Below the pieces are notes generated by a model. The model searched no databases. It was not told where the DNA came from and saw only the letters and a list, made by a program, of their open reading frames with translations. A DNA stretch of 64,000 nt from Vescimonas fastidiosa (GTDB lineage: Bacteria > Bacillota > Clostridia > Oscillospirales > Oscillospiraceae): contig NZ_AP023415.1 in assembly GCF_018326305.1 (NCBI RefSeq), positions 248,001-312,000 of the forward strand, given 5' to 3'. Positions 1 through 64,000 of this stretch are shown here, one piece after another; position 1 is the first letter of the stretch, and the number at the start of each line of letters is the position of its first letter. The position numbers and the translations under genes are program-made.

Positions 1-322
1 TGATAGAAATATCGGAACGCAGGAAGCTGAAAACATTTAGCCTGTTGCAAGGCTGCGAGATGGTGGATGGGAATACCTTCGTGAGAAGGCAATAACCATT
101 CTTTGTTTCAGTGAAAGTAGTGGCGTAGTACCTATGAAGCCGTGAAAAAGTAAACGGTGGAGGAAAGGCCACAAGTCGAATTTGGCAAAAGAAGCACACA
201 CAAAGTGTCGCAAGCCCTGTATGACCAAATTCGATGGAACGCCGTGTGCGGTGAAAGCTGCACGCACGGTGTGGAGCCGGGGAAAAGCTGGAGATCATAT
301 CAAATGCTTACCTATGGCTATC
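1..322 (+). ncRNA. Group II intron ribozyme, 3' portion (partial)
   Basis: The sequence resembles the 3' ribozyme part of a bacterial group II intron. A domain-V-like hairpin lies at 241-270, with a GAAA tetraloop, a CGC triad just before the stem and pairing between CCGTGTGC and GCACGCACGG. A domain-VI-like stretch follows and ends near 309-321 in a TTACCTAT motif. No maturase/reverse transcriptase gene is in view, so it is either upstream of the window or absent. The call rests on remembered family patterns and was not folded with a covariance model. Confidence 0.5.
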
Positions 323-669
323 TGGTGCTAATGCTCATGTACGGTAAAGAAGCAAGCAACCGAAAACAATAGATAGACCGCCAGCACTACACTATTCCGA
401 ACCAAAGACCAAAAGATAAGCATTTTGAGAAAATCTAAACTTTTGGATTTTCCTACAATGCCGACTACGGCGGAATCCCTCCCACTCCTTATATATTTCT
501 TTCTGTATACATTGAATTTGTATTTAGTAAAATGCAGACAACACCACGGATCGGCTTTTGGCTGGACAATTCCAACCAAACACCGCAGCAGACAGTAGAA
601 ACCATTCTGAACGTTAGGAAGCCGGTATGATTGTTACATATAAGGGGAAGAAAAATTTCTTTTAGATAC
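323..669. other. No clear gene between intron end and tet promoter
   Basis: I recognise no intact gene here. A short frame from an ATG at 532 to TGA 628-630 codes for 32 residues and could be the tail of a destroyed gene, but I cannot name the family. The stretch probably holds debris between the intron and the resistance region. Confidence 0.4.
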
Positions 670-698
670 TTGTTTTCCTAAAACTGATGTGATATAAT
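670..698 (+). promoter_or_regulatory. Promoter of tet(W) leader
   Basis: A -35 box TTGTTT (670-675) is followed by a 17-bp spacer and a perfect TATAAT (693-698). The 22-bp tandem duplication at 681-724 carries a second TATAAT at 715-720. Transcription would enter the long leader in front of tet(W). Confidence 0.7.
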
Positions 699-724
699 AA
701 TTAAACTGATGTGATATAATAATT
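681..724. repeat. 22-bp tandem duplication carrying the -10 box
   Basis: The unit AAACTGATGTGATATAATAATT minus its last two bases is easily seen twice, at 681-702 and 703-724. The two 22-bp copies are identical. Each carries a TATAAT, so the duplication adds a second possible -10 element to the tet(W) promoter. Confidence 0.85.
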
Positions 725-749
725 CAATTCCAGAAAAGGAGTAAAAAAT

Positions 750-773
750 ATGCGGCAAGGTATTCTTAAATAA
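750..773 (+). CDS. Short leader peptide MRQGILK upstream of tet(W)
   Basis: A seven-codon frame (MRQGILK) starts eight bases after an AAGGAG Shine-Dalgarno sequence (736-741). It lies inside the 5' arm of a long stem: bases around 756-771 can pair with 845-863 (TATTCTTAAAT with ATTTAAGAATA). Tn916-type tet(M) leaders have the same arrangement, where translation of the leader influences transcription read-through. The coding role is inferred from position and ribosome-binding site only. Confidence 0.5.
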   Translation: MRQGILK

Positions 774-910
774 AACTATAATCAAATAGTGGGAACAAAG
801 GATTATGATAGTCCCTTTTGTAGGGGCTTAGTTTTTTGTACCCAATTTAAGAATACTTTTGCCTTATCAATTTTGACATATCCCCAAAAACAGCACTCAC
901 AAACAGGTGT

Positions 911-955
911 ATGCTGTATATGTGTATGTCCGCAAATTATCATCCCCAGTGGTAA
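911..955 (+). CDS. Leader peptide MLYMCMSANYHPQW, attenuator control
   Basis: This 14-codon frame ends inside the 5' arm of the terminator hairpin at 942-981. A ribosome finishing the peptide would therefore cover part of the hairpin. The position matches the orf12-type leader peptide in front of tet(M) in Tn916, for which attenuation has been described. No strong Shine-Dalgarno sequence is seen, so translation is plausible but unproven. Confidence 0.5.
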   Translation: MLYMCMSANYHPQW

Positions 956-981
956 AAGTATTTTACTGCTGGGGATTTTTA
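942..981 (+). terminator. Attenuator terminator before tet(W)
   Basis: CCCCAG (944-949) pairs with CTGGGG (969-974), with inner pairing of TAAAA and TTTTA, followed by ATTTTT. It lies 34 bases before the tet(W) start and would stop transcription unless it is melted or bypassed. Confidence 0.8.
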
Positions 982-1014
982 TGCCCTTCGGGGCAGTAAA
1001 GGGAGGACAATCAC

Positions 1015-2934
1015 ATGAAAATAATCAATATTGGAATTCTTGCCCATGTAGACGCTGGAAAGACGACCTTGACGGAGAGCCTGCTATATGCCAGCGGAGC
1101 CATTTCAGAACCGGGGAGCGTCGAAAAAGGGACAACGAGGACGGACACCATGTTTTTGGAGCGGCAGCGTGGGATTACCATTCAAGCGGCAGTCACTTCC
1201 TTCCAGTGGCACAGATGTAAAGTCAACATTGTGGATACGCCCGGCCACATGGATTTTTTGGCGGAGGTGTACCGCTCTTTGGCTGTTTTAGATGGGGCCA
1301 TCTTGGTGATCTCCGCTAAAGATGGCGTGCAGGCCCAGACCCGTATTCTGTTCCATGCCCTGCGGAAAATGAACATTCCCACCGTTATCTTTATCAACAA
1401 GATCGACCAGGCTGGCGTTGATTTGCAGAGCGTGGTTCAGTCTGTTCGGGATAAGCTCTCCGCCGATATTATCATCAAGCAGACGGTGTCGCTGTCCCCG
1501 GAAATAGTCCTGGAGGAAAATACCGACATAGAAGCATGGGATGCGGTCATCGAAAATAACGATAAATTATTGGAAAAGTATATCGCAGGAGAACCAATCA
1601 GCCGGGAAAAACTTGTGCGGGAGGAACAGCGGCGGGTTCAAGACGCCTCCCTGTTCCCGGTCTATTATGGCAGCGCCAAAAAGGGCCTTGGCATTCAACC
1701 GTTGATGGATGCGGTGACAGGGCTGTTCCAACCGATTGGGGAACAGGGGAGCGCCGCCCTATGCGGCAGCGTTTTCAAGGTGGAGTATACAGATTGCGGC
1801 CAGCGGCGTGTCTATCTACGGCTATACAGCGGAACGCTGCGCCTGCGGGATACGGTGGCCCTGGCCGGGAGAGAAAAGCTGAAAATCACAGAGATGCGTA
1901 TTCCATCCAAAGGGGAAATTGTTCGGACAGACACCGCTTATCAGGGTGAAATTGTTATCCTTCCCAGCGACAGCGTGAGGTTAAACGATGTATTAGGGGA
2001 CCAAACCCGGCTCCCTCGTAAAAGGTGGCGCGAGGACCCCCTCCCCATGCTGCGGACGACGATTGCGCCGAAAACGGCAGCGCAAAGAGAACGGCTGCTG
2101 GACGCTCTTACGCAACTTGCGGATACTGACCCGCTTTTGCGTTGCGAAGTGGATTCCATCACCCATGAGATCATTCTTTCTTTTTTGGGCCGGGTGCAGT
2201 TGGAGGTTGTTTCCGCTTTGCTGTCGGAAAAATACAAGCTTGAAACAGTGGTAAAGGAACCCTCCGTCATTTATATGGAGCGGCCGCTCAAAGCAGCCAG
2301 CCACACCATCCATATCGAGGTGCCGCCCAACCCGTTTTGGGCATCCATAGGACTGTCTGTTACACCACTCTCGCTTGGCTCCGGTGTACAATACGAGAGC
2401 CGGGTTTCGCTGGGATACTTGAACCAGAGTTTTCAAAACGCTGTCAGGGATGGTATCCGTTACGGGCTGGAGCAGGGCTTGTTCGGCTGGAACGTAACGG
2501 ACTGTAAGATTTGCTTTGAATACGGGCTTTATTACAGTCCGGTCAGCACGCCGGCGGACTTCCGCTCATTGGCCCCGATTGTATTGGAACAGGCATTGAA
2601 GGAATCGGGGACGCAGCTGCTGGAACCTTATCTCTCCTTCATCCTCTATGCGCCCCAGGAATACCTTTCCAGGGCTTATCATGATGCACCGAAATACTGT
2701 GCCACCATCGAAACGGCCCAGGTAAAAAAGGATGAAGTTGTCTTTACTGGCGAGATTCCCGCCCGCTGTATACAGGCATACCGTACTGATCTGGCCTTTT
2801 ACACCAACGGGCGGAGCGTATGCCTTACAGAGCTGAAAGGATATCAGGCCGCTGTCGGTCAGCCGGTCATCCAGCCCCGCCGCCCGAATAGCCGTATAGA
2901 TAAGGTTCGGCATATGTTCCACAAGTTAGCTTAA
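1015..2934 (+). CDS. tet(W): Tetracycline resistance ribosomal protection protein Tet(W)
   Basis: This is a 639-residue translational GTPase, the normal Tet(W) length. It binds the ribosome and releases tetracycline from the 30S A site using GTP. The P-loop AHVDAGKTT (residues about 10-18), DTPGH (about 74-78) and NKID (about 128-131) are intact. EF-G-like domains fill the rest, and the C-terminus ends in MFHKLA. The N-terminal 400 residues match remembered Tet(W) rather than Tet(O). A mosaic C-terminus cannot be excluded, because Tet(O) has the same last residues. The ATG follows GGGAGG with good spacing. The upstream promoter and attenuator control it, and tet(40) follows after 50 bp, probably in the same transcript. 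Confidence 0.95.
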
Positions 2935-2984
2935 CAGCTTGCAAAAGTCATATAAAATGAGATTTGAAAGGAGAATGTAACTTC

Positions 2985-4205
2985 ATGTTTGCTAAAAATT
3001 CAAAGGCATATTCTGTCTACCTGCTGTTCCGATTTGTCTCTTCCCTGGCGGTTTCTATGTCCACAGTGCTTTCCATCGTGTACCACCTGGAGGTGGTGCA
3101 GCTGGATGCTTTCCAGCTTGTCCTGGTAGGGACGGTTCAGGAGACCTCCTGCTTTCTGTTCGAGATGCCCACCGGTGTGGTGGCGGATTTGTATAGCCGT
3201 CGGCGCTCGGTGCTGATTGGAATGTTCCTCTACGGCCTGGGCTTTCTGATGGAGGGTGCGCTACCGTGGTTCGCGCCGGTTCTGCTGGCCCAGGTTGTCT
3301 GGGGTTGCGGTGATACCTTCATCACCGGCGCTCTGGAGGCGTGGATTGCCTCGGAGGAAGAGGACAAACCCATAGACAAGGTGTTCCTGCGGGGCAGTCA
3401 AATGGGGCAAATCGGCGGCGTTCTGGGCGTGGTGCTGGGCACACTGCTGGGAAACATAAACCTGCAAATGCCTGTCATCTTGGGGGGCAGTTTGTGCTTG
3501 TTGTTGGGGCTGGTGATGGTTCGCATCATGCCAGAAACCAACTTCTCCCCTGCTATTGAGGAACGGCAGGGCTTGCTTAAAGACTTTGTCTGCCTGTTCA
3601 AGCTCAACCTGGGCTTTGTGAAAGGCGCACCTGTGTTGCTGGCGCTCTTAGCAATCACACTATGCGGGGGACTTGCCAGTGAAGGCTTTGACCGGCTCTC
3701 CACCGCTCATTTTCTGGATGACACGGTAATACCCGTTATCGGGCCGCTGAACAGCGTCACTTGGTTCGGTGTTATCAGTCTTATCGGCAACGGCTTAGGT
3801 ATTCTGGCTTCTCAGTTGCTCATCGCCCGCATGGAGAAAAAAGGGACTGTCAGCCGAACCAGTGTGGTCATGTCCACCAGCGCCGGGTATATCCTGTTCC
3901 TGGTTCTCTTCGCGGTGGGGCGGAGCTTTTGGTTCATGTTGTTGGTGTTCCTGCTGGCGGGGCTTATGCGCACCATCAAGGAGCCTGTGCTGGCCGCCTG
4001 GATGAACGACCAAGTGGATGAGAAAATGCGCGCCACAGTCTTTTCCACCAGCGGACAGCTGGACTCTTTCGGGCAGATCATCGGCGGGCCTATTGTGGGG
4101 CTGGTAGCCCAGCAGGTGTCCATACCCTGGGGGCTGGTCTGTACCGCTTTCCTGCTGTTGCCCGCGCTGTTCTTAGTGCCGGTGGCGGGAAAGAAGCGGG
4201 ATTGA
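2985..4205 (+). CDS. tet(40): Tetracycline efflux MFS transporter Tet(40)
   Basis: This 406-residue major facilitator begins MFAKNSKAYSVYLL and has about twelve hydrophobic segments. An MFS-type loop, FEMPTGVVADLYSRRRS, lies near residue 60. Length and N-terminus match Tet(40), a proton-driven tetracycline exporter known from gut Clostridia, often beside tet(W) or tet(O/32/O). The ATG at 2985 is preferred over a frame extension to 2964 because GAAAGGAG precedes it. It lies 50 bp after tet(W), so the cell has both ribosomal protection and efflux from one locus. Confidence 0.93.
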   Translation: MFAKNSKAYSVYLLFRFVSSLAVSMSTVLSIVYHLEVVQLDAFQLVLVGTVQETSCFLFEMPTGVVADLYSRRRSVLIGMFLYGLGFLMEGALPWFAPVLLAQVVWGCGDTFITGALEAWIASEEEDKPIDKVFLRGSQMGQIGGVLGVVLGTLLGNINLQMPVILGGSLCLLLGLVMVRIMPETNFSPAIEERQGLLKDFVCLFKLNLGFVKGAPVLLALLAITLCGGLASEGFDRLSTAHFLDDTVIPVIGPLNSVTWFGVISLIGNGLGILASQLLIARMEKKGTVSRTSVVMSTSAGYILFLVLFAVGRSFWFMLLVFLLAGLMRTIKEPVLAAWMNDQVDEKMRATVFSTSGQLDSFGQIIGGPIVGLVAQQVSIPWGLVCTAFLLLPALFLVPVAGKKRD

Positions 4206-4385
4206 TATGGCATAGTTAAGTTTACTGACGAGCGGGAAATGATTTACCTGTCCTTTTTCAAGCGTATTCCACAGCACGAAATTGGCAGACAGTACGGGCG
4301 CAGCCGCAGCACAGCGGGCTACCATATCCGAAAAGTCCTACGGCAGCTCCAAGCGGAAATGGAGGGAATGGCATATGAGAAATAA
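4206..4385 (+). pseudogene. Truncated sigma-70-like factor (region 4 remnant)
   Basis: A frame directly after the tet(40) stop codes for about 59 residues resembling sigma region 4: DEREMIYLSFF, then an HTH segment with EIGRQYGRSRST. It has no start codon of its own and lacks the N-terminal part. It is immediately followed, with overlap, by an HTH gene (4375-4578), the same pair seen intact at 55087-55870 in the ICE. I infer that it is the stump of a conjugative-transposon sigma gene cut when the tet genes were acquired. Confidence 0.7.
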
Positions 4386-4578
4386 TAGGCTTCTCCCCTA
4401 TGAAACAATCGTCCAAGCCACCAGCGGGGAGCCGGAAGCGGTGGGAACTGTATTGCAGTATTACCGCCGCCGCATACAATGTGCCGCCCGTGTGAATGGA
4501 CGGGTAGACCAAGATACAGAGGACTACATCACCCAGACGCTTCTCACAGCTATTTTCAAGTTCCGCTTTGGGAGATAG
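4375..4578 (+). CDS. Conjugative-transposon HTH protein (HTH_16-like), short
   Basis: This 67-residue protein begins MRNNRLLPYETIVQATSGEP. It is related to the intact protein at 55628-55870 (shared pattern LIPYPVI..A..GDPEAV and V..YY..I). Such small helix-turn-helix proteins sit beside the sigma factor in Tn916 and Tn1549 relatives and help control transfer genes. The C-terminus ends early (67 versus 80 residues) with a foreign-looking end, so the gene may be damaged. The start overlaps the upstream remnant, as in the intact pair. Confidence 0.6.
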   Translation: MRNNRLLPYETIVQATSGEPEAVGTVLQYYRRRIQCAARVNGRVDQDTEDYITQTLLTAIFKFRFGR

Positions 4579-4624
4579 CCCTACCGCCTACAACTGAATA
4601 ACCGCCGCTTCGCCGGCAACCAGA

Positions 4625-4661
4625 AAGCAGTAAATCTATTCAACAGATTTGCTGCTTTTTT
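4625..4661 (+). terminator. Rho-independent terminator after the tet region
   Basis: AGCAGTAAATCT pairs with AGATTTGCTGCT around a short ATTCAAC loop and is followed by a T tract (about 4655-4661). It closes the tet(W)-tet(40)-HTH transcript. Confidence 0.85.
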
Positions 4662-5202
4662 TCGTTCCTGTTTGGCATTTTTGAAAATCCCCAGTATGAA
4701 AAAACAAAAGGGAAAATTGCCGCCGCAGTTGGCAAAATCCCTTACTTATCCGTGGAGGGTATCAAAGAAAAAAATACTGCCATTGTCCGCCTTTTTCGGC
4801 TTGCGTGGTGTTGTAGGGAATAAGGGGAAATTCTAAAAATCTCCGTCCATTTTGCTTTGCGTGGTGTTGTAGGTAGTGAAAGGAAAATTTTCAAGATATG
4901 CCGGAATAGCGGGTAGCAAAGCCCTTTTGAAACGTCTTGTTAGCGGAAAGTACGGAAGCCGGGGAACGCCGGAGTTTTTCAGAGCAAGATTCTACCGCAG
5001 TACCAAAATTCGCTTATCGCTCATTTTGCCCCTGCGGGAATCTTGTTGGGGAGTGCCTTCCCCAAACCCTGCTTATGCGGCTTACGCCGCTGGAAAATCC
5101 CTCAAAATAATTTTTCGGATTTTTCAAAAACAGTTCCGCTTTACACCCTGTTTTTCTCCTATTAGTGAGAGGACACCACGCACAGCCGAAGGAGGTTTTA
5201 CC
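4662..5202. other. Non-coding region before mobC with 17-bp direct repeats; possible oriT
   Basis: No gene is supported. TTGCGTGGTGTTGTAGG occurs at 4801-4817 and again at 4857-4873, a 56-bp period. Between the repeats and mobC lie several short inverted sequences. Location directly upstream of a MobC-relaxase pair makes this the natural place for an origin of transfer, but no nick site is recognised. The open frame running through it from 4876 joins mobC but has no ribosome-binding site, so I do not treat it as coding. Confidence 0.45.
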
Positions 5203-5601
5203 ATGCGAAAACGATATAACACGCCGCACCGCAGCCGGGTAGTCAAGACACGCATGACCGAGGAAGAATACGCCGAGTTTGCGGAAAGGCTTTCTGCTTA
5301 CAACATGAGCCAAGCCGAGTTTATCCGGCAAGCCATAACCGGGGCAGCCATACGCCCCATCATAACCGTTTCCCCCGTCAATGACGAGTTGCTTGCCGCT
5401 GTCGGGAAGCTGACCGCCGAATACGGCAGGATCGGCGGCAACTTAAACCAGATAGCCCGGACGCTGAACGAGTGGCACAGCCCCTACCCGCAGCTTGCCG
5501 GGGAGGTACGGGCGGCGGTTTCCGACCTTGCTGCCCTAAAGTTTGAAGTCTTGCAGAAAGTGGGTGACGCTGTTGGCAACATTCAAACATATCAGCTCTA
5601 A
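5203..5601 (+). CDS. MobC-like relaxosome accessory protein
   Basis: This 132-residue protein has an N-terminal ribbon-helix-helix-like segment (RSRVVKTRMTEEEYAEF) followed by the MobC pattern GGNLNQIARTLNE near residue 90. MobC proteins bind oriT next to the relaxase and help open the DNA. The start ATG at 5203 follows GGAGG with good spacing. The 3' end overlaps the relaxase reading frame, indicating translational coupling. A second MobC of a different lineage serves the ICE at 45842-46171. Confidence 0.85.
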   Translation: MRKRYNTPHRSRVVKTRMTEEEYAEFAERLSAYNMSQAEFIRQAITGAAIRPIITVSPVNDELLAAVGKLTAEYGRIGGNLNQIARTLNEWHSPYPQLAGEVRAAVSDLAALKFEVLQKVGDAVGNIQTYQL

Positions 5602-7195
5602 AAATGCGGACTATGGCGCAGCGGAAGCCTATCTCACATTTGAGCATGACGAGTTTACCATGAAGCCCACCCTTGATGAAAACGGGCGGCTGATACCGAG
5701 GGAGGATTACCGCATTTCTTCCCTCAACTGTGGGGGCGAGGATTTCGCTGTTGCCTGTATGCGGGCTAATCTCCGCTATGAGAAAAACCAAAAACGGGAA
5801 GATGTGAAAAGCCACCACTATATCATCAGCTTTGACCCACGGGACGGGACAGACAACGGCTTGACCGTAGACCGGGCGCAGGAGCTGGGCGAGCAGTTCT
5901 GTAAAGAGCATTTCCCCGGACACCAAGCCTTAGTCTGCACCCACCCGGACGGGCATAACCACAGCGGCAATATCCATGTGCATATCGTCATCAACTCCCT
6001 GCGGATTTATGAAGTCCCGCTTCTGCCCTACATGGACAGACCAGCCGACACACGGGAGGGCTGCAAGCACCGCTGCACCAACGCCGCTATGGAATATTTC
6101 AAGAGTGAAGTCATGGAGATGTGCCACCGGGAGGGGCTTTACCAAATCGACCTCCTAAGCGGCAGCAAGGAACGGATAACCGAACGGGAATACTGGGCGG
6201 CAAAGAAAGGACAGCTTGCCCTTGATAAAGAGAACGCTGTCAGAGAAGCCGCAGGACAGCCGACCAAGCCCACCAAGTTTGAAACGGACAAGGCGAAGCT
6301 GCGCCGGACGATACGGCAGGCACTTTCCCAAGCTGGCAGCTTTGACGAATTTTCTTCCCTTTTGCTGCGGGAGGGTGTGACCGTCAAGGAGAGCCGGGGG
6401 CGGCTTTCCTACCTCACGCCGGACAGGACAAAGCCTATCACAGCCCGGAAGCTGGGGGACGATTTTGACAAGGCTGCTGTCCTTGTCCTGCTTACGCAGA
6501 ACGCCCACAGAGCCGCCGAACAGAGCAAAGCCATACTCGAATACCCTGCCGCGGTTAAAAAGCTGTCACAAGGGGAAAAAACCACAAAAACCACCCCGGC
6601 AGACAACACCTTGCAGCGCATGGTTGACCGGGAAGCCAAGCGAGCCGAGGGCAAGGGCGTGGGCTATGACCGCTGGGCGGCAAAGCACAACCTAAAGCAA
6701 ATGGCAGCTACCGTTACCGCCTATCAGCAGTACGGCTTTTCTTCCCCGGAGGAACTGGACGAAGCCTGTTCTGCCGCCTATACCGCCATGCGGGAAAGCC
6801 TTACAGAGCTGAAGCAGATGGAAAAGACGCTGAACGGGAAAAAGGAGCTGCAACGGCAGGTGCTTGCCTATTCCAAGACCCGCCCTGTCCGGGACGGGCT
6901 GAAACAGCAGAAAAACGCCAAAGCAAAAGCAGCCTACCGTCAGAAGTACGAAAGCGACTTTATCATAGCAGACGCAGCCGCCCGCTATTTCAGGGAAAAC
7001 GGCATTTCCAAGCTGCCGAGCTATAAAGCCCTGCAAGCAGAGATTGAAACCCTTATCCAAGAGAAAAACAGCGGCTACAACGATTACCGGGCAAAACGGG
7101 AGGAATACCGCCGCTTACAGACTGTCAAGGGCAATATCGACCAGATTTTACACCGGGAGCGCAAGCCTGTGAAAAGGCAGGAACAGGAACGATAA
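5564..7195 (+). CDS. Relaxase / mobilization nuclease (PF03432 type)
   Basis: This relaxase of about 543 residues nicks oriT and pilots the strand. The metal-binding histidine motif GNIHVHIVINSL lies near residue 145, preceded by HPDGHNH. The second half is charged and coiled-coil-like. No ATG fits the conserved N-terminus: a GTG at 5564 or a TTG at 5573 begins (L)LATFKHISSKNADYG, so I chose the GTG. It overlaps mobC by 38 bp. Together with the following Cys-rich, replisome organizer and DnaC genes it forms the mobilization and replication operon of the first nested unit. Confidence 0.85.
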   Translation: MTLLATFKHISSKNADYGAAEAYLTFEHDEFTMKPTLDENGRLIPREDYRISSLNCGGEDFAVACMRANLRYEKNQKREDVKSHHYIISFDPRDGTDNGLTVDRAQELGEQFCKEHFPGHQALVCTHPDGHNHSGNIHVHIVINSLRIYEVPLLPYMDRPADTREGCKHRCTNAAMEYFKSEVMEMCHREGLYQIDLLSGSKERITEREYWAAKKGQLALDKENAVREAAGQPTKPTKFETDKAKLRRTIRQALSQAGSFDEFSSLLLREGVTVKESRGRLSYLTPDRTKPITARKLGDDFDKAAVLVLLTQNAHRAAEQSKAILEYPAAVKKLSQGEKTTKTTPADNTLQRMVDREAKRAEGKGVGYDRWAAKHNLKQMAATVTAYQQYGFSSPEELDEACSAAYTAMRESLTELKQMEKTLNGKKELQRQVLAYSKTRPVRDGLKQQKNAKAKAAYRQKYESDFIIADAAARYFRENGISKLPSYKALQAEIETLIQEKNSGYNDYRAKREEYRRLQTVKGNIDQILHRERKPVKRQEQER

Positions 7196-7380
7196 AAACC
7201 GCCCCAAAATGTACCCGAACCTATACAGAACAAGGGGGCTGCCCCGTACCCTATCCGCAAATACCAAAGGATTTTTTAACGGGCTTATAGGGCAGAAAAA
7301 ACCCGAAAATGATACCGAGATGATACAGAATTACCGCCGATACCGCCACACCAGCGGAAACGGCAGAAAGGAGCGCACCC

Positions 7381-7593
7381 ATGCCAAGAATGAGCAAGAA
7401 ACGGCGGCTGGAATGGTCTTTTTTCCTGCGGCAAGTGAAAGTCGGGAATTCCACCTGCGATCGTATCACATACAATGACCTCTGCCGGGGCTGTACCCAT
7501 AGCTGCAAGCAGAGCTTCCGGGCGGTTATCATACTCTGCCCCCACTACTACTCCAAACGCCGGAAAAAGGAGGACAGGGACAATGGCAGATAA
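7381..7593 (+). CDS. Small Cys-rich protein, copy 1
   Basis: This is a 70-residue basic protein beginning MPRMSKKRRLEWSFFL. It carries the spaced cysteines C-x3-C-x3-C and a later C, in the pattern LCRGCTHSCKQSFRA...CPHYYSKR, suggesting a small zinc-binding fold. Near relatives are at 14327-14515 and 42654-42851. In all three it follows or precedes transfer or replication genes. The function is unknown. It overlaps the replisome organizer start by 11 bp. Confidence 0.75.
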   Translation: MPRMSKKRRLEWSFFLRQVKVGNSTCDRITYNDLCRGCTHSCKQSFRAVIILCPHYYSKRRKKEDRDNGR

Positions 7594-8332
7594 CCGCAAG
7601 TATTACTACCTCAAGCTGAAAGAGAACTTTTTTGACAGCGACTCCATTGTGCTGCTGGAAGATATGAAAGACGGGATTTTATACTCCAATATCCTCTTGA
7701 AGCTGTACTTAAAATCGCTGAAAAACGGCGGGAAATTGCAGCTTGACGAGCATATCCCCTACACAGCGCAGATGATAGCGACACTGACCCGCCACCAGAT
7801 AGGGACGGTTGAGAGGGCTTTAGAGATTTTCCGGCAGTTGGGGCTTGTGGAGCAGCTTGACAGCGGGGCTTTCTATATGACCGACATTGAGCTGATGATA
7901 GGACAGTCCTCTACCGAAGCCGAGCGGAAACGGGCTGCAAGACTGGAAAACAAGGCACTTTTACCGCCCCGGACAAAAGGCGGACATTTGTCCGACATTC
8001 GTCCACCAGAGATAGAGATAGAGTTAGAGAAAGAGATAGAGATAGAAAAAGAGAGAGAGGGAGAAACGGGACACCCCGCCCCCGCCGCTTATGGCAGATA
8101 CAACAATGTGATACTGACCGATACAGAGCTTTCCGGGCTAAAAACAGAGTTGCCCGACAAGTGGGAGTATTATATTGACCGGCTTTCCTGCCATATCGCT
8201 TCCACCGGGAAACAGTACCACAGCCATGCAGCCACCATTTACAAGTGGGCGCAGGAGGACGCTGCCAAAGGCAAGGCTGCCCCGAAACAGGGCATACCCG
8301 ATTATTCATGCAAGGAGGGCGAGAGCTTATGA
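7583..8332 (+). CDS. Phage replisome organizer N-terminal-domain protein
   Basis: This 249-residue protein begins MADNRKYYYLKLKENFFDSD, the hallmark of the phage replisome organizer N-terminal family (winged helix, origin binding). A Glu/Arg/Ile-rich repetitive stretch (EIEIELEKEIEIEKE) lies near residue 150 and makes a charged linker. The C-terminal part (about 175-249) resembles a helicase-loader contact domain. It overlaps a DnaC-like gene by 4 bp. The pair presumably recruits the host DnaB helicase to the element's origin. Confidence 0.8.
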   Translation: MADNRKYYYLKLKENFFDSDSIVLLEDMKDGILYSNILLKLYLKSLKNGGKLQLDEHIPYTAQMIATLTRHQIGTVERALEIFRQLGLVEQLDSGAFYMTDIELMIGQSSTEAERKRAARLENKALLPPRTKGGHLSDIRPPEIEIELEKEIEIEKEREGETGHPAPAAYGRYNNVILTDTELSGLKTELPDKWEYYIDRLSCHIASTGKQYHSHAATIYKWAQEDAAKGKAAPKQGIPDYSCKEGESL

Positions 8333-9183
8333 AAAACGGAATTGAAGCTATGATTACGGACATTACAGCCACTACCGCCGAAGCGGAGGACTACACAGGC
8401 GAGGACGGGCTTTTATACTGCGGTAAGTGCCATACGCCCAAAGAAGCCTATTTTGCAGAGGGAAAGACTTGTTTCGGGCGTGACCGCCACCCGGCAGAGT
8501 GCGACTGCCAGCGGGCAGCCCGTGAAAAGCAGCAAGCCGCCGAAAGCCGACAGAAGCACCTTGAAAAAGTGGAGGACTTGAAACGCCGGGGCTTTACCGA
8601 CCCTGCTATGCGGAACTGGACATTTGAGCATGACAACGGCAGAAACCCGCAGACCGAAACCGCCCGCTTTTATGTGGAGAGCTGGGAAACCATGCAGGCT
8701 GAAAATATCGGCTACCTGTTTTGGGGCGGCGTGGGGACGGGAAAAAGCTACCTTGCCGCCTGTATCGCCAACGCCCTTATGGAAAAAGAGGTTGCCGTCT
8801 GCATGACAAACTTTGCAACGATACTGGGTGACCTTGCCGCCAGCTTTGAGGGCAGGAACGAATATATTTCCCGCCTTTGCAGCTACCCTCTGCTGATACT
8901 TGATGATTTCGGTATGGAGCGAGGAACAGAATACGGGCTGGAACAGGTTTACAGCGTGATTGACAGCCGTTACCGAAGCGGCAAGCCGCTGATCGCCACG
9001 ACCAACCTCACGCTGGAGGAATTGCAGCACCCGCAGGACACGCCCCACGCCCGTATCTATGACAGGCTGACTTCCATGTGCGCCCCCGTCCGCTTCACGG
9101 GCAGCAACTTCCGAAAGGAAACCGCACAGGAAAAGCTGGAACGCTTAAAGCAACTGATGAAGCAGCGAAAGGAGAGCCTATGA
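8329..9183 (+). CDS. DnaC-like helicase loader ATPase
   Basis: This is a 284-residue AAA+ protein. A Zn-finger-like N-terminus (CGKCHTP...C.C near residues 26-60) precedes the ATPase domain, with Walker A WGGVGTGKSYLAA near residue 142 and Walker B LLILDDFG near 187. DnaC/DnaI loaders place the replicative helicase on the origin. The start overlaps the stop of the replisome organizer (ATGA), so the two are translationally coupled. TnpW overlaps its own stop in the same way. Confidence 0.88.
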   Translation: MKNGIEAMITDITATTAEAEDYTGEDGLLYCGKCHTPKEAYFAEGKTCFGRDRHPAECDCQRAAREKQQAAESRQKHLEKVEDLKRRGFTDPAMRNWTFEHDNGRNPQTETARFYVESWETMQAENIGYLFWGGVGTGKSYLAACIANALMEKEVAVCMTNFATILGDLAASFEGRNEYISRLCSYPLLILDDFGMERGTEYGLEQVYSVIDSRYRSGKPLIATTNLTLEELQHPQDTPHARIYDRLTSMCAPVRFTGSNFRKETAQEKLERLKQLMKQRKESL

Positions 9184-9368
9184 CAGAAACGAAACAGACA
9201 AGCACCACCAAAACAGACCGCCGCCCGGACTGTGTGACGGAAATCCGCATGGGCAACTCCGTCCTTACCGTTTCCGGCTTCTTCAAGCAGGGCGCAACCG
9301 ACACCGCAGCCGACAAGATGATGAAAGTGCTGGAAGCGGAAGCTGCTACACAAAAAACGGCGATTTGA
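9180..9368 (+). CDS. TnpW-like transposon protein
   Basis: This 62-residue protein has a pattern shared with the proteins at 20027 and 39424: a variable N-terminus, a short beta segment (NSVLTVSGFF), then TAADKMMKVLEAEA. TnpW-type proteins are encoded beside the large serine recombinase in Tn4451-like elements. No biochemical role is established to my knowledge. The start overlaps the dnaC-like stop by ATGA, and the recombinase follows 111 bp later. Confidence 0.7.
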   Translation: MTETKQTSTTKTDRRPDCVTEIRMGNSVLTVSGFFKQGATDTAADKMMKVLEAEAATQKTAI

Positions 9369-9479
9369 CCGACCATAAAGAAGCAGATTTGACGCTTTTG
9401 CCGCTATACAGACAGCCGCCCCATGTGGTACAATCAAGGTACGGAATAGTGGGGCTGGCTGTCGGAAACGGAGGATTTT

Positions 9480-11090
9480 ATGTTAAGACAGACCAACCAA
9501 CAACCAATTACCGCCCTTTACCCAAGACTATCCCATGAGGACGAGCTGCAAGGCGAAAGCAATTCCATTTCCAATCAGAAGCGTATCCTTGAAACCTATG
9601 CAAAGCAGAACGGCTTTTCCAATCTGCGCTGGTACACGGACGACGGTTATTCTGGTGCGAACTTTCAAAGACCCGGTTTTCAAGCCATGCTTGCGGACAT
9701 TGAAGCCGGAAAAGTCGGGACAGTTATCGTAAAGGATATGTCGAGGTTAGGGCGAAACTACCTGCAAGTGGGAATGTACACGGAAATGATTTTCCCACAG
9801 AAAGGTGTCCGCTTCATCGCTATCAATGACGGAGTGGACAGCGCACAGGGCGACAATGACTTTGCCCCGCTGCGGAATATCTTTAACGAATGGCTGGTGA
9901 GAGATACGAGCAAGAAAATCAAAGCAGTAAAACGCTCAAAAGGCATGAATGGCAAGCCCATCACAAGCAAGCCTGTGTATGGCTACCTCATGGACGAGGA
10001 TGAAAATTTCATTATTGACGAGGAAGCTGCACCCGTAGTCAAGCAGATATACAACCTCTGTCTTGCCGGGAATGGTCCGACCAAGATAGCCCGTATGCTC
10101 ACAGAGCAGCAAATCCCCACGCCGGGAACGCTTGAATACCGCAGGACGGGCAGCACCCGCCGCTACCACCCCGGCTATGAGTGCAAGTGGGCGACCAATA
10201 CCGTAGTGCATATCCTTGAAAACCGGGAATACACAGGCTGTCTGGTAAATTTCAAGACAGAAAAACTTTCTTACAAAGTCAAGCACAGTGTAGAAAATCC
10301 CCCGGAAAAGCAAGTGATTTTCGAGAACCACCACGAGCCTATCATAGACACCCAAACATGGGAACGGGTGCAGGAGCTTCGCAAACAGCGCAAACGCCCA
10401 AACCGCTATGATGAAGTGGGTTTGTTCTCCGGCATACTGTTCTGTGCGGACTGCGGCAGCGTGATGTATCAGCAGCGATACCAGACGGACAAGCGCAAGC
10501 AGGACTGTTATATCTGCGGCAACTACAAGAAACGCACCCATGACTGTACGGCGCACTTTATCCGCACCGACCTCTTGACCGCTGGTGTACTCTCCAATCT
10601 GCGGAAAGTGACCAGCTATGCGGCAAAGCATGAAGCCCGGTTTATGAAACTCTTGATTGAGCAGAACGAGGACGGGGGCAAACGCAGGAACGCCGCCAAG
10701 AAAAAGGAACTGGAAGCCTCCGAGAAACGCATAGCCGAGTTATCCGCTATCTTCAAGCGGCTGTATGAGGACAGCGTGACCGGGCGCATATCAGACGAGC
10801 GTTTCACAGAGCTGTCGGCAGACTATGAAGCAGAGCAACGGGAGCTGAAAGAAAGAGCCGCTGCTATTCAAGCGGAGCTTTCCAAAGCACAGGAAGCCAC
10901 CGTGAACGCAGAAAAGTTTATGAATGTTGTCCGGCGGCATACCAGCTTTGAAGAACTTACCCCTACTCTGCTGCGGGAGTTTGTAGAGAAAATCGTTGTG
11001 CATGAGTGCAGCTATGACGAGAACAAGACCCGCAGACAGGACATTGAGATTTATTATTCTTTTGTTGGCAAGGTGGACTTGCCCGAATAA
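9480..11090 (+). CDS. Large serine recombinase (TnpX-like)
   Basis: This is a 536-residue large serine recombinase. The resolvase catalytic domain starts with ALYPRLSHEDELQGESNSI, where the serine of RLS is the likely nucleophile. MSRLGRNYLQVGMYTE follows, then the recombinase domain, a zinc ribbon (CADCGSVMY...CYICGNYKKRTHDC, about residues 322-360), a coiled coil and a DUF4368-like end. Enzymes of this type excise and insert elements at GA dinucleotides. Here TnpW lies upstream and a terminator, XRE and TnpV downstream. I could not define the ends of the unit it moves. Confidence 0.92.
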   Translation: MLRQTNQQPITALYPRLSHEDELQGESNSISNQKRILETYAKQNGFSNLRWYTDDGYSGANFQRPGFQAMLADIEAGKVGTVIVKDMSRLGRNYLQVGMYTEMIFPQKGVRFIAINDGVDSAQGDNDFAPLRNIFNEWLVRDTSKKIKAVKRSKGMNGKPITSKPVYGYLMDEDENFIIDEEAAPVVKQIYNLCLAGNGPTKIARMLTEQQIPTPGTLEYRRTGSTRRYHPGYECKWATNTVVHILENREYTGCLVNFKTEKLSYKVKHSVENPPEKQVIFENHHEPIIDTQTWERVQELRKQRKRPNRYDEVGLFSGILFCADCGSVMYQQRYQTDKRKQDCYICGNYKKRTHDCTAHFIRTDLLTAGVLSNLRKVTSYAAKHEARFMKLLIEQNEDGGKRRNAAKKKELEASEKRIAELSAIFKRLYEDSVTGRISDERFTELSADYEAEQRELKERAAAIQAELSKAQEATVNAEKFMNVVRRHTSFEELTPTLLREFVEKIVVHECSYDENKTRRQDIEIYYSFVGKVDLPE

Positions 11091-11098
11091 CCGCCCGA

Positions 11099-11147
11099 CC
11101 TATCCGACACAATGCGCAAGTGCCGGATAGGAACGGCAAAATTTTTT
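11099..11147 (+). terminator. Terminator after first recombinase
   Basis: CCTATCC (about 11099-11105) pairs with GGATAGG, extended by CAC/GTG inside, and an AAAATTTTTT tract follows shortly after. It separates the recombinase from the XRE-TnpV operon. Confidence 0.7.
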
Positions 11148-11281
11148 ACACTTCTATTACTTCTTTATCGCACATCAGTAAAATCTCAGGGCATGAAGCA
11201 GTTCATGGCTAATTAGTTGGAACAAAAAACGAAAGGAAAAGCACAATCCAGACGGTATCAGCGGCAGGCTACAAGAATAAA

Positions 11282-11310
11282 TTGTGATTTCACAAGATTG
11301 GTGCTATAAT
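11282..11310 (+). promoter_or_regulatory. Promoter with palindromic operator for XRE-TnpV genes
   Basis: The -35 box TTGTGA (11282-11287), a 17-bp spacer and a perfect TATAAT (11305-11310) form a near-consensus promoter. TTGTGATTTCACAA (11282-11295) is an inverted repeat over the -35 box and a natural operator for the XRE protein encoded next. A GC-rich hairpin (CCGGGG/CCCCGG, about 11326-11343) lies in the 5' leader. Confidence 0.75.
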
Positions 11311-11373
11311 AAGAGAAAAGTTCCTGCCGGGGCAGCCGCCCCGGTGGTATAGATAGAAAGGCAGGAAAACAAT

Positions 11374-11646
11374 ATGCACATCAGCTATAAGCCACTCTGG
11401 CACACACTGTTAGAGCGTGATATGAGAAAAGAGGATTTAAGGCTTGCCGCTGGTATGACAACAAATATGATTGCCAACATGAGCAAAGAGGGAAAGCACA
11501 TCAGCATGGATACATTAGCCCGTATCTGCGAAACGCTGAATTGTGAGATTACCGATGTGATTGAGTTAGTACCAGACGAGCCTGCTTCCACAGGAGGTAA
11601 GGAACATGAGCGAATTGAAACCAAGAATAACGGAAAACGGAATTGA
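11374..11646 (+). CDS. XRE-family HTH regulator (small)
   Basis: This 90-residue protein has a Cro/C1-type helix-turn-helix covering residues 8-70 (DMRKEDLRLAAGMTTNMIA, then ISMDTLARICETLNCEITD). The family usually acts as an autorepressor. It is the first gene after the promoter at 11282-11310, which contains an inverted repeat. The 3' end overlaps the TnpV start by 41 bp in another frame. Confidence 0.85.
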   Translation: MHISYKPLWHTLLERDMRKEDLRLAAGMTTNMIANMSKEGKHISMDTLARICETLNCEITDVIELVPDEPASTGGKEHERIETKNNGKRN

Positions 11647-11983
11647 TTATATCCTTGTCGGAGATTATTACATCCCGGACTTGAAACTGCCGGAGGAACA
11701 CCGCCCTATCGGAAAGTACGGACGGATGCACCGGGAATATTTAAGGGAAGTCCACCCAGCCAGATTGAATACATTGATACTGACCGGGGAATTGTGGACA
11801 TATCTTGCAGACCTGAACGAACAGGCACAGGAACGGTTAGACGCCATCATGGAGCAGATGAAAACTGCCGAGGGCGTAACCGAGGAATTGAAGCGTACCC
11901 ACCAAATGGAATGGGTGCAGCGTTGCAATAACATTCATAACCGGGCAGAAGAAATTGTTTTGCATGAGATGATTTATTCATAA
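11606..11983 (+). CDS. TnpV-like transposon protein
   Basis: This 125-residue protein has the core YILVGDYYIPDLKLPEEHRP and ends IVLHEMIYS. It is a close relative of 32687-33070 (shared WTYLADLNEQA and HNRAEEI). TnpV is an accessory protein of Tn4451-type elements with no demonstrated function. AGGAGG lies 8 bases before the ATG. Here and in the topB-inserted element it lies downstream of the recombinase, which supports a conserved circular gene order. Confidence 0.8.
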   Translation: MSELKPRITENGIDYILVGDYYIPDLKLPEEHRPIGKYGRMHREYLREVHPARLNTLILTGELWTYLADLNEQAQERLDAIMEQMKTAEGVTEELKRTHQMEWVQRCNNIHNRAEEIVLHEMIYS

Positions 11984-12012
11984 CGGGAGCAATTAAATCG
12001 GAGGTATATAAG

Positions 12013-12975
12013 ATGATTGAAATTGTATTTGGTGAAAGTGCCTGTGGAAGTTTGAAAATTGCCCAAACTTACGGCAAGGGAAAGTATAGAGGAAGTGCTG
12101 TTTCAATATTTATGAGGCATGAAGACGGGAGTGTTCCATCTTCAGATGAAATGAAAAAAGCACAGCTTCAAGCACAGGAACAAGAACGCATTGCTTGGGA
12201 GAATGCTATTCCATTGGGAGGCAAGAGCTGTGATGTTTATTGTTTTGATATGGCTCTTAGTGTGGGAGATATTTCTGATAATGGAATTGGCGAACAGCGG
12301 AAAAATGTTTTCAAGAAAATGCTGTCTGTCTGCTTTGTAGAGGATTTAGATTATCAGGTTGAAGAAAAAATACAGAAAATTAAAACTACATTGACCTCAG
12401 TGATTGAACGATATGTAGCTGGGGAAGAAATTCGCATTTGGTATAGCTATAATCCAGATGAGCTTTGTGGTATGTATTGGCTTATGAAACAACTTCAACC
12501 CTTAAACTGCCAGACAACAATTTATTTGGTTAAGTTACCTACATGGGAATATGGAAAAGAAAATACTATGACATCCAAAATAGCATGGGGCGAGGTCTCT
12601 CCTGGCGAATGGGGAAACTATATAACTCTACAAGAGAAAGCTAATCCTGTATTTCTTTCAGCTTGTGCTATGAAATGGAATCAACTTCAAAATGAAAATG
12701 CACCTTTGCGTGCAATGTTAAATGGTAAATTGCAAAGCGTTTCAGAAGATATATATGATAGTTTCATTCTTCGTGAAATTGCGGAACAGCCAGAGCAATT
12801 CAAAATGGCTATTGTCATAGGTAATGTTTTAGGAAAATATCAACTTGGAATTAGTGATGTATGGATTTCCAATCGCATTGATAAAATGCTTGAAGATGGT
12901 GTGTTGGAAATTATACAGGACGCACCAAAGGGAGAAACAAATTATCGCCGAATATTAAGAAAACGAATGAAGTAA
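12013..12975 (+). CDS. DUF1835/DUF3658-like protein (AT-rich cargo)
   Basis: This 320-residue protein begins MIEIVFGESACGSLKIAQ, the DUF1835 start, with an acidic DEL-containing middle (WYSYNPDELCGMYWLM, about 140) and a winged-helix-like C-terminus of DUF3658 type. No activity is known for the family. It is noticeably more AT-rich than the recombinase and relaxase genes, consistent with later acquisition as cargo. It lies 29 bp after TnpV and may be co-transcribed. Confidence 0.65.
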   Translation: MIEIVFGESACGSLKIAQTYGKGKYRGSAVSIFMRHEDGSVPSSDEMKKAQLQAQEQERIAWENAIPLGGKSCDVYCFDMALSVGDISDNGIGEQRKNVFKKMLSVCFVEDLDYQVEEKIQKIKTTLTSVIERYVAGEEIRIWYSYNPDELCGMYWLMKQLQPLNCQTTIYLVKLPTWEYGKENTMTSKIAWGEVSPGEWGNYITLQEKANPVFLSACAMKWNQLQNENAPLRAMLNGKLQSVSEDIYDSFILREIAEQPEQFKMAIVIGNVLGKYQLGISDVWISNRIDKMLEDGVLEIIQDAPKGETNYRRILRKRMK

Positions 12976-13036
12976 TAACCACAGCACAAACCGCTGCTAC
13001 ATGGAATCCAACAAACCATGCAACAGCGGTTTTCCT

Positions 13037-13843
13037 TTACCGTTTTTTCCTCTGGTTGATAGGCGTTCCCGTTTTCTTTGATTTTTGGAGAATCCGAATA
13101 AGCCAGCGAAATTCTTCATCTGACAGATTTTTATAGTTGATACCGAGCTGCTTGCAGTAAAGCACTGCCAGTTTTTCCAAACGGCTGCCCTTGAAATTTT
13201 CGACCGCTTCCAGATTTTCTTTCAGTTCATTGGCAACAGTGGTCTGGGGCGCACTCTCACTATCCTTTTTATGGGTTTCCCGAATATCCCGGATAATCAG
13301 GTTTAGGTCATCCAGAACCATGTGGCTGAAATATTCATCATCACTGATATGGGCGGCTTGCAGCACTTTCAAATGTGGGTCATCTTCGCCAGGGCGATAC
13401 CGTTCTATGATTTCATGTCGGACAGTATCGACAAGGGTGTTGAGGTTTTGAATCTGCATGGTGGCAATCCCATCCACATAAATCTCAATGTCCGCAAGAA
13501 ACTTGATAAAGTCCTTATGGGTGGCAAGTTCGCAGAGCAGACGGTTGTTGATCCGACCGCTTTTCAGAAGTGCAACCATTTCATCGTTCAAATGCAGCTC
13601 CGTCAGTGGCGTGTTGATCTGCTCCCTGTTCTCTGTCCGGCACAGCAGATAATCGACGGAAACCCCATAGAAGTCTGCCAGCGTGATAAGGTTGCCATGA
13701 TTGATTTCCTTAAAATCTTCTTTTTCATAACTGCCAAGGGCTGATTTAGAAATACCCGTTAGTTTTGATAGTTCTTCCAGATTTAAGCCTTTGTCCTTGC
13801 GGAGTTCCCAAAGGCGTTCCTGTATGCTTGTTGCTCCTTTCAT
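13037..13843 (-). CDS. XRE-family transcriptional regulator
   Basis: This is a protein of about 268 residues. An N-terminal Cro/C1 HTH (IQERLWELRKDKGLNLEELS to YGVSVDYLL, residues about 5-65) is followed by a long helical C-terminal domain. ATG 13843 is chosen over GTG 13849 because AAGGAG precedes it by 8 bases. It is transcribed against the TnpV-DUF1835 genes and converges on them. It probably represses genes of the nested unit, but no target operator is identified. Confidence 0.85.
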   Translation of the reverse strand: MKGATSIQERLWELRKDKGLNLEELSKLTGISKSALGSYEKEDFKEINHGNLITLADFYGVSVDYLLCRTENREQINTPLTELHLNDEMVALLKSGRINNRLLCELATHKDFIKFLADIEIYVDGIATMQIQNLNTLVDTVRHEIIERYRPGEDDPHLKVLQAAHISDDEYFSHMVLDDLNLIIRDIRETHKKDSESAPQTTVANELKENLEAVENFKGSRLEKLAVLYCKQLGINYKNLSDEEFRWLIRILQKSKKTGTPINQRKKR

Positions 13844-13889
13844 GGGCACACGCTCCTTTCCAACGGTTTCATTGCTGCCGCTTATCTGG

Positions 13890-14326
13890 ATTATATCACA
13901 CTTTCCGTAATCGTGGAAATTTCTGATTTTTACCCTTAATTCCTACTTTGTGGACATACGGCACAGGGCACAAAAATGTTCTATGATACAGGTAGTTCAT
14001 CGATGGATTATTCCAATCGAATGACCAGCCTGTGTGGGATATGCTTCCCCGGCGATGTAGCGCCATGAATTTTGGCAGGGATATGGAGGAACCCTGACCA
14101 AAACGAGCGTACCAAAGGGAGCGATACGCCGCTGTGAGATTCAGGGGAGGAACGACACCGGGGAGAACTGGCGAACTGACACCGAAATGATACCGAAACA
14201 CAACAATCTGATAGGGGGACAGTCTACCCTATCGCTGATACTTCGGGAGATTTTAAGCGGCTCTATGGCTGTAATTTTACCGAAAATCGCCCCGAAACCA
14301 TACACTAAAACGGGAGGAAGCGCAAT
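13890..14326. other. Non-coding region with GATACC motifs before Cys-rich copy 2
   Basis: No convincing gene is seen. The end of the region repeats the motif CGAAATGATACCGAAA (about 14181). A closely similar run (CCGAAAATGATACCGAGATG, about 7303) stands before the first Cys-rich gene, so the upstream regions of both Cys-rich genes share ancestry. A 101-codon antisense frame (13896-14201) is open but lacks support. Part of this region could be the junction between the two nested units. Confidence 0.4.
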
Positions 14327-14515
14327 ATGCCGAGAATGAGCAAAAAGAGGAAGTATGAGCTTTCCTTTTACCTCAATGACCGGGGGCGTGTCACTTACAA
14401 CGAATTATGCCGGAAATGCCAGCATGGGTGCAAGCAGAGCTTCCGGGCGGTTGTGATTGACTGCCCCTGTTATTTATCCAAACGAGCAAAGAAAAAGGAG
14501 GAACACACAGAATGA
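14327..14515 (+). CDS. Small Cys-rich protein, copy 2
   Basis: This 62-residue protein begins MPRMSKKRKYELSFYL. It has the same cysteine pattern as copy 1 (LCRKCQHGCKQSFRA...CPCYLSKR). It is basic, probably zinc-binding, and of unknown role. The stop overlaps the next gene's ATG (ATGA), so it leads a three-gene operon with an HTH replication-type protein and a DUF3847 protein. Confidence 0.75.
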   Translation: MPRMSKKRKYELSFYLNDRGRVTYNELCRKCQHGCKQSFRAVVIDCPCYLSKRAKKKEEHTE

Positions 14516-14853
14516 ATTTTGAATTTATGACGATAGACACACCATTGCCGCCCTGTATGCCTTTTCCCAGAGCGTTGACAGGATTTCCAGTCAGCAGCAC
14601 CGCAAAGGTCATGTACTGCCGGATGCTGGACGCTATGCTCTCCAAAGGGCAGGAGGACGAGAACGGAATCCTCTTTGTCTGCTTCCCTGTCACAGCCATT
14701 GCCGCAGTCCTGTCCCGCAGCTCCATGACGGTCAAGCGTTCTCTGAATGAACTGGAAACTGCCGGACTTATCATGCGGGTGCGTCAGGGCATTGGAGAAC
14801 CAAACCGGATTTATGTGCTGATACCGGGAAAGGAGGACGCTGCCCTTGCCTGA
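14512..14853 (+). CDS. Winged-helix protein, replication-initiator-like
   Basis: This 113-residue protein begins MNFEFMTIDTPLPPCMPFPRA. It has a helix-turn-helix segment (SSTAKVMYCRMLDAML; AVLSRSSMTVKRSLNELETAGLI, residues about 25-85). The layout resembles the DNA-binding N-terminal domain of RepA_N-type or replisome-organizer proteins, without the remaining domains. It may bind the unit's origin or regulate the operon. It overlaps both neighbours. Confidence 0.6.
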   Translation: MNFEFMTIDTPLPPCMPFPRALTGFPVSSTAKVMYCRMLDAMLSKGQEDENGILFVCFPVTAIAAVLSRSSMTVKRSLNELETAGLIMRVRQGIGEPNRIYVLIPGKEDAALA

Positions 14854-15142
14854 TACCTCAAAGCTGGAAAAACTCAATCGGGAGTTGGAAAAAAGCGAAA
14901 AGAAACTGCGGAAAGCCATCAATGATGAAAAGGCATTGCAGCACCAGTTGAAACAGCTTACCCGAAAGGAACGGACGCACCGGCTCTGTACCCGTGGCGG
15001 TATGCTGGAAAGTTTTCTGCAAGAGCCGGAACGCCTGACAGATGATGATGTCATGCTGTTGTTGAAACTCATTTTTCACAGACAGGACACGCAGGAACTA
15101 TTGAAAAAACTGCTGGAACGGGAGATGCCGGAACCCCCTTAG
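14846..15142 (+). CDS. DUF3847-like coiled-coil protein
   Basis: This 98-residue protein has an N-terminal coiled coil (KLEKLNRELEKSEKKLRKAI) followed by RTHRLCTRGGMLESF, typical of the DUF3847 family found beside MobA/MobL relaxases on gut mobile elements. A relaxosome accessory role is plausible but unproven. It overlaps the preceding gene by 8 bp. Confidence 0.7.
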   Translation: MPDTSKLEKLNRELEKSEKKLRKAINDEKALQHQLKQLTRKERTHRLCTRGGMLESFLQEPERLTDDDVMLLLKLIFHRQDTQELLKKLLEREMPEPP

Positions 15143-15524
15143 TTTACTAAGGGCGCAATTATACACCACCCAAAGGTTGGTGCATTGCGTTCTCCGAAGG
15201 CTCCTCGCCGGAGGGCTGTGATTTTCCGCAGTCATGGTCTGCTCCAAATCATACAGGGGACGCTACGCTTCCCCTGCGCTGGCTGTCGCCAGCTACCCTT
15301 TTGTGGACTTGCCGCCCGGAAACACCTTGCGCTGCAAGCTGTTCCCGTCCAGCAAGTTTTATCAGTCGAGCTATCCTTATCTACGGTAATTTAGTATAAT
15401 AAGGTCAAAAAACAGAACGCTATCATTGTGCAACCGATATGCAACTGATAATTGCTTGATAGTTGGTGGTAGCAACACGGTAATTCAGATAGAATAAAGC
15501 CAACAAAGAAAGGAGGTCATCCAA
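15143..15524. other. Hairpin-rich intergenic region, possible oriT
   Basis: No gene is supported. Several inverted repeats occur: CACCACC with GGTTGGTG (about 15163-15181), CTCCGAAGG/CTCGCCGGAG, and GGGGACGC with GCTTCCCC. A TATAAT lies at 15395-15400 with only a weak -35. The position ahead of a MobQ-type relaxase fits an origin of transfer, but no conserved nick sequence is recognised. Confidence 0.4.
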
Positions 15525-15638
15525 ATGTTAGTAAACATCATTATGATTGTAGTCGGAATAGTTTTCTCATGTATCTTTGTCGGCTTGCTTATCCTTGTTA
15601 TTCGTGCATTGCTTAAATATATCCGTACAGAGAAATGA
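15525..15638 (+). CDS. Single-TM micropeptide paralogous to the next gene's N-terminus
   Basis: This 37-residue peptide begins MLVNIIMIVVGIVF and ends LKYIRTEK, with one transmembrane helix and a basic tail. AAAGGAGG lies well placed before the ATG. Its protein and DNA are a near copy of the first 36 codons of the gene at 15668-16006 (shared CIFVGLL.L..RALLKYI). It therefore looks like a tandem duplication in which only the membrane anchor was kept. Confidence 0.6.
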   Translation: MLVNIIMIVVGIVFSCIFVGLLILVIRALLKYIRTEK

Positions 15639-15667
15639 AGCCAACAGCAACATTAGGAGGTGGTCAA

Positions 15668-16006
15668 ATGAAAGTAACCGTATTTATGATAATCGTTGGA
15701 ATAATTTTCTTATGTATCTTTGTTGGTTTGCTTACCCTTATTGTTCGTGCATTACTCAAATATATCCATTCAAAAGATGTACGGCAGGAAAAATCCGTAG
15801 TGAGGAAATCGTTGGGTGAAGCACTCAAAGTACACAGAACACAGTGCAAAATGACGCAGGAATTTGTTGCTGAAACGATTGGTGTTAGCAGGCAGGCTGT
15901 TTCAAAATGGGAAAATGGAACATCCGACCCTTCCACATCAAATCTTTTTGCACTTGCAAAACTTTACGGTATTTCTGTTGAAGAATTACTAAAAGAAGTT
16001 GAATAA
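15668..16006 (+). CDS. Membrane-anchored XRE-type regulator
   Basis: This 112-residue protein has an N-terminal TM helix (MKVTVFMIIVGIIFLCIFVG) and a basic linker. A Cro/C1 HTH follows at about residues 52-108 (SLGEALKVHRTQ, EFVAETIGVSRQAVSKWENG, LAKLYGISVEELL). The HTH would face the cytoplasm. The gene lies 29 bp after the micropeptide with the matching anchor, so a hetero-oligomer in the membrane is conceivable. AGGAGG precedes the start. Confidence 0.75.
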   Translation: MKVTVFMIIVGIIFLCIFVGLLTLIVRALLKYIHSKDVRQEKSVVRKSLGEALKVHRTQCKMTQEFVAETIGVSRQAVSKWENGTSDPSTSNLFALAKLYGISVEELLKEVE

Positions 16007-16095
16007 TCTTCATGCAGATATTTTATTTCATCATCGGGCCACCCTGACCCGAACTTTCAAAACTGAATACCAGCCGCCCACCGGCGGCACCACCG

Positions 16096-16131
16096 AGCAG
16101 GAAATCTGAAAAGGTCTCCTGCTTTTTTTCT
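16096..16131 (+). terminator. Terminator before MobQ relaxase
   Basis: GAGCAGGA pairs with TCCTGCTT around an AATCTGAAAAGG-type loop and is followed by TTTTTTT. It ends the TM-HTH transcript about 60 bp before the relaxase. Confidence 0.75.
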
Positions 16132-16192
16132 GCCCCAAATGAGGTGGTAAAACGCCACCCCATCCACCAATTACCGAAAGGAGGGACACGAA

Positions 16193-17767
16193 ATGCCCTG
16201 TCCACACAACGAAATCTCGATTGTGCAGCGAAGCCAACAGCAGTCTGCGGTTGCCGCCGCTGCCTACCAGAGCGGCGAAAAGCTGTTCTGTGGATACGAT
16301 CAGGAAGTGAAGCACTACCCGGAAAAGCGTGGTATCGTCCACAATGAAATCTTGCTTCCGGCAAATGCCCCACGGTCGTATGCAGACCGCAATACTTTAT
16401 GGAACGCCGCCGAAGCGGTGGAGAAGCAATGGAATTCCCAGCTTGCAAGGCGGTGGGTGCTTACCATCCCCAGAGAGATACCGCCCGACCAGTACGCCGC
16501 CCTTGTCCGGGATTTCTGCAATCAGCAGTTTGTTTCCAAAGGAATGTGCGTGGATTTTGCCATCCATGACAAAGGGGACGGAAACCCTCACGCTCATGTC
16601 ATGCTGACTATGCGGGCAATGGATGAACATGGGAAATGGCTTCCCAAGAGCCGCAAGGTTTATGACCTTGACGAGAACGGGGAACGGATAAAACTTCCGT
16701 CCGGCAGATGGAAAAGTCACAAGGAAGATACGGTTGACTGGAACGACCGCAAGTATTGTGAAATCTGGCGGCATGAATGGGAGATCATCCAGAACCGCTA
16801 TCTGGAAGCCAACAACCGCCCGGAGCGGGTGGATCTCCGTTCTTATGAAAGACAGGGGCTTGATATTATCCCTACCGTCCATGAGGGTGCTGCTGTCCGG
16901 CAGATGGAAAAGCGAGGGATTCAGACCAACATCGGAAATCTGAACCGGGAAATCAAAGCCGCCAACAGCCTGATGAAGTCTATCCGGCAGCTTATTAAAA
17001 ATCTCAAAGGCTGGATTATCGAGCTTAGTGAAAAACGAAAAGAACTGCTTGCGGAAAAAGCTGCGGAGGAAGCGGTATTTCTTCCCAATCTGTTGATGAA
17101 GTACATGGAGGTACGAAAGGCAGAACGGAGCGACTGGACACGGGCGGGACAAAACCGTGGAACTTCCAAAGACTTAAAGGCAGTCAGCGAAGCCCTGTCC
17201 TATCTTCAGAGAAAGGGACTTTCCACCGTGGAGGATTTGGAAAACTTTATAGAAACGTCCGGGAAATCTGCCGCCGACTACCGAAAGCAGATGAAGCCAA
17301 AGGAAACCCGCAGCAACGTGATTGACGCTATCCTTGCCGCCCGGACGGACTGTAAGGAATGTAAGCCCGTTTATGAGAAATACCAGAAGATATTTTTCAA
17401 GAAAACTAAGGAAAAATTCAAGCTGGAACACCCGGAGGTTGCCCGGTTTGAGAAAGCCAGTGCCTACCTTGCCAAGCACCCGGATGATAAGGACAGCACG
17501 AAAAAGGAGCTTTTGCAGGAACAGGCGAAGCTTGTGGGCGAAATCGCAGACTTGAAAGTACCGTTGACCGAGGTGCAGGAAGATTTGAAGAAGCTGCGGG
17601 ACATCCGCTACTGGGTACGGAAAGCCACACCCGGCACAGAGGAAAGCAAAGATCCGCCCAAGAAGCAGCCCCTCAAAGAAGTCTTGCAGGATAAGGCTGA
17701 CGAGAAGAAAGCACAGAAAAACGCCCCGGCGCAGACGAAACACAAACAACAGGATATGGAACTTTAA
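16193..17767 (+). CDS. MobA/MobL (MobQ-type) relaxase
   Basis: This 524-residue relaxase has the MobA/MobL N-terminal signature SIVQRSQQQSAVAAAAYQSGE with a catalytic-tyrosine-like YQSGE, and the metal-binding motif GNPHAHVMLTMR near residue 140. The C-terminal half is a charged coiled coil ending KHKQQDMEL. The family nicks oriT in mobilizable plasmids and transposons. AAAGGAGG precedes the ATG. It is a different relaxase family from those at 5564, 35955 and 44538, so this unit has its own transfer specificity. Confidence 0.9.
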   Translation: MPCPHNEISIVQRSQQQSAVAAAAYQSGEKLFCGYDQEVKHYPEKRGIVHNEILLPANAPRSYADRNTLWNAAEAVEKQWNSQLARRWVLTIPREIPPDQYAALVRDFCNQQFVSKGMCVDFAIHDKGDGNPHAHVMLTMRAMDEHGKWLPKSRKVYDLDENGERIKLPSGRWKSHKEDTVDWNDRKYCEIWRHEWEIIQNRYLEANNRPERVDLRSYERQGLDIIPTVHEGAAVRQMEKRGIQTNIGNLNREIKAANSLMKSIRQLIKNLKGWIIELSEKRKELLAEKAAEEAVFLPNLLMKYMEVRKAERSDWTRAGQNRGTSKDLKAVSEALSYLQRKGLSTVEDLENFIETSGKSAADYRKQMKPKETRSNVIDAILAARTDCKECKPVYEKYQKIFFKKTKEKFKLEHPEVARFEKASAYLAKHPDDKDSTKKELLQEQAKLVGEIADLKVPLTEVQEDLKKLRDIRYWVRKATPGTEESKDPPKKQPLKEVLQDKADEKKAQKNAPAQTKHKQQDMEL

Positions 17768-17768
17768 C

Positions 17769-17818
17769 AGGCACTTGCCATTTTCAGATTGAGAATGATA
17801 AGTGCCTTTTCTTTTTTA
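17769..17818 (+). terminator. Hairpin terminator between relaxase and primase
   Basis: AGGCACTT pairs with AAGTGCCT across a long loop and is followed by TTTCTTTTTT. The equivalent hairpin occupies 37189-37233 in the topB-inserted element. It limits read-through into the primase, whose ribosome-binding site lies directly after. Confidence 0.7.
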
Positions 17819-17833
17819 CAAGGAGGAATTGAT

Positions 17834-18478
17834 TTGAATGTATTTGAAGCTGTGAAGCAGTCCGTTACGACAAGACAGGCTGCGGAGCATTACGGAATCC
17901 GGGTAAACAGAAACGGGATGGCTTGCTGCCCGTTCCACAACGATAAGACCCCCAGCATGAAGCTGGACAAGCGTTTCCACTGCTTCGGATGTGGTGCAGA
18001 TGGGGATGTGATTGATTTTGTAGCTGCCCTGTACGGTCTGGGGAAAAAGGAAGCCGCCGCACAGTTGGCGAGTGACTTCGGGCTTGCCTATGAGGACTGG
18101 AAGCCACCGGGCAGGGCAAGGAAGCCCAAGCCCCGGCAGAAATCCCCGGAAGAACAGTTCCGGGAAGCAAAGGCACATTGCTTCCGTGTCCTTGCCGATT
18201 ATCTACACCTCTTACGGGTATGGAAAACCGACTATGCCCCGCACTCCCCGGAGGAAGCGTTTCATCCCCGGTTCGTGGAAGCCTTGCAGAAGCAAGCCCA
18301 TGTGGAATATCTGCTGGATGTGCTGCTGTTCGGGGAGACAGAGGAAAAAGCGGTTTTGATTATGGACTACGGAAAGGATGTGATACAGCTTGAACAGCGA
18401 ATGGCAGAGCTTGCAGCCGCAGACGCAGCAAGAACTAAAAAACACCATGAACGCCATGCAGCCGCCCCAGAGCGTTGA
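17834..18478 (+). CDS. CHC2 zinc-finger primase-like protein
   Basis: This 214-residue protein has a DnaG-type zinc finger at residues about 26-55 (CCPFHNDKTPSMKLD, then FHCFGCGADGDVIDF). No TOPRIM catalytic domain is present, so the protein is the zinc-binding part alone, and a helicase-primase partnership with the next gene is likely. The start is TTG (17834) after AAGGAGG. The homologue at 37250 starts at ATG with the same NVFE sequence. It overlaps the VapE-like gene by 89 bp. Confidence 0.85.
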   Translation: MNVFEAVKQSVTTRQAAEHYGIRVNRNGMACCPFHNDKTPSMKLDKRFHCFGCGADGDVIDFVAALYGLGKKEAAAQLASDFGLAYEDWKPPGRARKPKPRQKSPEEQFREAKAHCFRVLADYLHLLRVWKTDYAPHSPEEAFHPRFVEALQKQAHVEYLLDVLLFGETEEKAVLIMDYGKDVIQLEQRMAELAAADAARTKKHHERHAAAPER

Positions 18479-19784
18479 GGAAGTAAAGGCAACTCTGGAA
18501 ACCACCGAGAAAGGCGGCGTCCGCCAGAGCATACGGAACTGCCTGACCGTATTCCAGCGTGACCCTGTGCTTGCCGGGGCAATCGCCTACAACATCCTGA
18601 CCGACCGCAAGGACATCATAAAGCCCATCGGTTTTCACAGAGAAAGCACAGCCCTGACCGATACGGACATGAAGTATCTGCTTCTCTATCTGGAGGAAAC
18701 CTACGGGCTTACCAGTGAGAAAAAGATTGAAACCGCCATCGGGATTGTGGCGAATGAGAATAAGTACCACCCCATCCGGGATTTTCTGAACAGCCTTGCA
18801 TGGGACGGGACTGAGCGCATCCGCTTCTGTCTGCGGCACTTTCTGGGAGCTGATGTGGACGATTACACCTATGAAGCCTTGAAGCTGTTCATGCTGGGGG
18901 CGATTACAAGGGCATTTAAGCCCGGAAGCAAGTTTGAAATCATGCTGTGTCTGGTAGGCGGTCAGGGGGCTGGCAAATCCACCTTCTTCCGGCTGCTGGC
19001 AGTCCGGGACGAGTGGTTTTCCGATGATTTGCGGAAGCTGGACGATGATAACGTGTACCGCAAGCTGCAAGGTCACTGGATAATTGAAATGTCGGAAATG
19101 ATGGCAACCGCCAATGCCAAGAGCATTGAGGAAATCAAGTCCTTTCTAAGCCGCCAGAAAGAGGTTTACAAAATTCCCTATGAAACTCACCCGGCAGACC
19201 GCCCCCGTCAATGCGTGTTCGGCGGCACTTCCAACGCCCTTGACTTTCTCCCCCTTGACCGTTCCGGCAACCGCCGATTTATCCCGGTCATGGTGTACCC
19301 GGAGCAAGCCGAGGTTCACATTTTGGAGGACGAAGCCGCTTCCAGAGCCTATATCAGCCAGATGTGGGCGGAAGCAATGGAGATTTACCGAAGCGGCATG
19401 TTCAAGCTGTCATTCAGCCCAGCCATGCAGCGGTATCTCAAAGAACACCAGCGGGATTTTATGCCGGAGGACACCAAAGCCGGGATGATACAGGCTTACC
19501 TTGATAAGTACACCGGGGAAACGGTCTGCTCCAAGCAGCTCTACAAGGAAGCCTTAAACCACACCTTTGATGAGCCGAAGCAATGGGAAATCCGGGAAAT
19601 CAACGAGATAATGAACCAGTGCATTACCGGGTGGAACTACTTTTCCAATCCGAGGATGTTTGCGGAATACGGCAGACAAAAGGGCTGGGAGCGTGAAATC
19701 CCGGCAACGGACACCGACAACCCGCCCGAAAAATCTATGGACGGTTTTGTGGAGGTCACAGAGCAGATGGAGCTTCCATTCTGA
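18390..19784 (+). CDS. VapE-like (PF05272) P-loop replication protein
   Basis: This 464-residue protein of the virulence-associated E family has Walker A LVGGQGAGKSTFFRLL near residue 192 and Walker B-like WIIEMSEM near 232, followed by an arginine-finger-type segment (DRSGNRRFIPV). Such SF3-like helicases replicate integrative satellites and phages. The start is probably TTG 18390 inside the primase gene, as in the homologue at 37800 where AGGAGG precedes it. A later ATG at 18447 is possible. The origin-like repeats at 19789-20010 lie directly downstream. Confidence 0.85.
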   Translation: MNSEWQSLQPQTQQELKNTMNAMQPPQSVEEVKATLETTEKGGVRQSIRNCLTVFQRDPVLAGAIAYNILTDRKDIIKPIGFHRESTALTDTDMKYLLLYLEETYGLTSEKKIETAIGIVANENKYHPIRDFLNSLAWDGTERIRFCLRHFLGADVDDYTYEALKLFMLGAITRAFKPGSKFEIMLCLVGGQGAGKSTFFRLLAVRDEWFSDDLRKLDDDNVYRKLQGHWIIEMSEMMATANAKSIEEIKSFLSRQKEVYKIPYETHPADRPRQCVFGGTSNALDFLPLDRSGNRRFIPVMVYPEQAEVHILEDEAASRAYISQMWAEAMEIYRSGMFKLSFSPAMQRYLKEHQRDFMPEDTKAGMIQAYLDKYTGETVCSKQLYKEALNHTFDEPKQWEIREINEIMNQCITGWNYFSNPRMFAEYGRQKGWEREIPATDTDNPPEKSMDGFVEVTEQMELPF

Positions 19785-19788
19785 AAAT

Positions 19789-20010
19789 GACAGCCCGTTG
19801 CCGACTTCGTTGCTATCCCGTTGCCGAGCCGGTTGCCGGGGAAAATCCCTTATTTCCGGGCTTTTTCCCTCTCTGACAACCAAAACAACAGAAAAATAAA
19901 AGAAAAGTATAAATAGTAATCAACGCCAGATTGAGATTGTTTGCAAGGTCTTTTGAAGCCCGTTGCCGGACTTCGTTGCCGACCGTTCTCTGTCTGGCTA
20001 TTTTCATGTA
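19789..20010. other. Iteron-like origin candidate (GTTGCCG repeats)
   Basis: GTTGCCG or a one-to-two-base variant recurs at 19797, 19809, 19820 and 19832 (spacing 12, 11, 12) and again near 19971 and 19975-19985. The two clusters flank an AT-rich stretch (about 19879-19923). The same layout with GTTGTCG instead occupies 39180-39400, after the other VapE-like gene. Iterons around an AT-rich unwinding segment beside a primase-helicase suggest a replication origin (inference). Confidence 0.6.
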
Positions 20011-20026
20011 TGGAGGATAACTGCCT

Positions 20027-20224
20027 ATGGCGAAAAATAAGACCAAGATTGAAGTGACAACCGTATTTGACGGGGAACTGGACGCCACCGATGTGTTCGT
20101 CAGCCTGATTTCCCAGAAATACGGCAAAACAAATACAAAAGAATATCTTGCTAAAAAGAAAGATTTGAAGTATAATGAAGATGAGGTTCAACAGAGCCAG
20201 ATACCGTCTGGATTGTGTGGGTAA
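20027..20224 (+). CDS. TnpW-like transposon protein
   Basis: This 65-residue protein (MAKNKTKIEVTTVFDGELDATDVFVSLIS) has a beta segment followed by a helix, as in the relatives at 9180 and 39424. Its stop codon touches the recombinase start, so the two are co-translated. A promoter for the recombinase lies within this gene (20148-20176). The role is unknown. Confidence 0.7.
   Translation: MAKNKTKIEVTTVFDGELDATDVFVSLISQKYGKTNTKEYLAKKKDLKYNEDEVQQSQIPSGLCG
20148..20176 (+). promoter_or_regulatory. Internal promoter for second recombinase
   Basis: TTGCTA (20148-20153), a 17-bp spacer and a perfect TATAAT (20171-20176) lie inside the TnpW-like gene, about 50 bp before the recombinase. Unlike the topB-inserted element, this promoter is not split by the attachment site. 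Confidence 0.6.
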
Positions 20225-21895
20225 ATGGCTATGATGAACGAAATGGAATACAGAACAATCGGTTCAGCACTTGCCGGGGGCTATCGTGCGGCGGTCTATT
20301 GCAGGCTGTCAAAGGACGATGACCTGCAAGGCGAAAGTGCCAGTATCGCAAACCAGCGTGATATGCTGGAAAAATACTGCGAAAAGCAGGGATGGGAGGT
20401 TGTGGCAGTCTATCAGGACGATGGCTTCACAGGTCTTAATATGGAGCGTCCTGATTTACAGAGAATGTTGAGAGCCATTGAGCGCAGGCAAATCAACCTT
20501 GTCATCACGAAAGACCTCAGCCGACTGGGGCGTAACTATTTGCAAACAGGGCATTTGATTGAGGACTTTTTCCCAAGAAACGGTGTCCGCTATATCGCCA
20601 TGAATGACGGTATCGACACCCTGCGGGATAACAACGACATCGCCCCGTTCAAGAATATCCTGAACGAGATGTACAGCAAGGATATTTCCAAGAAAGTCCA
20701 TTCCTCTTATCTTCTGAAAGCGCAGAAAGGACAGTTTACCGGGTGTCTTGCCCCGTTTGGGTATCGGAAAGACCCGGAGGACAAAAACCATCTGCTCATT
20801 GACGAGGAAACCGCCCCGATTGTGCGGCTGATTTTCGGATATGCCCTAAACGGTCATGGTCCGAACTATATCCGCAGACGGCTGGAGGAAGAAAAAATCC
20901 CCTGCCCCACATGGTGGAACCGGGAACGGGGGCTTCGCAATACCCGCACCAAATGGGAAAAGAAAGACCCGGAAAACGGGCGGTATATGTGGGACTTTTC
21001 CGTTATCAAAGACCTTTTGATGAATCCCGTTTACACTGGGGCGATTGCTTCCCAGAAAAAGGACTACCGTTTCAAAATCGGCACGATTGGGGAAAAGAAG
21101 CCGGAGGACTGGATTGTAGTGGAAGGACAGCATGAACCGCTGATTGACCGCATGAGCTTTGACATTGTGCAGAACAAGCTGAAATCCCGCCAGCGTCCGG
21201 GGCAGACCAATGAAATCAGCCTGTTTGCCGGACTGATAAAATGCGGCGAGTGTGGGAAGTCTCTGACGGTACGCTACACAAACGCAAAACATCCCCAGCA
21301 GATTTACTCCTGCAAGACCTACAATGCCTTTGGAAAGAACCACTGCACCCAGCACCGGATTGATTATGACACCCTTTACAGTCATGTGCTGCGGAAAATC
21401 CGGGAATGTGCCAGAGCTGCCCTGATGGACGGGAAAGCGGTTGCTGACCGCCTGACCAATACCTGTGAAGCCGAGCAGCGGGAACAGCGGGAAGCAATGG
21501 AACGCTCCCTTACAAGGGACGAGGAACGGATTGAGGTTCTGGACAAAATGGTAATGCGGCTTTATGAAGATATGATTGCAGGGCGTATCAGTGAGCAGAA
21601 CTTCAACACCATGCTGGAAAAGACACAGACCGAGCAGACGGAACTTAAAACAAAAGTGTCCGAGGGCAGAAAGCGGCTGTCCGATGAAGTCCAGCTTGCC
21701 AATGACGCAAAACAATGGGTGGAAGCCATTCAGGAATATGCCAACATCACAGAGTTGGACGCAGCCACCCTCAACCGCTTAATCAAAGAAATCGTCGTGC
21801 ATGAGCGCATTGACGAAGATAAAACAAGACACATTTCTATCGAAATTCATTTTAATCTCAAACCCATCCCGGAGGTGGAACAGGTCACTGCCTGA
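20225..21895 (+). CDS. Large serine recombinase (right-end, maff2 insertion)
   Basis: This 556-residue large serine recombinase has the catalytic domain AAVYCRLSKDDDLQGESASI (serine of RLS), LSRLGRNYLQTGHLIEDFF, a recombinase domain, a zinc ribbon (CGECGKSL...CKTYNAFGKNHC, about 340-380), a coiled coil and IVVHERIDEDKTRHISIEI at the end. It starts directly at the TnpW stop; a second ATG lies at 20231. The gene ends 93 bp before the maff2 junction at 21988-21989, so it is the likely enzyme for that insertion. Confidence 0.92.
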   Translation: MAMMNEMEYRTIGSALAGGYRAAVYCRLSKDDDLQGESASIANQRDMLEKYCEKQGWEVVAVYQDDGFTGLNMERPDLQRMLRAIERRQINLVITKDLSRLGRNYLQTGHLIEDFFPRNGVRYIAMNDGIDTLRDNNDIAPFKNILNEMYSKDISKKVHSSYLLKAQKGQFTGCLAPFGYRKDPEDKNHLLIDEETAPIVRLIFGYALNGHGPNYIRRRLEEEKIPCPTWWNRERGLRNTRTKWEKKDPENGRYMWDFSVIKDLLMNPVYTGAIASQKKDYRFKIGTIGEKKPEDWIVVEGQHEPLIDRMSFDIVQNKLKSRQRPGQTNEISLFAGLIKCGECGKSLTVRYTNAKHPQQIYSCKTYNAFGKNHCTQHRIDYDTLYSHVLRKIRECARAALMDGKAVADRLTNTCEAEQREQREAMERSLTRDEERIEVLDKMVMRLYEDMIAGRISEQNFNTMLEKTQTEQTELKTKVSEGRKRLSDEVQLANDAKQWVEAIQEYANITELDAATLNRLIKEIVVHERIDEDKTRHISIEIHFNLKPIPEVEQVTA

Positions 21896-21982
21896 CCTGT
21901 CCCGCCGGGACGGTTCTCTTAAAAACACCATATAGATTTTTTGTACGCCGCCGCCCGCCATCGAGCAGAGTTTTACACCTAA

Positions 21983-22069
21983 TTGGGGATAAAACAGCTG
22001 ATGGCCGGGGGCGGGGTGGCCTTGATTGGCATTACCCTCGTGCCGCTGCTGTCCGGTCTATTCGGCTAA
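21983..22069 (+). pseudogene. Maff2 / VirB2-like pilin, 3' fragment
   Basis: The fragment ends KQLMAGGGVALIGITLVPLL followed by SGLFG and a stop, the typical C-terminus of the Maff2 family, a small two-TM VirB2-like component encoded just before TrbL in Tn1549-like ICEs. No start codon is available, and the frame is closed upstream by TAA at 21980-21982. Insertion of the serine-recombinase element removed the 5' part, so the ICE probably cannot make this subunit until the element excises. Confidence 0.75.
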
Positions 22070-22100
22070 TCAGGCAGCTCGTTTGCTTCCCATAAATCCA

Positions 22101-22131
22101 CGGAGGGTGCCGCTTTCTGGCGGCATCCTCC
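22101..22131 (+). promoter_or_regulatory. Strong hairpin before TrbL-like gene
   Basis: GGAGGGTGCCGC can pair with GCGGCATCCTCC around a short TTTCTG loop. There is no T tract, so it is not a terminator. It may stabilise the mRNA end or be a processing site between maff2 and trbL. Confidence 0.5.
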
Positions 22132-22149
22132 CGAAAGGAGGGCAACCCT

Positions 22150-23019
22150 ATGGATTTCTTATGGGATAAGATCACGGAATGGCTGAAAGAAATGCTCATC
22201 GGCGGTATCGTGAGCAATCTGTCCGGGATGTTCGATGCAACCAATCAAAAGGTTGCCGAGATCTCCGGTCAGGTGGGCTTATCGCCGCAGGCATGGAACG
22301 GCAGCATTTTCAGCATGATACAAAACCTGTCGGAAACCGTGATCGTCCCCATCGCAGGCGCAATTCTCGCCTTTGTGATGACGCTGGAGCTGATCCAGCT
22401 CATTACCGACAAAAATAACCTCAACGACATGGACACATGGATATTCTTCAAGTGGGCGTTCAAGTCCGCTGCCGCTGTCCTGATCGTAACAAACACATGG
22501 ACGATTGTGATGGGCGTGTTCGATGCCGCCCAAAGCGTCGTTGCCAGCGCCTCCGGGCTGATTATCGGCGACACCAGCATCAACATTTCAAGCGTCATGG
22601 TGGGCATTGAGGATCGGCTGATGGAAATGGAACTGGGGCCGCTCTTCGGCCTATGGTTCCAGTCGCTGTTTGTTGGCATTACCATGTGGGCGCTGACCAT
22701 CTGCATTTTCATTATCACATTCGGAAGAATGATTGAAATATATCTCGTCACCTCTGTTGCCCCAATTCCGATGGCGACCATGATGGGCAAGGAATGGGGC
22801 GGCATGGGACAGAACTACATCCGTTCCCTGCTGGCGCTGGGCTTCCAAGCATTTCTCATCATCGTCTGCGTTGCCATCTACGCCGTTCTGGTGCAGAACA
22901 TCGCGCTTGTGGATGACATCATCTACGCCATCTGGACTTGCATGGGCTACACGGTGCTGCTGTGCTTCTGCCTGTTCAAAACGAGCAGCCTTGCCAAGTC
23001 CGTGTTCAATGCACATTAA
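22150..23019 (+). CDS. TrbL/VirB6-like conjugal transfer membrane protein
   Basis: This 289-residue polytopic protein has about six TM segments (residues about 55-80, 95-125, 170-200, 205-225, 235-265, 268-285). It corresponds to the VirB6/TrbL inner-membrane channel subunit that follows Maff2 in Tn1549-like ICEs. GGAGGG precedes the ATG. It is the first intact gene of the transfer operon downstream of the maff2 insertion, so it depends either on read-through from the inserted block or on an unseen promoter. Confidence 0.8.
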   Translation: MDFLWDKITEWLKEMLIGGIVSNLSGMFDATNQKVAEISGQVGLSPQAWNGSIFSMIQNLSETVIVPIAGAILAFVMTLELIQLITDKNNLNDMDTWIFFKWAFKSAAAVLIVTNTWTIVMGVFDAAQSVVASASGLIIGDTSINISSVMVGIEDRLMEMELGPLFGLWFQSLFVGITMWALTICIFIITFGRMIEIYLVTSVAPIPMATMMGKEWGGMGQNYIRSLLALGFQAFLIIVCVAIYAVLVQNIALVDDIIYAIWTCMGYTVLLCFCLFKTSSLAKSVFNAH

Positions 23020-23032
23020 CGGGGGTGATACT

Positions 23033-23473
23033 ATGCTGACACTCACGCCCGTCGCGCTCGCAACAGCGAACGCATTTGTCAATGCGCATCACCGGCACCA
23101 TAAGGCAACTGCTGGGCATAAGTTTTCCATCGGCTGTGCCAAGGATGGAGAGCTTGTTGGCGTTGCAATCGTAGGCCGTCCGGTAAGCCGGTATCTGGAT
23201 GATGGCTGGACATTGGAGGTCAATCGTCTTTGTACCACCGGCGAGAGAAACGCTTGCAGTATTCTCTATGCCGCATCTGCGCGGGCGGCAAAGGCAATGG
23301 GATACCGCAAGATCATCACCTATACGCTGGATAGCGAGAATGGCAGCAGCCTCCGCGCCGCTGGCTGGAGCTGTGCAGGCATGGCGGGCGGCAAATGCTG
23401 GACAGGCAGCCGCAAGCCCGCCTCCGCTTTGTACCCGGCGCAGATGAAACTTCGATATGAAAAGCTCTTGTAA
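23033..23473 (+). CDS. XF1762-like GNAT-fold protein
   Basis: This is a 146-residue protein. Features are FVNAHHRHHKATAGHKFSIG near the start, GVAIVGRPVSRYLDDG, EVNRLCTTG and KIITYTLDSENGSSLRAAGW. This pattern is the XF1762 family, which has an acetyltransferase-like fold and is common on phages and ICEs. The substrate is unknown. It sits between trbL and prgI, 13 bp after trbL, so it travels in the transfer operon. Confidence 0.8.
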   Translation: MLTLTPVALATANAFVNAHHRHHKATAGHKFSIGCAKDGELVGVAIVGRPVSRYLDDGWTLEVNRLCTTGERNACSILYAASARAAKAMGYRKIITYTLDSENGSSLRAAGWSCAGMAGGKCWTGSRKPASALYPAQMKLRYEKLL

Positions 23474-23485
23474 AGGGGGATTTCT

Positions 23486-23917
23486 ATGGCCTATGTCAAC
23501 GTCCCAAAGGACTTAACCAAAGTTAAGACCAAGGTATTATTCAACCTCACGAAACGGCAGCTTATCTGCTTCGGAAGCGGCGCACTCATCGGCGTACCGC
23601 TTTTCTTCTTGCTCAAGGGCAGCATCGGCACCAGCCCCGCCGCCATGGTGATGATGGTGGTGATGATCCCGGCTATGCTGTTCGCCATGTATGAAAAGAA
23701 CGGTCAGCCGTTGGAGGTCGTCATCCGCAACATCTACCGCGTGTGTTTCCAGAGGCCGAAGCAGCGCCCGTATAAGACCAACAATTTCTATGCCGTTTTG
23801 GAGCGGCAAAACCAGTTAGACCGGGAGGTGTATCAAATTGTCCGAAAAGAAAAAGCTGACCCGCGCCGAACGAAAACAGATCGAAGCCGCCATCGCAAGA
23901 GCGAACCGAACGGATAA
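23486..23917 (+). CDS. PrgI-family conjugal transfer membrane protein
   Basis: This 143-residue protein begins AYVNVPKDLTKVKTKVLFNL and has two close TM helices (residues about 27-75), then a basic cytoplasmic tail. PrgI/TcpE-like (VirB3-type) proteins partner the VirB4 ATPase in Gram-positive type IV secretion. It starts after AAAGGGGG. Its end overlaps the VirB4 frame by 80 bp. Confidence 0.85.
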   Translation: MAYVNVPKDLTKVKTKVLFNLTKRQLICFGSGALIGVPLFFLLKGSIGTSPAAMVMMVVMIPAMLFAMYEKNGQPLEVVIRNIYRVCFQRPKQRPYKTNNFYAVLERQNQLDREVYQIVRKEKADPRRTKTDRSRHRKSEPNG

Positions 23918-26243
23918 GAAAGAAAAATCGGCGCAGGACAGCATCCCGTATCAGCGTATGTGGCCGGACGGTATTTGCCGTGTGACCGACACGCGCTACA
24001 CCAAAACGATCCAGTATCAGGACATCAACTACCAGCTCTCGCAGAACGAGGACAAGACCGCCATCTTTGAAGCGTGGTGCGATTTTCTGAACTACTTTGA
24101 CAGCTCCGTGCAATTCCAGCTTTCCTTTGTGAACCTCTCGGCTTCACAGGAAACCTTTGCACGGAGCATTTCTATTCCGCCCTGCGGGGACGAGTTTGAC
24201 GGCATCCGCGCCGAGTACGCCGGTATGCTGCAAAATCAGCTTGCCCGCGGCAACAACGGCCTCATTAAGACCAAGTATCTCACGTTCGGCGTTGAGGCCG
24301 ACAACCTCCGCGCTGCCAAGCCCCGTTTGGAGCGCATCGAAACCGATCTTCTGAACAACTTCAAGCGGCTTGGTGTTGTGGCTGCGCCGCTGAACGGCTA
24401 TGAGCGTCTGCGCGTCATGCACGATATTCTGCGGATGGATGAGCAGGAGCCGTTCCGTTTCTCTTGGGACTGGCTTGCCCCCTCCGGCCTGTCCACCAAG
24501 GACTTTATTGCCCCCAGCTCCTTTGAGTTCAAAACCGGCAGAATGTTCCGCATGGGCAAAAAGCTGGGCGCTGTCAGCTTCGTGCAGATTCTGGCACCGG
24601 AACTGAACGACCGGATGCTGGCGGATTTTCTGGATATGGAGAGCAGCGTCCTCGTCAACCTCCATGTGCAGTCTGTGGATCAGGTCAACGCCATCAAGAC
24701 CGTCAAGCGCAAGATCACCGATCTGGACAAATCCAAAATCGAAGAACAGAAAAAAGCCGTCCGCGCCGGGTACGATATGGACATCATTCCAAGCGACCTT
24801 GCTACCTACGGCGCAGAGGCCAAAAAGCTGTTGCAGGATTTGCAGTCCCGCAACGAGCGAATGTTCCTGCTGACCTTCCTCATTCTCAACACAGCGGACA
24901 CGCCCCGGCAGCTCGACAACAACATCTTCCAGACCTCCAGCATCGCGCAGAAATATAACTGCGCGCTGACCCGGCTGGACTTCCAGCAGGAAGAAGGGCT
25001 GATGAGCAGCCTCCCGCTGGGCTTGAACCAGATTGAGATTCAGCGGGGCTTGACTACATCCAGCGTGGCAATCTTCGTCCCTTTTACCACGCAGGAGCTA
25101 TTTCAGAACGGTTCAGAGGCGCTGTACTACGGCATCAACGCCCTGTCCAACAACCTTATCATGGTAGACCGGAAGCTGTTGAAAAATCCCAACGGCCTGA
25201 TTTTGGGCACTCCCGGCAGCGGCAAGTCGTTTTCGGCAAAACGTGAGATCACCAATGCGTTTCTCATCTGCCCCAAAGACGACATCATCATCTGTGACCC
25301 GGAGGGCGAATATACACCGCTGGTGGAGCGTTTGCACGGTCAGGTCATTAAGCTGTCGCCCACCGGCAAGGGCTACGACGGTTCGCCCTGCTACATCAAT
25401 CCGATGGACTTGAATCTGGATTACAGCGACGATGATAACCCGCTGAGCCTGAAATCCGACTTCATTTTGTCTCTGTGTGAGCTGATCGTCGGCGGCAAGG
25501 ACGGGCTTGCCCCTGTGGAAAAGACCATCATCGACCGCTGCGTTCGCATCGTCTACCGGGACTACCTCAATGACCCGAAGCCGGAGAATATGCCGCTGTT
25601 GGAGGACTTGTATAACGCCCTCCGTGCGCAGGATGAAAAGGAAGCGCAGTACATCGCCACTGCTTTGGAAATCTACGTCACCGGCTCTCTGAATGTGTTC
25701 AACCATCACACGAACGTGGATGTGAATAGCCGCATCGTCTGCTACGACATCAAGGAGCTGGGCAAGCAGCTCAAAAAAATCGGGATGCTGGTGGTGCAGG
25801 ATCAGGTCTGGAACCGTGTGACCATCAACCGCGCCGCCCATAAAACGACCCGCTACTATCTTGACGAGTTCCATCTTCTTTTGAAGGAGGAACAGACGGC
25901 TTCGTACAGTGTCGAAATCTGGAAACGCTATCGCAAATGGGGCGGCATCCCCACCGGGATCACGCAAAATGTCAAAGACCTGTTATCCAGCCGCGAGGTT
26001 GAGAACATTTTTGAGAACAGCGATTTCATCTATATGCTCAATCAGGCCGCTGGCGACCGGCAGATTCTCGCAAAGCAGCTCAACATTTCGCCGCATCAGC
26101 TTTCTTATGTGACCCACTCCGGCGAGGGCGAGGGGCTGCTGTTCTACGGCAACACGATCCTGCCCTTCATTGACCACTTCCCCAAGGACACCGAGCTGTA
26201 CCGCGTCATGACCACCAAGCCGCAAGAGGTGGCGTCGGCATGA
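23838..26243 (+). CDS. VirB4-like conjugation ATPase
   Basis: This 801-residue ATPase powers the transfer channel. Walker A GTPGSGKSFSAKRE lies near residue 457 and Walker B TRYYLDEFHLLLKEE near 675. An N-terminal domain for membrane-complex contact precedes them. The start is TTG (23838) after GGGAGGTG, inside the end of prgI. An ATG start is not available near the conserved N-terminus (SEKKKLTRAERK). It overlaps the NlpC/P60 gene by 4 bp (ATGA). Confidence 0.92.
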   Translation: MSEKKKLTRAERKQIEAAIARANRTDKKEKSAQDSIPYQRMWPDGICRVTDTRYTKTIQYQDINYQLSQNEDKTAIFEAWCDFLNYFDSSVQFQLSFVNLSASQETFARSISIPPCGDEFDGIRAEYAGMLQNQLARGNNGLIKTKYLTFGVEADNLRAAKPRLERIETDLLNNFKRLGVVAAPLNGYERLRVMHDILRMDEQEPFRFSWDWLAPSGLSTKDFIAPSSFEFKTGRMFRMGKKLGAVSFVQILAPELNDRMLADFLDMESSVLVNLHVQSVDQVNAIKTVKRKITDLDKSKIEEQKKAVRAGYDMDIIPSDLATYGAEAKKLLQDLQSRNERMFLLTFLILNTADTPRQLDNNIFQTSSIAQKYNCALTRLDFQQEEGLMSSLPLGLNQIEIQRGLTTSSVAIFVPFTTQELFQNGSEALYYGINALSNNLIMVDRKLLKNPNGLILGTPGSGKSFSAKREITNAFLICPKDDIIICDPEGEYTPLVERLHGQVIKLSPTGKGYDGSPCYINPMDLNLDYSDDDNPLSLKSDFILSLCELIVGGKDGLAPVEKTIIDRCVRIVYRDYLNDPKPENMPLLEDLYNALRAQDEKEAQYIATALEIYVTGSLNVFNHHTNVDVNSRIVCYDIKELGKQLKKIGMLVVQDQVWNRVTINRAAHKTTRYYLDEFHLLLKEEQTASYSVEIWKRYRKWGGIPTGITQNVKDLLSSREVENIFENSDFIYMLNQAAGDRQILAKQLNISPHQLSYVTHSGEGEGLLFYGNTILPFIDHFPKDTELYRVMTTKPQEVASA

Positions 26244-27949
26244 AAAGAGAACCGCGTTTACAGTTTTCCGACGCCGATCTTGCCGAGCCGAAGCTGGAAA
26301 AGCCCATCAAGCGGGTGAAAAAAGCGGAGGCCAAGGCGGATAAGGCACAGGCGAAAATCCCCAAGAAAACCGTGGTCAAAAAGGAACGCGGCTTTGATCC
26401 TGCCACCGGCAAGGTCAAAACGCAGCTCCGTTTTGAGGAAGTGGATAAGAAAAAGCCGCCCTCAAAGCTGACCCATGCCGTGCGGGATGCCCCCGCCAAC
26501 TTTGTTCTCTCTCAGGTTCATCGGGAGGTGCGGCAGAGCGAGGATGACAATGTAGGCGTAGAGGCCGCGCACAAGGTAGAGCAAGCCGTGGAGAGCGGCG
26601 GGCGGCTGGTGCAGTCTGCCCACCGCGCCCATCAGCTCAAGCCTTATCGTGCTGCCATCCGTGCAGAGAAAAAGCTGGAACGAGCCAATCTTGACGCGCT
26701 CCAGAAGAAAGCAGAGATCGACAGCCCCACCAGCAATCCCGTTTCCAAGTGGCAGCAGAAGCAGGCCATCAAAAAGCAGTATGCCGCTGCCAAGCACAAT
26801 CAGACGGCGCAGACTACGGCAAAGGCGGCAGAGAATACCGCCAAGGCCGCGAAAAAAGCCGCTGAAAAGGCTGAGAAAGCGGGCAAATATGTGTGGGAAC
26901 ACCGGCGCGGCTTTGCCATTGCCGCCGCAATTCTGCTGATGCTGGCATTTCTGCTCAACGGCCTGTCCTCCTGCTCGGTGATAATGGATGGCGTCGGCTC
27001 CGGGATCGTGGCCAGTACCTATCCGTCGCAGGACGCCGATATGCTGGGTGCGGAGGCGCAGTATTGCGCGATGGAGGCAGAGCTTCAGCGCTACCTCGAC
27101 ACCTATGAAAGTACCCATGACTACGATGAGTACCACTTTGATCTGGACACCATCGAGCATGACCCCTATGTACTCATTTCCATGATTACGGCGCTGCATC
27201 AAGGGGAATGGACGCTGGATGAGGTGCAGGGTACGCTCCAGATGCTCTTTGACCGCCAGTACATCTTGACCGAGGATGTGGTGGTGGAAACCCGCTACCG
27301 CACAGAAACCGACACATGGACGGACGCGGACGGCAACACCCATACGGACACCTATCAGGTGCCGTATGACTACTACATCTGCACGGTCACGCTGGAAAAC
27401 TTCAATCTCTCCCATGTTCCCGTTTACATTATGAGCGAAGAACAGCTCGGAATGTACGCCACCTATATGTCCACCCTCGGCAACCGTCCCGACCTGTTCC
27501 CCAGTTCAGGCTACATCGGCAAGTATGTGGAGGGTAGCTATACCGACTACGACATTCCCCCGGAGGCGCTGGACGATGAGGTATTCGCCGCCATCATCAA
27601 GGAAGCGGAAAAGTATCTCGGCTACCCCTACGTTTGGGGCGGCAGCAGCCCCTCTACCTCATTTGACTGTTCGGGCTTCGTCAGTTGGGTCATCAATCAT
27701 TCCGGTTGGGATGTGGGCAGGCTGGGAGCGCAGGGGCTTTGCAACATCTGCACGCCTGTATCCTCTGCCAACGTCAAACCGGGCGATCTGGTGTTTTTCA
27801 CCGGAACGTATGATACCCCCGGTGTCAGCCATGTGGGTATCTACGTCGGCAACAATATGATGATCCACTGCGGAGATCCGATCTCTTATGCAAACTTAAA
27901 TTCAAACTATTGGCAGTCCCATTTCTACCGCTATGGGCGCTTGCCGTAA
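26240..27949 (+). CDS. Membrane-anchored NlpC/P60 cell-wall hydrolase
   Basis: This 569-residue protein has a basic, Lys/Ala-rich cytoplasmic N-terminus (to about 220, with coiled coil) and a TM helix at about 222-245. An extracellular VirB8/CD1108-like region follows, then a C-terminal NlpC/P60 domain (about 455-569) with the catalytic cysteine in FDCSGFVSWV (about 476) and histidine in SHVGIYVG (about 530). It cuts peptidoglycan so the channel can cross the wall. The bifunctional lysozyme part seen in some ICEs is absent. Confidence 0.88.
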   Translation: MKREPRLQFSDADLAEPKLEKPIKRVKKAEAKADKAQAKIPKKTVVKKERGFDPATGKVKTQLRFEEVDKKKPPSKLTHAVRDAPANFVLSQVHREVRQSEDDNVGVEAAHKVEQAVESGGRLVQSAHRAHQLKPYRAAIRAEKKLERANLDALQKKAEIDSPTSNPVSKWQQKQAIKKQYAAAKHNQTAQTTAKAAENTAKAAKKAAEKAEKAGKYVWEHRRGFAIAAAILLMLAFLLNGLSSCSVIMDGVGSGIVASTYPSQDADMLGAEAQYCAMEAELQRYLDTYESTHDYDEYHFDLDTIEHDPYVLISMITALHQGEWTLDEVQGTLQMLFDRQYILTEDVVVETRYRTETDTWTDADGNTHTDTYQVPYDYYICTVTLENFNLSHVPVYIMSEEQLGMYATYMSTLGNRPDLFPSSGYIGKYVEGSYTDYDIPPEALDDEVFAAIIKEAEKYLGYPYVWGGSSPSTSFDCSGFVSWVINHSGWDVGRLGAQGLCNICTPVSSANVKPGDLVFFTGTYDTPGVSHVGIYVGNNMMIHCGDPISYANLNSNYWQSHFYRYGRLP

Positions 27950-27964
27950 AGGAGAGTGAACGAT

Positions 27965-28204
27965 ATGAACCCGAAAATTATGAAGCTCCGTGGAGAGCTG
28001 GAGAAGAACAAAGGCAAAATCTCCGATCTGCAAGGCCGCAACCGCGAGCTGGAAAAGCAGATTCGTGAGCTGGAGGACACCGACATCATCGGCATGGTGC
28101 GTGAGAACGGCATGACGATGGAGCAGTTTGCCGAGCTGTTCCGCCGTATGCAGGCCGCGCCTGCACCGGCCACTTCGGAAAAGGAGGCGTTGAACCATGA
28201 CTAA
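27965..28204 (+). CDS. DUF4315 coiled-coil protein
   Basis: This is a 79-residue, almost wholly helical protein: LRGELEKNKGKISDLQGRN then ELEKQIRELEDTDIIGMV. DUF4315 genes lie between the NlpC/P60 and DUF4366 genes in Tn1549-like ICEs. The role is not known. ATG 27965 is chosen over 27956 because AAAGGAGAG precedes it. It overlaps DUF4366 by 8 bp. Confidence 0.85.
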   Translation: MNPKIMKLRGELEKNKGKISDLQGRNRELEKQIRELEDTDIIGMVRENGMTMEQFAELFRRMQAAPAPATSEKEALNHD

Positions 28205-29165
28205 GAAAGCACCGCGCATTTTTATCAGCCTGCTGCTGATACTCCTGTGTATCGGGATTCTCCCCGTTTCCGCTTTTGCCAGCAGCGGCGACTATCCCGA
28301 TGATACGCTGCCTGCTGCCGAAAGCAGCGCCGCAGACACGCAGGAAACAAAACAGACCGGCACGGTCACGACCAACGGCGGCAACTTGAATGTCCGCACT
28401 GGCGCAGGACTGGACAACACCGCGTTTACGCAGCTCCCCAACGGCACGGTGGTCGATGTGATTGGCAGGGACGGCGATTGGGTAAAAATCCTGCTGCCCG
28501 CCCGCGCGGGCTATGTGTACGGCAGCTATCTGACCGTCACCGACGCCGCTGACAGTACCGCGAGCATCGGCAGCATGACGGGCGGCAGCGATGCGCTGAC
28601 ACCGGACGGCAATCTGACGCTGATCGACGATATTGGCTCCAGCACCAAGGCAGGAAAACAGTTCATTACGCTGGAAAGCAAGAACGGCAATACATTTTAC
28701 CTGATTATTGACCGTGACGATGAGGGCGAAGAAACCGTCCACTTCTTGAATCAGGTGGATGAGGCCGACCTGATGGCGCTGACCGGCGAGGAAGAAACGC
28801 CCGCCACTTGCTCCTGCACCACCAAATGCGTGGCCGGTGCGGTCAATACATCCTGCCCCGTCTGCGCGGTCAACATGACCGAGTGCGTGGGCAAGGAGGC
28901 AAAGCCCGAAGTCCCCGCTGAGCCGACAGAACCCGCCGCCGAGGAACCGGAGAAAAAGAGCGGCGTGGGCGGCATCCTCGTCGTCCTGCTGATCGTCGCG
29001 CTGGGCGGTGGTGCCGCGTTCTACATTTTCAAGCAGAAAAAGGCCAAGCCGCAGACCAAGGGCAGCGCCGATCTGGACGATTATGACTACGGCGAGGACG
29101 AATACGAGTTTGAGCCGTATGAGGACGAACCGGAACAGGATACTACGGAGGATACGAACGTATGA
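28197..29165 (+). CDS. DUF4366 secreted/membrane protein with SH3b domain
   Basis: This is a 322-residue protein. A signal peptide (about 1-30, ending VSAFASS) is followed by a bacterial SH3 domain (NLNVRTGAG to VYGSYL, about 62-112), the DUF4366 region, and a cysteine cluster (CSCTTKC...CPVC...C, about 203-228). A C-terminal TM helix (about 260-282) and an acidic tail finish it. The SH3b domain suggests wall binding. It belongs to the surface part of the transfer apparatus. Confidence 0.88.
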   Translation: MTKKAPRIFISLLLILLCIGILPVSAFASSGDYPDDTLPAAESSAADTQETKQTGTVTTNGGNLNVRTGAGLDNTAFTQLPNGTVVDVIGRDGDWVKILLPARAGYVYGSYLTVTDAADSTASIGSMTGGSDALTPDGNLTLIDDIGSSTKAGKQFITLESKNGNTFYLIIDRDDEGEETVHFLNQVDEADLMALTGEEETPATCSCTTKCVAGAVNTSCPVCAVNMTECVGKEAKPEVPAEPTEPAAEEPEKKSGVGGILVVLLIVALGGGAAFYIFKQKKAKPQTKGSADLDDYDYGEDEYEFEPYEDEPEQDTTEDTNV

Positions 29166-29350
29166 GATATTTCACCAATAATCCGCTGGAACGCCTGATG
29201 ATGCAGAAGCCGAAAGCAGTGCGGGAGGACAGCCCTCCCGACGCTGCCAAGGAACACTTCTGCTACGGCTGCAAGCGCTTCGGACAGAGCTGCGTTCGCC
29301 CCTGCTACCGTGACGTAAAGAGAATGGAGGCTGCACCATGCGCCTTGTGA
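29162..29350 (+). CDS. Small Cys-containing ICE protein
   Basis: This 62-residue protein has HFCYGCKRFGQSCVRPCYRD near residues 34-53, a C-x2-C...C-x3-C cluster that could bind zinc. It overlaps the DUF4366 stop (ATGA) and the topB start, so it is a coupled gene of the transfer operon. I do not know its function. Confidence 0.65.
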   Translation: MRYFTNNPLERLMMQKPKAVREDSPPDAAKEHFCYGCKRFGQSCVRPCYRDVKRMEAAPCAL

Positions 29351-30713
29351 TCGCCGAAAAACCCTCCGTGGCGCAGAGCATCGCCGCCGTGCTGGGTGCA
29401 AAATCACGGCATGACGGGTATCTGGAGGGCGGCGGGTACATCGTGTCGTGGTGCTTCGGGCATCTGGCAGAGCTGGCCGACGCCGCCGTTTACAATGCCG
29501 ATGATGCCAAATGGACGCTGGCGGCGCTGCCCATCATTCCTACCTCGTTCCGCTTCATCGTCCGCTCTGAAAAGCAGAAGCAGTTTGATATTCTGCGGGA
29601 GCTGATGCGCCGGGAGGATATGACCGAGGTGGTCAACGCCTGCGACGCTGGACGCGAGGGTGAGCTGATCTTCCGCACGGTTTACTGCCTTGCGGGATGC
29701 TCCAAGCCGATTCTGCGGCTTTGGATTTCCTCAATGGAGGATGATGCCATCCGCAGCGGCTTCCAGCAGCTTAAATCCGGGCGTGACTATGACGGCCTGC
29801 ATCAATCCGCCCTCTGCCGCGCCAAGGCTGATTGGCTGGTTGGTATCAACGCCACGCGGTATTTCTCCCTGACGTATGGCCGCACATTGAACATCGGGCG
29901 CGTCATGTCGCCCACGCTGGCGCTGCTGGTACAGCGCGAGGCGGAGATCTCCGCATTTGCGGCAGAACCGTTCTACACCGTCCAGCTCGATTGCGGCTTT
30001 CCCGCCACGACAGGCCGAATGAAGGACAGGAAGGACGCCGACGCCATCGCCAACGCCTGCAAGGGCAAGGCAGTAACCGTCAAAAGCGTGGAGCGCAAGG
30101 AAAAGTCTGAGAAAGCGCCCGCGCTCTACGATTTGACCTCCCTCCAGCGCGACGCCAACCGCGTTCTCGGCTACACCTCTCAGCAGACCCTCGACTATCT
30201 CCAAGCCCTCTATGAAAAGAAGCTCTGTACCTACCCGCGCACCGACAGCCGCTTCCTGACCGACGATATGGAGGGCAGCGTCCCCGGCCTTGTTGCCGCT
30301 GCTGCCGCTGTCTGCGGCACGGAGAAGCCGCCGACCATCTGCGCCAAGCAGGTATGCAGCAGCCAAAAAGTCACCGATCACCACGCTATCGTCCCCACCA
30401 TCAGCGTGGAAAAGGTAGATATGGCCTCTCTGCCGCTGGGCGAACGCGAGGTGCTGAAGCTGGCGGCAAGGGGCTTGCTTCGTGCGGTGGATGAACCCCA
30501 CCGCTATGCAGAAACGCTCATTACGGTGGACTGTGCCGGTCAGAGCTTCACCGCCAAGGGCAAAACCGTTCTTGCTCCTGGCTGGAAGCGCTATGAGCAG
30601 GAGCAGACGGAGGCAGCGCCCGCGCTGCCGGTGGTAACGGATAATCAGACGCTTTCCGTATCTGCCGCGTCGGTCAAGACCGGAAAAACCACGCCGCCCA
30701 AGCATTTCACCGA
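29338..30713 (+). pseudogene. topB: DNA topoisomerase III, 5' part (interrupted)
   Basis: Type IA topoisomerase: the TOPRIM start LVIAEKPSVAQSIAAVLGA and the acidic motif ACDAGREGELIFR near residue 100 are intact, with the active-site tyrosine in CTYPRTDSRFL near 298. The gene is cut at GA 30712-30713 after PPKHFT. In the integrated state the frame runs 19 foreign codons further and stops at 30771, giving a 477-residue product without the C-terminal zinc ribbons. Joining 30713 to 39668 restores PKHFTEDTLLSAMENAG and a 686-residue enzyme. Confidence 0.92.
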
Positions 30714-30767
30714 TGTGATATTTTGTGAGCGTAAGGAGTGGATAGGAATTGAAGAAAGGAGTTCAGC

Positions 30768-32690
30768 ATGAGAAGAAAAAAAGATAGAAGCAATGGCATT
30801 ACTGCTTTGTATGAAAGACTGTCTCGTGATGATGATAATGCTGGAGAGAGTAACAGTATAGTTCATCAAAAGCAAATGCTTGAAGATTATGCTATGAAAC
30901 ATGGTTTTACGAATCTTGTTCATTTTACCGATGATGGTTGGAGTGGAGCGACTTTTGACAGACCTTCATGGAACAGACTTGTTGAAGGTGTTAAAAACGG
31001 AGAAATCACTGCCTGTATCTGCAAAGATATGTCCAGAATCGGCAGAGATCATCTGCAAGTAGGTTTTTTCACTGACATTCTGTTTAGAGAAAAGGAAGTT
31101 CGATTTATAGCAATCAATAATGGTATTGACAGTGACCGTCAAGAAACCAGTGAGTTTGCCCCTTTTCTGAATATCATGAATGAGTGGTTTGTCAGGGACA
31201 CAAGTAAGAAAATTAAAGCTGTACTGAAATCCAGAGGTTCTTCCGGCAACGCTCATACAAGTAATATCCCACCATACGGCTATTTGAAAGACCCCGAAAA
31301 CCCCGACCATTGGATTATTGATGAAGAAGCTGCTGAAGTAGTCCGCAGAATTTATCGCATGACTATTGAGGGAAAAGGACCTTATCAGATAGCAAGAGAA
31401 CTTTCAGAAGAAAAAATTGAAAGACCATCTTATTATCTTGGCAAAAAGGGACTTGGAAATCATGCAAGCAACTATGACAAAGAAAATCCGTATATGTGGC
31501 GAGGAAATCAGGTTACTACTCTGATTGCCCGACCAGAGTATATCGGAAAGACTGTCAATTTCAGGACATTCAAAAATTCCTATAAGGACAAAAAGACGAA
31601 AAGGGCAGATAAGGAAGATTGGGTGGTTTTTGATGATACACAAGAGCCTATTGTCGATGAAGAAACATGGCTGCTTGCTCAAAAGTTAAGACAGAATGTA
31701 AGAAAAGCAGATCCTATGGGCGAGCCTAATGTTCTGACCGGAAAGATTTACTGTGCTGATTGTGGTGCGCCGATGTATAATCACAGGCAGCGGAAAGGGC
31801 GAGAAAGAATATACTATACTGCCAAAGGCGAAAAAAGGACAAGTTATTCCAATCCGGCAGATTGTTATGAATGTTCCACATATAATCTTGCTTATCAGAA
31901 GTATGACCGACATTGTACTTGCCACCATATTTCAACAAAAGCACTTAAAAGCATCATTCTGAAAACCATACAGGAGACTTGCCATTATGTTTCTTTGAAT
32001 GAGCGGGAGTTTGTTTATTCTCTGCAAGAAGAATCGGCGATGAAAGATATTGCTGTTTCTGAAACTGTAAAAAACCGCATTGAAAGAAATCAGAAGCGAG
32101 TTCACGAACTGGATATGCTTATCAGGAAAATCTATGAAGATAATGTGATTGGAAGATTGCCGGACAGACTTTTTCAGAGTATGCTTACTGATTATGAAAA
32201 TGAGCAGAACGAGCTGAACAAGATTATTGAGACTGACACCGCTGATATGCAACGGATTATAGGCGGTCAAAATAATGTGGAGCGTTTTCTAAAGCTGGTT
32301 AAAAAGTATGAGAACATTACAGAACTTACTCCTGCCATGATAAATGAATTTATCGACAAAATACTGGTTCACGAGCCACAAGGAAAAGGTGCAGACCGCA
32401 CCACAGAGGTGGAGATATATCTTAACTATGTCGGGCAATTTCAAGTACCTGTGGAGCAGCATGAACCAACCGAGGAAGAAAGGATTGCTGCTGAAAAAGA
32501 GGCGGAACGACTTCGCAGAAAACGAGAATCCAATCGTAAGTATATGAAAAAGATTCGTGAGAAATCAAAAGAATTTGCGGAGCATGAGCGTATAGCAGAA
32601 GAAAAAAGCTCTGATAGCAATGTGTGTGTTGAACAGAACGCCACAAGCAAATCAAATCGGCAAAAAGTGAAAGGAGAAAAAATAGCATGA
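30768..32690 (+). CDS. Large serine recombinase (topB insertion)
   Basis: This is a 640-residue recombinase. The catalytic domain has ALYERLSRDDDNAGESNSI (serine of RLS) and MSRIGRDHLQVGFFTD. The zinc ribbon has CADCGAPMY and later cysteines (about 325-390), followed by a coiled coil, a DUF4368-like region, and an unusually long charged tail (about 565-640) rich in Glu/Arg/Lys. It is AT-rich compared with the ICE. AAAGGAG precedes the ATG. The ATG overlaps the stop of the broken topB frame (ATGA). The matching promoter exists only in the circular form (see 39650-39667). Confidence 0.93.
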   Translation: MRRKKDRSNGITALYERLSRDDDNAGESNSIVHQKQMLEDYAMKHGFTNLVHFTDDGWSGATFDRPSWNRLVEGVKNGEITACICKDMSRIGRDHLQVGFFTDILFREKEVRFIAINNGIDSDRQETSEFAPFLNIMNEWFVRDTSKKIKAVLKSRGSSGNAHTSNIPPYGYLKDPENPDHWIIDEEAAEVVRRIYRMTIEGKGPYQIARELSEEKIERPSYYLGKKGLGNHASNYDKENPYMWRGNQVTTLIARPEYIGKTVNFRTFKNSYKDKKTKRADKEDWVVFDDTQEPIVDEETWLLAQKLRQNVRKADPMGEPNVLTGKIYCADCGAPMYNHRQRKGRERIYYTAKGEKRTSYSNPADCYECSTYNLAYQKYDRHCTCHHISTKALKSIILKTIQETCHYVSLNEREFVYSLQEESAMKDIAVSETVKNRIERNQKRVHELDMLIRKIYEDNVIGRLPDRLFQSMLTDYENEQNELNKIIETDTADMQRIIGGQNNVERFLKLVKKYENITELTPAMINEFIDKILVHEPQGKGADRTTEVEIYLNYVGQFQVPVEQHEPTEEERIAAEKEAERLRRKRESNRKYMKKIREKSKEFAEHERIAEEKSSDSNVCVEQNATSKSNRQKVKGEKIA

Positions 32691-33070
32691 CAGAATTGAA
32701 ACTACGAATCCATGACGAAAGCAACGGTCTGGACTATGTTCTTGTGGGTGATTACTATGTGCCGGACTTGAAGCTACCGGAGGAACACCGCCCTATCGGT
32801 ATGTGGGGCAGACTGCACAGGACATATTTGGAGCAGTACCGCCCTGCAAGGTTCTCTGCCCTCTGTTTATCCGGCGAACTGCATACTTACCTTGCTGATC
32901 TGAACGAACAGGCAACGGAAAGGTGCAGCCTTATCATTGAGCAGATGAAACAAGCCGAGGGCGTGACCGAAACCATGAAAGCAGACAATCAGATGTTGTG
33001 GGTACAGTCCATGAACTCTATCCGTAACCGAGCCGAAGAAATCATCAGACAGGAAATGATTTACTGCTGA
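32687..33070 (+). CDS. TnpV-like transposon protein
   Basis: This 127-residue protein has the core YVLVGDYYVPDLKLPEEHRP and ends IIRQEMIYC, close to the protein at 11606-11983. It overlaps the recombinase stop by 4 bp, so the two are coupled. No function is demonstrated for TnpV. It has higher GC than the recombinase upstream, suggesting mosaic origin of the element. Confidence 0.82.
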   Translation: MTELKLRIHDESNGLDYVLVGDYYVPDLKLPEEHRPIGMWGRLHRTYLEQYRPARFSALCLSGELHTYLADLNEQATERCSLIIEQMKQAEGVTETMKADNQMLWVQSMNSIRNRAEEIIRQEMIYC

Positions 33071-33179
33071 TTTTATCAAGTCCAAAACCAACAAATTTGT
33101 ATCGTAAACGAAGCGACAGGTATTTCCTTATGAAGTGTCTGTCGCTTTTCATTTATCAAACTTTAAGGAGGAAAACACA

Positions 33180-33428
33180 ATGAAGATGAACCGGAATGAA
33201 ATGGAAGCCCTTTATGCCTTTGGCTGTCCGAACCTGAAAGCAACTGTCGAGCGTTTGCGTATGGTAGCTGCCCTTGCACCCGATCCAGTGGCGAAGAAGC
33301 TGTTTTATATGCTTTCCGTCAAGCTGAGTGCTGAGGGTGTTGAAAGGTGGTATCGCTGCTTTTACTGCAAGCTGCGTGTGTTGAAAAACCATAGGGAGGG
33401 CTGCTATGACGAGACTGACGAAGATTGA
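33180..33428 (+). CDS. Conserved small protein of the nested element
   Basis: This is an 82-residue protein (MKMNRNEMEALYAFGCPNLK) with a helical middle and late cysteines (RCFYCKLRV...C). AAGGAGG precedes the ATG at 33180. I do not recognise the family. Its end overlaps the next gene by 23 bp, so the two form an operon. Confidence 0.65.
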   Translation: MKMNRNEMEALYAFGCPNLKATVERLRMVAALAPDPVAKKLFYMLSVKLSAEGVERWYRCFYCKLRVLKNHREGCYDETDED

Positions 33429-33714
33429 GAAAGAAACAATCGTTCTCTTTAATGAGGGCGAGGACAAGGCAAATATCTACACCCACAACGCCGGATTGAA
33501 AAAGAGGTTGGCTGCTTTTGCTAAGAAGTACCCTGACCTTTGCCGACTGGAAAAATCCAATGTTCAAGGCGGTGTTTCTTATGAGCTGGCAAAGTCCCGT
33601 CTGTCTATCCGTTTCCTGCCGCCTTACAGTGAGGAACGCAGACAGAAAGCCAGTGAATATGCGAAAAAGCATGGGCTGAACAGCCAGCAGGGATACTGTG
33701 ATAATCAGGGCTGA
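33406..33714 (+). CDS. Conserved hypothetical protein, basic
   Basis: This 102-residue protein begins MTRLTKIEKETIVLFNEGED. It has IYTHNAGLKKRL and later KSRLSIRFLPPYSEERRQKA, giving a basic, partly helical protein that could bind nucleic acid. No family is recognised. It lies just before the first repeat-bounded cassette. Confidence 0.6.
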   Translation: MTRLTKIEKETIVLFNEGEDKANIYTHNAGLKKRLAAFAKKYPDLCRLEKSNVQGGVSYELAKSRLSIRFLPPYSEERRQKASEYAKKHGLNSQQGYCDNQG

Positions 33715-33761
33715 TATGCGGTTAAAATGTCAGGTGCAAACCTGATGTTTTGACCGTTGCC

Positions 33762-33820
33762 TATCGCCTGTGAGGAAAGTATCGGAGACTATAAATTTTA
33801 CGGAAATGTGCGTTACAAGG
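33762..33820 (+). repeat. Cassette 5' repeat, copy 1
   Basis: This stretch of about 58 bp contains TATCGCCTGTGAGGAAAGTA. It recurs at 34668-34725 with few differences. Each copy stands about 90-140 bp before a cargo gene. Confidence 0.85.
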
Positions 33821-33961
33821 TTTGAACAGGAACTCTGTACACAAAATTTTTTCTTCCATTCTTTAAGTTGATGAAGTATAATGAGATATGAAAAATTGAG
33901 GTTTTTAATACTCGATTTCAAATAATCATTTTTATATAGCTGGAACTATGGAGGGCAAAAA

Positions 33962-34531
33962 ATGAATGATTTTTTACGAATGTGTTTGAATATAATTACA
34001 CAAATAGGCCCCTATTTAGTTGTACTTCTTCTTTTGAAATATCTTGTAAATCTTCAACAAAAGAGAGCTAAAGAACGAGAGGAAGAACAGAAAAAGGGAA
34101 TAATTAGAACGCATTATACAATAAAAACAGAGAAATTCCTTGTCGTGGCATTTATCGTAGGTACAATATTTTTTGCTTGTTGTACGGCTATGAGTCTTAG
34201 GGAAAAAGAAGATATGTTTGTCATTTGTATATTTGGAATATTTTTTTTAGTAGGCATAAGCGGAATAGTCAATATGGTAATGTGGAAACTGGAAGTGAAC
34301 GGAGATGAAATCACATGGCGGTCAACTTTTGGAAAAAAGAGAACTTTTCGTTTTGGGGATATTACCTACTGCGAGAGAAAAAAAGGTTCTGTGCGTGTAT
34401 ATGTAAATGGGGAAAAGCTATTTACCATTGATAGTAATATCGATAAAGAAGAATTTATGGAAGATATAGAGAGAAGAAGAATCCCTGTAAAATCTTACTG
34501 GACAAATCAGCATAAGAAGAATCGTAAATGA
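33962..34531 (+). CDS. Two-TM membrane protein, cassette 1 cargo
   Basis: This 189-residue AT-rich protein has a TM helix at about 10-28, a charged loop (about 30-55), two further TM helices at about 58-78 and 88-110, and a cytoplasmic beta-rich domain (about 112-180: KLEVNGDEITWRSTFGKKR, FRFGDITYCERKKGSVRVYV). The C-terminal part resembles a PH-like fold seen in small DUF membrane proteins. It lies alone between the repeats of cassette 1, with GGAGGG before the ATG. The function is unknown. Confidence 0.65.
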   Translation: MNDFLRMCLNIITQIGPYLVVLLLLKYLVNLQQKRAKEREEEQKKGIIRTHYTIKTEKFLVVAFIVGTIFFACCTAMSLREKEDMFVICIFGIFFLVGISGIVNMVMWKLEVNGDEITWRSTFGKKRTFRFGDITYCERKKGSVRVYVNGEKLFTIDSNIDKEEFMEDIERRRIPVKSYWTNQHKKNRK

Positions 34532-34559
34532 CATAGATTTTATAACAGTACGATGTTAG

Positions 34560-34636
34560 ACAACTGAATATGACCGTCAAAGTCGGATGAAGAAACCGAT
34601 GTATTGAGCGTAAAGCGATCATGCGTCGGTTTTTCT
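34560..34636 (+). repeat. Cassette 3' repeat, copy 1 (with terminator)
   Basis: This 77-bp stretch begins ACAACTGAATATGACCGTCA and ends in CGTCGGTTTTTCTT. AAACCGA pairs with TCGGTTT, so it also acts as a terminator. It differs from 35591-35667 at about two bases. Confidence 0.88.
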
Positions 34637-34667
34637 TATTTCATGAGCTGACAGAATTCCGACTGTA

Positions 34668-34725
34668 TATCGCCTGTGAGGAAAGTATCGGAGACTATGG
34701 ATTTTGCGGAAATGTGCGTTATAGG
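34668..34725 (+). repeat. Cassette 5' repeat, copy 2
   Basis: This is the second copy of the block at 33762-33820, starting TATCGCCTGTGAGGAAAGTA. It precedes the gene at 34818. Confidence 0.85.
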
Positions 34726-34755
34726 TAAGTAAAAAACTACTTGATAGAGCGTGAA

Positions 34756-34784
34756 TTGAATTGTTCATATCGGTATGATATAAT
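34756..34784 (+). promoter_or_regulatory. Promoter of cassette 2 gene
   Basis: TTGAAT (34756-34761), a 17-bp spacer and a perfect TATAAT (34779-34784) lie 34 bp before the start at 34818. Cassette 2 therefore carries its own promoter as well as a terminator. Confidence 0.7.
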
Positions 34785-34817
34785 TTACTGAAATGAAGCA
34801 AGAAGGTGGACTTTTGT

Positions 34818-35567
34818 ATGAAAAAATTTTTGAAAATATTGCTAATCATTGTAGGAATAGTTTTTTTGATTTTTGCAGCGCTGATATGTATTGGACTGTT
34901 TGTTGATTATGATGACCATATTGAAAATGGTCGTTATACTTATGTTCCGGAAGATGACAATAAAGACAATGCATATGTCGAATTCAATTTGAGTGATTAC
35001 GATAAAAAGGATTCTGAACTCATATATTATAGTTCTGTCGAAGAAGCTATTTTGAATTCTCCTTTGAATGCTGAAAATGAAGAATTTTCTGTTCCAGAAG
35101 ATTTTCTTAATCATGTTGATGAAATATTGCATATATGGAATGGCAAACAGTATGATACTATTTTCTATCGGGCAGGAAGTGATAACGATCCCGTTCAAGG
35201 TTTTGTGATTGCACGCTGCAAAAAAAAGATAGAAAATGAAAGTACACAATATGCGTTTGTAAATGCTACACCAGCTACCACTACACCAGATACCACTTAT
35301 GGGGGAGACTTCAAAAAATTTATCCATTTATCTTTAACAATAAGTGATATTCAACAAGACTTAAATCCAAATTATCCGGATACCAGATTCGTTTTTGGCT
35401 ATGCACATGATAAAGAAATTTACTCATTAGAAGTAGAAGGTCAAAAGCCAGATGGGATTATAGAATATGAAGAATATGGTAGAACGATGTATATGTGGTA
35501 TTATAACGATTTGAAAAGCAATAAAAGAGGCGATTGTCTGAGCTACTCAGTAGATGTGCCAGAGTAA
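34818..35567 (+). CDS. Membrane-anchored exported protein, cassette 2 cargo
   Basis: This 249-residue AT-rich protein has a single N-terminal TM anchor (FLKILLIIVGIVFLIFAALI, about 3-28). An acidic extracellular domain follows with no recognised family. Notable segments are YYSSVEEAILNSPL (about 75), DTIFYRAGSDNDPVQGFVIA (about 113) and RFVFGYAHDKEIYSLEVEGQ (about 193). ATG 34818 follows AGAAGGTGG. The gene stands alone with its own promoter and a terminator-bearing repeat. The function is unknown. Confidence 0.65.
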   Translation: MKKFLKILLIIVGIVFLIFAALICIGLFVDYDDHIENGRYTYVPEDDNKDNAYVEFNLSDYDKKDSELIYYSSVEEAILNSPLNAENEEFSVPEDFLNHVDEILHIWNGKQYDTIFYRAGSDNDPVQGFVIARCKKKIENESTQYAFVNATPATTTPDTTYGGDFKKFIHLSLTISDIQQDLNPNYPDTRFVFGYAHDKEIYSLEVEGQKPDGIIEYEEYGRTMYMWYYNDLKSNKRGDCLSYSVDVPE

Positions 35568-35590
35568 TTTTTCAAATTGGCTAATCTGCC

Positions 35591-35667
35591 ACAACTGAAT
35601 ATGACCGTCAAGGTCAGATGAAGAAACCGATGTATTGAGCGTAAAGCGATCATGCGTCGGTTTTTCT
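35591..35667 (+). repeat. Cassette 3' repeat, copy 2 (with terminator)
   Basis: This is the second copy of 34560-34636, beginning ACAACTGAATATGACCGTCA, 24 bp after the cassette 2 stop codon. AAACCGA/TCGGTTT stem with a T tract. Confidence 0.88.
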
Positions 35668-35672
35668 TTTTG

Positions 35673-35954
35673 CAAAATAGTCCGGTGGACTGTTTTGTAA
35701 AACCGAAGGAACTGACAGAGCTTGGGATGGGGTGAAGTCAGTTTGTTCGGGCGGGAGTACAGAGGGTGCAACCCTTTGTGCATGGGTACAGGGAATGCAA
35801 TACCCCTGTGCAGGTCAAGGGCGGCAGCCTTGCCCAGTTAAGTGGCGCTTCGCCACTTAATACTGGGTATTACTTGACGCAGAAAGCCGCAAGGAATCAG
35901 CTTCGCTGCCCTTCTCCCCTGTCGGGGAAATCAAAAAGAAAAGGAGGAACTCAT
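35673..35954. other. Hairpin-rich region before MobV relaxase, likely oriT
   Basis: No gene is supported. Inverted repeats follow each other: GGTGCAACC with GGTACAGGG-type pairing near 35767-35800, AAGTGGCG/CGCCACTT (about 35839-35857), CCCAGTTAAG with a nearby TACTGGG, and CCCCTGTCGGGG (about 35916-35927). The relaxase follows immediately. MobV enzymes nick near short hairpins upstream of mob, so an origin of transfer is likely here, but the nick site is not identified. Confidence 0.5.
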
Positions 35955-37187
35955 GTGAAATTAACAAGACACAATGGACGAGCCGGAAAGAATGGCGTTT
36001 ATAACCCGAAGCACAATGACCGCAGTTTTGACATTGCCAACAGCGAACACATTGACGAAGAACGAGCCAAACAAAATCTCTATTGGGACTGTTACAATGG
36101 CTTTCGCAATTTCAAAAATCCCGAAAAGGAAAATGAGCTGTCTGCCACTTTTGAAGATGTGGAACAGCTTTTTTATCGTCAGCGGTATCATGATTTTGTA
36201 ACAGGACAGAATGAAAGAAATGTGAAGAACCGACACCCTGAAAGAAATAAGGAAACTGGAGATTTACTCAAAAGCAAAAAGACCTGTCCAGAGGAAACGG
36301 TCTATCAGATTGGAACGCTTGACAATCATGTTCCGCCGGAATTGCTCATTGAGATCGTCACAGAATTTATGGAAATCGCAAATGAGCGTTTCGGCTCTCA
36401 TGTCCATATCCTGAATTGGGCGCTGCACTTGGATGAAAGCACCCCTCATATTCACGAGCGTCATGTGTTCGACTGTGAAAATCAATATGGAGAGATTGCC
36501 CCACAACAGGAAAAGGCTTTGGAAGCATTGGGGTTTGAACTGCCGGAACCGGAGAAGCCAGTCGGAAGAAAAAACAACCGCAAGATGACTTTCGATTCAG
36601 CTTGCCGAGTGCTGCTGTTTGATGTGGCGAAAAAGCATGGCTTACAACTGGAAGAAGAACCGGAATATGGTGGTCGTGCATATCTGGAAAAACAGGACTA
36701 TATTCTTTTCAAGCAAAAGGAGCAACTGGCAGCACAGGAGCAAAAGTTGGAAGAACTCACGATGAAGATTGAAGATGTGGAAGCTTTGGTGGACGAGGTT
36801 GCCGATATTGCCTATGACAAGGCGGTTGAGGTCGTTGCTGATACTGTAAAACTGGAAACGCACAAGGAGGATATTAAGCTGGTGGAGCAGTCTAAGGCGT
36901 GGGTTCTCTCCCCTGAGCGTAAGGCTTCAAAGAAAGAAGTTGAGTATGCAGTGAAACGATTGGATGGCGTGATTGCCAGAATCACAAATGCTATGAAATC
37001 AACTATTCAGAAAATCCAAACTACGCTGATGAAACCGGAGGTCAAAAAAGCCGGAACGGAGCAAATCAAGAAGAAAGCCAAAAGTTCCATTATAGAGCAG
37101 TTGAGCCGCAAGAAGAAGGAAATGGCAGAGCGTGAAGTCAGCCGGACAATTCCGGCGAAAAGCAAAAAACAGGATATGGAACTTTAA
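35955..37187 (+). CDS. MobV-type (Mob_Pre) relaxase
   Basis: This 410-residue relaxase has the metal-binding motif HLDESTPHIHERHV near residue 160, the H-x-D-E-x-T-P-H-x-H signature of MobV/Pre enzymes. The N-terminus KLTRHNGRAGKNGVYNPKHN precedes it. The C-terminal half is helical and ends KSKKQDMEL, the same last residues (QDMEL) as the MobQ relaxase at 16193. The start is GTG 35955 with AAGGAGG seven bases before; the ATG two bases upstream meets TGA at once. It mobilizes the element using the ICE channel. Confidence 0.85.
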   Translation: MKLTRHNGRAGKNGVYNPKHNDRSFDIANSEHIDEERAKQNLYWDCYNGFRNFKNPEKENELSATFEDVEQLFYRQRYHDFVTGQNERNVKNRHPERNKETGDLLKSKKTCPEETVYQIGTLDNHVPPELLIEIVTEFMEIANERFGSHVHILNWALHLDESTPHIHERHVFDCENQYGEIAPQQEKALEALGFELPEPEKPVGRKNNRKMTFDSACRVLLFDVAKKHGLQLEEEPEYGGRAYLEKQDYILFKQKEQLAAQEQKLEELTMKIEDVEALVDEVADIAYDKAVEVVADTVKLETHKEDIKLVEQSKAWVLSPERKASKKEVEYAVKRLDGVIARITNAMKSTIQKIQTTLMKPEVKKAGTEQIKKKAKSSIIEQLSRKKKEMAEREVSRTIPAKSKKQDMEL

Positions 37188-37188
37188 G

Positions 37189-37233
37189 GCACTTGCTATT
37201 TTCGTTTTGAAAATGACAGGTGCTTTTTTCGTT
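37189..37233 (+). terminator. Hairpin terminator between relaxase and primase
   Basis: GGCACTTG pairs with CAGGTGCT-type sequence across a loop with ATTTTC/GAAAAT pairing, followed by TTTTTTCG. It is homologous in place and shape to 17769-17818. Confidence 0.65.
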
Positions 37234-37249
37234 TCTGGAAAGGAGTCAC

Positions 37250-37888
37250 ATGAATGTATTTGAAGTTGTAAAAGAAAATGTTACTGCCCGACAAGCCGCA
37301 GAAGCCTATGGCTTGAAAGTGGGTCGCACTGGTATGGCGTGCTGTCCGTTTCACTCGGATAAGTCCCCCAGTATGAAGCTGGATGAACGCTATTACTGTT
37401 TTGGCTGCGGAGCAACTGGAGACGCTGTTGATCTGACAGCGAAGCTATTCGGTATCGGGCTGAGGGAAGCTGCTGTCAAACTTGCTGAAGATTTTGGTCT
37501 TAACTATGACAGCCGACAAAAGCCCAGTATTCGCCCTCGTATTCGTGAGCCGACACCGGAACAGAAGTATCAAAAAGAAGAAAATCATTGCTACAAGGTG
37601 CTGACGGATTATTTTCATCTTCTTAGAGAATGGGAAAAGAAATACGCTCCTAAACAGCCGGATGAGGAATGGAATCCCCTGTTTGCAGAAGCACTGTATA
37701 AGAAGAACTATATCGAATATCTACTTGATATTCTTCTGTATGGTTCATTGGAGGAACGAAAAGCACTTGTGGCAGAACAGAGAAAGGAGGTGTTAAAACT
37801 TGAACAGCGAATTGCAGAACTGTCAGCAGACAGAACCATGCACAGTAGAAGAAATCCGAAACAGCTTAGAGCAGAGCGAGAAAGGTAA
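37250..37888 (+). CDS. CHC2 zinc-finger primase-like protein
   Basis: This 212-residue protein is a homologue of the gene at 17834. Its zinc finger has CCPFHSDKSPSMKLD and YYCFGCGATGDAVDL (residues about 26-55). No TOPRIM domain is present. The ATG follows GGAAAGGAG. Its end overlaps the VapE-like gene by 89 bp, exactly as in the other element, so the gene pair is an inherited module. Confidence 0.85.
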   Translation: MNVFEVVKENVTARQAAEAYGLKVGRTGMACCPFHSDKSPSMKLDERYYCFGCGATGDAVDLTAKLFGIGLREAAVKLAEDFGLNYDSRQKPSIRPRIREPTPEQKYQKEENHCYKVLTDYFHLLREWEKKYAPKQPDEEWNPLFAEALYKKNYIEYLLDILLYGSLEERKALVAEQRKEVLKLEQRIAELSADRTMHSRRNPKQLRAERER

Positions 37889-39176
37889 GGTTTATAATAC
37901 TGCCGCAAATTATAAGCGTGTTCTGCAATATGACCCACTTTTGAAAGGGGCTATCCGAAAAAATCTTCTGACCGAAAGAATCGACATTGTGAAGCCCCTC
38001 GGTTGGTATCGTGACAGCCCGACATTGACGGATGTGGATGTGAAATATCTGCTCCTATATTTTGAAGAAAACTATGGATTGACCGTAGAGAAGAAAATCA
38101 TAGACGCAGTTGCGGTTATTGCCAATGAAAATCGTTACCACCCTGTCTGTGATTTTCTCAATGCCTTGCAATGGGACGGAACAGAACGCATACGCTTCTG
38201 TCTGCACCGCTTTCTCGGTTCTGATACAGATGATTACACCTATGAAGCATTGAAGTTGTTTCTGCTGGGTGCTATCTCACGAGCTTTTAAGCCGGGGTGC
38301 AAATTTGAGGTTATGCTCTGTCTTGTGGGCGGTCAGGGAGCCGGAAAGTCCTCTTTCTTCCGTTTGCTTGCGGTCAATGATGACTGGTTCTCTGATGACT
38401 TGAAAAAGCTGGATGATGAAAATGTGTACCGCAAAATGCAGGGGCATTGGATTATTGAAATGTCGGAAATGATTGCAACCGCCAACGCTAAGAGCATTGA
38501 AGAAATCAAGTCCTTTCTGAGCCGCCAAAAGGAAACCTATAAGATACCCTATGAAACACATCCGGCAGACAGAAAAAGACAATGTGTGTTTGGTGGTTCT
38601 TCTAATACCCTTGACTTTCTTCCCCTTGACCGAACAGGCAACCGCCGCTTCGTTCCGGTTATGGTCTATCCTGAAAGGGCTGAGGTTCATATTTTGGCAG
38701 ATGAACAGGCTTCCAGAGAGTATATCAATCAGATGTGGGCAGAAGCTATGGAGATTTACAGAAGTGGCAATTTCCGTCTGAGATTCAGTCCGGCTATGAA
38801 CGCTTATCTGAAAGCCCACCAAAAGGACTTTATGCCGGAGGACACAAAGGCAGGACAGATTTTAGACTATTTGGAACGCTATTCCGGCAGCATAGTCTGC
38901 TCTAAGCAGCTTTACAAGGAAGCACTGGGGCATGATTATGACGAACCGAAACAATGGGAGCTGCGAGAGATCAACGACATTATGAATAACGCTGTCACAG
39001 GCTGGAGGGCGTTCAGCAATCCGAGGTATTTTCCAGAGCCTTACCGCCGACAAAAGGGCTGGGAGCGTATCAGGAATGACAACGAGCCTGACAACAGCAT
39101 GGATGGTTTTCAAGAAATCCCGACAGAGGAAATGGAACAGTTAGGACTTCCGGAAGAATGGTTGAAGCAAAAATAA
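37800..39176 (+). CDS. VapE-like (PF05272) P-loop replication protein
   Basis: This 458-residue protein has Walker A LVGGQGAGKSSFFRLL near residue 183, WIIEMSEMIATANAKSIEE near 220 and DRTGNRRFVPVM near 280. It is homologous to 18390-19784 over its length. The start is TTG 37800, with AGGAGG nine bases upstream inside the primase gene. It probably acts as the replicative helicase of the excised circle. Iteron-like repeats follow directly. Confidence 0.87.
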   Translation: MNSELQNCQQTEPCTVEEIRNSLEQSEKGKVYNTAANYKRVLQYDPLLKGAIRKNLLTERIDIVKPLGWYRDSPTLTDVDVKYLLLYFEENYGLTVEKKIIDAVAVIANENRYHPVCDFLNALQWDGTERIRFCLHRFLGSDTDDYTYEALKLFLLGAISRAFKPGCKFEVMLCLVGGQGAGKSSFFRLLAVNDDWFSDDLKKLDDENVYRKMQGHWIIEMSEMIATANAKSIEEIKSFLSRQKETYKIPYETHPADRKRQCVFGGSSNTLDFLPLDRTGNRRFVPVMVYPERAEVHILADEQASREYINQMWAEAMEIYRSGNFRLRFSPAMNAYLKAHQKDFMPEDTKAGQILDYLERYSGSIVCSKQLYKEALGHDYDEPKQWELREINDIMNNAVTGWRAFSNPRYFPEPYRRQKGWERIRNDNEPDNSMDGFQEIPTEEMEQLGLPEEWLKQK

Positions 39177-39179
39177 AAG

Positions 39180-39400
39180 CCCGTTGTCGCTTCGGTTGTC
39201 GAGCCGGTTGTCGGTCTGGTTGTCGGGCAAAAATCCCGAAAGCCTTGATATTGCGGCACTTTTCCCTCTCTGACAACCATGACAACCAATATTATAAAGA
39301 AAAAGGAAATAGTAAAAAGATAGTATCGCCCGATAAAGAAAAAAGGTTTTCTGATGTCCGTTGTCGGAACTTCGTTGTCAGACCTTTCCTTGTCGGGCTT
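39180..39400. other. Iteron-like origin candidate (GTTGTCG repeats)
   Basis: GTTGTCG recurs at 39183, 39195, 39207 and 39219 (exact 12-bp period), inverted as TGACAACC at 39271 and about 39281, and again at about 39359, 39373 (one change) and 39389. The clusters flank an AT-rich stretch (about 39287-39350). The partner element has GTTGCCG in the same positions (19789-20010). This is probably the replication origin recognised by the primase-VapE module (inference). Confidence 0.65.
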
Positions 39401-39423
39401 TTTCATTCAAGGAGGAATATCGT

Positions 39424-39621
39424 ATGACAAATATTGTGAACAGTACACTACCCACCCCAAATAACCATTCGGAGAAAAACAAACCGGATGGAGTTTTTGT
39501 GATTAAGCAAGGCAAAACAAATTATAAAGTCAAAGTGTTTTTTGACCATAGTAGCGGTTTGACTGCGGAGGACAGGTTGAAACGCATTATTCAGGCAGAA
39601 GCAGAGAGAGAATCTGCGTAA
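39424..39621 (+). CDS. TnpW-like transposon protein
   Basis: This 65-residue protein has GVFVIKQGKTNYKVKVFFDH then TAEDRLKRIIQAEAE, similar in layout to 9180 and 20027. It is the last gene before the right end. After circularisation it would lie directly upstream of the recombinase, the same order as in the other two units. AGGAGG precedes the ATG. Confidence 0.72.
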   Translation: MTNIVNSTLPTPNNHSEKNKPDGVFVIKQGKTNYKVKVFFDHSSGLTAEDRLKRIIQAEAERESA

Positions 39622-39649
39622 GTAATATGAAAAATATCCACGCACCCCC

Positions 39650-39667
39650 TTGACAAAAGCTTTCAGA
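39650..39667 (+). promoter_or_regulatory. Split recombinase promoter: -35 half at the right end
   Basis: A perfect -35 box TTGACA lies at 39650-39655, 12 bp before the right junction. The left end supplies TGTGATATTTT (30714-30724). In the circle, TTGACA is followed by 17 bp and then TATTTT with a TGA extended -10. In the integrated form the -35 position facing the recombinase is topB sequence without a match. Confidence 0.75.
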
Positions 39668-40352
39668 AGATACCCTCCTGTCCGCTATGGAGAACGCAGG
39701 AAAGGATGATATCCCCGATGAGGCGGAGCGAAAAGGTCTTGGCACGCCTGCGACCAGGGCGGCTATCATCGAAAAGCTGGTGGCAGCCGGATTTGTGGAG
39801 CGCAAGGGCAAGAGCCTGATCCCCACGAAAGCAGGTATCAACCTTGTTACGGTCCTGCCGGAGCCGCTGACCTCTCCCATGCTGACAGCGGAATGGGAAC
39901 AGAAATTGACGGAGATCGCAAAGGGCGGCGCTGACCCGGATACCTTCATGGACGGTATCCGCACGATGGTCCAGGAGATCGTGTCCACCTATTCCTGCAT
40001 TTCCGAGGATGGCAAAAAGCTGTTTGTCCCGGAGAAGGAAGTGATCGGTACCTGCCCCCGCTGCGGTCAGCCGGTCTATGAGGGCAAGAAGAACTTTGCG
40101 TGTTCGGATCGGTCCTGCGGTTTCGTCCTCTGGAAAAATGATCGCTTCTGGACGAGCCGCAAGAAGGAGCTGACAAAGAAAATGGCAGCGGACCTTCTGA
40201 AAAAGGGACGTACCAATGTCAAGGGAATGTGGTCTGAAAAGAAACAGACCACTTATGACGCTGCGGTGATCCTGAACGACACGGGCGGCAAGTACATCAA
40301 TTTCAAGCTGGAATTTCCAAAAAGAAAGGTTGGTGCTGATGGCAGAAAATAA
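39668..40352 (+). pseudogene. topB: DNA topoisomerase III, 3' part
   Basis: The frame continues from the left part as DTLLSAMENAGKDDIPDEAE, then RKGLGTPATRAAIIEKL, the typical end of the type IA catalytic core. A C-terminal zinc ribbon CPRCGQPVYEG...CSDRSCGF follows. It has no start of its own. The coding capacity is restored only when the element 30714-39667 excises at GA. Confidence 0.92.
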
Positions 40353-40818
40353 GACTTTGGAACATTTACCCGAAGTGAGGGCGGCGGTGGCTGCCCTCTC
40401 CCCGGAGGACCGGGAGGTGCTGGCGGCGGTGCGGACCTCGCCCTTCAAGCTGACAGCGCCGGAGCAGTTCAAGGAGTTTGCGGCCAACATCGACTATTTC
40501 GTATTTGAGCCCAATATCCACGATCTGAATGATCTGGGGTGGCGGTATCTGGCACAGCACATGGATATGCTGCTGCCCCCGGAACTTCTGAAAGCGATCG
40601 ACCCTGTTCCGTTTGGCAAGTACGCCATGCAGGAGGAACAGGGCCATTTTACGAAACACGGATATATTTCTCTCTCCGGCGACGAGTGGAACCATGAACG
40701 CCCTGCGGAGCCGGAGAAAAAGCCCTCCATCCGGGAACGGCTGGAACAGGGCAAGAAGGAATGTGCGGAGAAAAACAAGGCGCAGCCCCATAAGGAAAAA
40801 TCTGCGCCGGAACTGTAA
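40339..40818 (+). CDS. ArdA-related short protein
   Basis: This is a 159-residue acidic protein. The stretch YFVFEPNIHDLNDLGWRYL through GKYAMQEEQGHFTKHGY (about 55-115) matches the C-terminal lobe of the ArdA-like protein encoded next (EIYPNIEDYDDLGRYYL...EENGTFTDQGY). Its tail KPSIRERLEQGKKECAE also matches the tail of that gene (KPSIRERLEDAKRECAE). It is therefore probably a truncated paralogue. ATG 40339 overlaps the topB end by 14 bp. Confidence 0.7.
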   Translation: MAENKTLEHLPEVRAAVAALSPEDREVLAAVRTSPFKLTAPEQFKEFAANIDYFVFEPNIHDLNDLGWRYLAQHMDMLLPPELLKAIDPVPFGKYAMQEEQGHFTKHGYISLSGDEWNHERPAEPEKKPSIRERLEQGKKECAEKNKAQPHKEKSAPEL

Positions 40819-40830
40819 GGAGGTGCTGAT

Positions 40831-42657
40831 ATGCCATATTACGATCACGACAAGGATTATCCCTTTGCCGCCTTTATCACCAATCTTGGGAAGTACAATG
40901 AGGGCGAGCTTGTGGGCGAGTGGGTGAAGTTTCCCACCACCGCCGAGGAATTGAAGGAAGTGTTTAAGCGGATCGGGATCGGCCAGAAGGATAACTTCGG
41001 CAATCCCTATGAGGAATGGTTCATCACGGACTATGACTGTTATGTGGACGGCCTCTATGACAAGCTGGGCGAATACGAAAATCTGGACGAGCTGAATTAT
41101 CTGGCATCGAAGCTGGATGAAATGGACCAGAGCAACTATGCGAAATTCCAGGCCGCTATGGAGATCGGTGACTATACCAGCAGCCTGCAGGAAATCATCA
41201 ACCTCACGGAGAATCTGGATTGTTATGAGATTTACCCCAATATCGAGGATTATGACGATCTGGGGCGTTATTATCTCGAAGAACTGGAGGTTTCAAAAGT
41301 TCCCGCCCACCTGCAGAACTATATCGACTATGAAGCCTATGGCCGGGATGTGGCGTTGGAGGAAAACGGCACTTTCACCGATCAGGGCTATGTGTGGGAT
41401 ACCAGAGAAGCCTTCCATGAGTATCATGACGGCGAGCGCGGCAGTATCCCCGACGAGTACCGGGTGATGACTTTTCAGGACGATCTTCCCGAAGAAGAAA
41501 AATCTGAATGGGCTATGGATATCGCCTTTGACATGGACGAGTTTTTCCGTCAGAACGATCCGCAGTATGCGGCAGAGCACCCGGAGGCGCACGCCGCAAA
41601 GGAAGAACTTTACGAAAACCTGATGGCCGGACGCATTTCCGCTTTGGATGAAAAGCTGGCGGCGTTGGGGCAAACGCAGGAGGACTATCTCCCTTCGGAG
41701 ATTGAAAAATTCAAGGACGCCACGGGCTATGAGGAATTTCTGGATTTTGACCCGGCGGAGGTCAAAGCCGCTTTGGATGACCCGGAGAAGTCCCATGCAG
41801 ATGAAATGCTGGACGCCGCGGAGAGGCCTGCCTCGGAAAAGATGACTGTGCTTGTAGTGGAGCCTATGAAGGAACCCTATGTGAAGGAAATCGCCCCCGA
41901 CCTTCATTCCCTGCAGGCAGAGGTTGGCGGTGATATTGGAGCGACTTATCCCTATTCTGACCCGGTAGCGCTGGTCTGTAATGATGAAGGCAAACTCATT
42001 GGGCTTGACCTGAACCGTGGGCTGCGGGATGAAAATGGAGAAATTTATGATATCGTAGCAGGAACTTTCCTGGTGGTTGGACTTGGTGAGGAAGATTTTG
42101 CGTCCCTGTCCCCGGAACTGATCCAGAAATACACGGAACAGTTCAAAACGCCGGAACGATTTATGCAGATCAATGGCAATATCGTCGTTCTCCCTGTCCC
42201 GGCAGAGAAACAAGACCTCGCTTTTCTTCCAGACCGTTTTGAGACCGGCGAGCGTGTGCAGACACCGAGGGGCAGCTTTCAGGTGACGGCTATGAGCCGG
42301 GAGCAGATGGAGGTAGCCGGTTACGGTGTCCACCATATTTCCGATGATGGAAAGTATCTTATCATGGGGAATGGCACACGGGCCTTTGCCGTGGCAGCGG
42401 AGCAGCCGGAAAAGGACAATCCTCTCCGCACAGCGGAAATGACGCTGGAGGATGACTACGGCATGATCGACGGCGTTATCAACAACGGCAGACGCGGCGA
42501 AGAATTGGGAAAAGCCCAGGAGTACGCAGAGCGGACAACGCCGGAGAAGCCTTCCATCCGTGAGCGGTTGGAGGATGCCAAACGGGAGTGTGCCGAGCAC
42601 AAGTCCCCAGAAGGAAAGAAGCCCGTCCGTGATGTGCCGGAGCATGATTGCCTATGA
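40831..42657 (+). CDS. Multidomain antirestriction protein (ArdA + DUF3846 + DUF4316)
   Basis: This is a 608-residue, strongly acidic protein. Residues about 10-200 are ArdA-like, the DNA-mimic that blocks type I restriction enzymes during transfer (AAFITNLGKYNEGELVGEWV, EEWFITDYDCY). Residues about 345-460 are DUF3846-like (MTVLVVEPMKEPYVKEI, DPVALVCNDEGKLIGLDLNR). The C-terminus, about 530-585, is DUF4316-like (DYGMIDGVINNGRRGEEL). AAGGAGG precedes the ATG. ArdA is normally about 165 residues, so this is a large fusion, though such fusions are usual on Tn1549-like ICEs. Confidence 0.8.
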   Translation: MPYYDHDKDYPFAAFITNLGKYNEGELVGEWVKFPTTAEELKEVFKRIGIGQKDNFGNPYEEWFITDYDCYVDGLYDKLGEYENLDELNYLASKLDEMDQSNYAKFQAAMEIGDYTSSLQEIINLTENLDCYEIYPNIEDYDDLGRYYLEELEVSKVPAHLQNYIDYEAYGRDVALEENGTFTDQGYVWDTREAFHEYHDGERGSIPDEYRVMTFQDDLPEEEKSEWAMDIAFDMDEFFRQNDPQYAAEHPEAHAAKEELYENLMAGRISALDEKLAALGQTQEDYLPSEIEKFKDATGYEEFLDFDPAEVKAALDDPEKSHADEMLDAAERPASEKMTVLVVEPMKEPYVKEIAPDLHSLQAEVGGDIGATYPYSDPVALVCNDEGKLIGLDLNRGLRDENGEIYDIVAGTFLVVGLGEEDFASLSPELIQKYTEQFKTPERFMQINGNIVVLPVPAEKQDLAFLPDRFETGERVQTPRGSFQVTAMSREQMEVAGYGVHHISDDGKYLIMGNGTRAFAVAAEQPEKDNPLRTAEMTLEDDYGMIDGVINNGRRGEELGKAQEYAERTTPEKPSIRERLEDAKRECAEHKSPEGKKPVRDVPEHDCL

Positions 42658-42851
42658 GCCGAAGCAAGAAGTGGCGGCTGGAATGGGCGTTCTTCCTGGG
42701 CGAGAACGGCAGGCGGCAGTATAACCATATCTGTAAAAAATGTGTTCATGGCTGCAAGCAGAGTTTCCGGGCGTGTCTGGTCGCTTGTCCGTATTACAAT
42801 TCCAAACGATCTAAAATCTGTGAAGATAAGGGTGGAAAAACCGCAGAATAA
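42654..42851 (+). CDS. Small Cys-rich protein, copy 3
   Basis: This 65-residue protein begins MSRSKKWRLEWAFFL. It has the same cysteine pattern as the copies at 7381 and 14327 (ICKKCVHGCKQSFRA...CPYYNSKR). It overlaps the ArdA-like gene stop (ATGA). The family is shared by the ICE and two nested units; the role is unknown. Confidence 0.75.
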   Translation: MSRSKKWRLEWAFFLGENGRRQYNHICKKCVHGCKQSFRACLVACPYYNSKRSKICEDKGGKTAE

Positions 42852-42892
42852 TTCCCTGTATCCGTATTTTCAAAGGGAGCCTTTATGATTTC

Positions 42893-43013
42893 TCATGTGT
42901 CGGTCTGCTTGCTGACACATGAAGAAAAAGGCTTGATTTCAGACACTTTCTGTCACGCAAAACGGGAGTACAGCTTTTCGGTTCGTCCGATCTGCTGTAC
43001 TCCCGCTTTTTTT
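42893..43013. terminator. Convergent terminator hairpins
   Basis: TCATGTGTC (42893-42901) pairs with GACACATGA (42914-42922). A stronger 11-bp stem CGGGAGTACAG (42963-42973) with CTGTACTCCCG (42995-43005) is followed by CTTTTTTT on the + strand. It separates the ArdA transcript from the convergent Bro-N gene. Confidence 0.8.
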
Positions 43014-43890
43014 ATTTATTTTCGTCATTATCAGGCTTTTCCGTTTCCGCTACGCTTTCTATCATGTCAACGACTACGGCATTAAGCTGTGCGGCGTTCT
43101 GCGATGTAATGACCGGTCGCCCGGTATCTTTTTCAATATCCTGTCGAACCTGACCGGCATAGCTGCCGCCACGACGGGCAATTTTCTGACTTTCAGAAAA
43201 TCCTTCCGGCTGATGTGCTTTTGACAGTTCTGTGGTTGTTGCCTCTGCCAGCATATTCAGAACAATTTCCATCGTGCTCATGTTATCACGAAGGTTTTCT
43301 TTTTTCAGACCTTTCAGCTTCTTATATTGCCGAGTAGTCATGCCGGACCATGCTTTCGTGATCTCATCGGTGAGAATGGCATATTCTTTGCCCTGCTGTA
43401 CGCCGCGCTCCTGCCATTCCGCGGTAAGCTCATTACGGACACGGATAGAAAGAAGCCGCTGATGAATCCAGTCTGTATCATAGCCTTTTTTCTGATAAGT
43501 CTCTAACGCACGGTCGATTGCCTGCTCCGGGTCAATCGTTTCTTCGATGCGTTCACGGCCGACCTGAGCAAGCCAGAGTTTGAATGGTTCAGCCTTAGGT
43601 GATGGGATGGACTGAATAATGCGTAAAATCTGTTCAGCCGTTGCCGCCAGCACTTTGCGCTTTTTGCCTGTTGCGCCCATCATTGTTACCTGGGGACAAT
43701 TTGTCCCCAGGTAGCTTGCAAGCTGTTCATCACGCTTACGCATTTTTTTGAGGTAGTCTGTTGGATTGGAGCTATCTGTCAGAACAGCGATAACATCCAC
43801 AACGGAGAAATACCATTCTTCCTGTTCTTCGTCCCATGCGGTGCGTATTTTTCTATCTTCAAAAAGCTGGATGGAATTATTTTCGTCCAT
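43012..43890 (-). CDS. Bro-N domain protein (antirepressor-like)
   Basis: This protein of about 292 residues has an N-terminal Bro-N domain (about 10-110: RTAWDEEQEEWYFSVVDVIA, NPTDYLKKMRKRDEQL, PSPKAEPFKLWLAQVGRE). A helical C-terminal region carries the DUF3892-like end. Bro-N proteins are common as phage antirepressors or DNA-binding regulators. ATG 43890 lies nine bases after AAGGAGG; TTG 43899 is the alternative. It is read against the transfer operon. Confidence 0.82.
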   Translation of the reverse strand: MDENNSIQLFEDRKIRTAWDEEQEEWYFSVVDVIAVLTDSSNPTDYLKKMRKRDEQLASYLGTNCPQVTMMGATGKKRKVLAATAEQILRIIQSIPSPKAEPFKLWLAQVGRERIEETIDPEQAIDRALETYQKKGYDTDWIHQRLLSIRVRNELTAEWQERGVQQGKEYAILTDEITKAWSGMTTRQYKKLKGLKKENLRDNMSTMEIVLNMLAEATTTELSKAHQPEGFSESQKIARRGGSYAGQVRQDIEKDTGRPVITSQNAAQLNAVVVDMIESVAETEKPDNDENK

Positions 43891-44133
43891 GCGCTTCAAC
43901 CTCCTTAGAGTATGTATTTTAATTTTAACATGAAAGGTTTTCTATTTCTATAAGAGAAGCAAATTTCGCCGTAGTAGGTGTTGTGGGAATGTGCGTAAAC
44001 TGCCAGGATTGTGAGGCTGTGGGAAAGCTGTTTGCAGACTTGTGGGAAAAGGCTTGTCTTTTTCCATCAGGTTGTGAATGGCTTTTCCATCGGCACGAGC
44101 GGCAGTTTTCCATATTTCCATGACGCAAGAAAA

Positions 44134-44466
44134 TCATCCAACGATCAGCCGGTACACCGTCAGCGGCACATACCACACCGCCACAATAAGCCGCCAGGCC
44201 AGAACGAAACCGCCGATTACACCGCCGATAATAAAGTTCAATGCAAACAAGGCGATCCCTCCACCAAGGGAGCCGCCGCTCGGCACGATCCAGAGGCACA
44301 TCCGATGGAGGCCAAACGGCAACCCGCAGAGTATCCAGATCCATACATAGTCAATCTCTCCGTTCTTCATGCAGACGGATTTGAAGATACAATATAGGAT
44401 CAGTGCCACGGTCACGGGCAGTACACTTTTGAAGAAAAATGCTTTGATCGCTTCGCTTCTTGTCAT
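44134..44466 (-). CDS. Small membrane protein, DUF6050-like
   Basis: This 110-residue protein begins MTRSEAIKAFFFKSVLPVTV. It has three to four TM helices and a GGSLGGGIALFALNFIIGGV segment. Families of this type lie beside the relaxase in Tn1549-like ICEs. The function is unknown. ATG 44466 is chosen because AAGGAGG precedes it. Confidence 0.65.
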   Translation of the reverse strand: MTRSEAIKAFFFKSVLPVTVALILYCIFKSVCMKNGEIDYVWIWILCGLPFGLHRMCLWIVPSGGSLGGGIALFALNFIIGGVIGGFVLAWRLIVAVWYVPLTVYRLIVG

Positions 44467-44537
44467 CGGTAAAACCTCCTTCCGCAGTTCCATTATACAG
44501 GATGCCGGGAGCTGCGCCCAGCGTCTTTTAAAGAAAA

Positions 44538-45881
44538 TTATTCAAGCTCATGCCGCCGCTGTTGTTCCTGTTCCTTTGCAACGGTCAGCAGCGCATCCAC
44601 ATTTTGCTTGACGGTCTCGTATTCCTGGGCTTCGGCTCTTGTGGCTTTATATTCAGCAAGGAGCCGTTCCTTTTCTGCGTTGAGATTGGCAAGCTCCGTT
44701 TTCATGCTTTCCGTTGTTGGCAGCGGCACAGCCCCCATCCGTTTCAATTCTCTGGTGGCCGCTTCAAAAAGGATGATCTCGCCCTCATGCCCCCGCAGGA
44801 ACTTTTCTTTATCATTCGATCTGCGGTATCGGTCATAAAGCGGCTTTAGCTGACGGTAAGTTCCGGCGTGCTTCATCACAAGGGCAAGTTCGGCACTTCT
44901 ACTTTCTATCCGCTTGATTTCTGCATGAGCGGTATCTCTCCGTGCGGATAATGCGGTCAATTTGCTTTCCAGTTCTCCATAGCTGCCGATTCCGTGTTCG
45001 GTCAGGAAATTCATGGTCTTGGCGGCCTGTTTCAGATTGTTCAGCTTCGCCCAATGGGTGAAGCCTGCACTCTGCTGTGCTTTGATGTTATTCTGGATAT
45101 CAATGAGCAGGCTGATCTTTCCGTCCTGCCGTTTCGGTTGGCGGGAAGGTCTGGATCGTCCGGCGATCCGGGCGGTAAGGGCTTCTTCGGTGTAGTCAAC
45201 CCCCAGCGTTTTCAGACGGGTGAACCGTTCCTGATCCGGTGCTCTGGCAGAGATATACTTGCCGCGCTTGATCTCATAACCTTCTCTCTGCAGGCGGCGA
45301 AGCAGTTCTTCCAGATTGGAACAGGCTGGCAGGAGCCGGTCGATGGCCGCTTTCAGCTTTGCCTTATAGCTAGTGCCGTTCTGCGTGGCCTGATGTTCAA
45401 TATAGCTCTTGCCCTTGTCCTGTCCAGGAATAATGACAGACAGACCATGTTCCTTGCAAAGCCGGTCGGAGGTGCGGCGGATATAGTGATAACTCCGCTT
45501 GTTGGAATGATAATGCTTGTGATCCGCAAAGCTGACCGCATTGAAAATCAGGTGGTTATGAACATGATCTTTGTCTATGTGGGTGGTAAGGACAAACTCA
45601 TACTTGCCGCCCAGGATTTCTTTTGCGAGTTCCATGCCGATCTCATGGGCCTGTTCCGGCGTGACCTCCCCAGGCTGAAAGGCTTGGATCAGGTGGCGGC
45701 CCAGGTTTGTTCCCTTGTCGATGGCGTGGCGGCGGGTCCAGGAAAATTCGATATCCGCAGTTTCGGCGGCGCAGCCATAGGCGGATACCAGGAGCTTCCC
45801 GTCTGTTTTCTCCGGGTTGCAGATATAGTCAATGGCTGCTTTCAGCGTTGACTTGATAGGATGTGTCTTTGTAACTGCCAT
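44538..45881 (-). CDS. ICE relaxase / mobilization nuclease (PF03432 type)
   Basis: This 447-residue relaxase processes the ICE origin of transfer. The N-terminus KTHPIKSTLKAAIDYICNPE and the histidine motif HIDKDHVHNHLIFNAV near residue 110 are typical of the Tn1549-type relaxase. SYHYIRRTSDRLCKEHGLSV follows. The C-terminal third is a coiled coil. It overlaps MobC by 40 bp and is transcribed opposite to the channel genes. Confidence 0.9.
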   Translation of the reverse strand: MAVTKTHPIKSTLKAAIDYICNPEKTDGKLLVSAYGCAAETADIEFSWTRRHAIDKGTNLGRHLIQAFQPGEVTPEQAHEIGMELAKEILGGKYEFVLTTHIDKDHVHNHLIFNAVSFADHKHYHSNKRSYHYIRRTSDRLCKEHGLSVIIPGQDKGKSYIEHQATQNGTSYKAKLKAAIDRLLPACSNLEELLRRLQREGYEIKRGKYISARAPDQERFTRLKTLGVDYTEEALTARIAGRSRPSRQPKRQDGKISLLIDIQNNIKAQQSAGFTHWAKLNNLKQAAKTMNFLTEHGIGSYGELESKLTALSARRDTAHAEIKRIESRSAELALVMKHAGTYRQLKPLYDRYRRSNDKEKFLRGHEGEIILFEAATRELKRMGAVPLPTTESMKTELANLNAEKERLLAEYKATRAEAQEYETVKQNVDALLTVAKEQEQQRRHELE

Positions 45882-46171
45882 ATCTGATCCAGCCTTTCCC
45901 GTATCTCGTCCATGTCGGCCTGATACGCAGGACCTCCGGCGTTGATCCGCTTGGCGATCTGGTTGATGTTCCGACCGATGGCGGAAAGCTCTTTGGTAAA
46001 TGCCTTGATATCTGCGGTGTCAGTATAGATGATATACCCGTCAATCGCCATCTTGCGGAGGTAGGCGCCATATCTGCGTGTGGGTAGCTGGCTCATTTTT
46101 TCGTCTATGAGCCGTTTTTCATCCTCCGTGACATAGAATTTCATTTGGATATTCCGCTTTCGGTTTGCCAT
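45842..46171 (-). CDS. ICE MobC-like relaxosome protein
   Basis: This 109-residue protein has an N-terminal RHH-like part (NRKRNIQMKFYVTEDEKRLI) and the MobC signature IGRNINQIAKRINAGG near residue 70. It binds oriT with the relaxase. ATG 46171 follows a GGAGGCG sequence. The oriT-like hairpin region lies directly upstream. Confidence 0.87.
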   Translation of the reverse strand: MANRKRNIQMKFYVTEDEKRLIDEKMSQLPTRRYGAYLRKMAIDGYIIYTDTADIKAFTKELSAIGRNINQIAKRINAGGPAYQADMDEIRERLDQIWQLQRHILSSQR

Positions 46172-46330
46172 GCGTCGCCTCCGTTCTTTATAAGGGTTTG
46201 GGACTATCCCAACAAGCAATTTTGAATTTTCGGGTAGAGGGCCTGAAAATCTCAAAATTCGCAAGCGGGTACTCGCTTGCTGTGCTTGCTACCGTAACCC
46301 TACCCTCGTATTCTCTCCCTACTAATACTA
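46172..46330 (-). other. oriT-like region of the ICE
   Basis: A perfect hairpin GCAAGCG (46261-46267) / CGCTTGC (46274-46280) lies next to GTGCTTGCTACCGTAACCCT, directly upstream of mobC and the relaxase. Placement and the single strong inverted repeat match origins of transfer in Tn1549-type elements. The nick position is not identified. Confidence 0.65.
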
Positions 46331-46423
46331 CAATTTGAAACGGAGATTTTGGCTGACTTACTGAAAAAATCTAAAGAAAGACGGTATTGTTGCCTTTAAC
46401 AGGTGATAATACCGCCTCTACAT

Positions 46424-47416
46424 TTATATATTTCCCAAATTCTTTGACCGCCGGTATTCCAGCGGAGAAAGACCAAACTGCTTTTTGAACACGGCTGCAA
46501 ATTTTCCTTGATTAGAGTAGCCGACCTGTTCGGATATTTCGGCAATCAGACGCTTTGTGTCCGAAAGAAGCCTTGCGGCTTCGTTCATACGGAGTTCCCG
46601 CAGCCAGGTGGATATATTCTGTCCATATACGCCTCTAAAATAATTTTTCAGGCTGGTTTCACTGACCGAAAATCGTTCTGCAATCTGTCTTACAGGGATG
46701 TGCTGGCGAAGGTCATCAGAAAGGATTTGTGCCGCCCTTTTTGCAATTTCAACCTGTGTTTCCGTGTAGAAGCCGCAAGTTTTCGGAGGCCGGATTTCCA
46801 TGTTAAGAAGCCGGTGGAGAAGTTCAAGAGTATAGATTTGCAAATGGAAGGCAGAGGGTCTTTCGGATAGCCGCCAGAGGTTTTGAAATATATTTTCCAG
46901 TTCACTATCCGCTTCGTTGATATATGTCTTATGATTGCCACAATAATTTTCTTCCAGCGTAGGGAGGTCAAGTGAAAAAGATTTCAAAAGTTCACCGCAG
47001 GACTGTAAAAGAAGTGGCAGGTCAAAGTATATTTTTATGCCCTGATATTGCCGTGTGGGAAAGATATATTCTTTCTGTGCGGTCTGTTCACTGACACAAA
47101 AATCATTTTCCTTCAGGTAAATGTAGGAGCCGTCATCCAGAAGCAATTCACTTCTGCCCGAAACGCAATAGTTAATCAGCAAAGGCTTTAGATCTGAATT
47201 TTCATCCGACTCCGGCCATACGGGAGCGTTTACAAAAATAAAAGCCAAAGTCAGCCCCGGAAAGAGCGTATGGAATGTCATGCGTCCCTTGCCATCTGCC
47301 CGATCCAAAAGCAATGTGCTGCTATTTGGACTGTTTTTCAAGGTCACACCAGAAACAGCATCGCTGTTTTCTAAAATGTTGTATATCATGTTACGCAACT
47401 GCTTCGCCCCTTTCAT
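46424..47416 (-). CDS. AraC-family transcriptional regulator
   Basis: This regulator of about 330 residues has an N-terminal ligand-type domain with cupin-like features (about 20-160) and a C-terminal AraC double HTH (about 230-325: IPVRQIAERFSVSETSLKNY, ISEQVGYSNQGKFAAVFKK, GLSPLEYRR). It is divergent from the ECF/ABC operon, with 198 bp between them. It resembles the YbtA-type activators that sense metal-siderophores, which fits the neighbours. The regulated promoter lacks a clear -35 box, as expected for an activator-dependent promoter. Confidence 0.88.
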   Translation of the reverse strand: MKGAKQLRNMIYNILENSDAVSGVTLKNSPNSSTLLLDRADGKGRMTFHTLFPGLTLAFIFVNAPVWPESDENSDLKPLLINYCVSGRSELLLDDGSYIYLKENDFCVSEQTAQKEYIFPTRQYQGIKIYFDLPLLLQSCGELLKSFSLDLPTLEENYCGNHKTYINEADSELENIFQNLWRLSERPSAFHLQIYTLELLHRLLNMEIRPPKTCGFYTETQVEIAKRAAQILSDDLRQHIPVRQIAERFSVSETSLKNYFRGVYGQNISTWLRELRMNEAARLLSDTKRLIAEISEQVGYSNQGKFAAVFKKQFGLSPLEYRRSKNLGNI

Positions 47417-47419
47417 CAC

Positions 47420-47614
47420 GCAAAATCGCTGATAGTATTATACCTGCGAGAAAACTCCTGGTCAATGGATATTCTGGTAGAGCGAAAAAGCTCCTTGCTA
47501 TACGGGCTTAAAATACCGATATGTGCATAGAAGCACAGCTGAATTTATGCTATCATTAGGGTCGGTTAGCAAGAACTAATCAAGACGAAAGTAATCATGT
47601 TAGGAGGTTTCGCA
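47420..47614. promoter_or_regulatory. Divergent regulatory region of the AraC/ECF locus
   Basis: A possible -10 (TATCAT, about 47550) has no good -35. GTGC/GCAC and GGTTAGCAAGAACTAATC-type inverted elements lie nearby and could be AraC sites. This is only a candidate. Confidence 0.4.
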
Positions 47615-48196
47615 ATGAACAACAAATTGCAAGGAAAGGATCTCATCAATATCGGTATTTTCACGGCGATTTATTTTATCGTCATTTTCGCTGCGGCGTC
47701 CATCGGTTTTATCCCGATTTTCATTCCGCTTATCAGCGTGATCGTGCCGCTTGTGGGCGGTATTCCGATGATGTTGTTCTTCTCCAAAATCAAAAAATTC
47801 GGTATGCTTACCATCTGCGGGGTGCTGCTCGGTATCATTATGTTGCTGACCGGCATGGGCTGGTGGTGCATCCCTACCGGGCTGATTTTCGGGCTGATTT
47901 CCGATTTTATGATGAAAGCCTGTGACTACAAGAACGCCAAGCGTGAAGTGCTGATCCACGGCGTTTTTTCCATGTGGGTAATCGGGGCGTTTATTCCCAT
48001 CGTTGTGACGCGTGACGCTTACTACCAGAGCCTGCTCCCCGGCTACGGTCAGGAATATGCCGACACGCTCATGGCTTATATGCCCGACTGGATTTTGCCT
48101 GTACTGCTTATTGCTGCTTTCGTCAGTGGTCTTGTCGGCGGCCTGATCGGACGGAAGATTTTCAAAAAGCACTTTGAGCGGGCGGGAATTGTGTAA
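47615..48196 (+). CDS. ECF transporter S component, MptD/Trep_Strep-like
   Basis: This 193-residue membrane protein has about five to six TM helices (INIGIFTAIYFIVIFAAASI near the start). It resembles the Trep_Strep/MptD family, substrate-binding subunits of energy-coupling factor importers. Substrates of the family are not settled; here metal or metallophore is inferred from context. TAGGAGG precedes ATG 47615. The stop overlaps the ecfT start by one base. Confidence 0.82.
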   Translation: MNNKLQGKDLINIGIFTAIYFIVIFAAASIGFIPIFIPLISVIVPLVGGIPMMLFFSKIKKFGMLTICGVLLGIIMLLTGMGWWCIPTGLIFGLISDFMMKACDYKNAKREVLIHGVFSMWVIGAFIPIVVTRDAYYQSLLPGYGQEYADTLMAYMPDWILPVLLIAAFVSGLVGGLIGRKIFKKHFERAGIV

Positions 48197-48933
48197 TGAG
48201 CCGCGAACTTCTTGCAAGTCAAAAAAACAATAGCGGAATTTTATTAGACCCCCGGACAAAACTGGCGGTACTGATTACCATAGCTGTCTTTATTTTAGGC
48301 GGTTCGTATGAAGGTATCATGCAGTATTACATCATCGTGTTGGCAGCGATCCCGCTGTTACTTTTGTCAGCGGCCAGAAAATGGAAAGGCGCTGTTCTCT
48401 ATATCCTGATTTTTGGAGGCAGTCTGTGCCTGGAAATGTTCGGCCTGTCCCGACTGACCGGCGTAGCAAACTACATCGCGGTAGCCGTCGTTGGTATTCT
48501 TCTGCGGTTCACCCCCAGCGTGGTCATGGGATATTTCGTGGTAACTACAACCACGGTCAGCGAATTTGTTGCGGCGATGGAACGGCTCCACCTGCCGCAG
48601 CAGATCACCATTCCTATGTCTGTGATGTTTCGCTTCTTTCCCACGGTTGCGGAAGAATGGAGCGCCATTGGGGACGCCATGCGGATGCGTGGCGTCCGCT
48701 TTGGCGGTGGTAAAGCTGGTACGATTTTAGAGTATCGGATTGTTCCCATGATGATCTGCTCCGTCAAAATCGGGGAGGAACTGTCCCAGGCAGCCCTTAC
48801 GCGGGGATTGGGAGGCCCGGTAAAACGGACGAATATCTGTAAGCTGGGTTTTCATGTGCAGGATGTTATTTTCCTGCTGATCTGTCTGGGAGCATTTGCA
48901 GCGCAAATCTATGTGCTTGCCGCAAGGGGGTGA
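48196..48933 (+). CDS. ECF transporter T component (EcfT-like)
   Basis: This 245-residue membrane protein has N-terminal TM helices and an EcfT coupling segment with the Ala-Arg-Gly-type motifs near residues 165-205 (DAMRMRGVRFGGG and AALTRGLGGP). EcfT links the S component to the ATPases. It follows the S gene with overlap and precedes the fused ATPase gene. Confidence 0.87.
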   Translation: MSRELLASQKNNSGILLDPRTKLAVLITIAVFILGGSYEGIMQYYIIVLAAIPLLLLSAARKWKGAVLYILIFGGSLCLEMFGLSRLTGVANYIAVAVVGILLRFTPSVVMGYFVVTTTTVSEFVAAMERLHLPQQITIPMSVMFRFFPTVAEEWSAIGDAMRMRGVRFGGGKAGTILEYRIVPMMICSVKIGEELSQAALTRGLGGPVKRTNICKLGFHVQDVIFLLICLGAFAAQIYVLAARG

Positions 48934-48938
48934 AGGAA

Positions 48939-50453
48939 ATGATTGAATGTCAAGATGTGTCCTTTTCTTATCCTGCCAGTACCCTTCCCGACAGTGAGAG
49001 GCAGGCCGGTGGCGCTTTGAAACATATTTCCTGCACTATTGAGGACGGTTCTTTTGTCCTGCTCTGCGGGACTTCCGGCTGTGGGAAAACAACCATGACC
49101 CGGTTGTTTAACGGCTTGATCCCCCATTATCATGAGGGGACTTATACCGGCTCCGTCTATCTGGATGGAAAGGATACCCGTGACCTGTCACTGTTTGATA
49201 TTTCTCTGAAAGTCGGTTCTGTATTTCAAAATCCGCGTTCTCAGTTTTTCAATGTGGACACGACCAGCGAACTGGCTTTCGGCCCAGAGAATCACGGCAT
49301 AGCGGAAGATCTTGTGCGTGACCGTGTAAAGCGTGTAGCTGCACAGCTAAAGTTGGAGCCGCTGCTTGATAGAAGTATTTTTTCTTTGTCCGGCGGTGAA
49401 AAGCAAAAAATCGCCTGCGGATCGGCAGCGGCGATTGACCCGGATATTTATGTGCTTGATGAGCCATCATCCAACCTTGACGCATACGCTATCGCTGATT
49501 TCCGGCAGCTTCTCTTTACTTTGAAATCGCAGGGAAAGACCATCATCATCTCTGAACACCGGCTGTATTATCTGTCCGGCCTCTTTGACCGTGTCCTGTA
49601 CCTGAAAGATGGAGAAATTGACGGTGATTATACAGCAGAGGAATTTTGCGGCCTGTCGGCAAAACAGCGCGACGATATGGGATTGCGTCCTCTTGACCTT
49701 GCGGGGCTTTCAGAAGTTGAAGGCCCGCCGCAGAGAACGAATGAGGCGGTTTGGACGATAAAGAATGTATCTTTCGCCTATAAGCATGAGCCGGAAACCT
49801 TGCATATAACGGAAACCTCTTTCCCATCCGGCAGCGCCACGGCCATCATCGGACATAATGGTGCTGGAAAATCCACATTTGCCCGGTGTCTATGCGGATT
49901 GGAAAAGCACTTCAAAGGAACGGTGCAGGATCAGAGCAAGAACTATTCCAGAAAAGAACGATTGAAACTCTGCTATATGGTCATGCAGGATGTAAACCAC
50001 CAGCTCTTTACTGAAAGTGTTCTGGATGAAATTCTGCTCAGTATGAGAACTGAGGATAAGCAGAGGGCAAGAGAAATCTTGCAGGAGATGGATCTGCTGC
50101 CTTATGAGGACTGCCACCCGATGGGACTGTCCGGCGGCCAAAAGCAGCGCGTGGCGGTTGCCTCTGCGATTGCTTCGGAGCGCCCTCTGATTTTATTCGA
50201 TGAACCGACCAGCGGTCTTGACCTGTTTCACATGAGGCAGGTTGCCAATGTTGTTAATCAGGTGGCGAATACTGGAAGAACTGCGCTTGTGGTAACGCAT
50301 GACCCGGAATTTATTCTACGCTGCTGCAATTATGTCCTTCACTTAGAAAACGGGCAAATTCAGGAAAGTTATTCCATAGAGGACAGCGATGGCCGAAAAC
50401 GCCTGCTAAAGTTTTTTCTGAGTGATATGAAGAAGGAGGTGTCCACAGAATGA
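48939..50453 (+). CDS. ECF transporter ATPase, fused double EcfA
   Basis: This ATPase of about 504 residues has two nucleotide-binding domains in one chain. The first has Walker A GTSGCGKTTMTRL near residue 45, signature LSGGEKQKIA near 147 and VLDEPSSNLD. The second has GHNGAGKSTFARC near 305, LSGGQKQRVAVA near 393 and LFDEPTSGLD. ATG 48939 fits the AAGGGGG eight bases upstream better than GTG 48930. It overlaps the next ABC gene by 4 bp. Confidence 0.9.
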   Translation: MIECQDVSFSYPASTLPDSERQAGGALKHISCTIEDGSFVLLCGTSGCGKTTMTRLFNGLIPHYHEGTYTGSVYLDGKDTRDLSLFDISLKVGSVFQNPRSQFFNVDTTSELAFGPENHGIAEDLVRDRVKRVAAQLKLEPLLDRSIFSLSGGEKQKIACGSAAAIDPDIYVLDEPSSNLDAYAIADFRQLLFTLKSQGKTIIISEHRLYYLSGLFDRVLYLKDGEIDGDYTAEEFCGLSAKQRDDMGLRPLDLAGLSEVEGPPQRTNEAVWTIKNVSFAYKHEPETLHITETSFPSGSATAIIGHNGAGKSTFARCLCGLEKHFKGTVQDQSKNYSRKERLKLCYMVMQDVNHQLFTESVLDEILLSMRTEDKQRAREILQEMDLLPYEDCHPMGLSGGQKQRVAVASAIASERPLILFDEPTSGLDLFHMRQVANVVNQVANTGRTALVVTHDPEFILRCCNYVLHLENGQIQESYSIEDSDGRKRLLKFFLSDMKKEVSTE

Positions 50454-52195
50454 AGGAGGAAAAGAAAGACTCACCCATAGGAACTTTATGGGGATGGGGC
50501 AAACCCTATCACGGGAAATTCATCGGCAGTATTATCCTTGCAGTATTAGGCGTGGCCTGCCAGATGGTGCCCTATTTCTGCGTGGCGCATATTGTCACAA
50601 TGATGTTGTCTGGGGAACAGAATTTTTCCCGCTATGTGACCGCTGGTATTATTGCACTGTGCGGCTACTTTGGGAAGGTGCTGTTTTCCTGTCTTTCTAC
50701 AACGATTTCCCACACAGCGACCTATTACACGCTGCGTGATCTGCGGGAGAATATCACCGCAAAGCTGGCTCGCGTCCCGATGGGGACGATTTTAGATACT
50801 CCGTCCGGCCAGTATAAAACGACGATTGTTGACCGGGTTGAAGGCATGGAATCGACCTTCGCACACCTGCTCCCGGAAATGACCGCAAATGTGCTGGTGC
50901 CTTTGGTGATTGTCGTATATCTGTTCGTTATGGACTGGCGCATGGCGCTCCTGTCCCTTGTTACGCTGGTGGTGGGCCTTGCTGTCATGTCCGCCGGTAT
51001 GAAGAATTATCCCGTCAAATGGGAGGGCGCGGTTAAAGCGGGAAAGCAGATGGCAAACGCCATTGTAGAATACATCGGCGGGATTGAGGTGGTAAAGGCG
51101 TTCAGCCAATCCGCCGGTTCCTACAAAAAATATTCTGACGCGGTGAATTATAACGCCAACTACTATGTGGACTGGATGCGGGAAAACCAGAAAACCATGA
51201 GCGCCTACAACGCCATCCTGCCCTCAGTGCTGATTTGCGTGCTGCCCTGCGGTTTTGCATTCTGGCTCTCCGGCAGTCTGGAGCTTTCCACCTTCCTGTC
51301 CATTGTGATTTTCTCGCTGGGGCTGATTGGGCCGATTATTGCGGCCTTTACCTTTACGGACGATTTGGCTGTACTGGGGACAAATGTGGAAGAAATCAGC
51401 CAGCTTCTGAACGCCGAAGAACTAAACCATAAAGAAACGCCGATCAAGCTGGAAAATACCGGCATTTCTCTTAGGTCTGTGTCGTTTTCCTATGACGGGA
51501 CAACAGAGGTTTTGCATGATGTGAATCTCGCCATCCACCCCGGAACCATGACCGCTCTTGTAGGGCCGTCCGGCTCCGGCAAGTCTACGGTGGCGAAGCT
51601 GATTGCCGGGTATTGGGATGTTACATCCGGCAGCATTACCCTCGGCGGCCATGAGCTGAAGGATATGCCGCTGTCTGAAATTGCAGACCAGATTTCCTAT
51701 GTATCTCAGGACAACTACCTGTTTAACCGCAGTATCCGGGAGAATATCCGCATGGGAAGACCCAGTGCCACGGACGCAGAGGTGGAGCAGGCAGCCAAAC
51801 AAAGCGGCTGCGACGCCTTTATCCGCAAGCTGGATAATGGCTATGATACGGTTGTCGGCAGCGCCGGTTCCCATCTTTCCGGCGGTGAACGCCAGCGGAT
51901 TGCCATCGCCCGCGCCATGCTGAAAAATGCGCCGGTTGTCATTTTGGACGAGGCAACTGCCTATATCGACCCAGAGAATGAGGCGCTGGTGCAGAAAGCC
52001 ATTTCCACTTTGACTGTCGGCAAGACCCTGATTGTGATCGCACACCGGCTGTCTACCATTGTTGGCGCAGATAACATCGTTGTGGTGAAGGATGGAAACA
52101 TCCACGCACAGGGTACGCATGAGAAGCTGCTGGAAACCTGCCCCCTCTACCGGGATATGTGGCAGGCGCACATCGGCGCGAAAGACCAGATGTAA
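50450..52195 (+). CDS. ABC transporter, TM-ATPase fusion A (IrtA/YbtP-like)
   Basis: This 581-residue half-transporter has an exporter-fold TM domain (about 25-310) followed by an ATPase domain (about 340-575). The ATPase has Walker A GPSGSGKSTVAKL near 373, signature LSGGERQRIAIARA near 476 and VVILDEATAYIDPENE near 500. It pairs with the next gene. Pairs of this type next to an AraC regulator include YbtPQ and IrtAB, which import metal-loaded siderophores despite the exporter fold. Import is inferred; drug export remains possible. Confidence 0.85.
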   Translation: MKEEKKDSPIGTLWGWGKPYHGKFIGSIILAVLGVACQMVPYFCVAHIVTMMLSGEQNFSRYVTAGIIALCGYFGKVLFSCLSTTISHTATYYTLRDLRENITAKLARVPMGTILDTPSGQYKTTIVDRVEGMESTFAHLLPEMTANVLVPLVIVVYLFVMDWRMALLSLVTLVVGLAVMSAGMKNYPVKWEGAVKAGKQMANAIVEYIGGIEVVKAFSQSAGSYKKYSDAVNYNANYYVDWMRENQKTMSAYNAILPSVLICVLPCGFAFWLSGSLELSTFLSIVIFSLGLIGPIIAAFTFTDDLAVLGTNVEEISQLLNAEELNHKETPIKLENTGISLRSVSFSYDGTTEVLHDVNLAIHPGTMTALVGPSGSGKSTVAKLIAGYWDVTSGSITLGGHELKDMPLSEIADQISYVSQDNYLFNRSIRENIRMGRPSATDAEVEQAAKQSGCDAFIRKLDNGYDTVVGSAGSHLSGGERQRIAIARAMLKNAPVVILDEATAYIDPENEALVQKAISTLTVGKTLIVIAHRLSTIVGADNIVVVKDGNIHAQGTHEKLLETCPLYRDMWQAHIGAKDQM

Positions 52196-52209
52196 GGGGG
52201 TGTTGTCGG

Positions 52210-53946
52210 ATGTATGGAACATTGAAAAAAATCTTTGCTTTTGCAGGCAGCAAAAAGGGGCTTCTAAAAAAATCCCTGTTATTCTCATTCCTGTCCGGGC
52301 TGTTTTCAGCCATGCAGTTTGCCGCCCTCTTTGTAGTGATCGGCGCGCTGGTATCTGACAACCGGGACGGAAAGTTTATCTGGCTTTCGCTGGGGATTAT
52401 GGCCGTTTCCCTCATTGGGCGTATTATTACGACCTATTTCTCCACGATGGAGCAAACGGAAACCGGCTATTGCATGGTGGCGGAAAAGCGTATCCACATC
52501 GGAGATCGGCTGCGCTACATCCCGATGGGCTACTTCAACAAGAATAGTATCGGGAACATTACCGCCATTGTCACAACAACTTTGGGCGATGTAGAGAACT
52601 CAGCAGCCCGTGTCCTGGTGTCAGTGCTGGGCGGTTTTTTCAACTCGGTTGCCCTTGTCATCGTCCTGTTGGTATTTGACTGGCGGATCGGTCTTGTGGC
52701 CGTTGCTGGTGTCCTGATTTACCTTGCGGCGGCGGAACTGGCGCTTCGCAAATCTGCCGCGCTCAGCGGGGTACGCCAGCACACACAGGAGTCCCTTGTG
52801 GAGTCTGTGTTGGAGTACATTCAGGGGATGGGGATTGTCAAAGCATTTGGACTGGAACGGGACAGCACGCAGTCTATCGGCAGTGCAATTAAGGCGAGCT
52901 GCCGAGATAACCTGAAATTGACAAAGGCCAGCGTTCCCTATGACGCCATCAAACAGGCCGTTGTCCGGGTGTTTAGCGTCCTGTTGCTTTTGGCCTCGGT
53001 CTGGTTCTGGCTGGACGGCTCCCTGTCGCTGGCCTACGGCTTGATTTTGGTGATTGCTTCTTTCATGGTGTTCAACGATTTGGAGAACGCCGGGAATATG
53101 GCCTCTCTGCTACAAATGCTGGCGGCCTCGATGGATACGGCAAACTCCATTGATGACACGCCGGTGATGGACGAGAAAGGCGCTGACATTACGCCGAAGT
53201 CCAGCGAGATCGTGTTTGACAAGGTGGATTTTTCCTACGCAGACCGCAAGATATTAGATCAGGTCAGCTTTACCATTCCCGAAAAAACGACTACGGCCAT
53301 TGTCGGCCCTTCCGGGGCAGGAAAGACAACGATGTGCAACCTGATTGCCCGTTTTTGGGATGTGAATGCCGGGAAGATTACCATAGGCGGTACGGATGTA
53401 CGGGATTTTAAGCTGGACAGCCTGATGAAGAATATCTCGATGGTGTTCCAGAGCGTATACCTCTTTGCAGATACGATTGAGAACAATATCAAGTTTGGCT
53501 GCCCGGACGCCACCCATGAGCAGGTGGTTGAGGCGGCGAAGAAGGCTTGCTGCCATGACTTTATTTCTGCCCTGCCGGATGGCTATGACACTGTGATTGG
53601 CGAGGGCGGCGGCACTCTGTCTGGCGGCGAGAAACAGCGGATTTCCATCGCCCGCGCCATACTGAAGGACGCACCCATCATCATTTTGGACGAGGCGACA
53701 AGCAGTGTTGACCCGGAAAATGAGGATGAATTGCAGCGGGCTATTGAGGCGCTGACCCATGACAAGACTATCATCATGATTGCCCACCGGCTGAAAACCG
53801 TCCGCAACGCCGATCAGATCCTTGTACTGGACAACGCTCATATCGTCCAGCGCGGCACTCATGCGGAGCTGATCCAGCAGAAGGGCCTGTATGCCGACTT
53901 TGTATCGGCCAGACAGGAGGCCATCGGCTGGAAGTTGGCTCAGTAA
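52210..53946 (+). CDS. ABC transporter, TM-ATPase fusion B (IrtB/YbtQ-like)
   Basis: This 578-residue partner half-transporter has a TM domain at about 15-305. Walker A GPSGAGKTTMCNL lies near 367, LSGGEKQRISIARA near 475 and IIILDEATSSVDPENE near 497. ATG 52210 follows GGGGGTGTTG-type sequence 14 bp after the first half-transporter. Both ATPase sites are intact, so the heterodimer should be active. Confidence 0.85.
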   Translation: MYGTLKKIFAFAGSKKGLLKKSLLFSFLSGLFSAMQFAALFVVIGALVSDNRDGKFIWLSLGIMAVSLIGRIITTYFSTMEQTETGYCMVAEKRIHIGDRLRYIPMGYFNKNSIGNITAIVTTTLGDVENSAARVLVSVLGGFFNSVALVIVLLVFDWRIGLVAVAGVLIYLAAAELALRKSAALSGVRQHTQESLVESVLEYIQGMGIVKAFGLERDSTQSIGSAIKASCRDNLKLTKASVPYDAIKQAVVRVFSVLLLLASVWFWLDGSLSLAYGLILVIASFMVFNDLENAGNMASLLQMLAASMDTANSIDDTPVMDEKGADITPKSSEIVFDKVDFSYADRKILDQVSFTIPEKTTTAIVGPSGAGKTTMCNLIARFWDVNAGKITIGGTDVRDFKLDSLMKNISMVFQSVYLFADTIENNIKFGCPDATHEQVVEAAKKACCHDFISALPDGYDTVIGEGGGTLSGGEKQRISIARAILKDAPIIILDEATSSVDPENEDELQRAIEALTHDKTIIMIAHRLKTVRNADQILVLDNAHIVQRGTHAELIQQKGLYADFVSARQEAIGWKLAQ

Positions 53947-53957
53947 AGGAGGTTCAG

Positions 53958-54329
53958 ATGAAACTTCATGCGTCCGGGGAGGACTACCTGGAAACCATCC
54001 TTGTTCTCCAAAAGAAACTCGGTATGGTGCGCTCCGTGGATGTCGCCCGGCACTTGGAGGTCACAAAGCCCAGCGTGTGCCATGCGGTGGCGACCCTGCG
54101 TGAAGGTGGCTTCCTGACAATGGACAGCGGCTATTTCCTTCACCTGACCGATGTGGGCCGTGAAGTGGCGGAGCAGATCTACGAAAAGCACCGCTTCTTT
54201 ACCGACCGGCTGATCGAGGCTGGCGTAGACCCGGTAACGGCGGAAAAGGACGCCTGCCGGATGGAGCATATCATCAGCCAGGAGTCCTTCGAGCATCTGA
54301 AAAATGCTTACAAAACAAAAAAAGAATAA
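53958..54329 (+). CDS. DtxR/MntR-type metal-dependent regulator
   Basis: This 123-residue protein has an N-terminal winged helix (SGEDYLETILVLQKKLGMVR, VDVARHLEVTKPSVCHAVATL, about 5-55). The metal-binding dimerisation domain follows (VAEQIYEKHRFFTDRLIEAG, EKDACRMEHIISQESFEHL). DtxR/MntR proteins repress uptake genes when iron or manganese is sufficient. It closes the ABC operon after AAAGGAGG, linking the cargo to metal homeostasis. Confidence 0.9.
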   Translation: MKLHASGEDYLETILVLQKKLGMVRSVDVARHLEVTKPSVCHAVATLREGGFLTMDSGYFLHLTDVGREVAEQIYEKHRFFTDRLIEAGVDPVTAEKDACRMEHIISQESFEHLKNAYKTKKE

Positions 54330-54390
54330 ACTGCCCGCATAGCAAACGGGTGAAACAGTAACGCGGCCGGGCACATCGAACCCGACCGCG

Positions 54391-54720
54391 TTACTCGTCT
54401 TTCTGGAAGGCTTCCGCCTGTTTGCAGAGCGCGATAAATTTTTCGATCTCTGCTTCGCTTTTCCCGGCAAAGAAGTCCACGACTGTTTTCGAGACTGTCT
54501 GATTTACCATTTCCGGGAAAATGGCGGCGTCTACGCTGATATTCAGTTCTTTGGCGACAAGGACCACCGTTTCAAATTTCGGATTACTCTGGCAGGTCTC
54601 CAAATCTATGATCGTGCGGGGGTTCATACCGAGGCGTTCAGCTAACTGCTTCTGCGTCAGATGCTGGCGCTTCCGTTCTGACCGCACCTTCCATGCAAAT
54701 AGATCCAGCGGATTGTTCAC
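54391..54720 (-). CDS. XRE-family HTH regulator of the ICE
   Basis: This 109-residue protein begins MNNPLDLFAWKVRSERKRQH. Its Cro/C1 HTH covers about 10-70 (LTQKQLAERLGMNPRTIIDL, then FETVVLVAKELNISVDAAIF). It is divergent from the small gene at 54826 and the sigma-HTH-xis-int block. The palindrome at 54791-54804 is a candidate binding site. By analogy with Tn916 relatives it would control the excision genes. Confidence 0.85.
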   Translation of the reverse strand: MNNPLDLFAWKVRSERKRQHLTQKQLAERLGMNPRTIIDLETCQSNPKFETVVLVAKELNISVDAAIFPEMVNQTVSKTVVDFFAGKSEAEIEKFIALCKQAEAFQKDE

Positions 54721-54777
54721 TACACATCACCTCTACATCATTGTAGGGTGTGCTTCCGCTCATATAAATAACCATAC

Positions 54778-54804
54778 AGCTCATGCAAAGTGAGTTATAA
54801 CTCA
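54778..54804. promoter_or_regulatory. Palindromic operator candidate
   Basis: TGAGTTATAACTCA (54791-54804) is a perfect 14-bp palindrome, preceded by CTCATGCAAAG. A near copy (GCTCATGAAAGTGAGTTAT) occurs at 54938-54956. The two copies bracket the small gene 54826-54921 and lie next to the divergent XRE gene. Confidence 0.65.
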
Positions 54805-54825
54805 TATTTCGGAGTAAAGGGGGAT

Positions 54826-54921
54826 ATGGATGAGAGCGCCAACACAAAGGAGGTCAAAATAAGGCGGGGTTTACCGTTTGTACGGCGGATGCCCATGCCA
54901 CTACGAAAAATATTCCAATAA
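54826..54921 (+). CDS. Short basic ORF upstream of the sigma gene
   Basis: This 31-codon frame (MDESANTKEVKIRRGLPFVR...FQ) has AAAGGGGG seven bases before the ATG. It is strongly basic after residue 10. It is followed within 10 bp by a terminator hairpin. It may be a small regulatory peptide or a leader; no family is recognised. Confidence 0.45.
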   Translation: MDESANTKEVKIRRGLPFVRRMPMPLRKIFQ

Positions 54922-54926
54922 CGCAG

Positions 54927-54968
54927 CCGCGAGCCATGCTCATGAAAGTGAGTTATGGCTCGCTTTTT
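54927..54968 (+). terminator. Terminator between small ORF and sigma gene
   Basis: CGAGCCAT pairs with ATGGCTCG, with inner CTCAT.../...GTGAG pairing, and CTTTTTATA follows. It overlaps the second copy of the operator-like motif, so protein binding there could affect termination. Confidence 0.7.
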
Positions 54969-55086
54969 ATATACTGTGGCTCATATCTCACAAAACCCGT
55001 TTCTTTGAGCGCCTGGGCGTGGGCTGCCGCTCCCCGCCCCGTTTCGTTCCGGCCTGTCAACCCGAACGAAACGAAAGGAGCCAATT

Positions 55087-55635
55087 ATGAGCGGCAAAAA
55101 ATTTTTTCAGATAGATCCCGAAAACCGGCCAAACCAGACCACTCGTGAACGAGTAGTGAGCGAAAGGGGAAGAAAAGAACTGCCTCCCGGCACGAAGGGA
55201 GGTGAGAACTTGAAACCTGACCGCCACTACGAGCACAAGCAGTACGCCTTTGATAGCTACTGCAAGAAGGTGCTGAAATGCGAGGCGTGCAACGGCTATC
55301 GCCAGATCAGCCGGCACCAGAAGCGTTTCACATCTTTGGAAGAACTGTCCGAGGCAGAAATGGCCCAGCTTGCGGTATATGACCGCTACCCGTGGGAATA
55401 CACGACCTTCCCTGTGGGAGGGGGCGTGATTCTGATCGAGGATGACGGGCTGGCCGAGGCGCTTCTGGGGCTGTCCCAGGAGGACCGGGAAATCTTTATG
55501 ATGCACTGGTTCCTGCGGATGACCGACGCACAGATCGCCAGGTACATAAACATGCCCCGCCGGACGGTCAATACCCGCAGGCATAAAGCCTATCGGCTGC
55601 TGACAGAGCTGATGGGAGGTGAAGCGGATGACTAA
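55087..55635 (+). CDS. ICE sigma-70-like factor
   Basis: This is a 182-residue protein. The N-terminal half has a cysteine pair (LKCEACNGYRQ, about 56). The C-terminal part is sigma region 4 (LSQEDREIFMMHWFLRMTDAQIA, MPRRTVNTRRHKAYRLL, about 120-175). Proteins of this kind (Tn916 orf7-like) act in the control of conjugative-element genes. AAAGGAG precedes the ATG. Its stop overlaps the HTH gene start. A truncated relative lies at 4206-4385. Confidence 0.85.
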   Translation: MSGKKFFQIDPENRPNQTTRERVVSERGRKELPPGTKGGENLKPDRHYEHKQYAFDSYCKKVLKCEACNGYRQISRHQKRFTSLEELSEAEMAQLAVYDRYPWEYTTFPVGGGVILIEDDGLAEALLGLSQEDREIFMMHWFLRMTDAQIARYINMPRRTVNTRRHKAYRLLTELMGGEADD

Positions 55636-55870
55636 ATCTGCGTGCACGCGGGCATCGCTGATCCCTTACCCGGTGATTGCCGCCGCTGTCGGAGGCGACC
55701 CCGAAGCGGTGAACCGGGTAGTCCGGCATTACTCCGGCTACATTGCCGCGCTGTCTACACGGACGAGCTATGGCCCTGACGGCTATCCCCGTCCCCAGGT
55801 GGACGAAGATCTGCGCGGTCGGCTGGAAGCAAAGCTGATTATTTCCATTCTGGATTTTGACCTGAGCTGA
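55628..55870 (+). CDS. Conjugative-transposon HTH protein (HTH_16-like)
   Basis: This 80-residue protein begins MTKSACTRASLIPYPVIAAA, with GGDPEAVNRVVRHYSGYIAA forming the helix-turn-helix. It corresponds to the Tn916 orf8-type small regulator that partners the sigma-like protein. ATG 55628 overlaps the sigma stop by 8 bp. Confidence 0.82.
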   Translation: MTKSACTRASLIPYPVIAAAVGGDPEAVNRVVRHYSGYIAALSTRTSYGPDGYPRPQVDEDLRGRLEAKLIISILDFDLS

Positions 55871-56381
55871 TCCAGGACCGGGCGCTGCGTGTTCCCCTTT
55901 CCACGCGGCGTCCCGTTATAGCTCCTTGACAAAGAAAGCCCGTTGGGAGGCCAACGCCGCAGTATAAGGCAAACGGATACATTCCTGTTTGTGCCGAGCC
56001 ATACGGCCGGTGCGCCATGACCTCGTTTCAAGTCCGCAGGACGGGACCACTGTAACGGGCGAGCGAACAACGCCAGACCGCAAAGCAAGCGTGGCAGCTT
56101 GTGGGCGATGACACACGGGCAGGGTTAAAGATACTCGCGCATTGAACGCCCACAAAGCATTGTGCGCCGCACCCATCAGCATGGGCCGGGGTGAAACTCC
56201 CGTGGAGCTGTGCCAACAGCCGTCCGTAAGCCTACTTTTCTTTTTTGAAAGTTTATGGATAGATCGTAAACTTTTCAATTAGCAGCAGACAAACACGGAG
56301 CAGCACGGTAAAATGATGGTGGAAGTTATATTACCCACACATATTCGTGCTGTTCCTTTTCATAACTGAAAGGGGGTTCTC
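55871..56381. other. 510-bp non-coding region before xis, possibly structured
   Basis: No gene is supported on either strand. The region is GC-rich with several short inverted repeats (for example GGCGTCCCGT with ACGGGACC-type pairing, and CGTTGGGAGGCCAACG near 55941-55956). It ends in an AT-rich part before xis. An element-encoded RNA or integrase/Xis arm-binding region is possible. I recognise no named RNA family. Confidence 0.4.
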
Positions 56382-56588
56382 ATGTCTCAAACATGGAACG
56401 GCACGAAGAAAGAAACCCCTGAAAGAAGGACATATACGGTTGACGATATTGCTCAAATTCTGGGCATCGGAAGAACTTCCGCATATATCCTTGTAAAAGA
56501 AGGGCACTTCAAAATCGTGCGAATTGGTAACGCCATACGCATTTCCAAGCGGTCATTTGACGAGTGGCTTGACTCCCTCGACCTGTGA
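56382..56588 (+). CDS. xis: Excisionase (Xis), MerR-like HTH
   Basis: This 68-residue protein has the winged-helix/MerR-type fold TYTVDDIAQILGIGRTSAYI, then KIVRIGNAIRISKRSFDEWL. Excisionases bend DNA at the element ends and steer the integrase toward excision. AAAGGGGG precedes the ATG. The integrase starts 20 bp later, so the two are co-expressed. Confidence 0.92.
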   Translation: MSQTWNGTKKETPERRTYTVDDIAQILGIGRTSAYILVKEGHFKIVRIGNAIRISKRSFDEWLDSLDL

Positions 56589-56608
56589 TCCAAGAAAGGA
56601 AGAACGAT

Positions 56609-58003
56609 ATGGCATCTATAATCAAGCGAAAGAAAAACTATTCCGTTGTTTACAACTATGTGGACGAAAACGGAGAAACCAAACAGAAGTGGGAAACCTG
56701 GCATACCCACAAAGAGGCCTTAAAGCGCAAGGCGGAAATCGAAAATCAGCAGCACACGGGAACTTTTCTCCCGCCAAGCAATCAGACGATCACCGAGTTC
56801 CTTTATGACTTCGTATCTCTTTACGGGGAAAAGAAATGGGGCGTGTCTATGTATGACGGCCAAACGGCACTGATTGCGAACTATATCAATCCAATCATCG
56901 GTGATATGGAGGTACAGGCGGTTACTCCCCGTGCGGTTGACGGTTATATCCAGACCTTGCAGAAAACCAAGTCGGTGTCTACCAAGACCCGAAAGGCCGT
57001 TACCACCTATGTCAGCGACAAGACCATTGAAAAGATCATCAAGCTCCTGCGGTGTGCGTTTAAGCAGGCGGTACGATGGGAAATCATTGCAAGAAATCCC
57101 TTTGACAATGTGATCCTCCCGAAAACGGAGTATGCGAAACGGGATATCTGGACAGCGGATATGATCCGTCTTGCTCTGGACAAATGCACGGACAGCAAGC
57201 TCTATGTGGCAATGAACCTTTCCTTTGCCTGCTCTCTGCGTATGGGTGAAATCCTGGGGCTGACCTGGGAGAACGTCCATATTTCCGATGAAGATATTGC
57301 GGCGGATAATGCCTATGTCTACATCGACAAGGAGCTGACGAGGGCATCCAAACGGGCGATTGAAACGCTGGGTGAGAAGGATATCTATTACATCTTCACT
57401 CCGCTCATGCCGAACACCAGCACAAGAATTGTTCTAAAAAAGCCGAAAACCGATTCCAGCATCCGTAAGGTGTGGCTACCGAAAACGCTGGCCTACATTC
57501 TGCGGGAATGGAAGAAGTCCCAGGACGAGCTGAAAGGTTTCCTGGGCGACGAGTATCAGGACTTCGATCTGGTGGTGGCACTTCCCAATGGACGGCCCTG
57601 CGAGGATCGTATCATCCTCAAAGAATTTGCAAAGCTCCGTGAGGACGCAGGGCTACCGAAGGTGGTCTTTCATTCTCTCCGTCATTCCAGTACCACCTAC
57701 AAACTGAAACTGAACCACGGCGATCTGAAAGCCACCCAGGGCGATACGGGCCATGCCGAGATCGACATGATAACCAGTATCTATGCTCACATTCTGGACG
57801 AGGATAGAAAGGTCAATGCTCAGAAATTCGAGACAGCCTTCTATGCCAAGCCTGATCTTCGCAATGTCCGTCCGCCGGAGGAACCGGCAAAATCGGAGCC
57901 TGCGACCCTGGACCTTGAAAGCCTTGTGGAGCAGCTTCAGAAGTCGCCGGAACTGGCAAGTGCGCTCGCAGCCCTGATAGCGGCGCAAGCCCCGGCAAAG
58001 TGA
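56609..58003 (+). CDS. int: Tyrosine integrase of the ICE
   Basis: This integrase of about 464 residues has an N-terminal arm-binding domain (SIIKRKKNYSVVYNYVDENG), a SAM-like core-binding domain (about 65-170) and a catalytic domain. The catalytic residues seen are the arginine in ACSLRMGEILGLTW (about 210), HSLRHSSTTYKL (His and Arg, about 360) and the likely nucleophile tyrosine in SIYAHILDED (about 391). It inserts the ICE into the chromosome. ATG 56609 follows AAAGGAAGA. The Ala/Pro-rich end has no known role. Confidence 0.93.
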   Translation: MASIIKRKKNYSVVYNYVDENGETKQKWETWHTHKEALKRKAEIENQQHTGTFLPPSNQTITEFLYDFVSLYGEKKWGVSMYDGQTALIANYINPIIGDMEVQAVTPRAVDGYIQTLQKTKSVSTKTRKAVTTYVSDKTIEKIIKLLRCAFKQAVRWEIIARNPFDNVILPKTEYAKRDIWTADMIRLALDKCTDSKLYVAMNLSFACSLRMGEILGLTWENVHISDEDIAADNAYVYIDKELTRASKRAIETLGEKDIYYIFTPLMPNTSTRIVLKKPKTDSSIRKVWLPKTLAYILREWKKSQDELKGFLGDEYQDFDLVVALPNGRPCEDRIILKEFAKLREDAGLPKVVFHSLRHSSTTYKLKLNHGDLKATQGDTGHAEIDMITSIYAHILDEDRKVNAQKFETAFYAKPDLRNVRPPEEPAKSEPATLDLESLVEQLQKSPELASALAALIAAQAPAK

Positions 58004-58016
58004 TCCGAAAAATCGA

Positions 58017-58080
58017 ATTAGCAAAATGCAGAATTTTCTTAGCAAATTTCTGAAAAGCGTTCGAGTCCAATTAGCAAATA
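58017..58080. repeat. TTAGCAAA triple repeat near the ICE right end
   Basis: TTAGCAAA occurs three times in about 60 bp after the integrase stop (near 58018, 58038 and 58070). Closely spaced direct repeats here are likely terminal or arm-type recombinase sites. The exact ICE border probably falls in or just after this stretch. Confidence 0.6.
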
Positions 58081-58102
58081 TACATCATGCGGCGCATAAA
58101 AA

Positions 58103-58132
58103 TCTCCCGGTAACGGAAGTGAAATTACCGGG
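58103..58132. terminator. Hairpin after the integrase
   Basis: CTCCCGGTAA pairs with TTACCGGGAG. A short T tract lies on the minus-strand side, so it may serve as a second terminator for the tRNA strand. Confidence 0.6.
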
Positions 58133-58143
58133 AGAAGGAGGAA

Positions 58144-58181
58144 GAAAAAAACGCTGCAAACCCCGAAAAAGGCTTGCAGCG
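58144..58181 (-). terminator. Terminator of tRNA-Arg
   Basis: CGCTGCAA pairs with TTGCAGCG, and on the minus strand the stem is followed by TTTTTTTC. It lies 9 bp after the tRNA 3' end. Confidence 0.8.
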
Positions 58182-58189
58182 GTGCTTTC

Positions 58190-58266
58190 TGGCGTCCCAG
58201 AGAGGATTTGAACCTCCGACCTCACGCTTAGGAGGCGTGTGCTCTATCCAACTGAGCTACTGAGAC
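58190..58266 (-). tRNA. tRNA-Arg (CCU anticodon)
   Basis: Read on the minus strand, a complete cloverleaf is seen. The acceptor is GTCTCAG/CTGGGAC, the D-arm GCTC...GAGC, the anticodon stem CACGC/GCGTG with loop CTCCTAA (anticodon CCT), the T-arm GGAGG TTCAAAT CCTCT, and the discriminator G is followed by an encoded CCA (58190-58192). It decodes AGG. Its 3' end faces the ICE integrase. Confidence 0.9.
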
Positions 58267-58290
58267 ATTTATAAGTTTTATGCAATTTTC

Positions 58291-58561
58291 AAGGCTCGAA
58301 GGAATCGAACCATCTGCCGCTTAGGAGGCGTGTGCTCTATCCAACTGAGCTACTGAGACATTTATAAGTTTTATGCAATTTTTACTGCTCGAAGGAATCG
58401 AACAATCTGCCGCTTAGGAGGCGGACCCTCTATCCTGGTGAGGTACGGAGGCATTTATGAAACTTTAGCATTTTGCGAACAGACAGATAATCGCTTCTTG
58501 CCAAAAGGCGATGGCCGAAACATATCTTAGGAGGGGCTCTATCCGGCTGAGCTACTAAGAT
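58291..58561 (-). pseudogene. Tandem degenerate tRNA-Arg-like copies
   Basis: Three more copies of the anticodon-arm motif CTTAGGAGG follow the intact tRNA, at about 58320, 58413 and 58527. The first two repeat at an exact 93-bp period. Copy 2 has an intact 5' half but a different 3' half (T-arm TGGTTCGATTCCTTCGAGC-like) that cannot pair with its acceptor. Copies 3 and 4 are further degraded. None should form a functional tRNA. Confidence 0.75.
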
Positions 58562-58635
58562 AAATTTCAACTTCTTTATTTTACACGCCGGGGGGAGAAA
58601 TGTCAATGGATACCGCGAAAAAATGCGAAAAGCTC

Positions 58636-58664
58636 TTGCATTCTTCCTTATAAGAGCATATAAT
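58636..58664 (+). promoter_or_regulatory. Promoter of typA
   Basis: TTGCAT (58636-58641), a 17-bp spacer and a perfect TATAAT (58659-58664) lie about 65 bp before the typA start. Confidence 0.78.
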
Positions 58665-58729
58665 ACAAAGGTTAGTGCGGGAAAAGCACAAAGATACAGA
58701 ATCCAGCCATGAGAAAGGGGCTTTTACCA

Positions 58730-60562
58730 TTGCAGAACGAAAAATTGAGAAATGTTGCCATTATTGCCCATGTTGACCACGGCAAGACCACCCTGGTGGA
58801 CGAAATGCTCAAGCAGGGCGGTGTATATCGGGAGAATCAGGAGACTGTAGACCGGGTCATGGACTCCAACGACCTGGAGCGGGAGCGCGGCATTACCATC
58901 TTGGCCAAAAACACCGCCATTCGCTACGGCGACACGAAAATCAATATTGTAGACACCCCGGGCCACGCCGATTTCGGCGGCGAGGTAGAGCGTATTTTGA
59001 AGATGGTTAACGGCGTTATCCTGCTGGTGGACGCCGCTGAGGGGCCCATGCCCCAGACCCGCTTCGTCCTCAACCGTGCCCTGGAGCTGGGCCACCGGGT
59101 TATCGTGGTGGTAAACAAGATCGATCGGCCCGACCAGCGCATCCACGAGGTGGTGGACGAGGTGCTGGAGCTGCTGCTGGATCTGGACGCCACCGACGAG
59201 CAGTTGGATTCCCCGATGCTGTTCTGCTCTGCCCGACAGGGCATTGCGTCCTATTCCCCCGATGTGCCCGGCACAGATCTGAAACCGCTGTTTGACACCA
59301 TTATTGATTATATCCCCGCGCCGGAGGCGGATGTGGATGAGCCGTTCCAGATGCTGGTGTCCGCCATTGATTACAACGAGTTCGTGGGCCGTATTGCCAT
59401 CGGGCGCATTGAGCGGGGGACCCTGAAGCAGAATCAGGAGATCGCCGTGTGCAACTACCACGACCCCGATGCGCCGGCCAAGAAGGCCAAGGCCGTGAGC
59501 CTGTATGAGTTTGAGGGCCTGGGCAAGAAGCCGGTCACGGAATCCACCGCAGGCAACATCGTTGCCCTCAGCGGTATCGGTGATATTACCATCGGCGACA
59601 CCATCTGCGATCCCGGTGCTGTGGAGCCGCTGCCCTTTGTGAAGATCTCAGCCCCCACGATGGAGATGACCTTCTCCATCAACGACTCACCCTTTGCGGG
59701 CCGGGAGGGAAAATTTGTCACCTCCCGTCAGCTGCGAGAGCGGCTGTTCCGGGAGACGCTGAAGGATGTTTCTCTGCGGGTATCTGAGATTCCCGGGGCA
59801 ATGGACGCCTTTAATGTGGCGGGCCGGGGCGAAATGAGCCTGTCTATCCTCATTGAGACCATGCGCCGGGAAGGGTATGAGTTCCAGGTATCACCTCCCC
59901 GGGTGCTGTATGAGACCATCGACGGCAAGAAGTGCGAGCCCATCGAGCGCCTGGTGGTGGATGTGCCCGGCGAGTCTGTGGGCGCGGTTATCGAGAAGAT
60001 CGGCGCCCGGAAGGGCGACCTGGTGGAGATGACCCCTGTGGGAAACCGCATGAAGGTGGAGTTCCTGGTTCCGGCCCGGGGCCTGTTCGGCTACCGCAAC
60101 GAGTTCCTTACCGATACCCGGGGCGAGGGCATCATGGCCAGCGTATTTGACAGCTACGCCCCCTATAAGGGTGAGATGAACCGCCGGAATACCGGGTCCC
60201 TTATATCCTTTGAGACGGGTGAGTCCATCACCTACGGGCTCTTTAACGCCCAGGAGCGGGGTACGCTCTTTATCGGCCCGGGCGTGAAGGTGTACGAGGG
60301 TATGGTGGTAGGCGTGTCTCCCAAGCAGGAGGACATCACCGTAAATGTCTGCAAGAAAAAGCAGCAGACCAACACCCGTGCCTCCGGCTCCGATGATGCG
60401 CTGCGTCTGGTGCCGCCTCGGAAGATGAGTCTGGAGCAGTGCCTGGAATTTCTGGCGGATGATGAGCTGCTGGAGGTCACGCCGGACAATCTGCGTATCC
60501 GCAAGACCATCCTCAACCACGAGAAGCGCATGAAGGCCGCCCATGGCGGCAAGAAAAAGTAA
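58730..60562 (+). CDS. typA: Ribosome-associated GTPase TypA/BipA
   Basis: This 610-residue translational GTPase has AHVDHGKTTLVDEML near residue 12, DTPGHADFGGE, NKIDRPDQR and a C-terminal TypA domain (VVGVSPKQEDITVNVCKKKQ; LRIRKTILNH near the end). TypA acts on ribosomes in stress and low-temperature assembly. I place the start at TTG 58730 (QNEKLRNVAII), because AAAGGGG lies nine bases upstream and the family starts there. ATG 58709 would add seven residues. It is host chromosome, with higher GC than the nested elements. Confidence 0.95.
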   Translation: MQNEKLRNVAIIAHVDHGKTTLVDEMLKQGGVYRENQETVDRVMDSNDLERERGITILAKNTAIRYGDTKINIVDTPGHADFGGEVERILKMVNGVILLVDAAEGPMPQTRFVLNRALELGHRVIVVVNKIDRPDQRIHEVVDEVLELLLDLDATDEQLDSPMLFCSARQGIASYSPDVPGTDLKPLFDTIIDYIPAPEADVDEPFQMLVSAIDYNEFVGRIAIGRIERGTLKQNQEIAVCNYHDPDAPAKKAKAVSLYEFEGLGKKPVTESTAGNIVALSGIGDITIGDTICDPGAVEPLPFVKISAPTMEMTFSINDSPFAGREGKFVTSRQLRERLFRETLKDVSLRVSEIPGAMDAFNVAGRGEMSLSILIETMRREGYEFQVSPPRVLYETIDGKKCEPIERLVVDVPGESVGAVIEKIGARKGDLVEMTPVGNRMKVEFLVPARGLFGYRNEFLTDTRGEGIMASVFDSYAPYKGEMNRRNTGSLISFETGESITYGLFNAQERGTLFIGPGVKVYEGMVVGVSPKQEDITVNVCKKKQQTNTRASGSDDALRLVPPRKMSLEQCLEFLADDELLEVTPDNLRIRKTILNHEKRMKAAHGGKKK

Positions 60563-60612
60563 AAAAAACCCGGGCCGGCAGGTAAGCAACCTGCCGGCCC
60601 GGGTTTTTTTAG
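60562..60612 (+). terminator. Strong terminator after typA
   Basis: An almost perfect GC-rich stem, CCCGGGCCGGCAGGT with ACCTGCCGGCCCGGG, is followed by TTTTTTT and preceded by an A run, so it can work in both directions. It also faces the convergent thiamine operon. Confidence 0.9.
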
Positions 60613-60682
60613 CTTTATGAGATTTTCGCATCTGGCATTTCACGCGTTTTTTGCCCCTGAATGCGGCAGGTGTTCGCTCTGA

Positions 60683-61693
60683 TCAGAACTTCAGGTTGAC
60701 CCGTACGTCGTCCAGAGCAGGTGCCTTGGCGATCAGACCCTGCTGGAGCATCCAGTCGATATTCTCCTGCCAGCACGCGTCGGACTGGGACAGGAAGGCG
60801 GCGCTGTCGGTCTCCATCATGGGCAGCAGCACGCCCATGCTCTTGCGCTCCACCGTCTCAGACAGGGGGAAGTTCTCCTCGTTCTGGTTGGCCAGCAGGG
60901 TCTTCAGCGCCCCTTCCGGGTCGGCCTTCATGTCGGCAAAGCCCTTGGCGGATGCCCGCAGGAAGGCGCTGAGGGTCTCGCTGTCGCTGGCAATGGCATC
61001 GTCATTGGCCAGGAACACACCCTCATAATAGGTGGGCACGCCGTAGGAGTCCAGGGCGAACCAGTTCACCTCAAAGCCCTCCTCCTCCATCTGGGGCACT
61101 TCGTGGTTCACCAGACAGCCGATGGTGGCATCCACGTTGCCAGTGGTCATGGAACTCATCAGGTCAAAGCCCACGTCCACCATGGTCACGTCGCTGTAAT
61201 CCGCGCCCACATACTGCATGATGCTGCGGATCAGCGCCTCTGAAAGCTCCGTGCCGGCATAGCCGATGGTCTTGCCCACCAGGTCCTTGGCGCTGGTGAT
61301 GTTCTTATCCTTCAGGGACAGCACGATGTTCAGCGGCCCCTGCACCACAGCGCCGATGGATTTCACCGGCACATTCTGCTCCGCCCGGGCCTGGATGACA
61401 TCCTGCTGGTAGTACAGGCCGATATCTGCCTGTCCGGCGGCCACCAGGGAGATGGCGTCATTGGCGTTGGAGGGGAAACGGATGTTGACCTTCAGCCCCT
61501 CGTCGGCATAGTAGCCCTTCTCTATAGCCACATACAAAAAGGAGTGCAAAGCATTGGGATACCAGTCCAGCACTACGTCCAGCTCCTTCAGGTTTTTAGA
61601 GCTGCCGCTGTCATTTTTCTTAGCGCCGCAGCCGCAGAGCAGCAGCATGGCGCAGGCCAGCAGTGCACAAAAAAAACGCTTGCAATATTTCAT
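60683..61693 (-). CDS. ABC substrate-binding lipoprotein, thiamine-precursor type (ThiY-like)
   Basis: This 336-residue secreted lipoprotein has the signal FFCALLACAMLLLCGCGA with the lipobox cysteine near 22. The NMT1/THI5-like domain follows: LDVVLDWYPNALHSFLYVAI, EKGYYADEGLKVNI and GQADIGLYYQQDVIQARAEQ. Members bind the pyrimidine precursor (HMP or formylaminopyrimidine). The longer frame to 62140 overlaps the permease gene and is not used. It is the last gene of the operon with permease, ATPase and tenA. Confidence 0.88.
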   Translation of the reverse strand: MKYCKRFFCALLACAMLLLCGCGAKKNDSGSSKNLKELDVVLDWYPNALHSFLYVAIEKGYYADEGLKVNIRFPSNANDAISLVAAGQADIGLYYQQDVIQARAEQNVPVKSIGAVVQGPLNIVLSLKDKNITSAKDLVGKTIGYAGTELSEALIRSIMQYVGADYSDVTMVDVGFDLMSSMTTGNVDATIGCLVNHEVPQMEEEGFEVNWFALDSYGVPTYYEGVFLANDDAIASDSETLSAFLRASAKGFADMKADPEGALKTLLANQNEENFPLSETVERKSMGVLLPMMETDSAAFLSQSDACWQENIDWMLQQGLIAKAPALDDVRVNLKF

Positions 61694-61722
61694 TTTTATA
61701 ACCTCTCTTATCATTCGGTTGT

Positions 61723-62478
61723 TCAGGATTCGCCCCGCCAGCGAACCAGCTTTTTCTCCAGCAGCGACACCAGCGCTACCGCCAGCATAGCCACCACCGA
61801 CAGCAGTACGATGGGCGCAAAAACCCCCGCGCCGTCCAGCTGGGTCATCATGCGGCGGGAGAAATAGCCAAGGCCGCTCTGGGCCCCCAGCCACTCGCCG
61901 ATGGCCGCGCCGATGATGCTCATGGGGATGGCCATTTTGATCGCGGAGAAGAAGTAGGGCAGCGTGCAGGGCACCTTGATCTTGAAGAAAATGTCCCGCT
62001 TGGTCGCGCCGTAGGTCAGCAGCAGCTCCGTCATCTCCACCCTGGCGGACTGCAGCCCGTCGTATACCGTGATGGTAATGGGGAAAAAGGTGATGAGTAC
62101 CGTCACCAGCACCTTGCTCCAGATGCCGTAGCCGAACCACAGCACAAACAGCGGCGCAATGGCCGTGGTGGGGATCGTCTGGGAGGCCACCACCACCGGA
62201 TAGATCGCCTTACGGAAAACCGTGCTGGCGTCCATCAGGATGGCAAGACCCAGGCCCAGCACCAGGGAAATGGCAAGGCCCACAAAGGTCACCAGCATGG
62301 TGGCCGGCAGATGTACGGTAAACAGCACCGCCCGCAGCGCCCAAAGCTTTTGCAGGATCTGGATAGGTGTGGGCAGGATGTAGGCCGCGTTCACCTCCAT
62401 TGCCCCCAGCTGCCACAGTATCAGCAGCGCAAACAGGAAAATCAGGGCCGGCAGATTGCCCCTGCAGGCTTTTTTCAT
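61723..62478 (-). CDS. ABC permease, thiamine-precursor type (ThiX-like)
   Basis: This 251-residue inner-membrane permease of the BPD_transp_1/SsuC-TauC type has about six TM helices. The coupling motif near residues 150-175 reads TYGATKRDIFFKIKVPCTLP, with EWLGAQSGLGYF near 205. It overlaps the ATPase gene by 4 bp. Together with its neighbours it imports the pyrimidine precursor. Confidence 0.87.
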   Translation of the reverse strand: MKKACRGNLPALIFLFALLILWQLGAMEVNAAYILPTPIQILQKLWALRAVLFTVHLPATMLVTFVGLAISLVLGLGLAILMDASTVFRKAIYPVVVASQTIPTTAIAPLFVLWFGYGIWSKVLVTVLITFFPITITVYDGLQSARVEMTELLLTYGATKRDIFFKIKVPCTLPYFFSAIKMAIPMSIIGAAIGEWLGAQSGLGYFSRRMMTQLDGAGVFAPIVLLSVVAMLAVALVSLLEKKLVRWRGES

Positions 62479-63236
62479 ACCGTCACCTGCTTTCTCAGCA
62501 TGTCCACCAGCTGTTCCCGCAGGGCCACGATCTCCGGCCGGGTCAGATCCTGCCGTGTGCGCGGATAGTCCATGGGGACCGGGATCTCCCGCAGGGTGTG
62601 GATGGGTGTTTTGTCCACCACCAATACGCTGGAGGACAGGAATACCGCCTCCTCCACGTCGTGGGTGATAAACAGGATGGTCTTCTTGTGGCGCTGCCAC
62701 TGATCCAGCAGCCACTCCTGCATGGAGATGCGCGTCAGAAAATCCAGAGCCGAAAACGGCTCGTCCAGCAGCAGCAGGTCGCTGCCGGCCAGCATGGTCC
62801 GGGCAAAGGCCGCCCGCTGCCGCATTCCGCCGGAAAGCTCGTCCGGCCGCTTGTCCCGGCAGCCGGCCAGCCCCACATCCGCCAGGGCCGCATCGATCAG
62901 CCCCAGCCGCTCCGCCTTTGTGCCCCGCCGCTGGATCTCCAGCGGCAGCGCCAGGTTTTCCCCGATGGTCCGCCAGGGAAACAGCATGTCCTTCTGGGGC
63001 ATATAGCCGCAGTAGTGCTTTTGCCCGGAAACGGGCTTGCCAAGGACGGATATGGTGCCGGATTTCGGCTGCAGCAGGCCGTTGGTCATGCGGAAAATAG
63101 TGCTCTTTCCGCAGCCGCTGATACCGATAATGCAGTGAAAGGACCCCGGCTCCACGGAAAAGGAGAGCCGGTCAATGATGTCAAAGTCCTCACCGGGATA
63201 CTGAAAGGACACCTGGTCAAAGCGCAGAATACTCAT
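62475..63236 (-). CDS. ABC ATPase, thiamine-precursor type (ThiZ-like)
   Basis: This is a 253-residue ATPase: Walker A GISGCGKSTIFRM near residue 40, signature LSGGMRQRAAFAR near 133, LLLLDEPFSALD near 155, and the switch histidine in LFITHDVEEA. ATG 63236 is favoured over 63251. It overlaps tenA by 4 bp and the permease by 4 bp, a tightly coupled operon. Confidence 0.88.
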   Translation of the reverse strand: MSILRFDQVSFQYPGEDFDIIDRLSFSVEPGSFHCIIGISGCGKSTIFRMTNGLLQPKSGTISVLGKPVSGQKHYCGYMPQKDMLFPWRTIGENLALPLEIQRRGTKAERLGLIDAALADVGLAGCRDKRPDELSGGMRQRAAFARTMLAGSDLLLLDEPFSALDFLTRISMQEWLLDQWQRHKKTILFITHDVEEAVFLSSSVLVVDKTPIHTLREIPVPMDYPRTRQDLTRPEIVALREQLVDMLRKQVTV

Positions 63237-63898
63237 GTGCGTATTTCCCAAGCCATATCCCAGAAGCCCAGCTCATAGCGGCTGCAGTTGACGAAAATAT
63301 CCGTCAGGTAAGCCAGCTGCTCCTCCGTGGCACCGGCTGCCAGGGAGTCCATCAGCTCTATCAGCGCCCGGTTGGTGGCGGCGTATTCTTCGGAGGCATA
63401 GCCCCGGATCCATTCGCCGTAGAAGGGATGCTCCGCCGCACCGGGGATCTGGGCCAGGGCCTGTCCGATCTCGGCATAGCTCCAGGAGCAGGCCAGGATG
63501 GATGCCACGATCTCCGCAGGCCCTCTTGCCTCTGCCACGGCCAGCATGTAATGTGTATAAGAGAGGTTGTCGAGGGCAGGCTGCACGTTAAATACCTGCT
63601 CCTCAGAAATGCCAAGGCGTGCCATATAGGCCCGGTGGATTTTCATCTCACCGCCTAAAATGGCATCCACATTGGCGGAAAATGTCCGCATCAGCTCCGG
63701 GCTGCGAGCCTTGACCACCCCCAGGGCAAAGACCCGGGCATAGTCAAAAAGATAGAGATAATCCTGCAGCATATAGTGCTGGAATTTCTCCACCGGCAGC
63801 GTTCCGTCGCCGATACCGGTCACAAAGGGGTGCTTCAGGCATGCCTCCCAAATGGGGGCAGCTGCTTCACGAAGGCGGCAAGACACAGAATTCGTCAT
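63233..63898 (-). CDS. tenA: TenA-family aminopyrimidine aminohydrolase (thiaminase II)
   Basis: This 221-residue all-helical protein has the TenA features HPFVTGIGDGTLPVEKFQHY, QDYLYLFDYARVFALGV, the catalytic cysteine region ASILACSWSYAEIG (about 137) and NCSRYELGFWDMAWE at the end. It converts aminomethyl-aminopyrimidine to HMP in thiamine salvage. The genes for a pyrimidine transporter beside it support this role. Confidence 0.92.
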   Translation of the reverse strand: MTNSVSCRLREAAAPIWEACLKHPFVTGIGDGTLPVEKFQHYMLQDYLYLFDYARVFALGVVKARSPELMRTFSANVDAILGGEMKIHRAYMARLGISEEQVFNVQPALDNLSYTHYMLAVAEARGPAEIVASILACSWSYAEIGQALAQIPGAAEHPFYGEWIRGYASEEYAATNRALIELMDSLAAGATEEQLAYLTDIFVNCSRYELGFWDMAWEIRT

Positions 63899-63899
63899 T

Positions 63900-64000
63900 T
63901 TACTCCGCCTCCTTCATGTATTCGCTTTTCAGATCGAAAAGATGGTTCATAGGTCCGCGTCCGCGGCCCAGATCCAACATGGCCCCCAGGGCGCCGGAAA
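63900..64000 (-). CDS. Unknown gene, C-terminal end only
   Basis: The last 32 codons of a frame on the minus strand end DLKSEYMKEAE, with the stop at 63900-63902, one base before the tenA start. It contains GALGAMLDLGRGRGPMNHLF. It is probably the preceding gene of the thiamine operon, but too little is visible to name it. Confidence 0.55.
   Translation of the reverse strand, partial: SGALGAMLDLGRGRGPMNHLFDLKSEYMKEAE

Follow-up and report, generated by a model that had tools for sequence, protein, structure and literature searches.

In circles of the IS911 and IS30 type, which are short elements with DDE transposases, a junction promoter receives its -35 and -10 boxes from opposite ends. The integrases of ICEclc and ICEKp1 are tyrosine integrases. 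For Tn4451, which like Tn4453 is a Clostridium element with TnpX, Lyras and Rood reportedly found in 2000 that a TnpX promoter arises in the circular intermediate. As given in the consulted parts of PMC5704250, Tn4451 has a 2-bp core, a MobV-type relaxase and a low target specificity. Tn6104 of C. difficile encodes a TnpX-related recombinase and a TnpV homologue; its excision was shown, and its ends, the circle and the empty site all had a 2-bp repeat (PMC3158075, excerpt). ICEclc carries the state-dependent integrase promoter Pcir, and for ICEKp1 a host tRNA promoter provides read-through in the integrated state while another promoter acts after circularisation (PMC13023037, excerpt).

The stretch of DNA analysed here (the window) comprises 64,000 nucleotides of Vescimonas fastidiosa. 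Judged by its genes and ends, the segment 30714-39667 is a Tn4451-type element inserted in topB at a GA dinucleotide. It is quite likely that this element, with a -35-like sequence in its right end and an extended -10-like sequence in its left end, would form upon circularisation a predicted promoter with a 17-bp spacer directed into tnpX. The window element thereby extends the known Tn4451 principle and does not found a new one. Like the IS911- and IS30-type circles it would assemble a promoter at the joint, a likeness of promoter layout. TnpX, TnpV and TnpW proteins are in common with Tn4451/Tn4453, and the 2-bp core is alike in Tn4451 (PMC5704250), whereas the overlap of the interrupted topB frame with the tnpX start distinguishes the window element from Tn4451, as does target specificity, which is low in Tn4451 (PMC5704250) while 12 of 15 near-identical copies of the window element occupy one topB site. 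Tn6104 also shares the TnpX-type recombinase, TnpV and the 2-bp end repeat, but it resides in another host, and the excerpted parts of PMC3158075 describe no joint promoter. In ICEclc and ICEKp1 the integrase promoter likewise depends on the integration state; unlike in the window element, a promoter at the 3' end is brought beside the integrase gene, with no split by the crossover described in the excerpt of PMC13023037.

Gene content, ends and predicted circle joint of the window element

TnpX, TnpV and TnpW were all matched by Pfam, the first as a large serine recombinase with Resolvase, Recombinase and DUF4368 domains, and an identical 2-bp core, GA, is found at both ends. A search with NCBIfam profiles gave no name above the cut-offs. 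The features of the locus are as follows.

29338..30771, + strand, 5' piece of topB (topoisomerase/Toprim, host element; Pfam Topoisom_bac 1.8e-74, Toprim; ORF list)
30712..30713, + strand, left copy of the GA crossover dinucleotide (GA in 13/13 left ends of near-identical copies)
30716..30724, + strand, left half-promoter, TGA and TATTTT, predicted extended -10, hexamer from 5 bp inside the element (sequence)
30755..30761, + strand, AAAGGAG, predicted ribosome-binding site (sequence)
30768..32690, + strand, tnpX, large serine recombinase of 640 aa (Pfam Resolvase, Recombinase, Zn_ribbon_recom, DUF4368)
32687..33070, + strand, tnpV, start overlapping the tnpX stop (Pfam TnpV, PF14198, E 1.4e-42)
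33962..34531, + strand, DUF6560 protein, cargo (Pfam)
34806..35567, + strand, 253-aa protein without a Pfam family, cargo (ORF list, Pfam search)
35829..37187, + strand, probable relaxase (weak Mob_Pre match, E 0.0036, under the Pfam cut-off; motif)
37220..37888, + strand, CHC2 zinc-finger primase-like protein (Pfam)
37800..39176, + strand, VapE-like protein (Pfam)
39424..39621, + strand, tnpW, last gene, adjoining tnpX after circle closure (Pfam TnpW, PF14202, 25.9 bits against a cut-off of 25)
39649..39655, + strand, CTTGACA, predicted -35 forming the right half-promoter, also a probable half-site motif of the recombinase (sequence, clade comparison)
39666..39667, + strand, right copy of the GA crossover dinucleotide (right end ...CAGA in 10/10 near-identical copies)
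39668..40352, + strand, 3' piece of topB (Pfam Topoisom_bac 7.8e-23 on 39687-40352)

The probable relaxase contains the motif HLDESTPHIH, which we take to be MobV-like.

The ends of the window element are not guessed, since the likeness among its near-identical copies breaks off exactly at these bases, in 13 left and 10 right ends; the left ends represent 12 different flanks, L012 and L024 having one in common. Two clade-A fragments (L026, L035) are excluded from the 15 copies of this clade, to which the window element belongs. The parts of a split promoter proposed in the initial annotation were all found in place. TTGACA lies at 39650-39655, 12 bases from the junction with the GA core at 39666-39667 counted in, and the left end opens with TGTGATATTTT at 30714, with TGA at 30716-30718 and TATTTT at 30719-30724, followed downstream by the ribosome-binding site and the recombinase ATG at 30768. 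Joining the ends in silico at GA gives TTGACA, 17 bp and TATTTT with its extended -10, so that each end contributes one of the two boxes, spaced as in a promoter. Among 300,000 random joints of the element's own sequence, a split promoter matching at least 10 of 12 positions arose 708 times, and 173 times with TGn in addition. TATTTT agrees with the -10 consensus in only four of six positions.

The same annotation held that the promoter exists only in the circle. This stands as far as the -35 is concerned: the integrated form has GCCCAA 17 bp upstream (1/6, by eye) and 2/6 at best at 16-18 bp. It was amended in that integrated tnpX is not necessarily silent, read-through being likely. That the match at the joint is coincidental and the integrated left end has a working promoter of its own is regarded as highly improbable. 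The extended -10 (TGATATTTT) does lie entirely in the left end and might work without a -35, but the region from the ATG back to -80 gives at best a 7/12 promoter-like match in the integrated left end and 10/12 at the circle joint, and the split layout recurs in several clades.

The presence of clade-A copies at different sites implies movement. The clade-A joint gave no match in viral contigs and the element's own genome, both scanned with exact patterns, or in 394 genomes of the order, scanned with mismatches allowed. Exact joint patterns of three other clades were likewise without a match in viral contigs, and the joints of two of these gave none in 20 and 8 carrier genomes in a scan that tolerated mismatches. 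Such missing joints say little, because rare forms are usually collapsed in assemblies.

Predicted split promoter geometry among TnpX-type relatives

The genome searches yielded 134 TnpX-type places, 71 of them with a candidate split target at the left side and 37 with both target parts; these counts are lower bounds, as strict E-value limits were applied and in some searches the best 3-4 candidates per genome were taken. After removal of L014 (spurious) and L126 (a further clade-A copy) and inclusion of L017, whose ends were derived by alignment, 36 bounded elements remained in 8 clades with TnpX proteins 33-62% identical; the borders of a ninth clade (L071) were set manually. A fecal-phage record (L128) and a plasmid locus (L127) entered no count. 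Clade borders were located via the interrupted target proteins with a split-protein search precise to some codons, and the exact end bases were read off the printed ends, partly via text patterns containing CTTGAC.

TTGAC(A/T) is present in every one of the 36 right ends, as TTGACA in 30 and TTGACT in 6, a statement that depends on the prior reading of the ends because the text patterns contained CTTGAC. At the joint, a -10 of at least 4/6 stands at 17-18 bp in 32 of the 36 bounded elements (8 clades), the L105 clade reaching TTGACA-17-TATAAT, and clades 0, 3, 139 and 4 have a -10-like hexamer as far from the core as that of the window element. None of the 36 integrated copies has a -35 above 4/6. 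Summed over nine clades, each represented by its first row, the -10 matches amount to 39, against a mean of 23.1 for random positions, and this sum was reached in 0 of 20,000 draws. Since the split -35/-10 geometry recurs in most of the clades with placed borders, whose TnpX proteins are 33-62% identical, the joint promoter is likely functional. This recurrence, with the presence of TnpX, TnpV and TnpW, also supports the parallel to Tn4451 drawn in the initial annotation. A survey of joint promoters across TnpX elements was not found among the titles and abstracts that searches of open-licence papers listed.

The idea that the right end drives outward transcription of the flank was rejected, as the -10 at attR reaches at most 4/6 (L155, L017) and otherwise 0-3.

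Some elements depart from this pattern. The three elements of clade 155 have a poor -10 (TAACCT at 16 bp) and retain CTTGACA; L117 (clade 117) has no good -10, and its TTGACA is just 4 bp from the core; and in the sister clade L071, with a permuted gene order, the same joint geometry faces tnpV, tnpX having an apparently intact promoter. The left-end -10 in this sister clade was only 3/6 in two of six examined. These cases could indicate that CTTGACA is kept solely for binding of TnpX, the ends being inverted recombinase half-sites and the promoter likeness a by-product. Some left arms do show a mirror motif at equal distance from the core (TGTAAAG, TGTGAGC, TTTTAAG), and the arms are identical at 11/18 positions in the window element and 13/18 in L071, but arm identity is merely 3-10/18 in the remaining rows. 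The arms are moreover asymmetric as a promoter requires: in 8/9 clades the right arm has a better -35 than the mirrored left arm (reversed in clade 117), and in 7/9 the left arm has the better -10, with two ties. The left-arm -10 matches also exceed those of random positions. Binding as the sole explanation is thus considered unlikely. A double role is preferred: since CTTGACA is kept in the clades with a poor -10 and in the clade facing tnpV, it is probably also a recombinase half-site, and promoter and attachment site probably use the same bases, CTTGACA lying within an apparent recombinase-binding repeat. With the -35 and -10 built into the two half-sites, the crossover would fall inside the promoter spacer and the attachment site itself would act as the switch.

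In many further TnpX relatives, namely clusters 2 and 5 and several single ones, a TATAAT-like promoter was seen by eye 5' of the integrated tnpX. The split layout is not established as a family rule, because the ends are unplaced in these clusters and single relatives.

Insertion targets and probable transcription of integrated tnpX

Among 35 elements with a split target protein, the target is on the + strand in 33. One exception (L116) lies at the same + strand VirD4 site and was matched in an antisense frame, and the other (L161) is truly antisense, opposite to an ABC transporter gene. The target genes of clade 4 are likewise co-directional, and so is the usual target in all nine clades, for which reason integrated tnpX is probably read through from the target gene. 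In the window element, the stop codon of the interrupted topB frame (TGA 30769-30771) shares bases with the recombinase ATG, giving ATGA; such an overlap is found in 7/8 bounded topB copies, and the VirD4 fragment of five clade-0 elements continues in frame through tnpX. Translational coupling was rejected as a rule for the family, as many target frames end 37-174 nt before tnpX.

The co-directional targets, the ATGA overlap and the in-frame VirD4 fragments could also be taken to mean that the recombinase is driven chiefly by read-through, the joint promoter being of little importance. This is very unlikely: the circle has no interrupted gene upstream, so that the source would need to be tnpW or the right end, and the recurring joint geometry would be left unexplained. 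A succession of both sources is favoured instead. In the integrated state, transcription of the interrupted, co-directional gene of the host element would continue through tnpX, and translation of the topB piece would terminate at the start codon of tnpX. Once the element is excised, the joint promoter would take over and supply TnpX for re-insertion, and insertion would split it once more.

Tentatively, and with somewhat less than even confidence, this can be extended to a large part of the TnpX family. In these elements the attachment site would be a promoter that insertion cuts in the spacer and excision rebuilds, with the half-sites supplying the -35 and the -10 in a constant 10-2-5 bp arrangement, and co-directional insertion in genes of conjugative elements (topB, the gene of a VirD4-type coupling protein, an SNF2-type helicase gene) would let the host transcript trigger release. 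With a promoter split at the crossover, the recombinase gene would signal the element's state, integrated or excised, without a regulator. Should the geometry prove widespread, joint promoters would be predictable in many gut mobile elements, the attachment sites of this recombinase class would be easier to spot, and the coupling between passenger element and conjugative carrier would be directly testable.

By eye, L017 has no evident gene at its insertion site, and the insertion of L025 is possibly antisense.

Predicted circle joint of the element in topB

The element extends from position 30714 to 39667, GA marking each border, and Pfam matches were found within it for TnpX-type recombinase domains, TnpV, TnpW and CHC2 primase-like and VapE-like proteins, together with a weak Mob_Pre match of a 452-aa protein. 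It splits topB into two pieces, both matching Topoisom_bac (Pfam). Relaxase, TraG-type ATPase and ArdA genes are also present on the plus strand of the window, which points to a conjugative element as its host. Other features are as follows.

1015-2934, 639-aa EF-G-like GTPase, by its Pfam domains probably a ribosomal-protection tetracycline resistance gene
9480-11090, additional TnpX-like gene
16193-21895, MobA/MobL relaxase, VapE-like protein and second TnpX-like recombinase, together probably a further mobilizable element close to the one in topB
32687-32690, tnpX stop overlapping the tnpV start (ATGA); the 5' topB piece (topB') and the recombinase gene tnpX are arranged likewise

Joining of the ends in silico gives TTGACA, 10 bp, the crossover dinucleotide GA (the core), 5 bp and TATTTT, with a 17-bp spacer and TGA ahead of the -10, as the initial annotation proposed. 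Its claim that this predicted promoter is missing from the integrated form was also borne out, the best match in the left end from -80 to the ATG being 7/12. Among 300,000 random joints of the element's own sequence, a promoter match of at least 10/12 occurred in 708, and in 173 together with TGn.

A circle-joint promoter for tnpX is reportedly already a published idea for Tn4451/Tn4453. For ICEKp1, state-dependent integrase promoters have been demonstrated, and they are discussed for ICEclc as well (PMC13023037). The literature search of open-licence papers found no account of a fixed joint geometry across TnpX clades, of overlap between promoter and half-site, or of coupling to co-directional targets.

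Comparison across TnpX clades

A second genome of the window's genus carries a recombinase about 97-100% identical to the window TnpX, as do Holdemanella, Faecalibacillus, Blautia, Flavonifractor, Clostridium fessum and further records, one viral contig and one Subdoligranulum plasmid record. In an alignment, 13 left and 10 right ends of these near-identical copies (clade A) share exact terminal bases with GA at the border. The site was topB for 12 of the 15 copies with readable flank, L015, L017 and L025 lying elsewhere.

The wider comparison covered overlapping draws of 60 genomes of relatives, 295 of the order and 392 of the class; 100 stretches were fetched and 134 TnpX-type places taken. 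Borders were placed where one protein had part of its sequence in the left flank and the rest in a downstream stretch, or in clade A by alignment of copies, and exact border bases were then read off the ends. With two places dropped and one added, the bounded set came to 36 elements from 8 clades; the other 98 places are outside the table. TnpX identity between representatives of different clades is 33-62%.

Targets of the bounded elements (by Pfam)
Clade A: topB
Clades 0 and 139: one site in VirD4-type coupling protein
Clade 3: a different site in VirD4-type coupling protein
Clades 088 and 117 and two of the three clade-155 elements: third site in VirD4-type coupling protein
L105: SNF2-type helicase gene

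Right ends carry TTGACA (30/36) or TTGACT (6/36), 32 of the 36 joints have a -10 of at least 4/6 with a 17- or 18-bp spacer, and in the integrated copies the -35 never exceeds 4/6. The L105 joint reads TTGACA-17-TATAAT. The 10-2-5 geometry fits clades A, 0, 3 and 139 and L071, an element of a ninth clade bounded by hand; in clades 088 and 105 the core position is ambiguous inside a stretch common to both ends. The -10 is poor in clade 155 and in L117, and the spacing of L117 deviates too.

L113 is a compact clade-3 element with just 4657 bp between its ends. In elements at VirD4 site 2 (L083-L091, L139-L150), inverted repeats up to about 100 bp upstream of tnpX, seen by eye, could form a leader hairpin directly past the predicted -10. 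The TnpX relative L127 (53% identity) lies on an IncC plasmid record (NZ_CP085731.1), where the annotation gives TnpW, MobA/MobL and predicted aminoglycoside resistance genes with it.

Predicted promoter and probable recombinase half-sites

In some left arms a mirrored CTTGACA lies at equal distance from the core, as expected for recombinase half-sites. The A118-type integrase contacts the whole 25-bp attP half-site, with its zinc-domain motif at positions 16-24 (PMC3783163). Of 9 clades, 8 nevertheless have their better -35 on the right arm (117 does not), and 7 have their better -10 on the left arm, the other two being ties. This inequality runs in the direction needed by a promoter, so that both functions probably share the same bases, judging from the sequences.

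Integrated state and unsplit relatives

Among 35 elements whose target protein is split, 33 have the target on the tnpX strand; L116 is an artefact of the scoring at a plus strand site, and L161 lies antisense to a gene for an ABC transporter. In 7 of the 8 topB copies that were bounded, the topB' stop falls on the start codon of tnpX (ATGA); L021, the eighth, has one base fewer in the A run past the ATG and a scripted tnpX start placed elsewhere. In five clade-0 elements (L093, L094, L095, L097, L099) the interrupted VirD4 fragment (VirD4') continues without a stop and in frame through all of tnpX, so that the fused frames are about 1000 aa long. Such co-directional targets and meeting frames suggest that transcription of the target gene supplies TnpX for excision.

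In a midpoint-rooted tree, clade A clusters with elements whose genes stand in permuted order; there tnpW, an apparently intact promoter and tnpX form one continuous block, with tnpV close to the left end. L071, the one such element with its right end placed, has CTTGACA there and its joint faces tnpV. By eye, tnpX is also downstream of an apparently intact promoter in many more relatives outside the bounded set, namely clusters 2 and 5 together with a number of single elements. The predicted split promoter is therefore common among the elements bounded here and may not be universal. These unsplit relatives weigh slightly against a joint promoter for the window element, a reading still considered fairly probable. 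They also count against the more tentative idea that half-sites double as -35 and -10 at fixed geometry across much of the TnpX family, coupled to co-directional targets.

Sister-clade elements L013, L014, L067, L068, L070 and L071 (with L173-L178) are located in the 5' portion of TnpX-type recombinase genes other than their own, at a site of approximately ..NSI.NQ. Here one mobile element disrupts the recombinase gene of another, and the 3' piece was found for L071 only.
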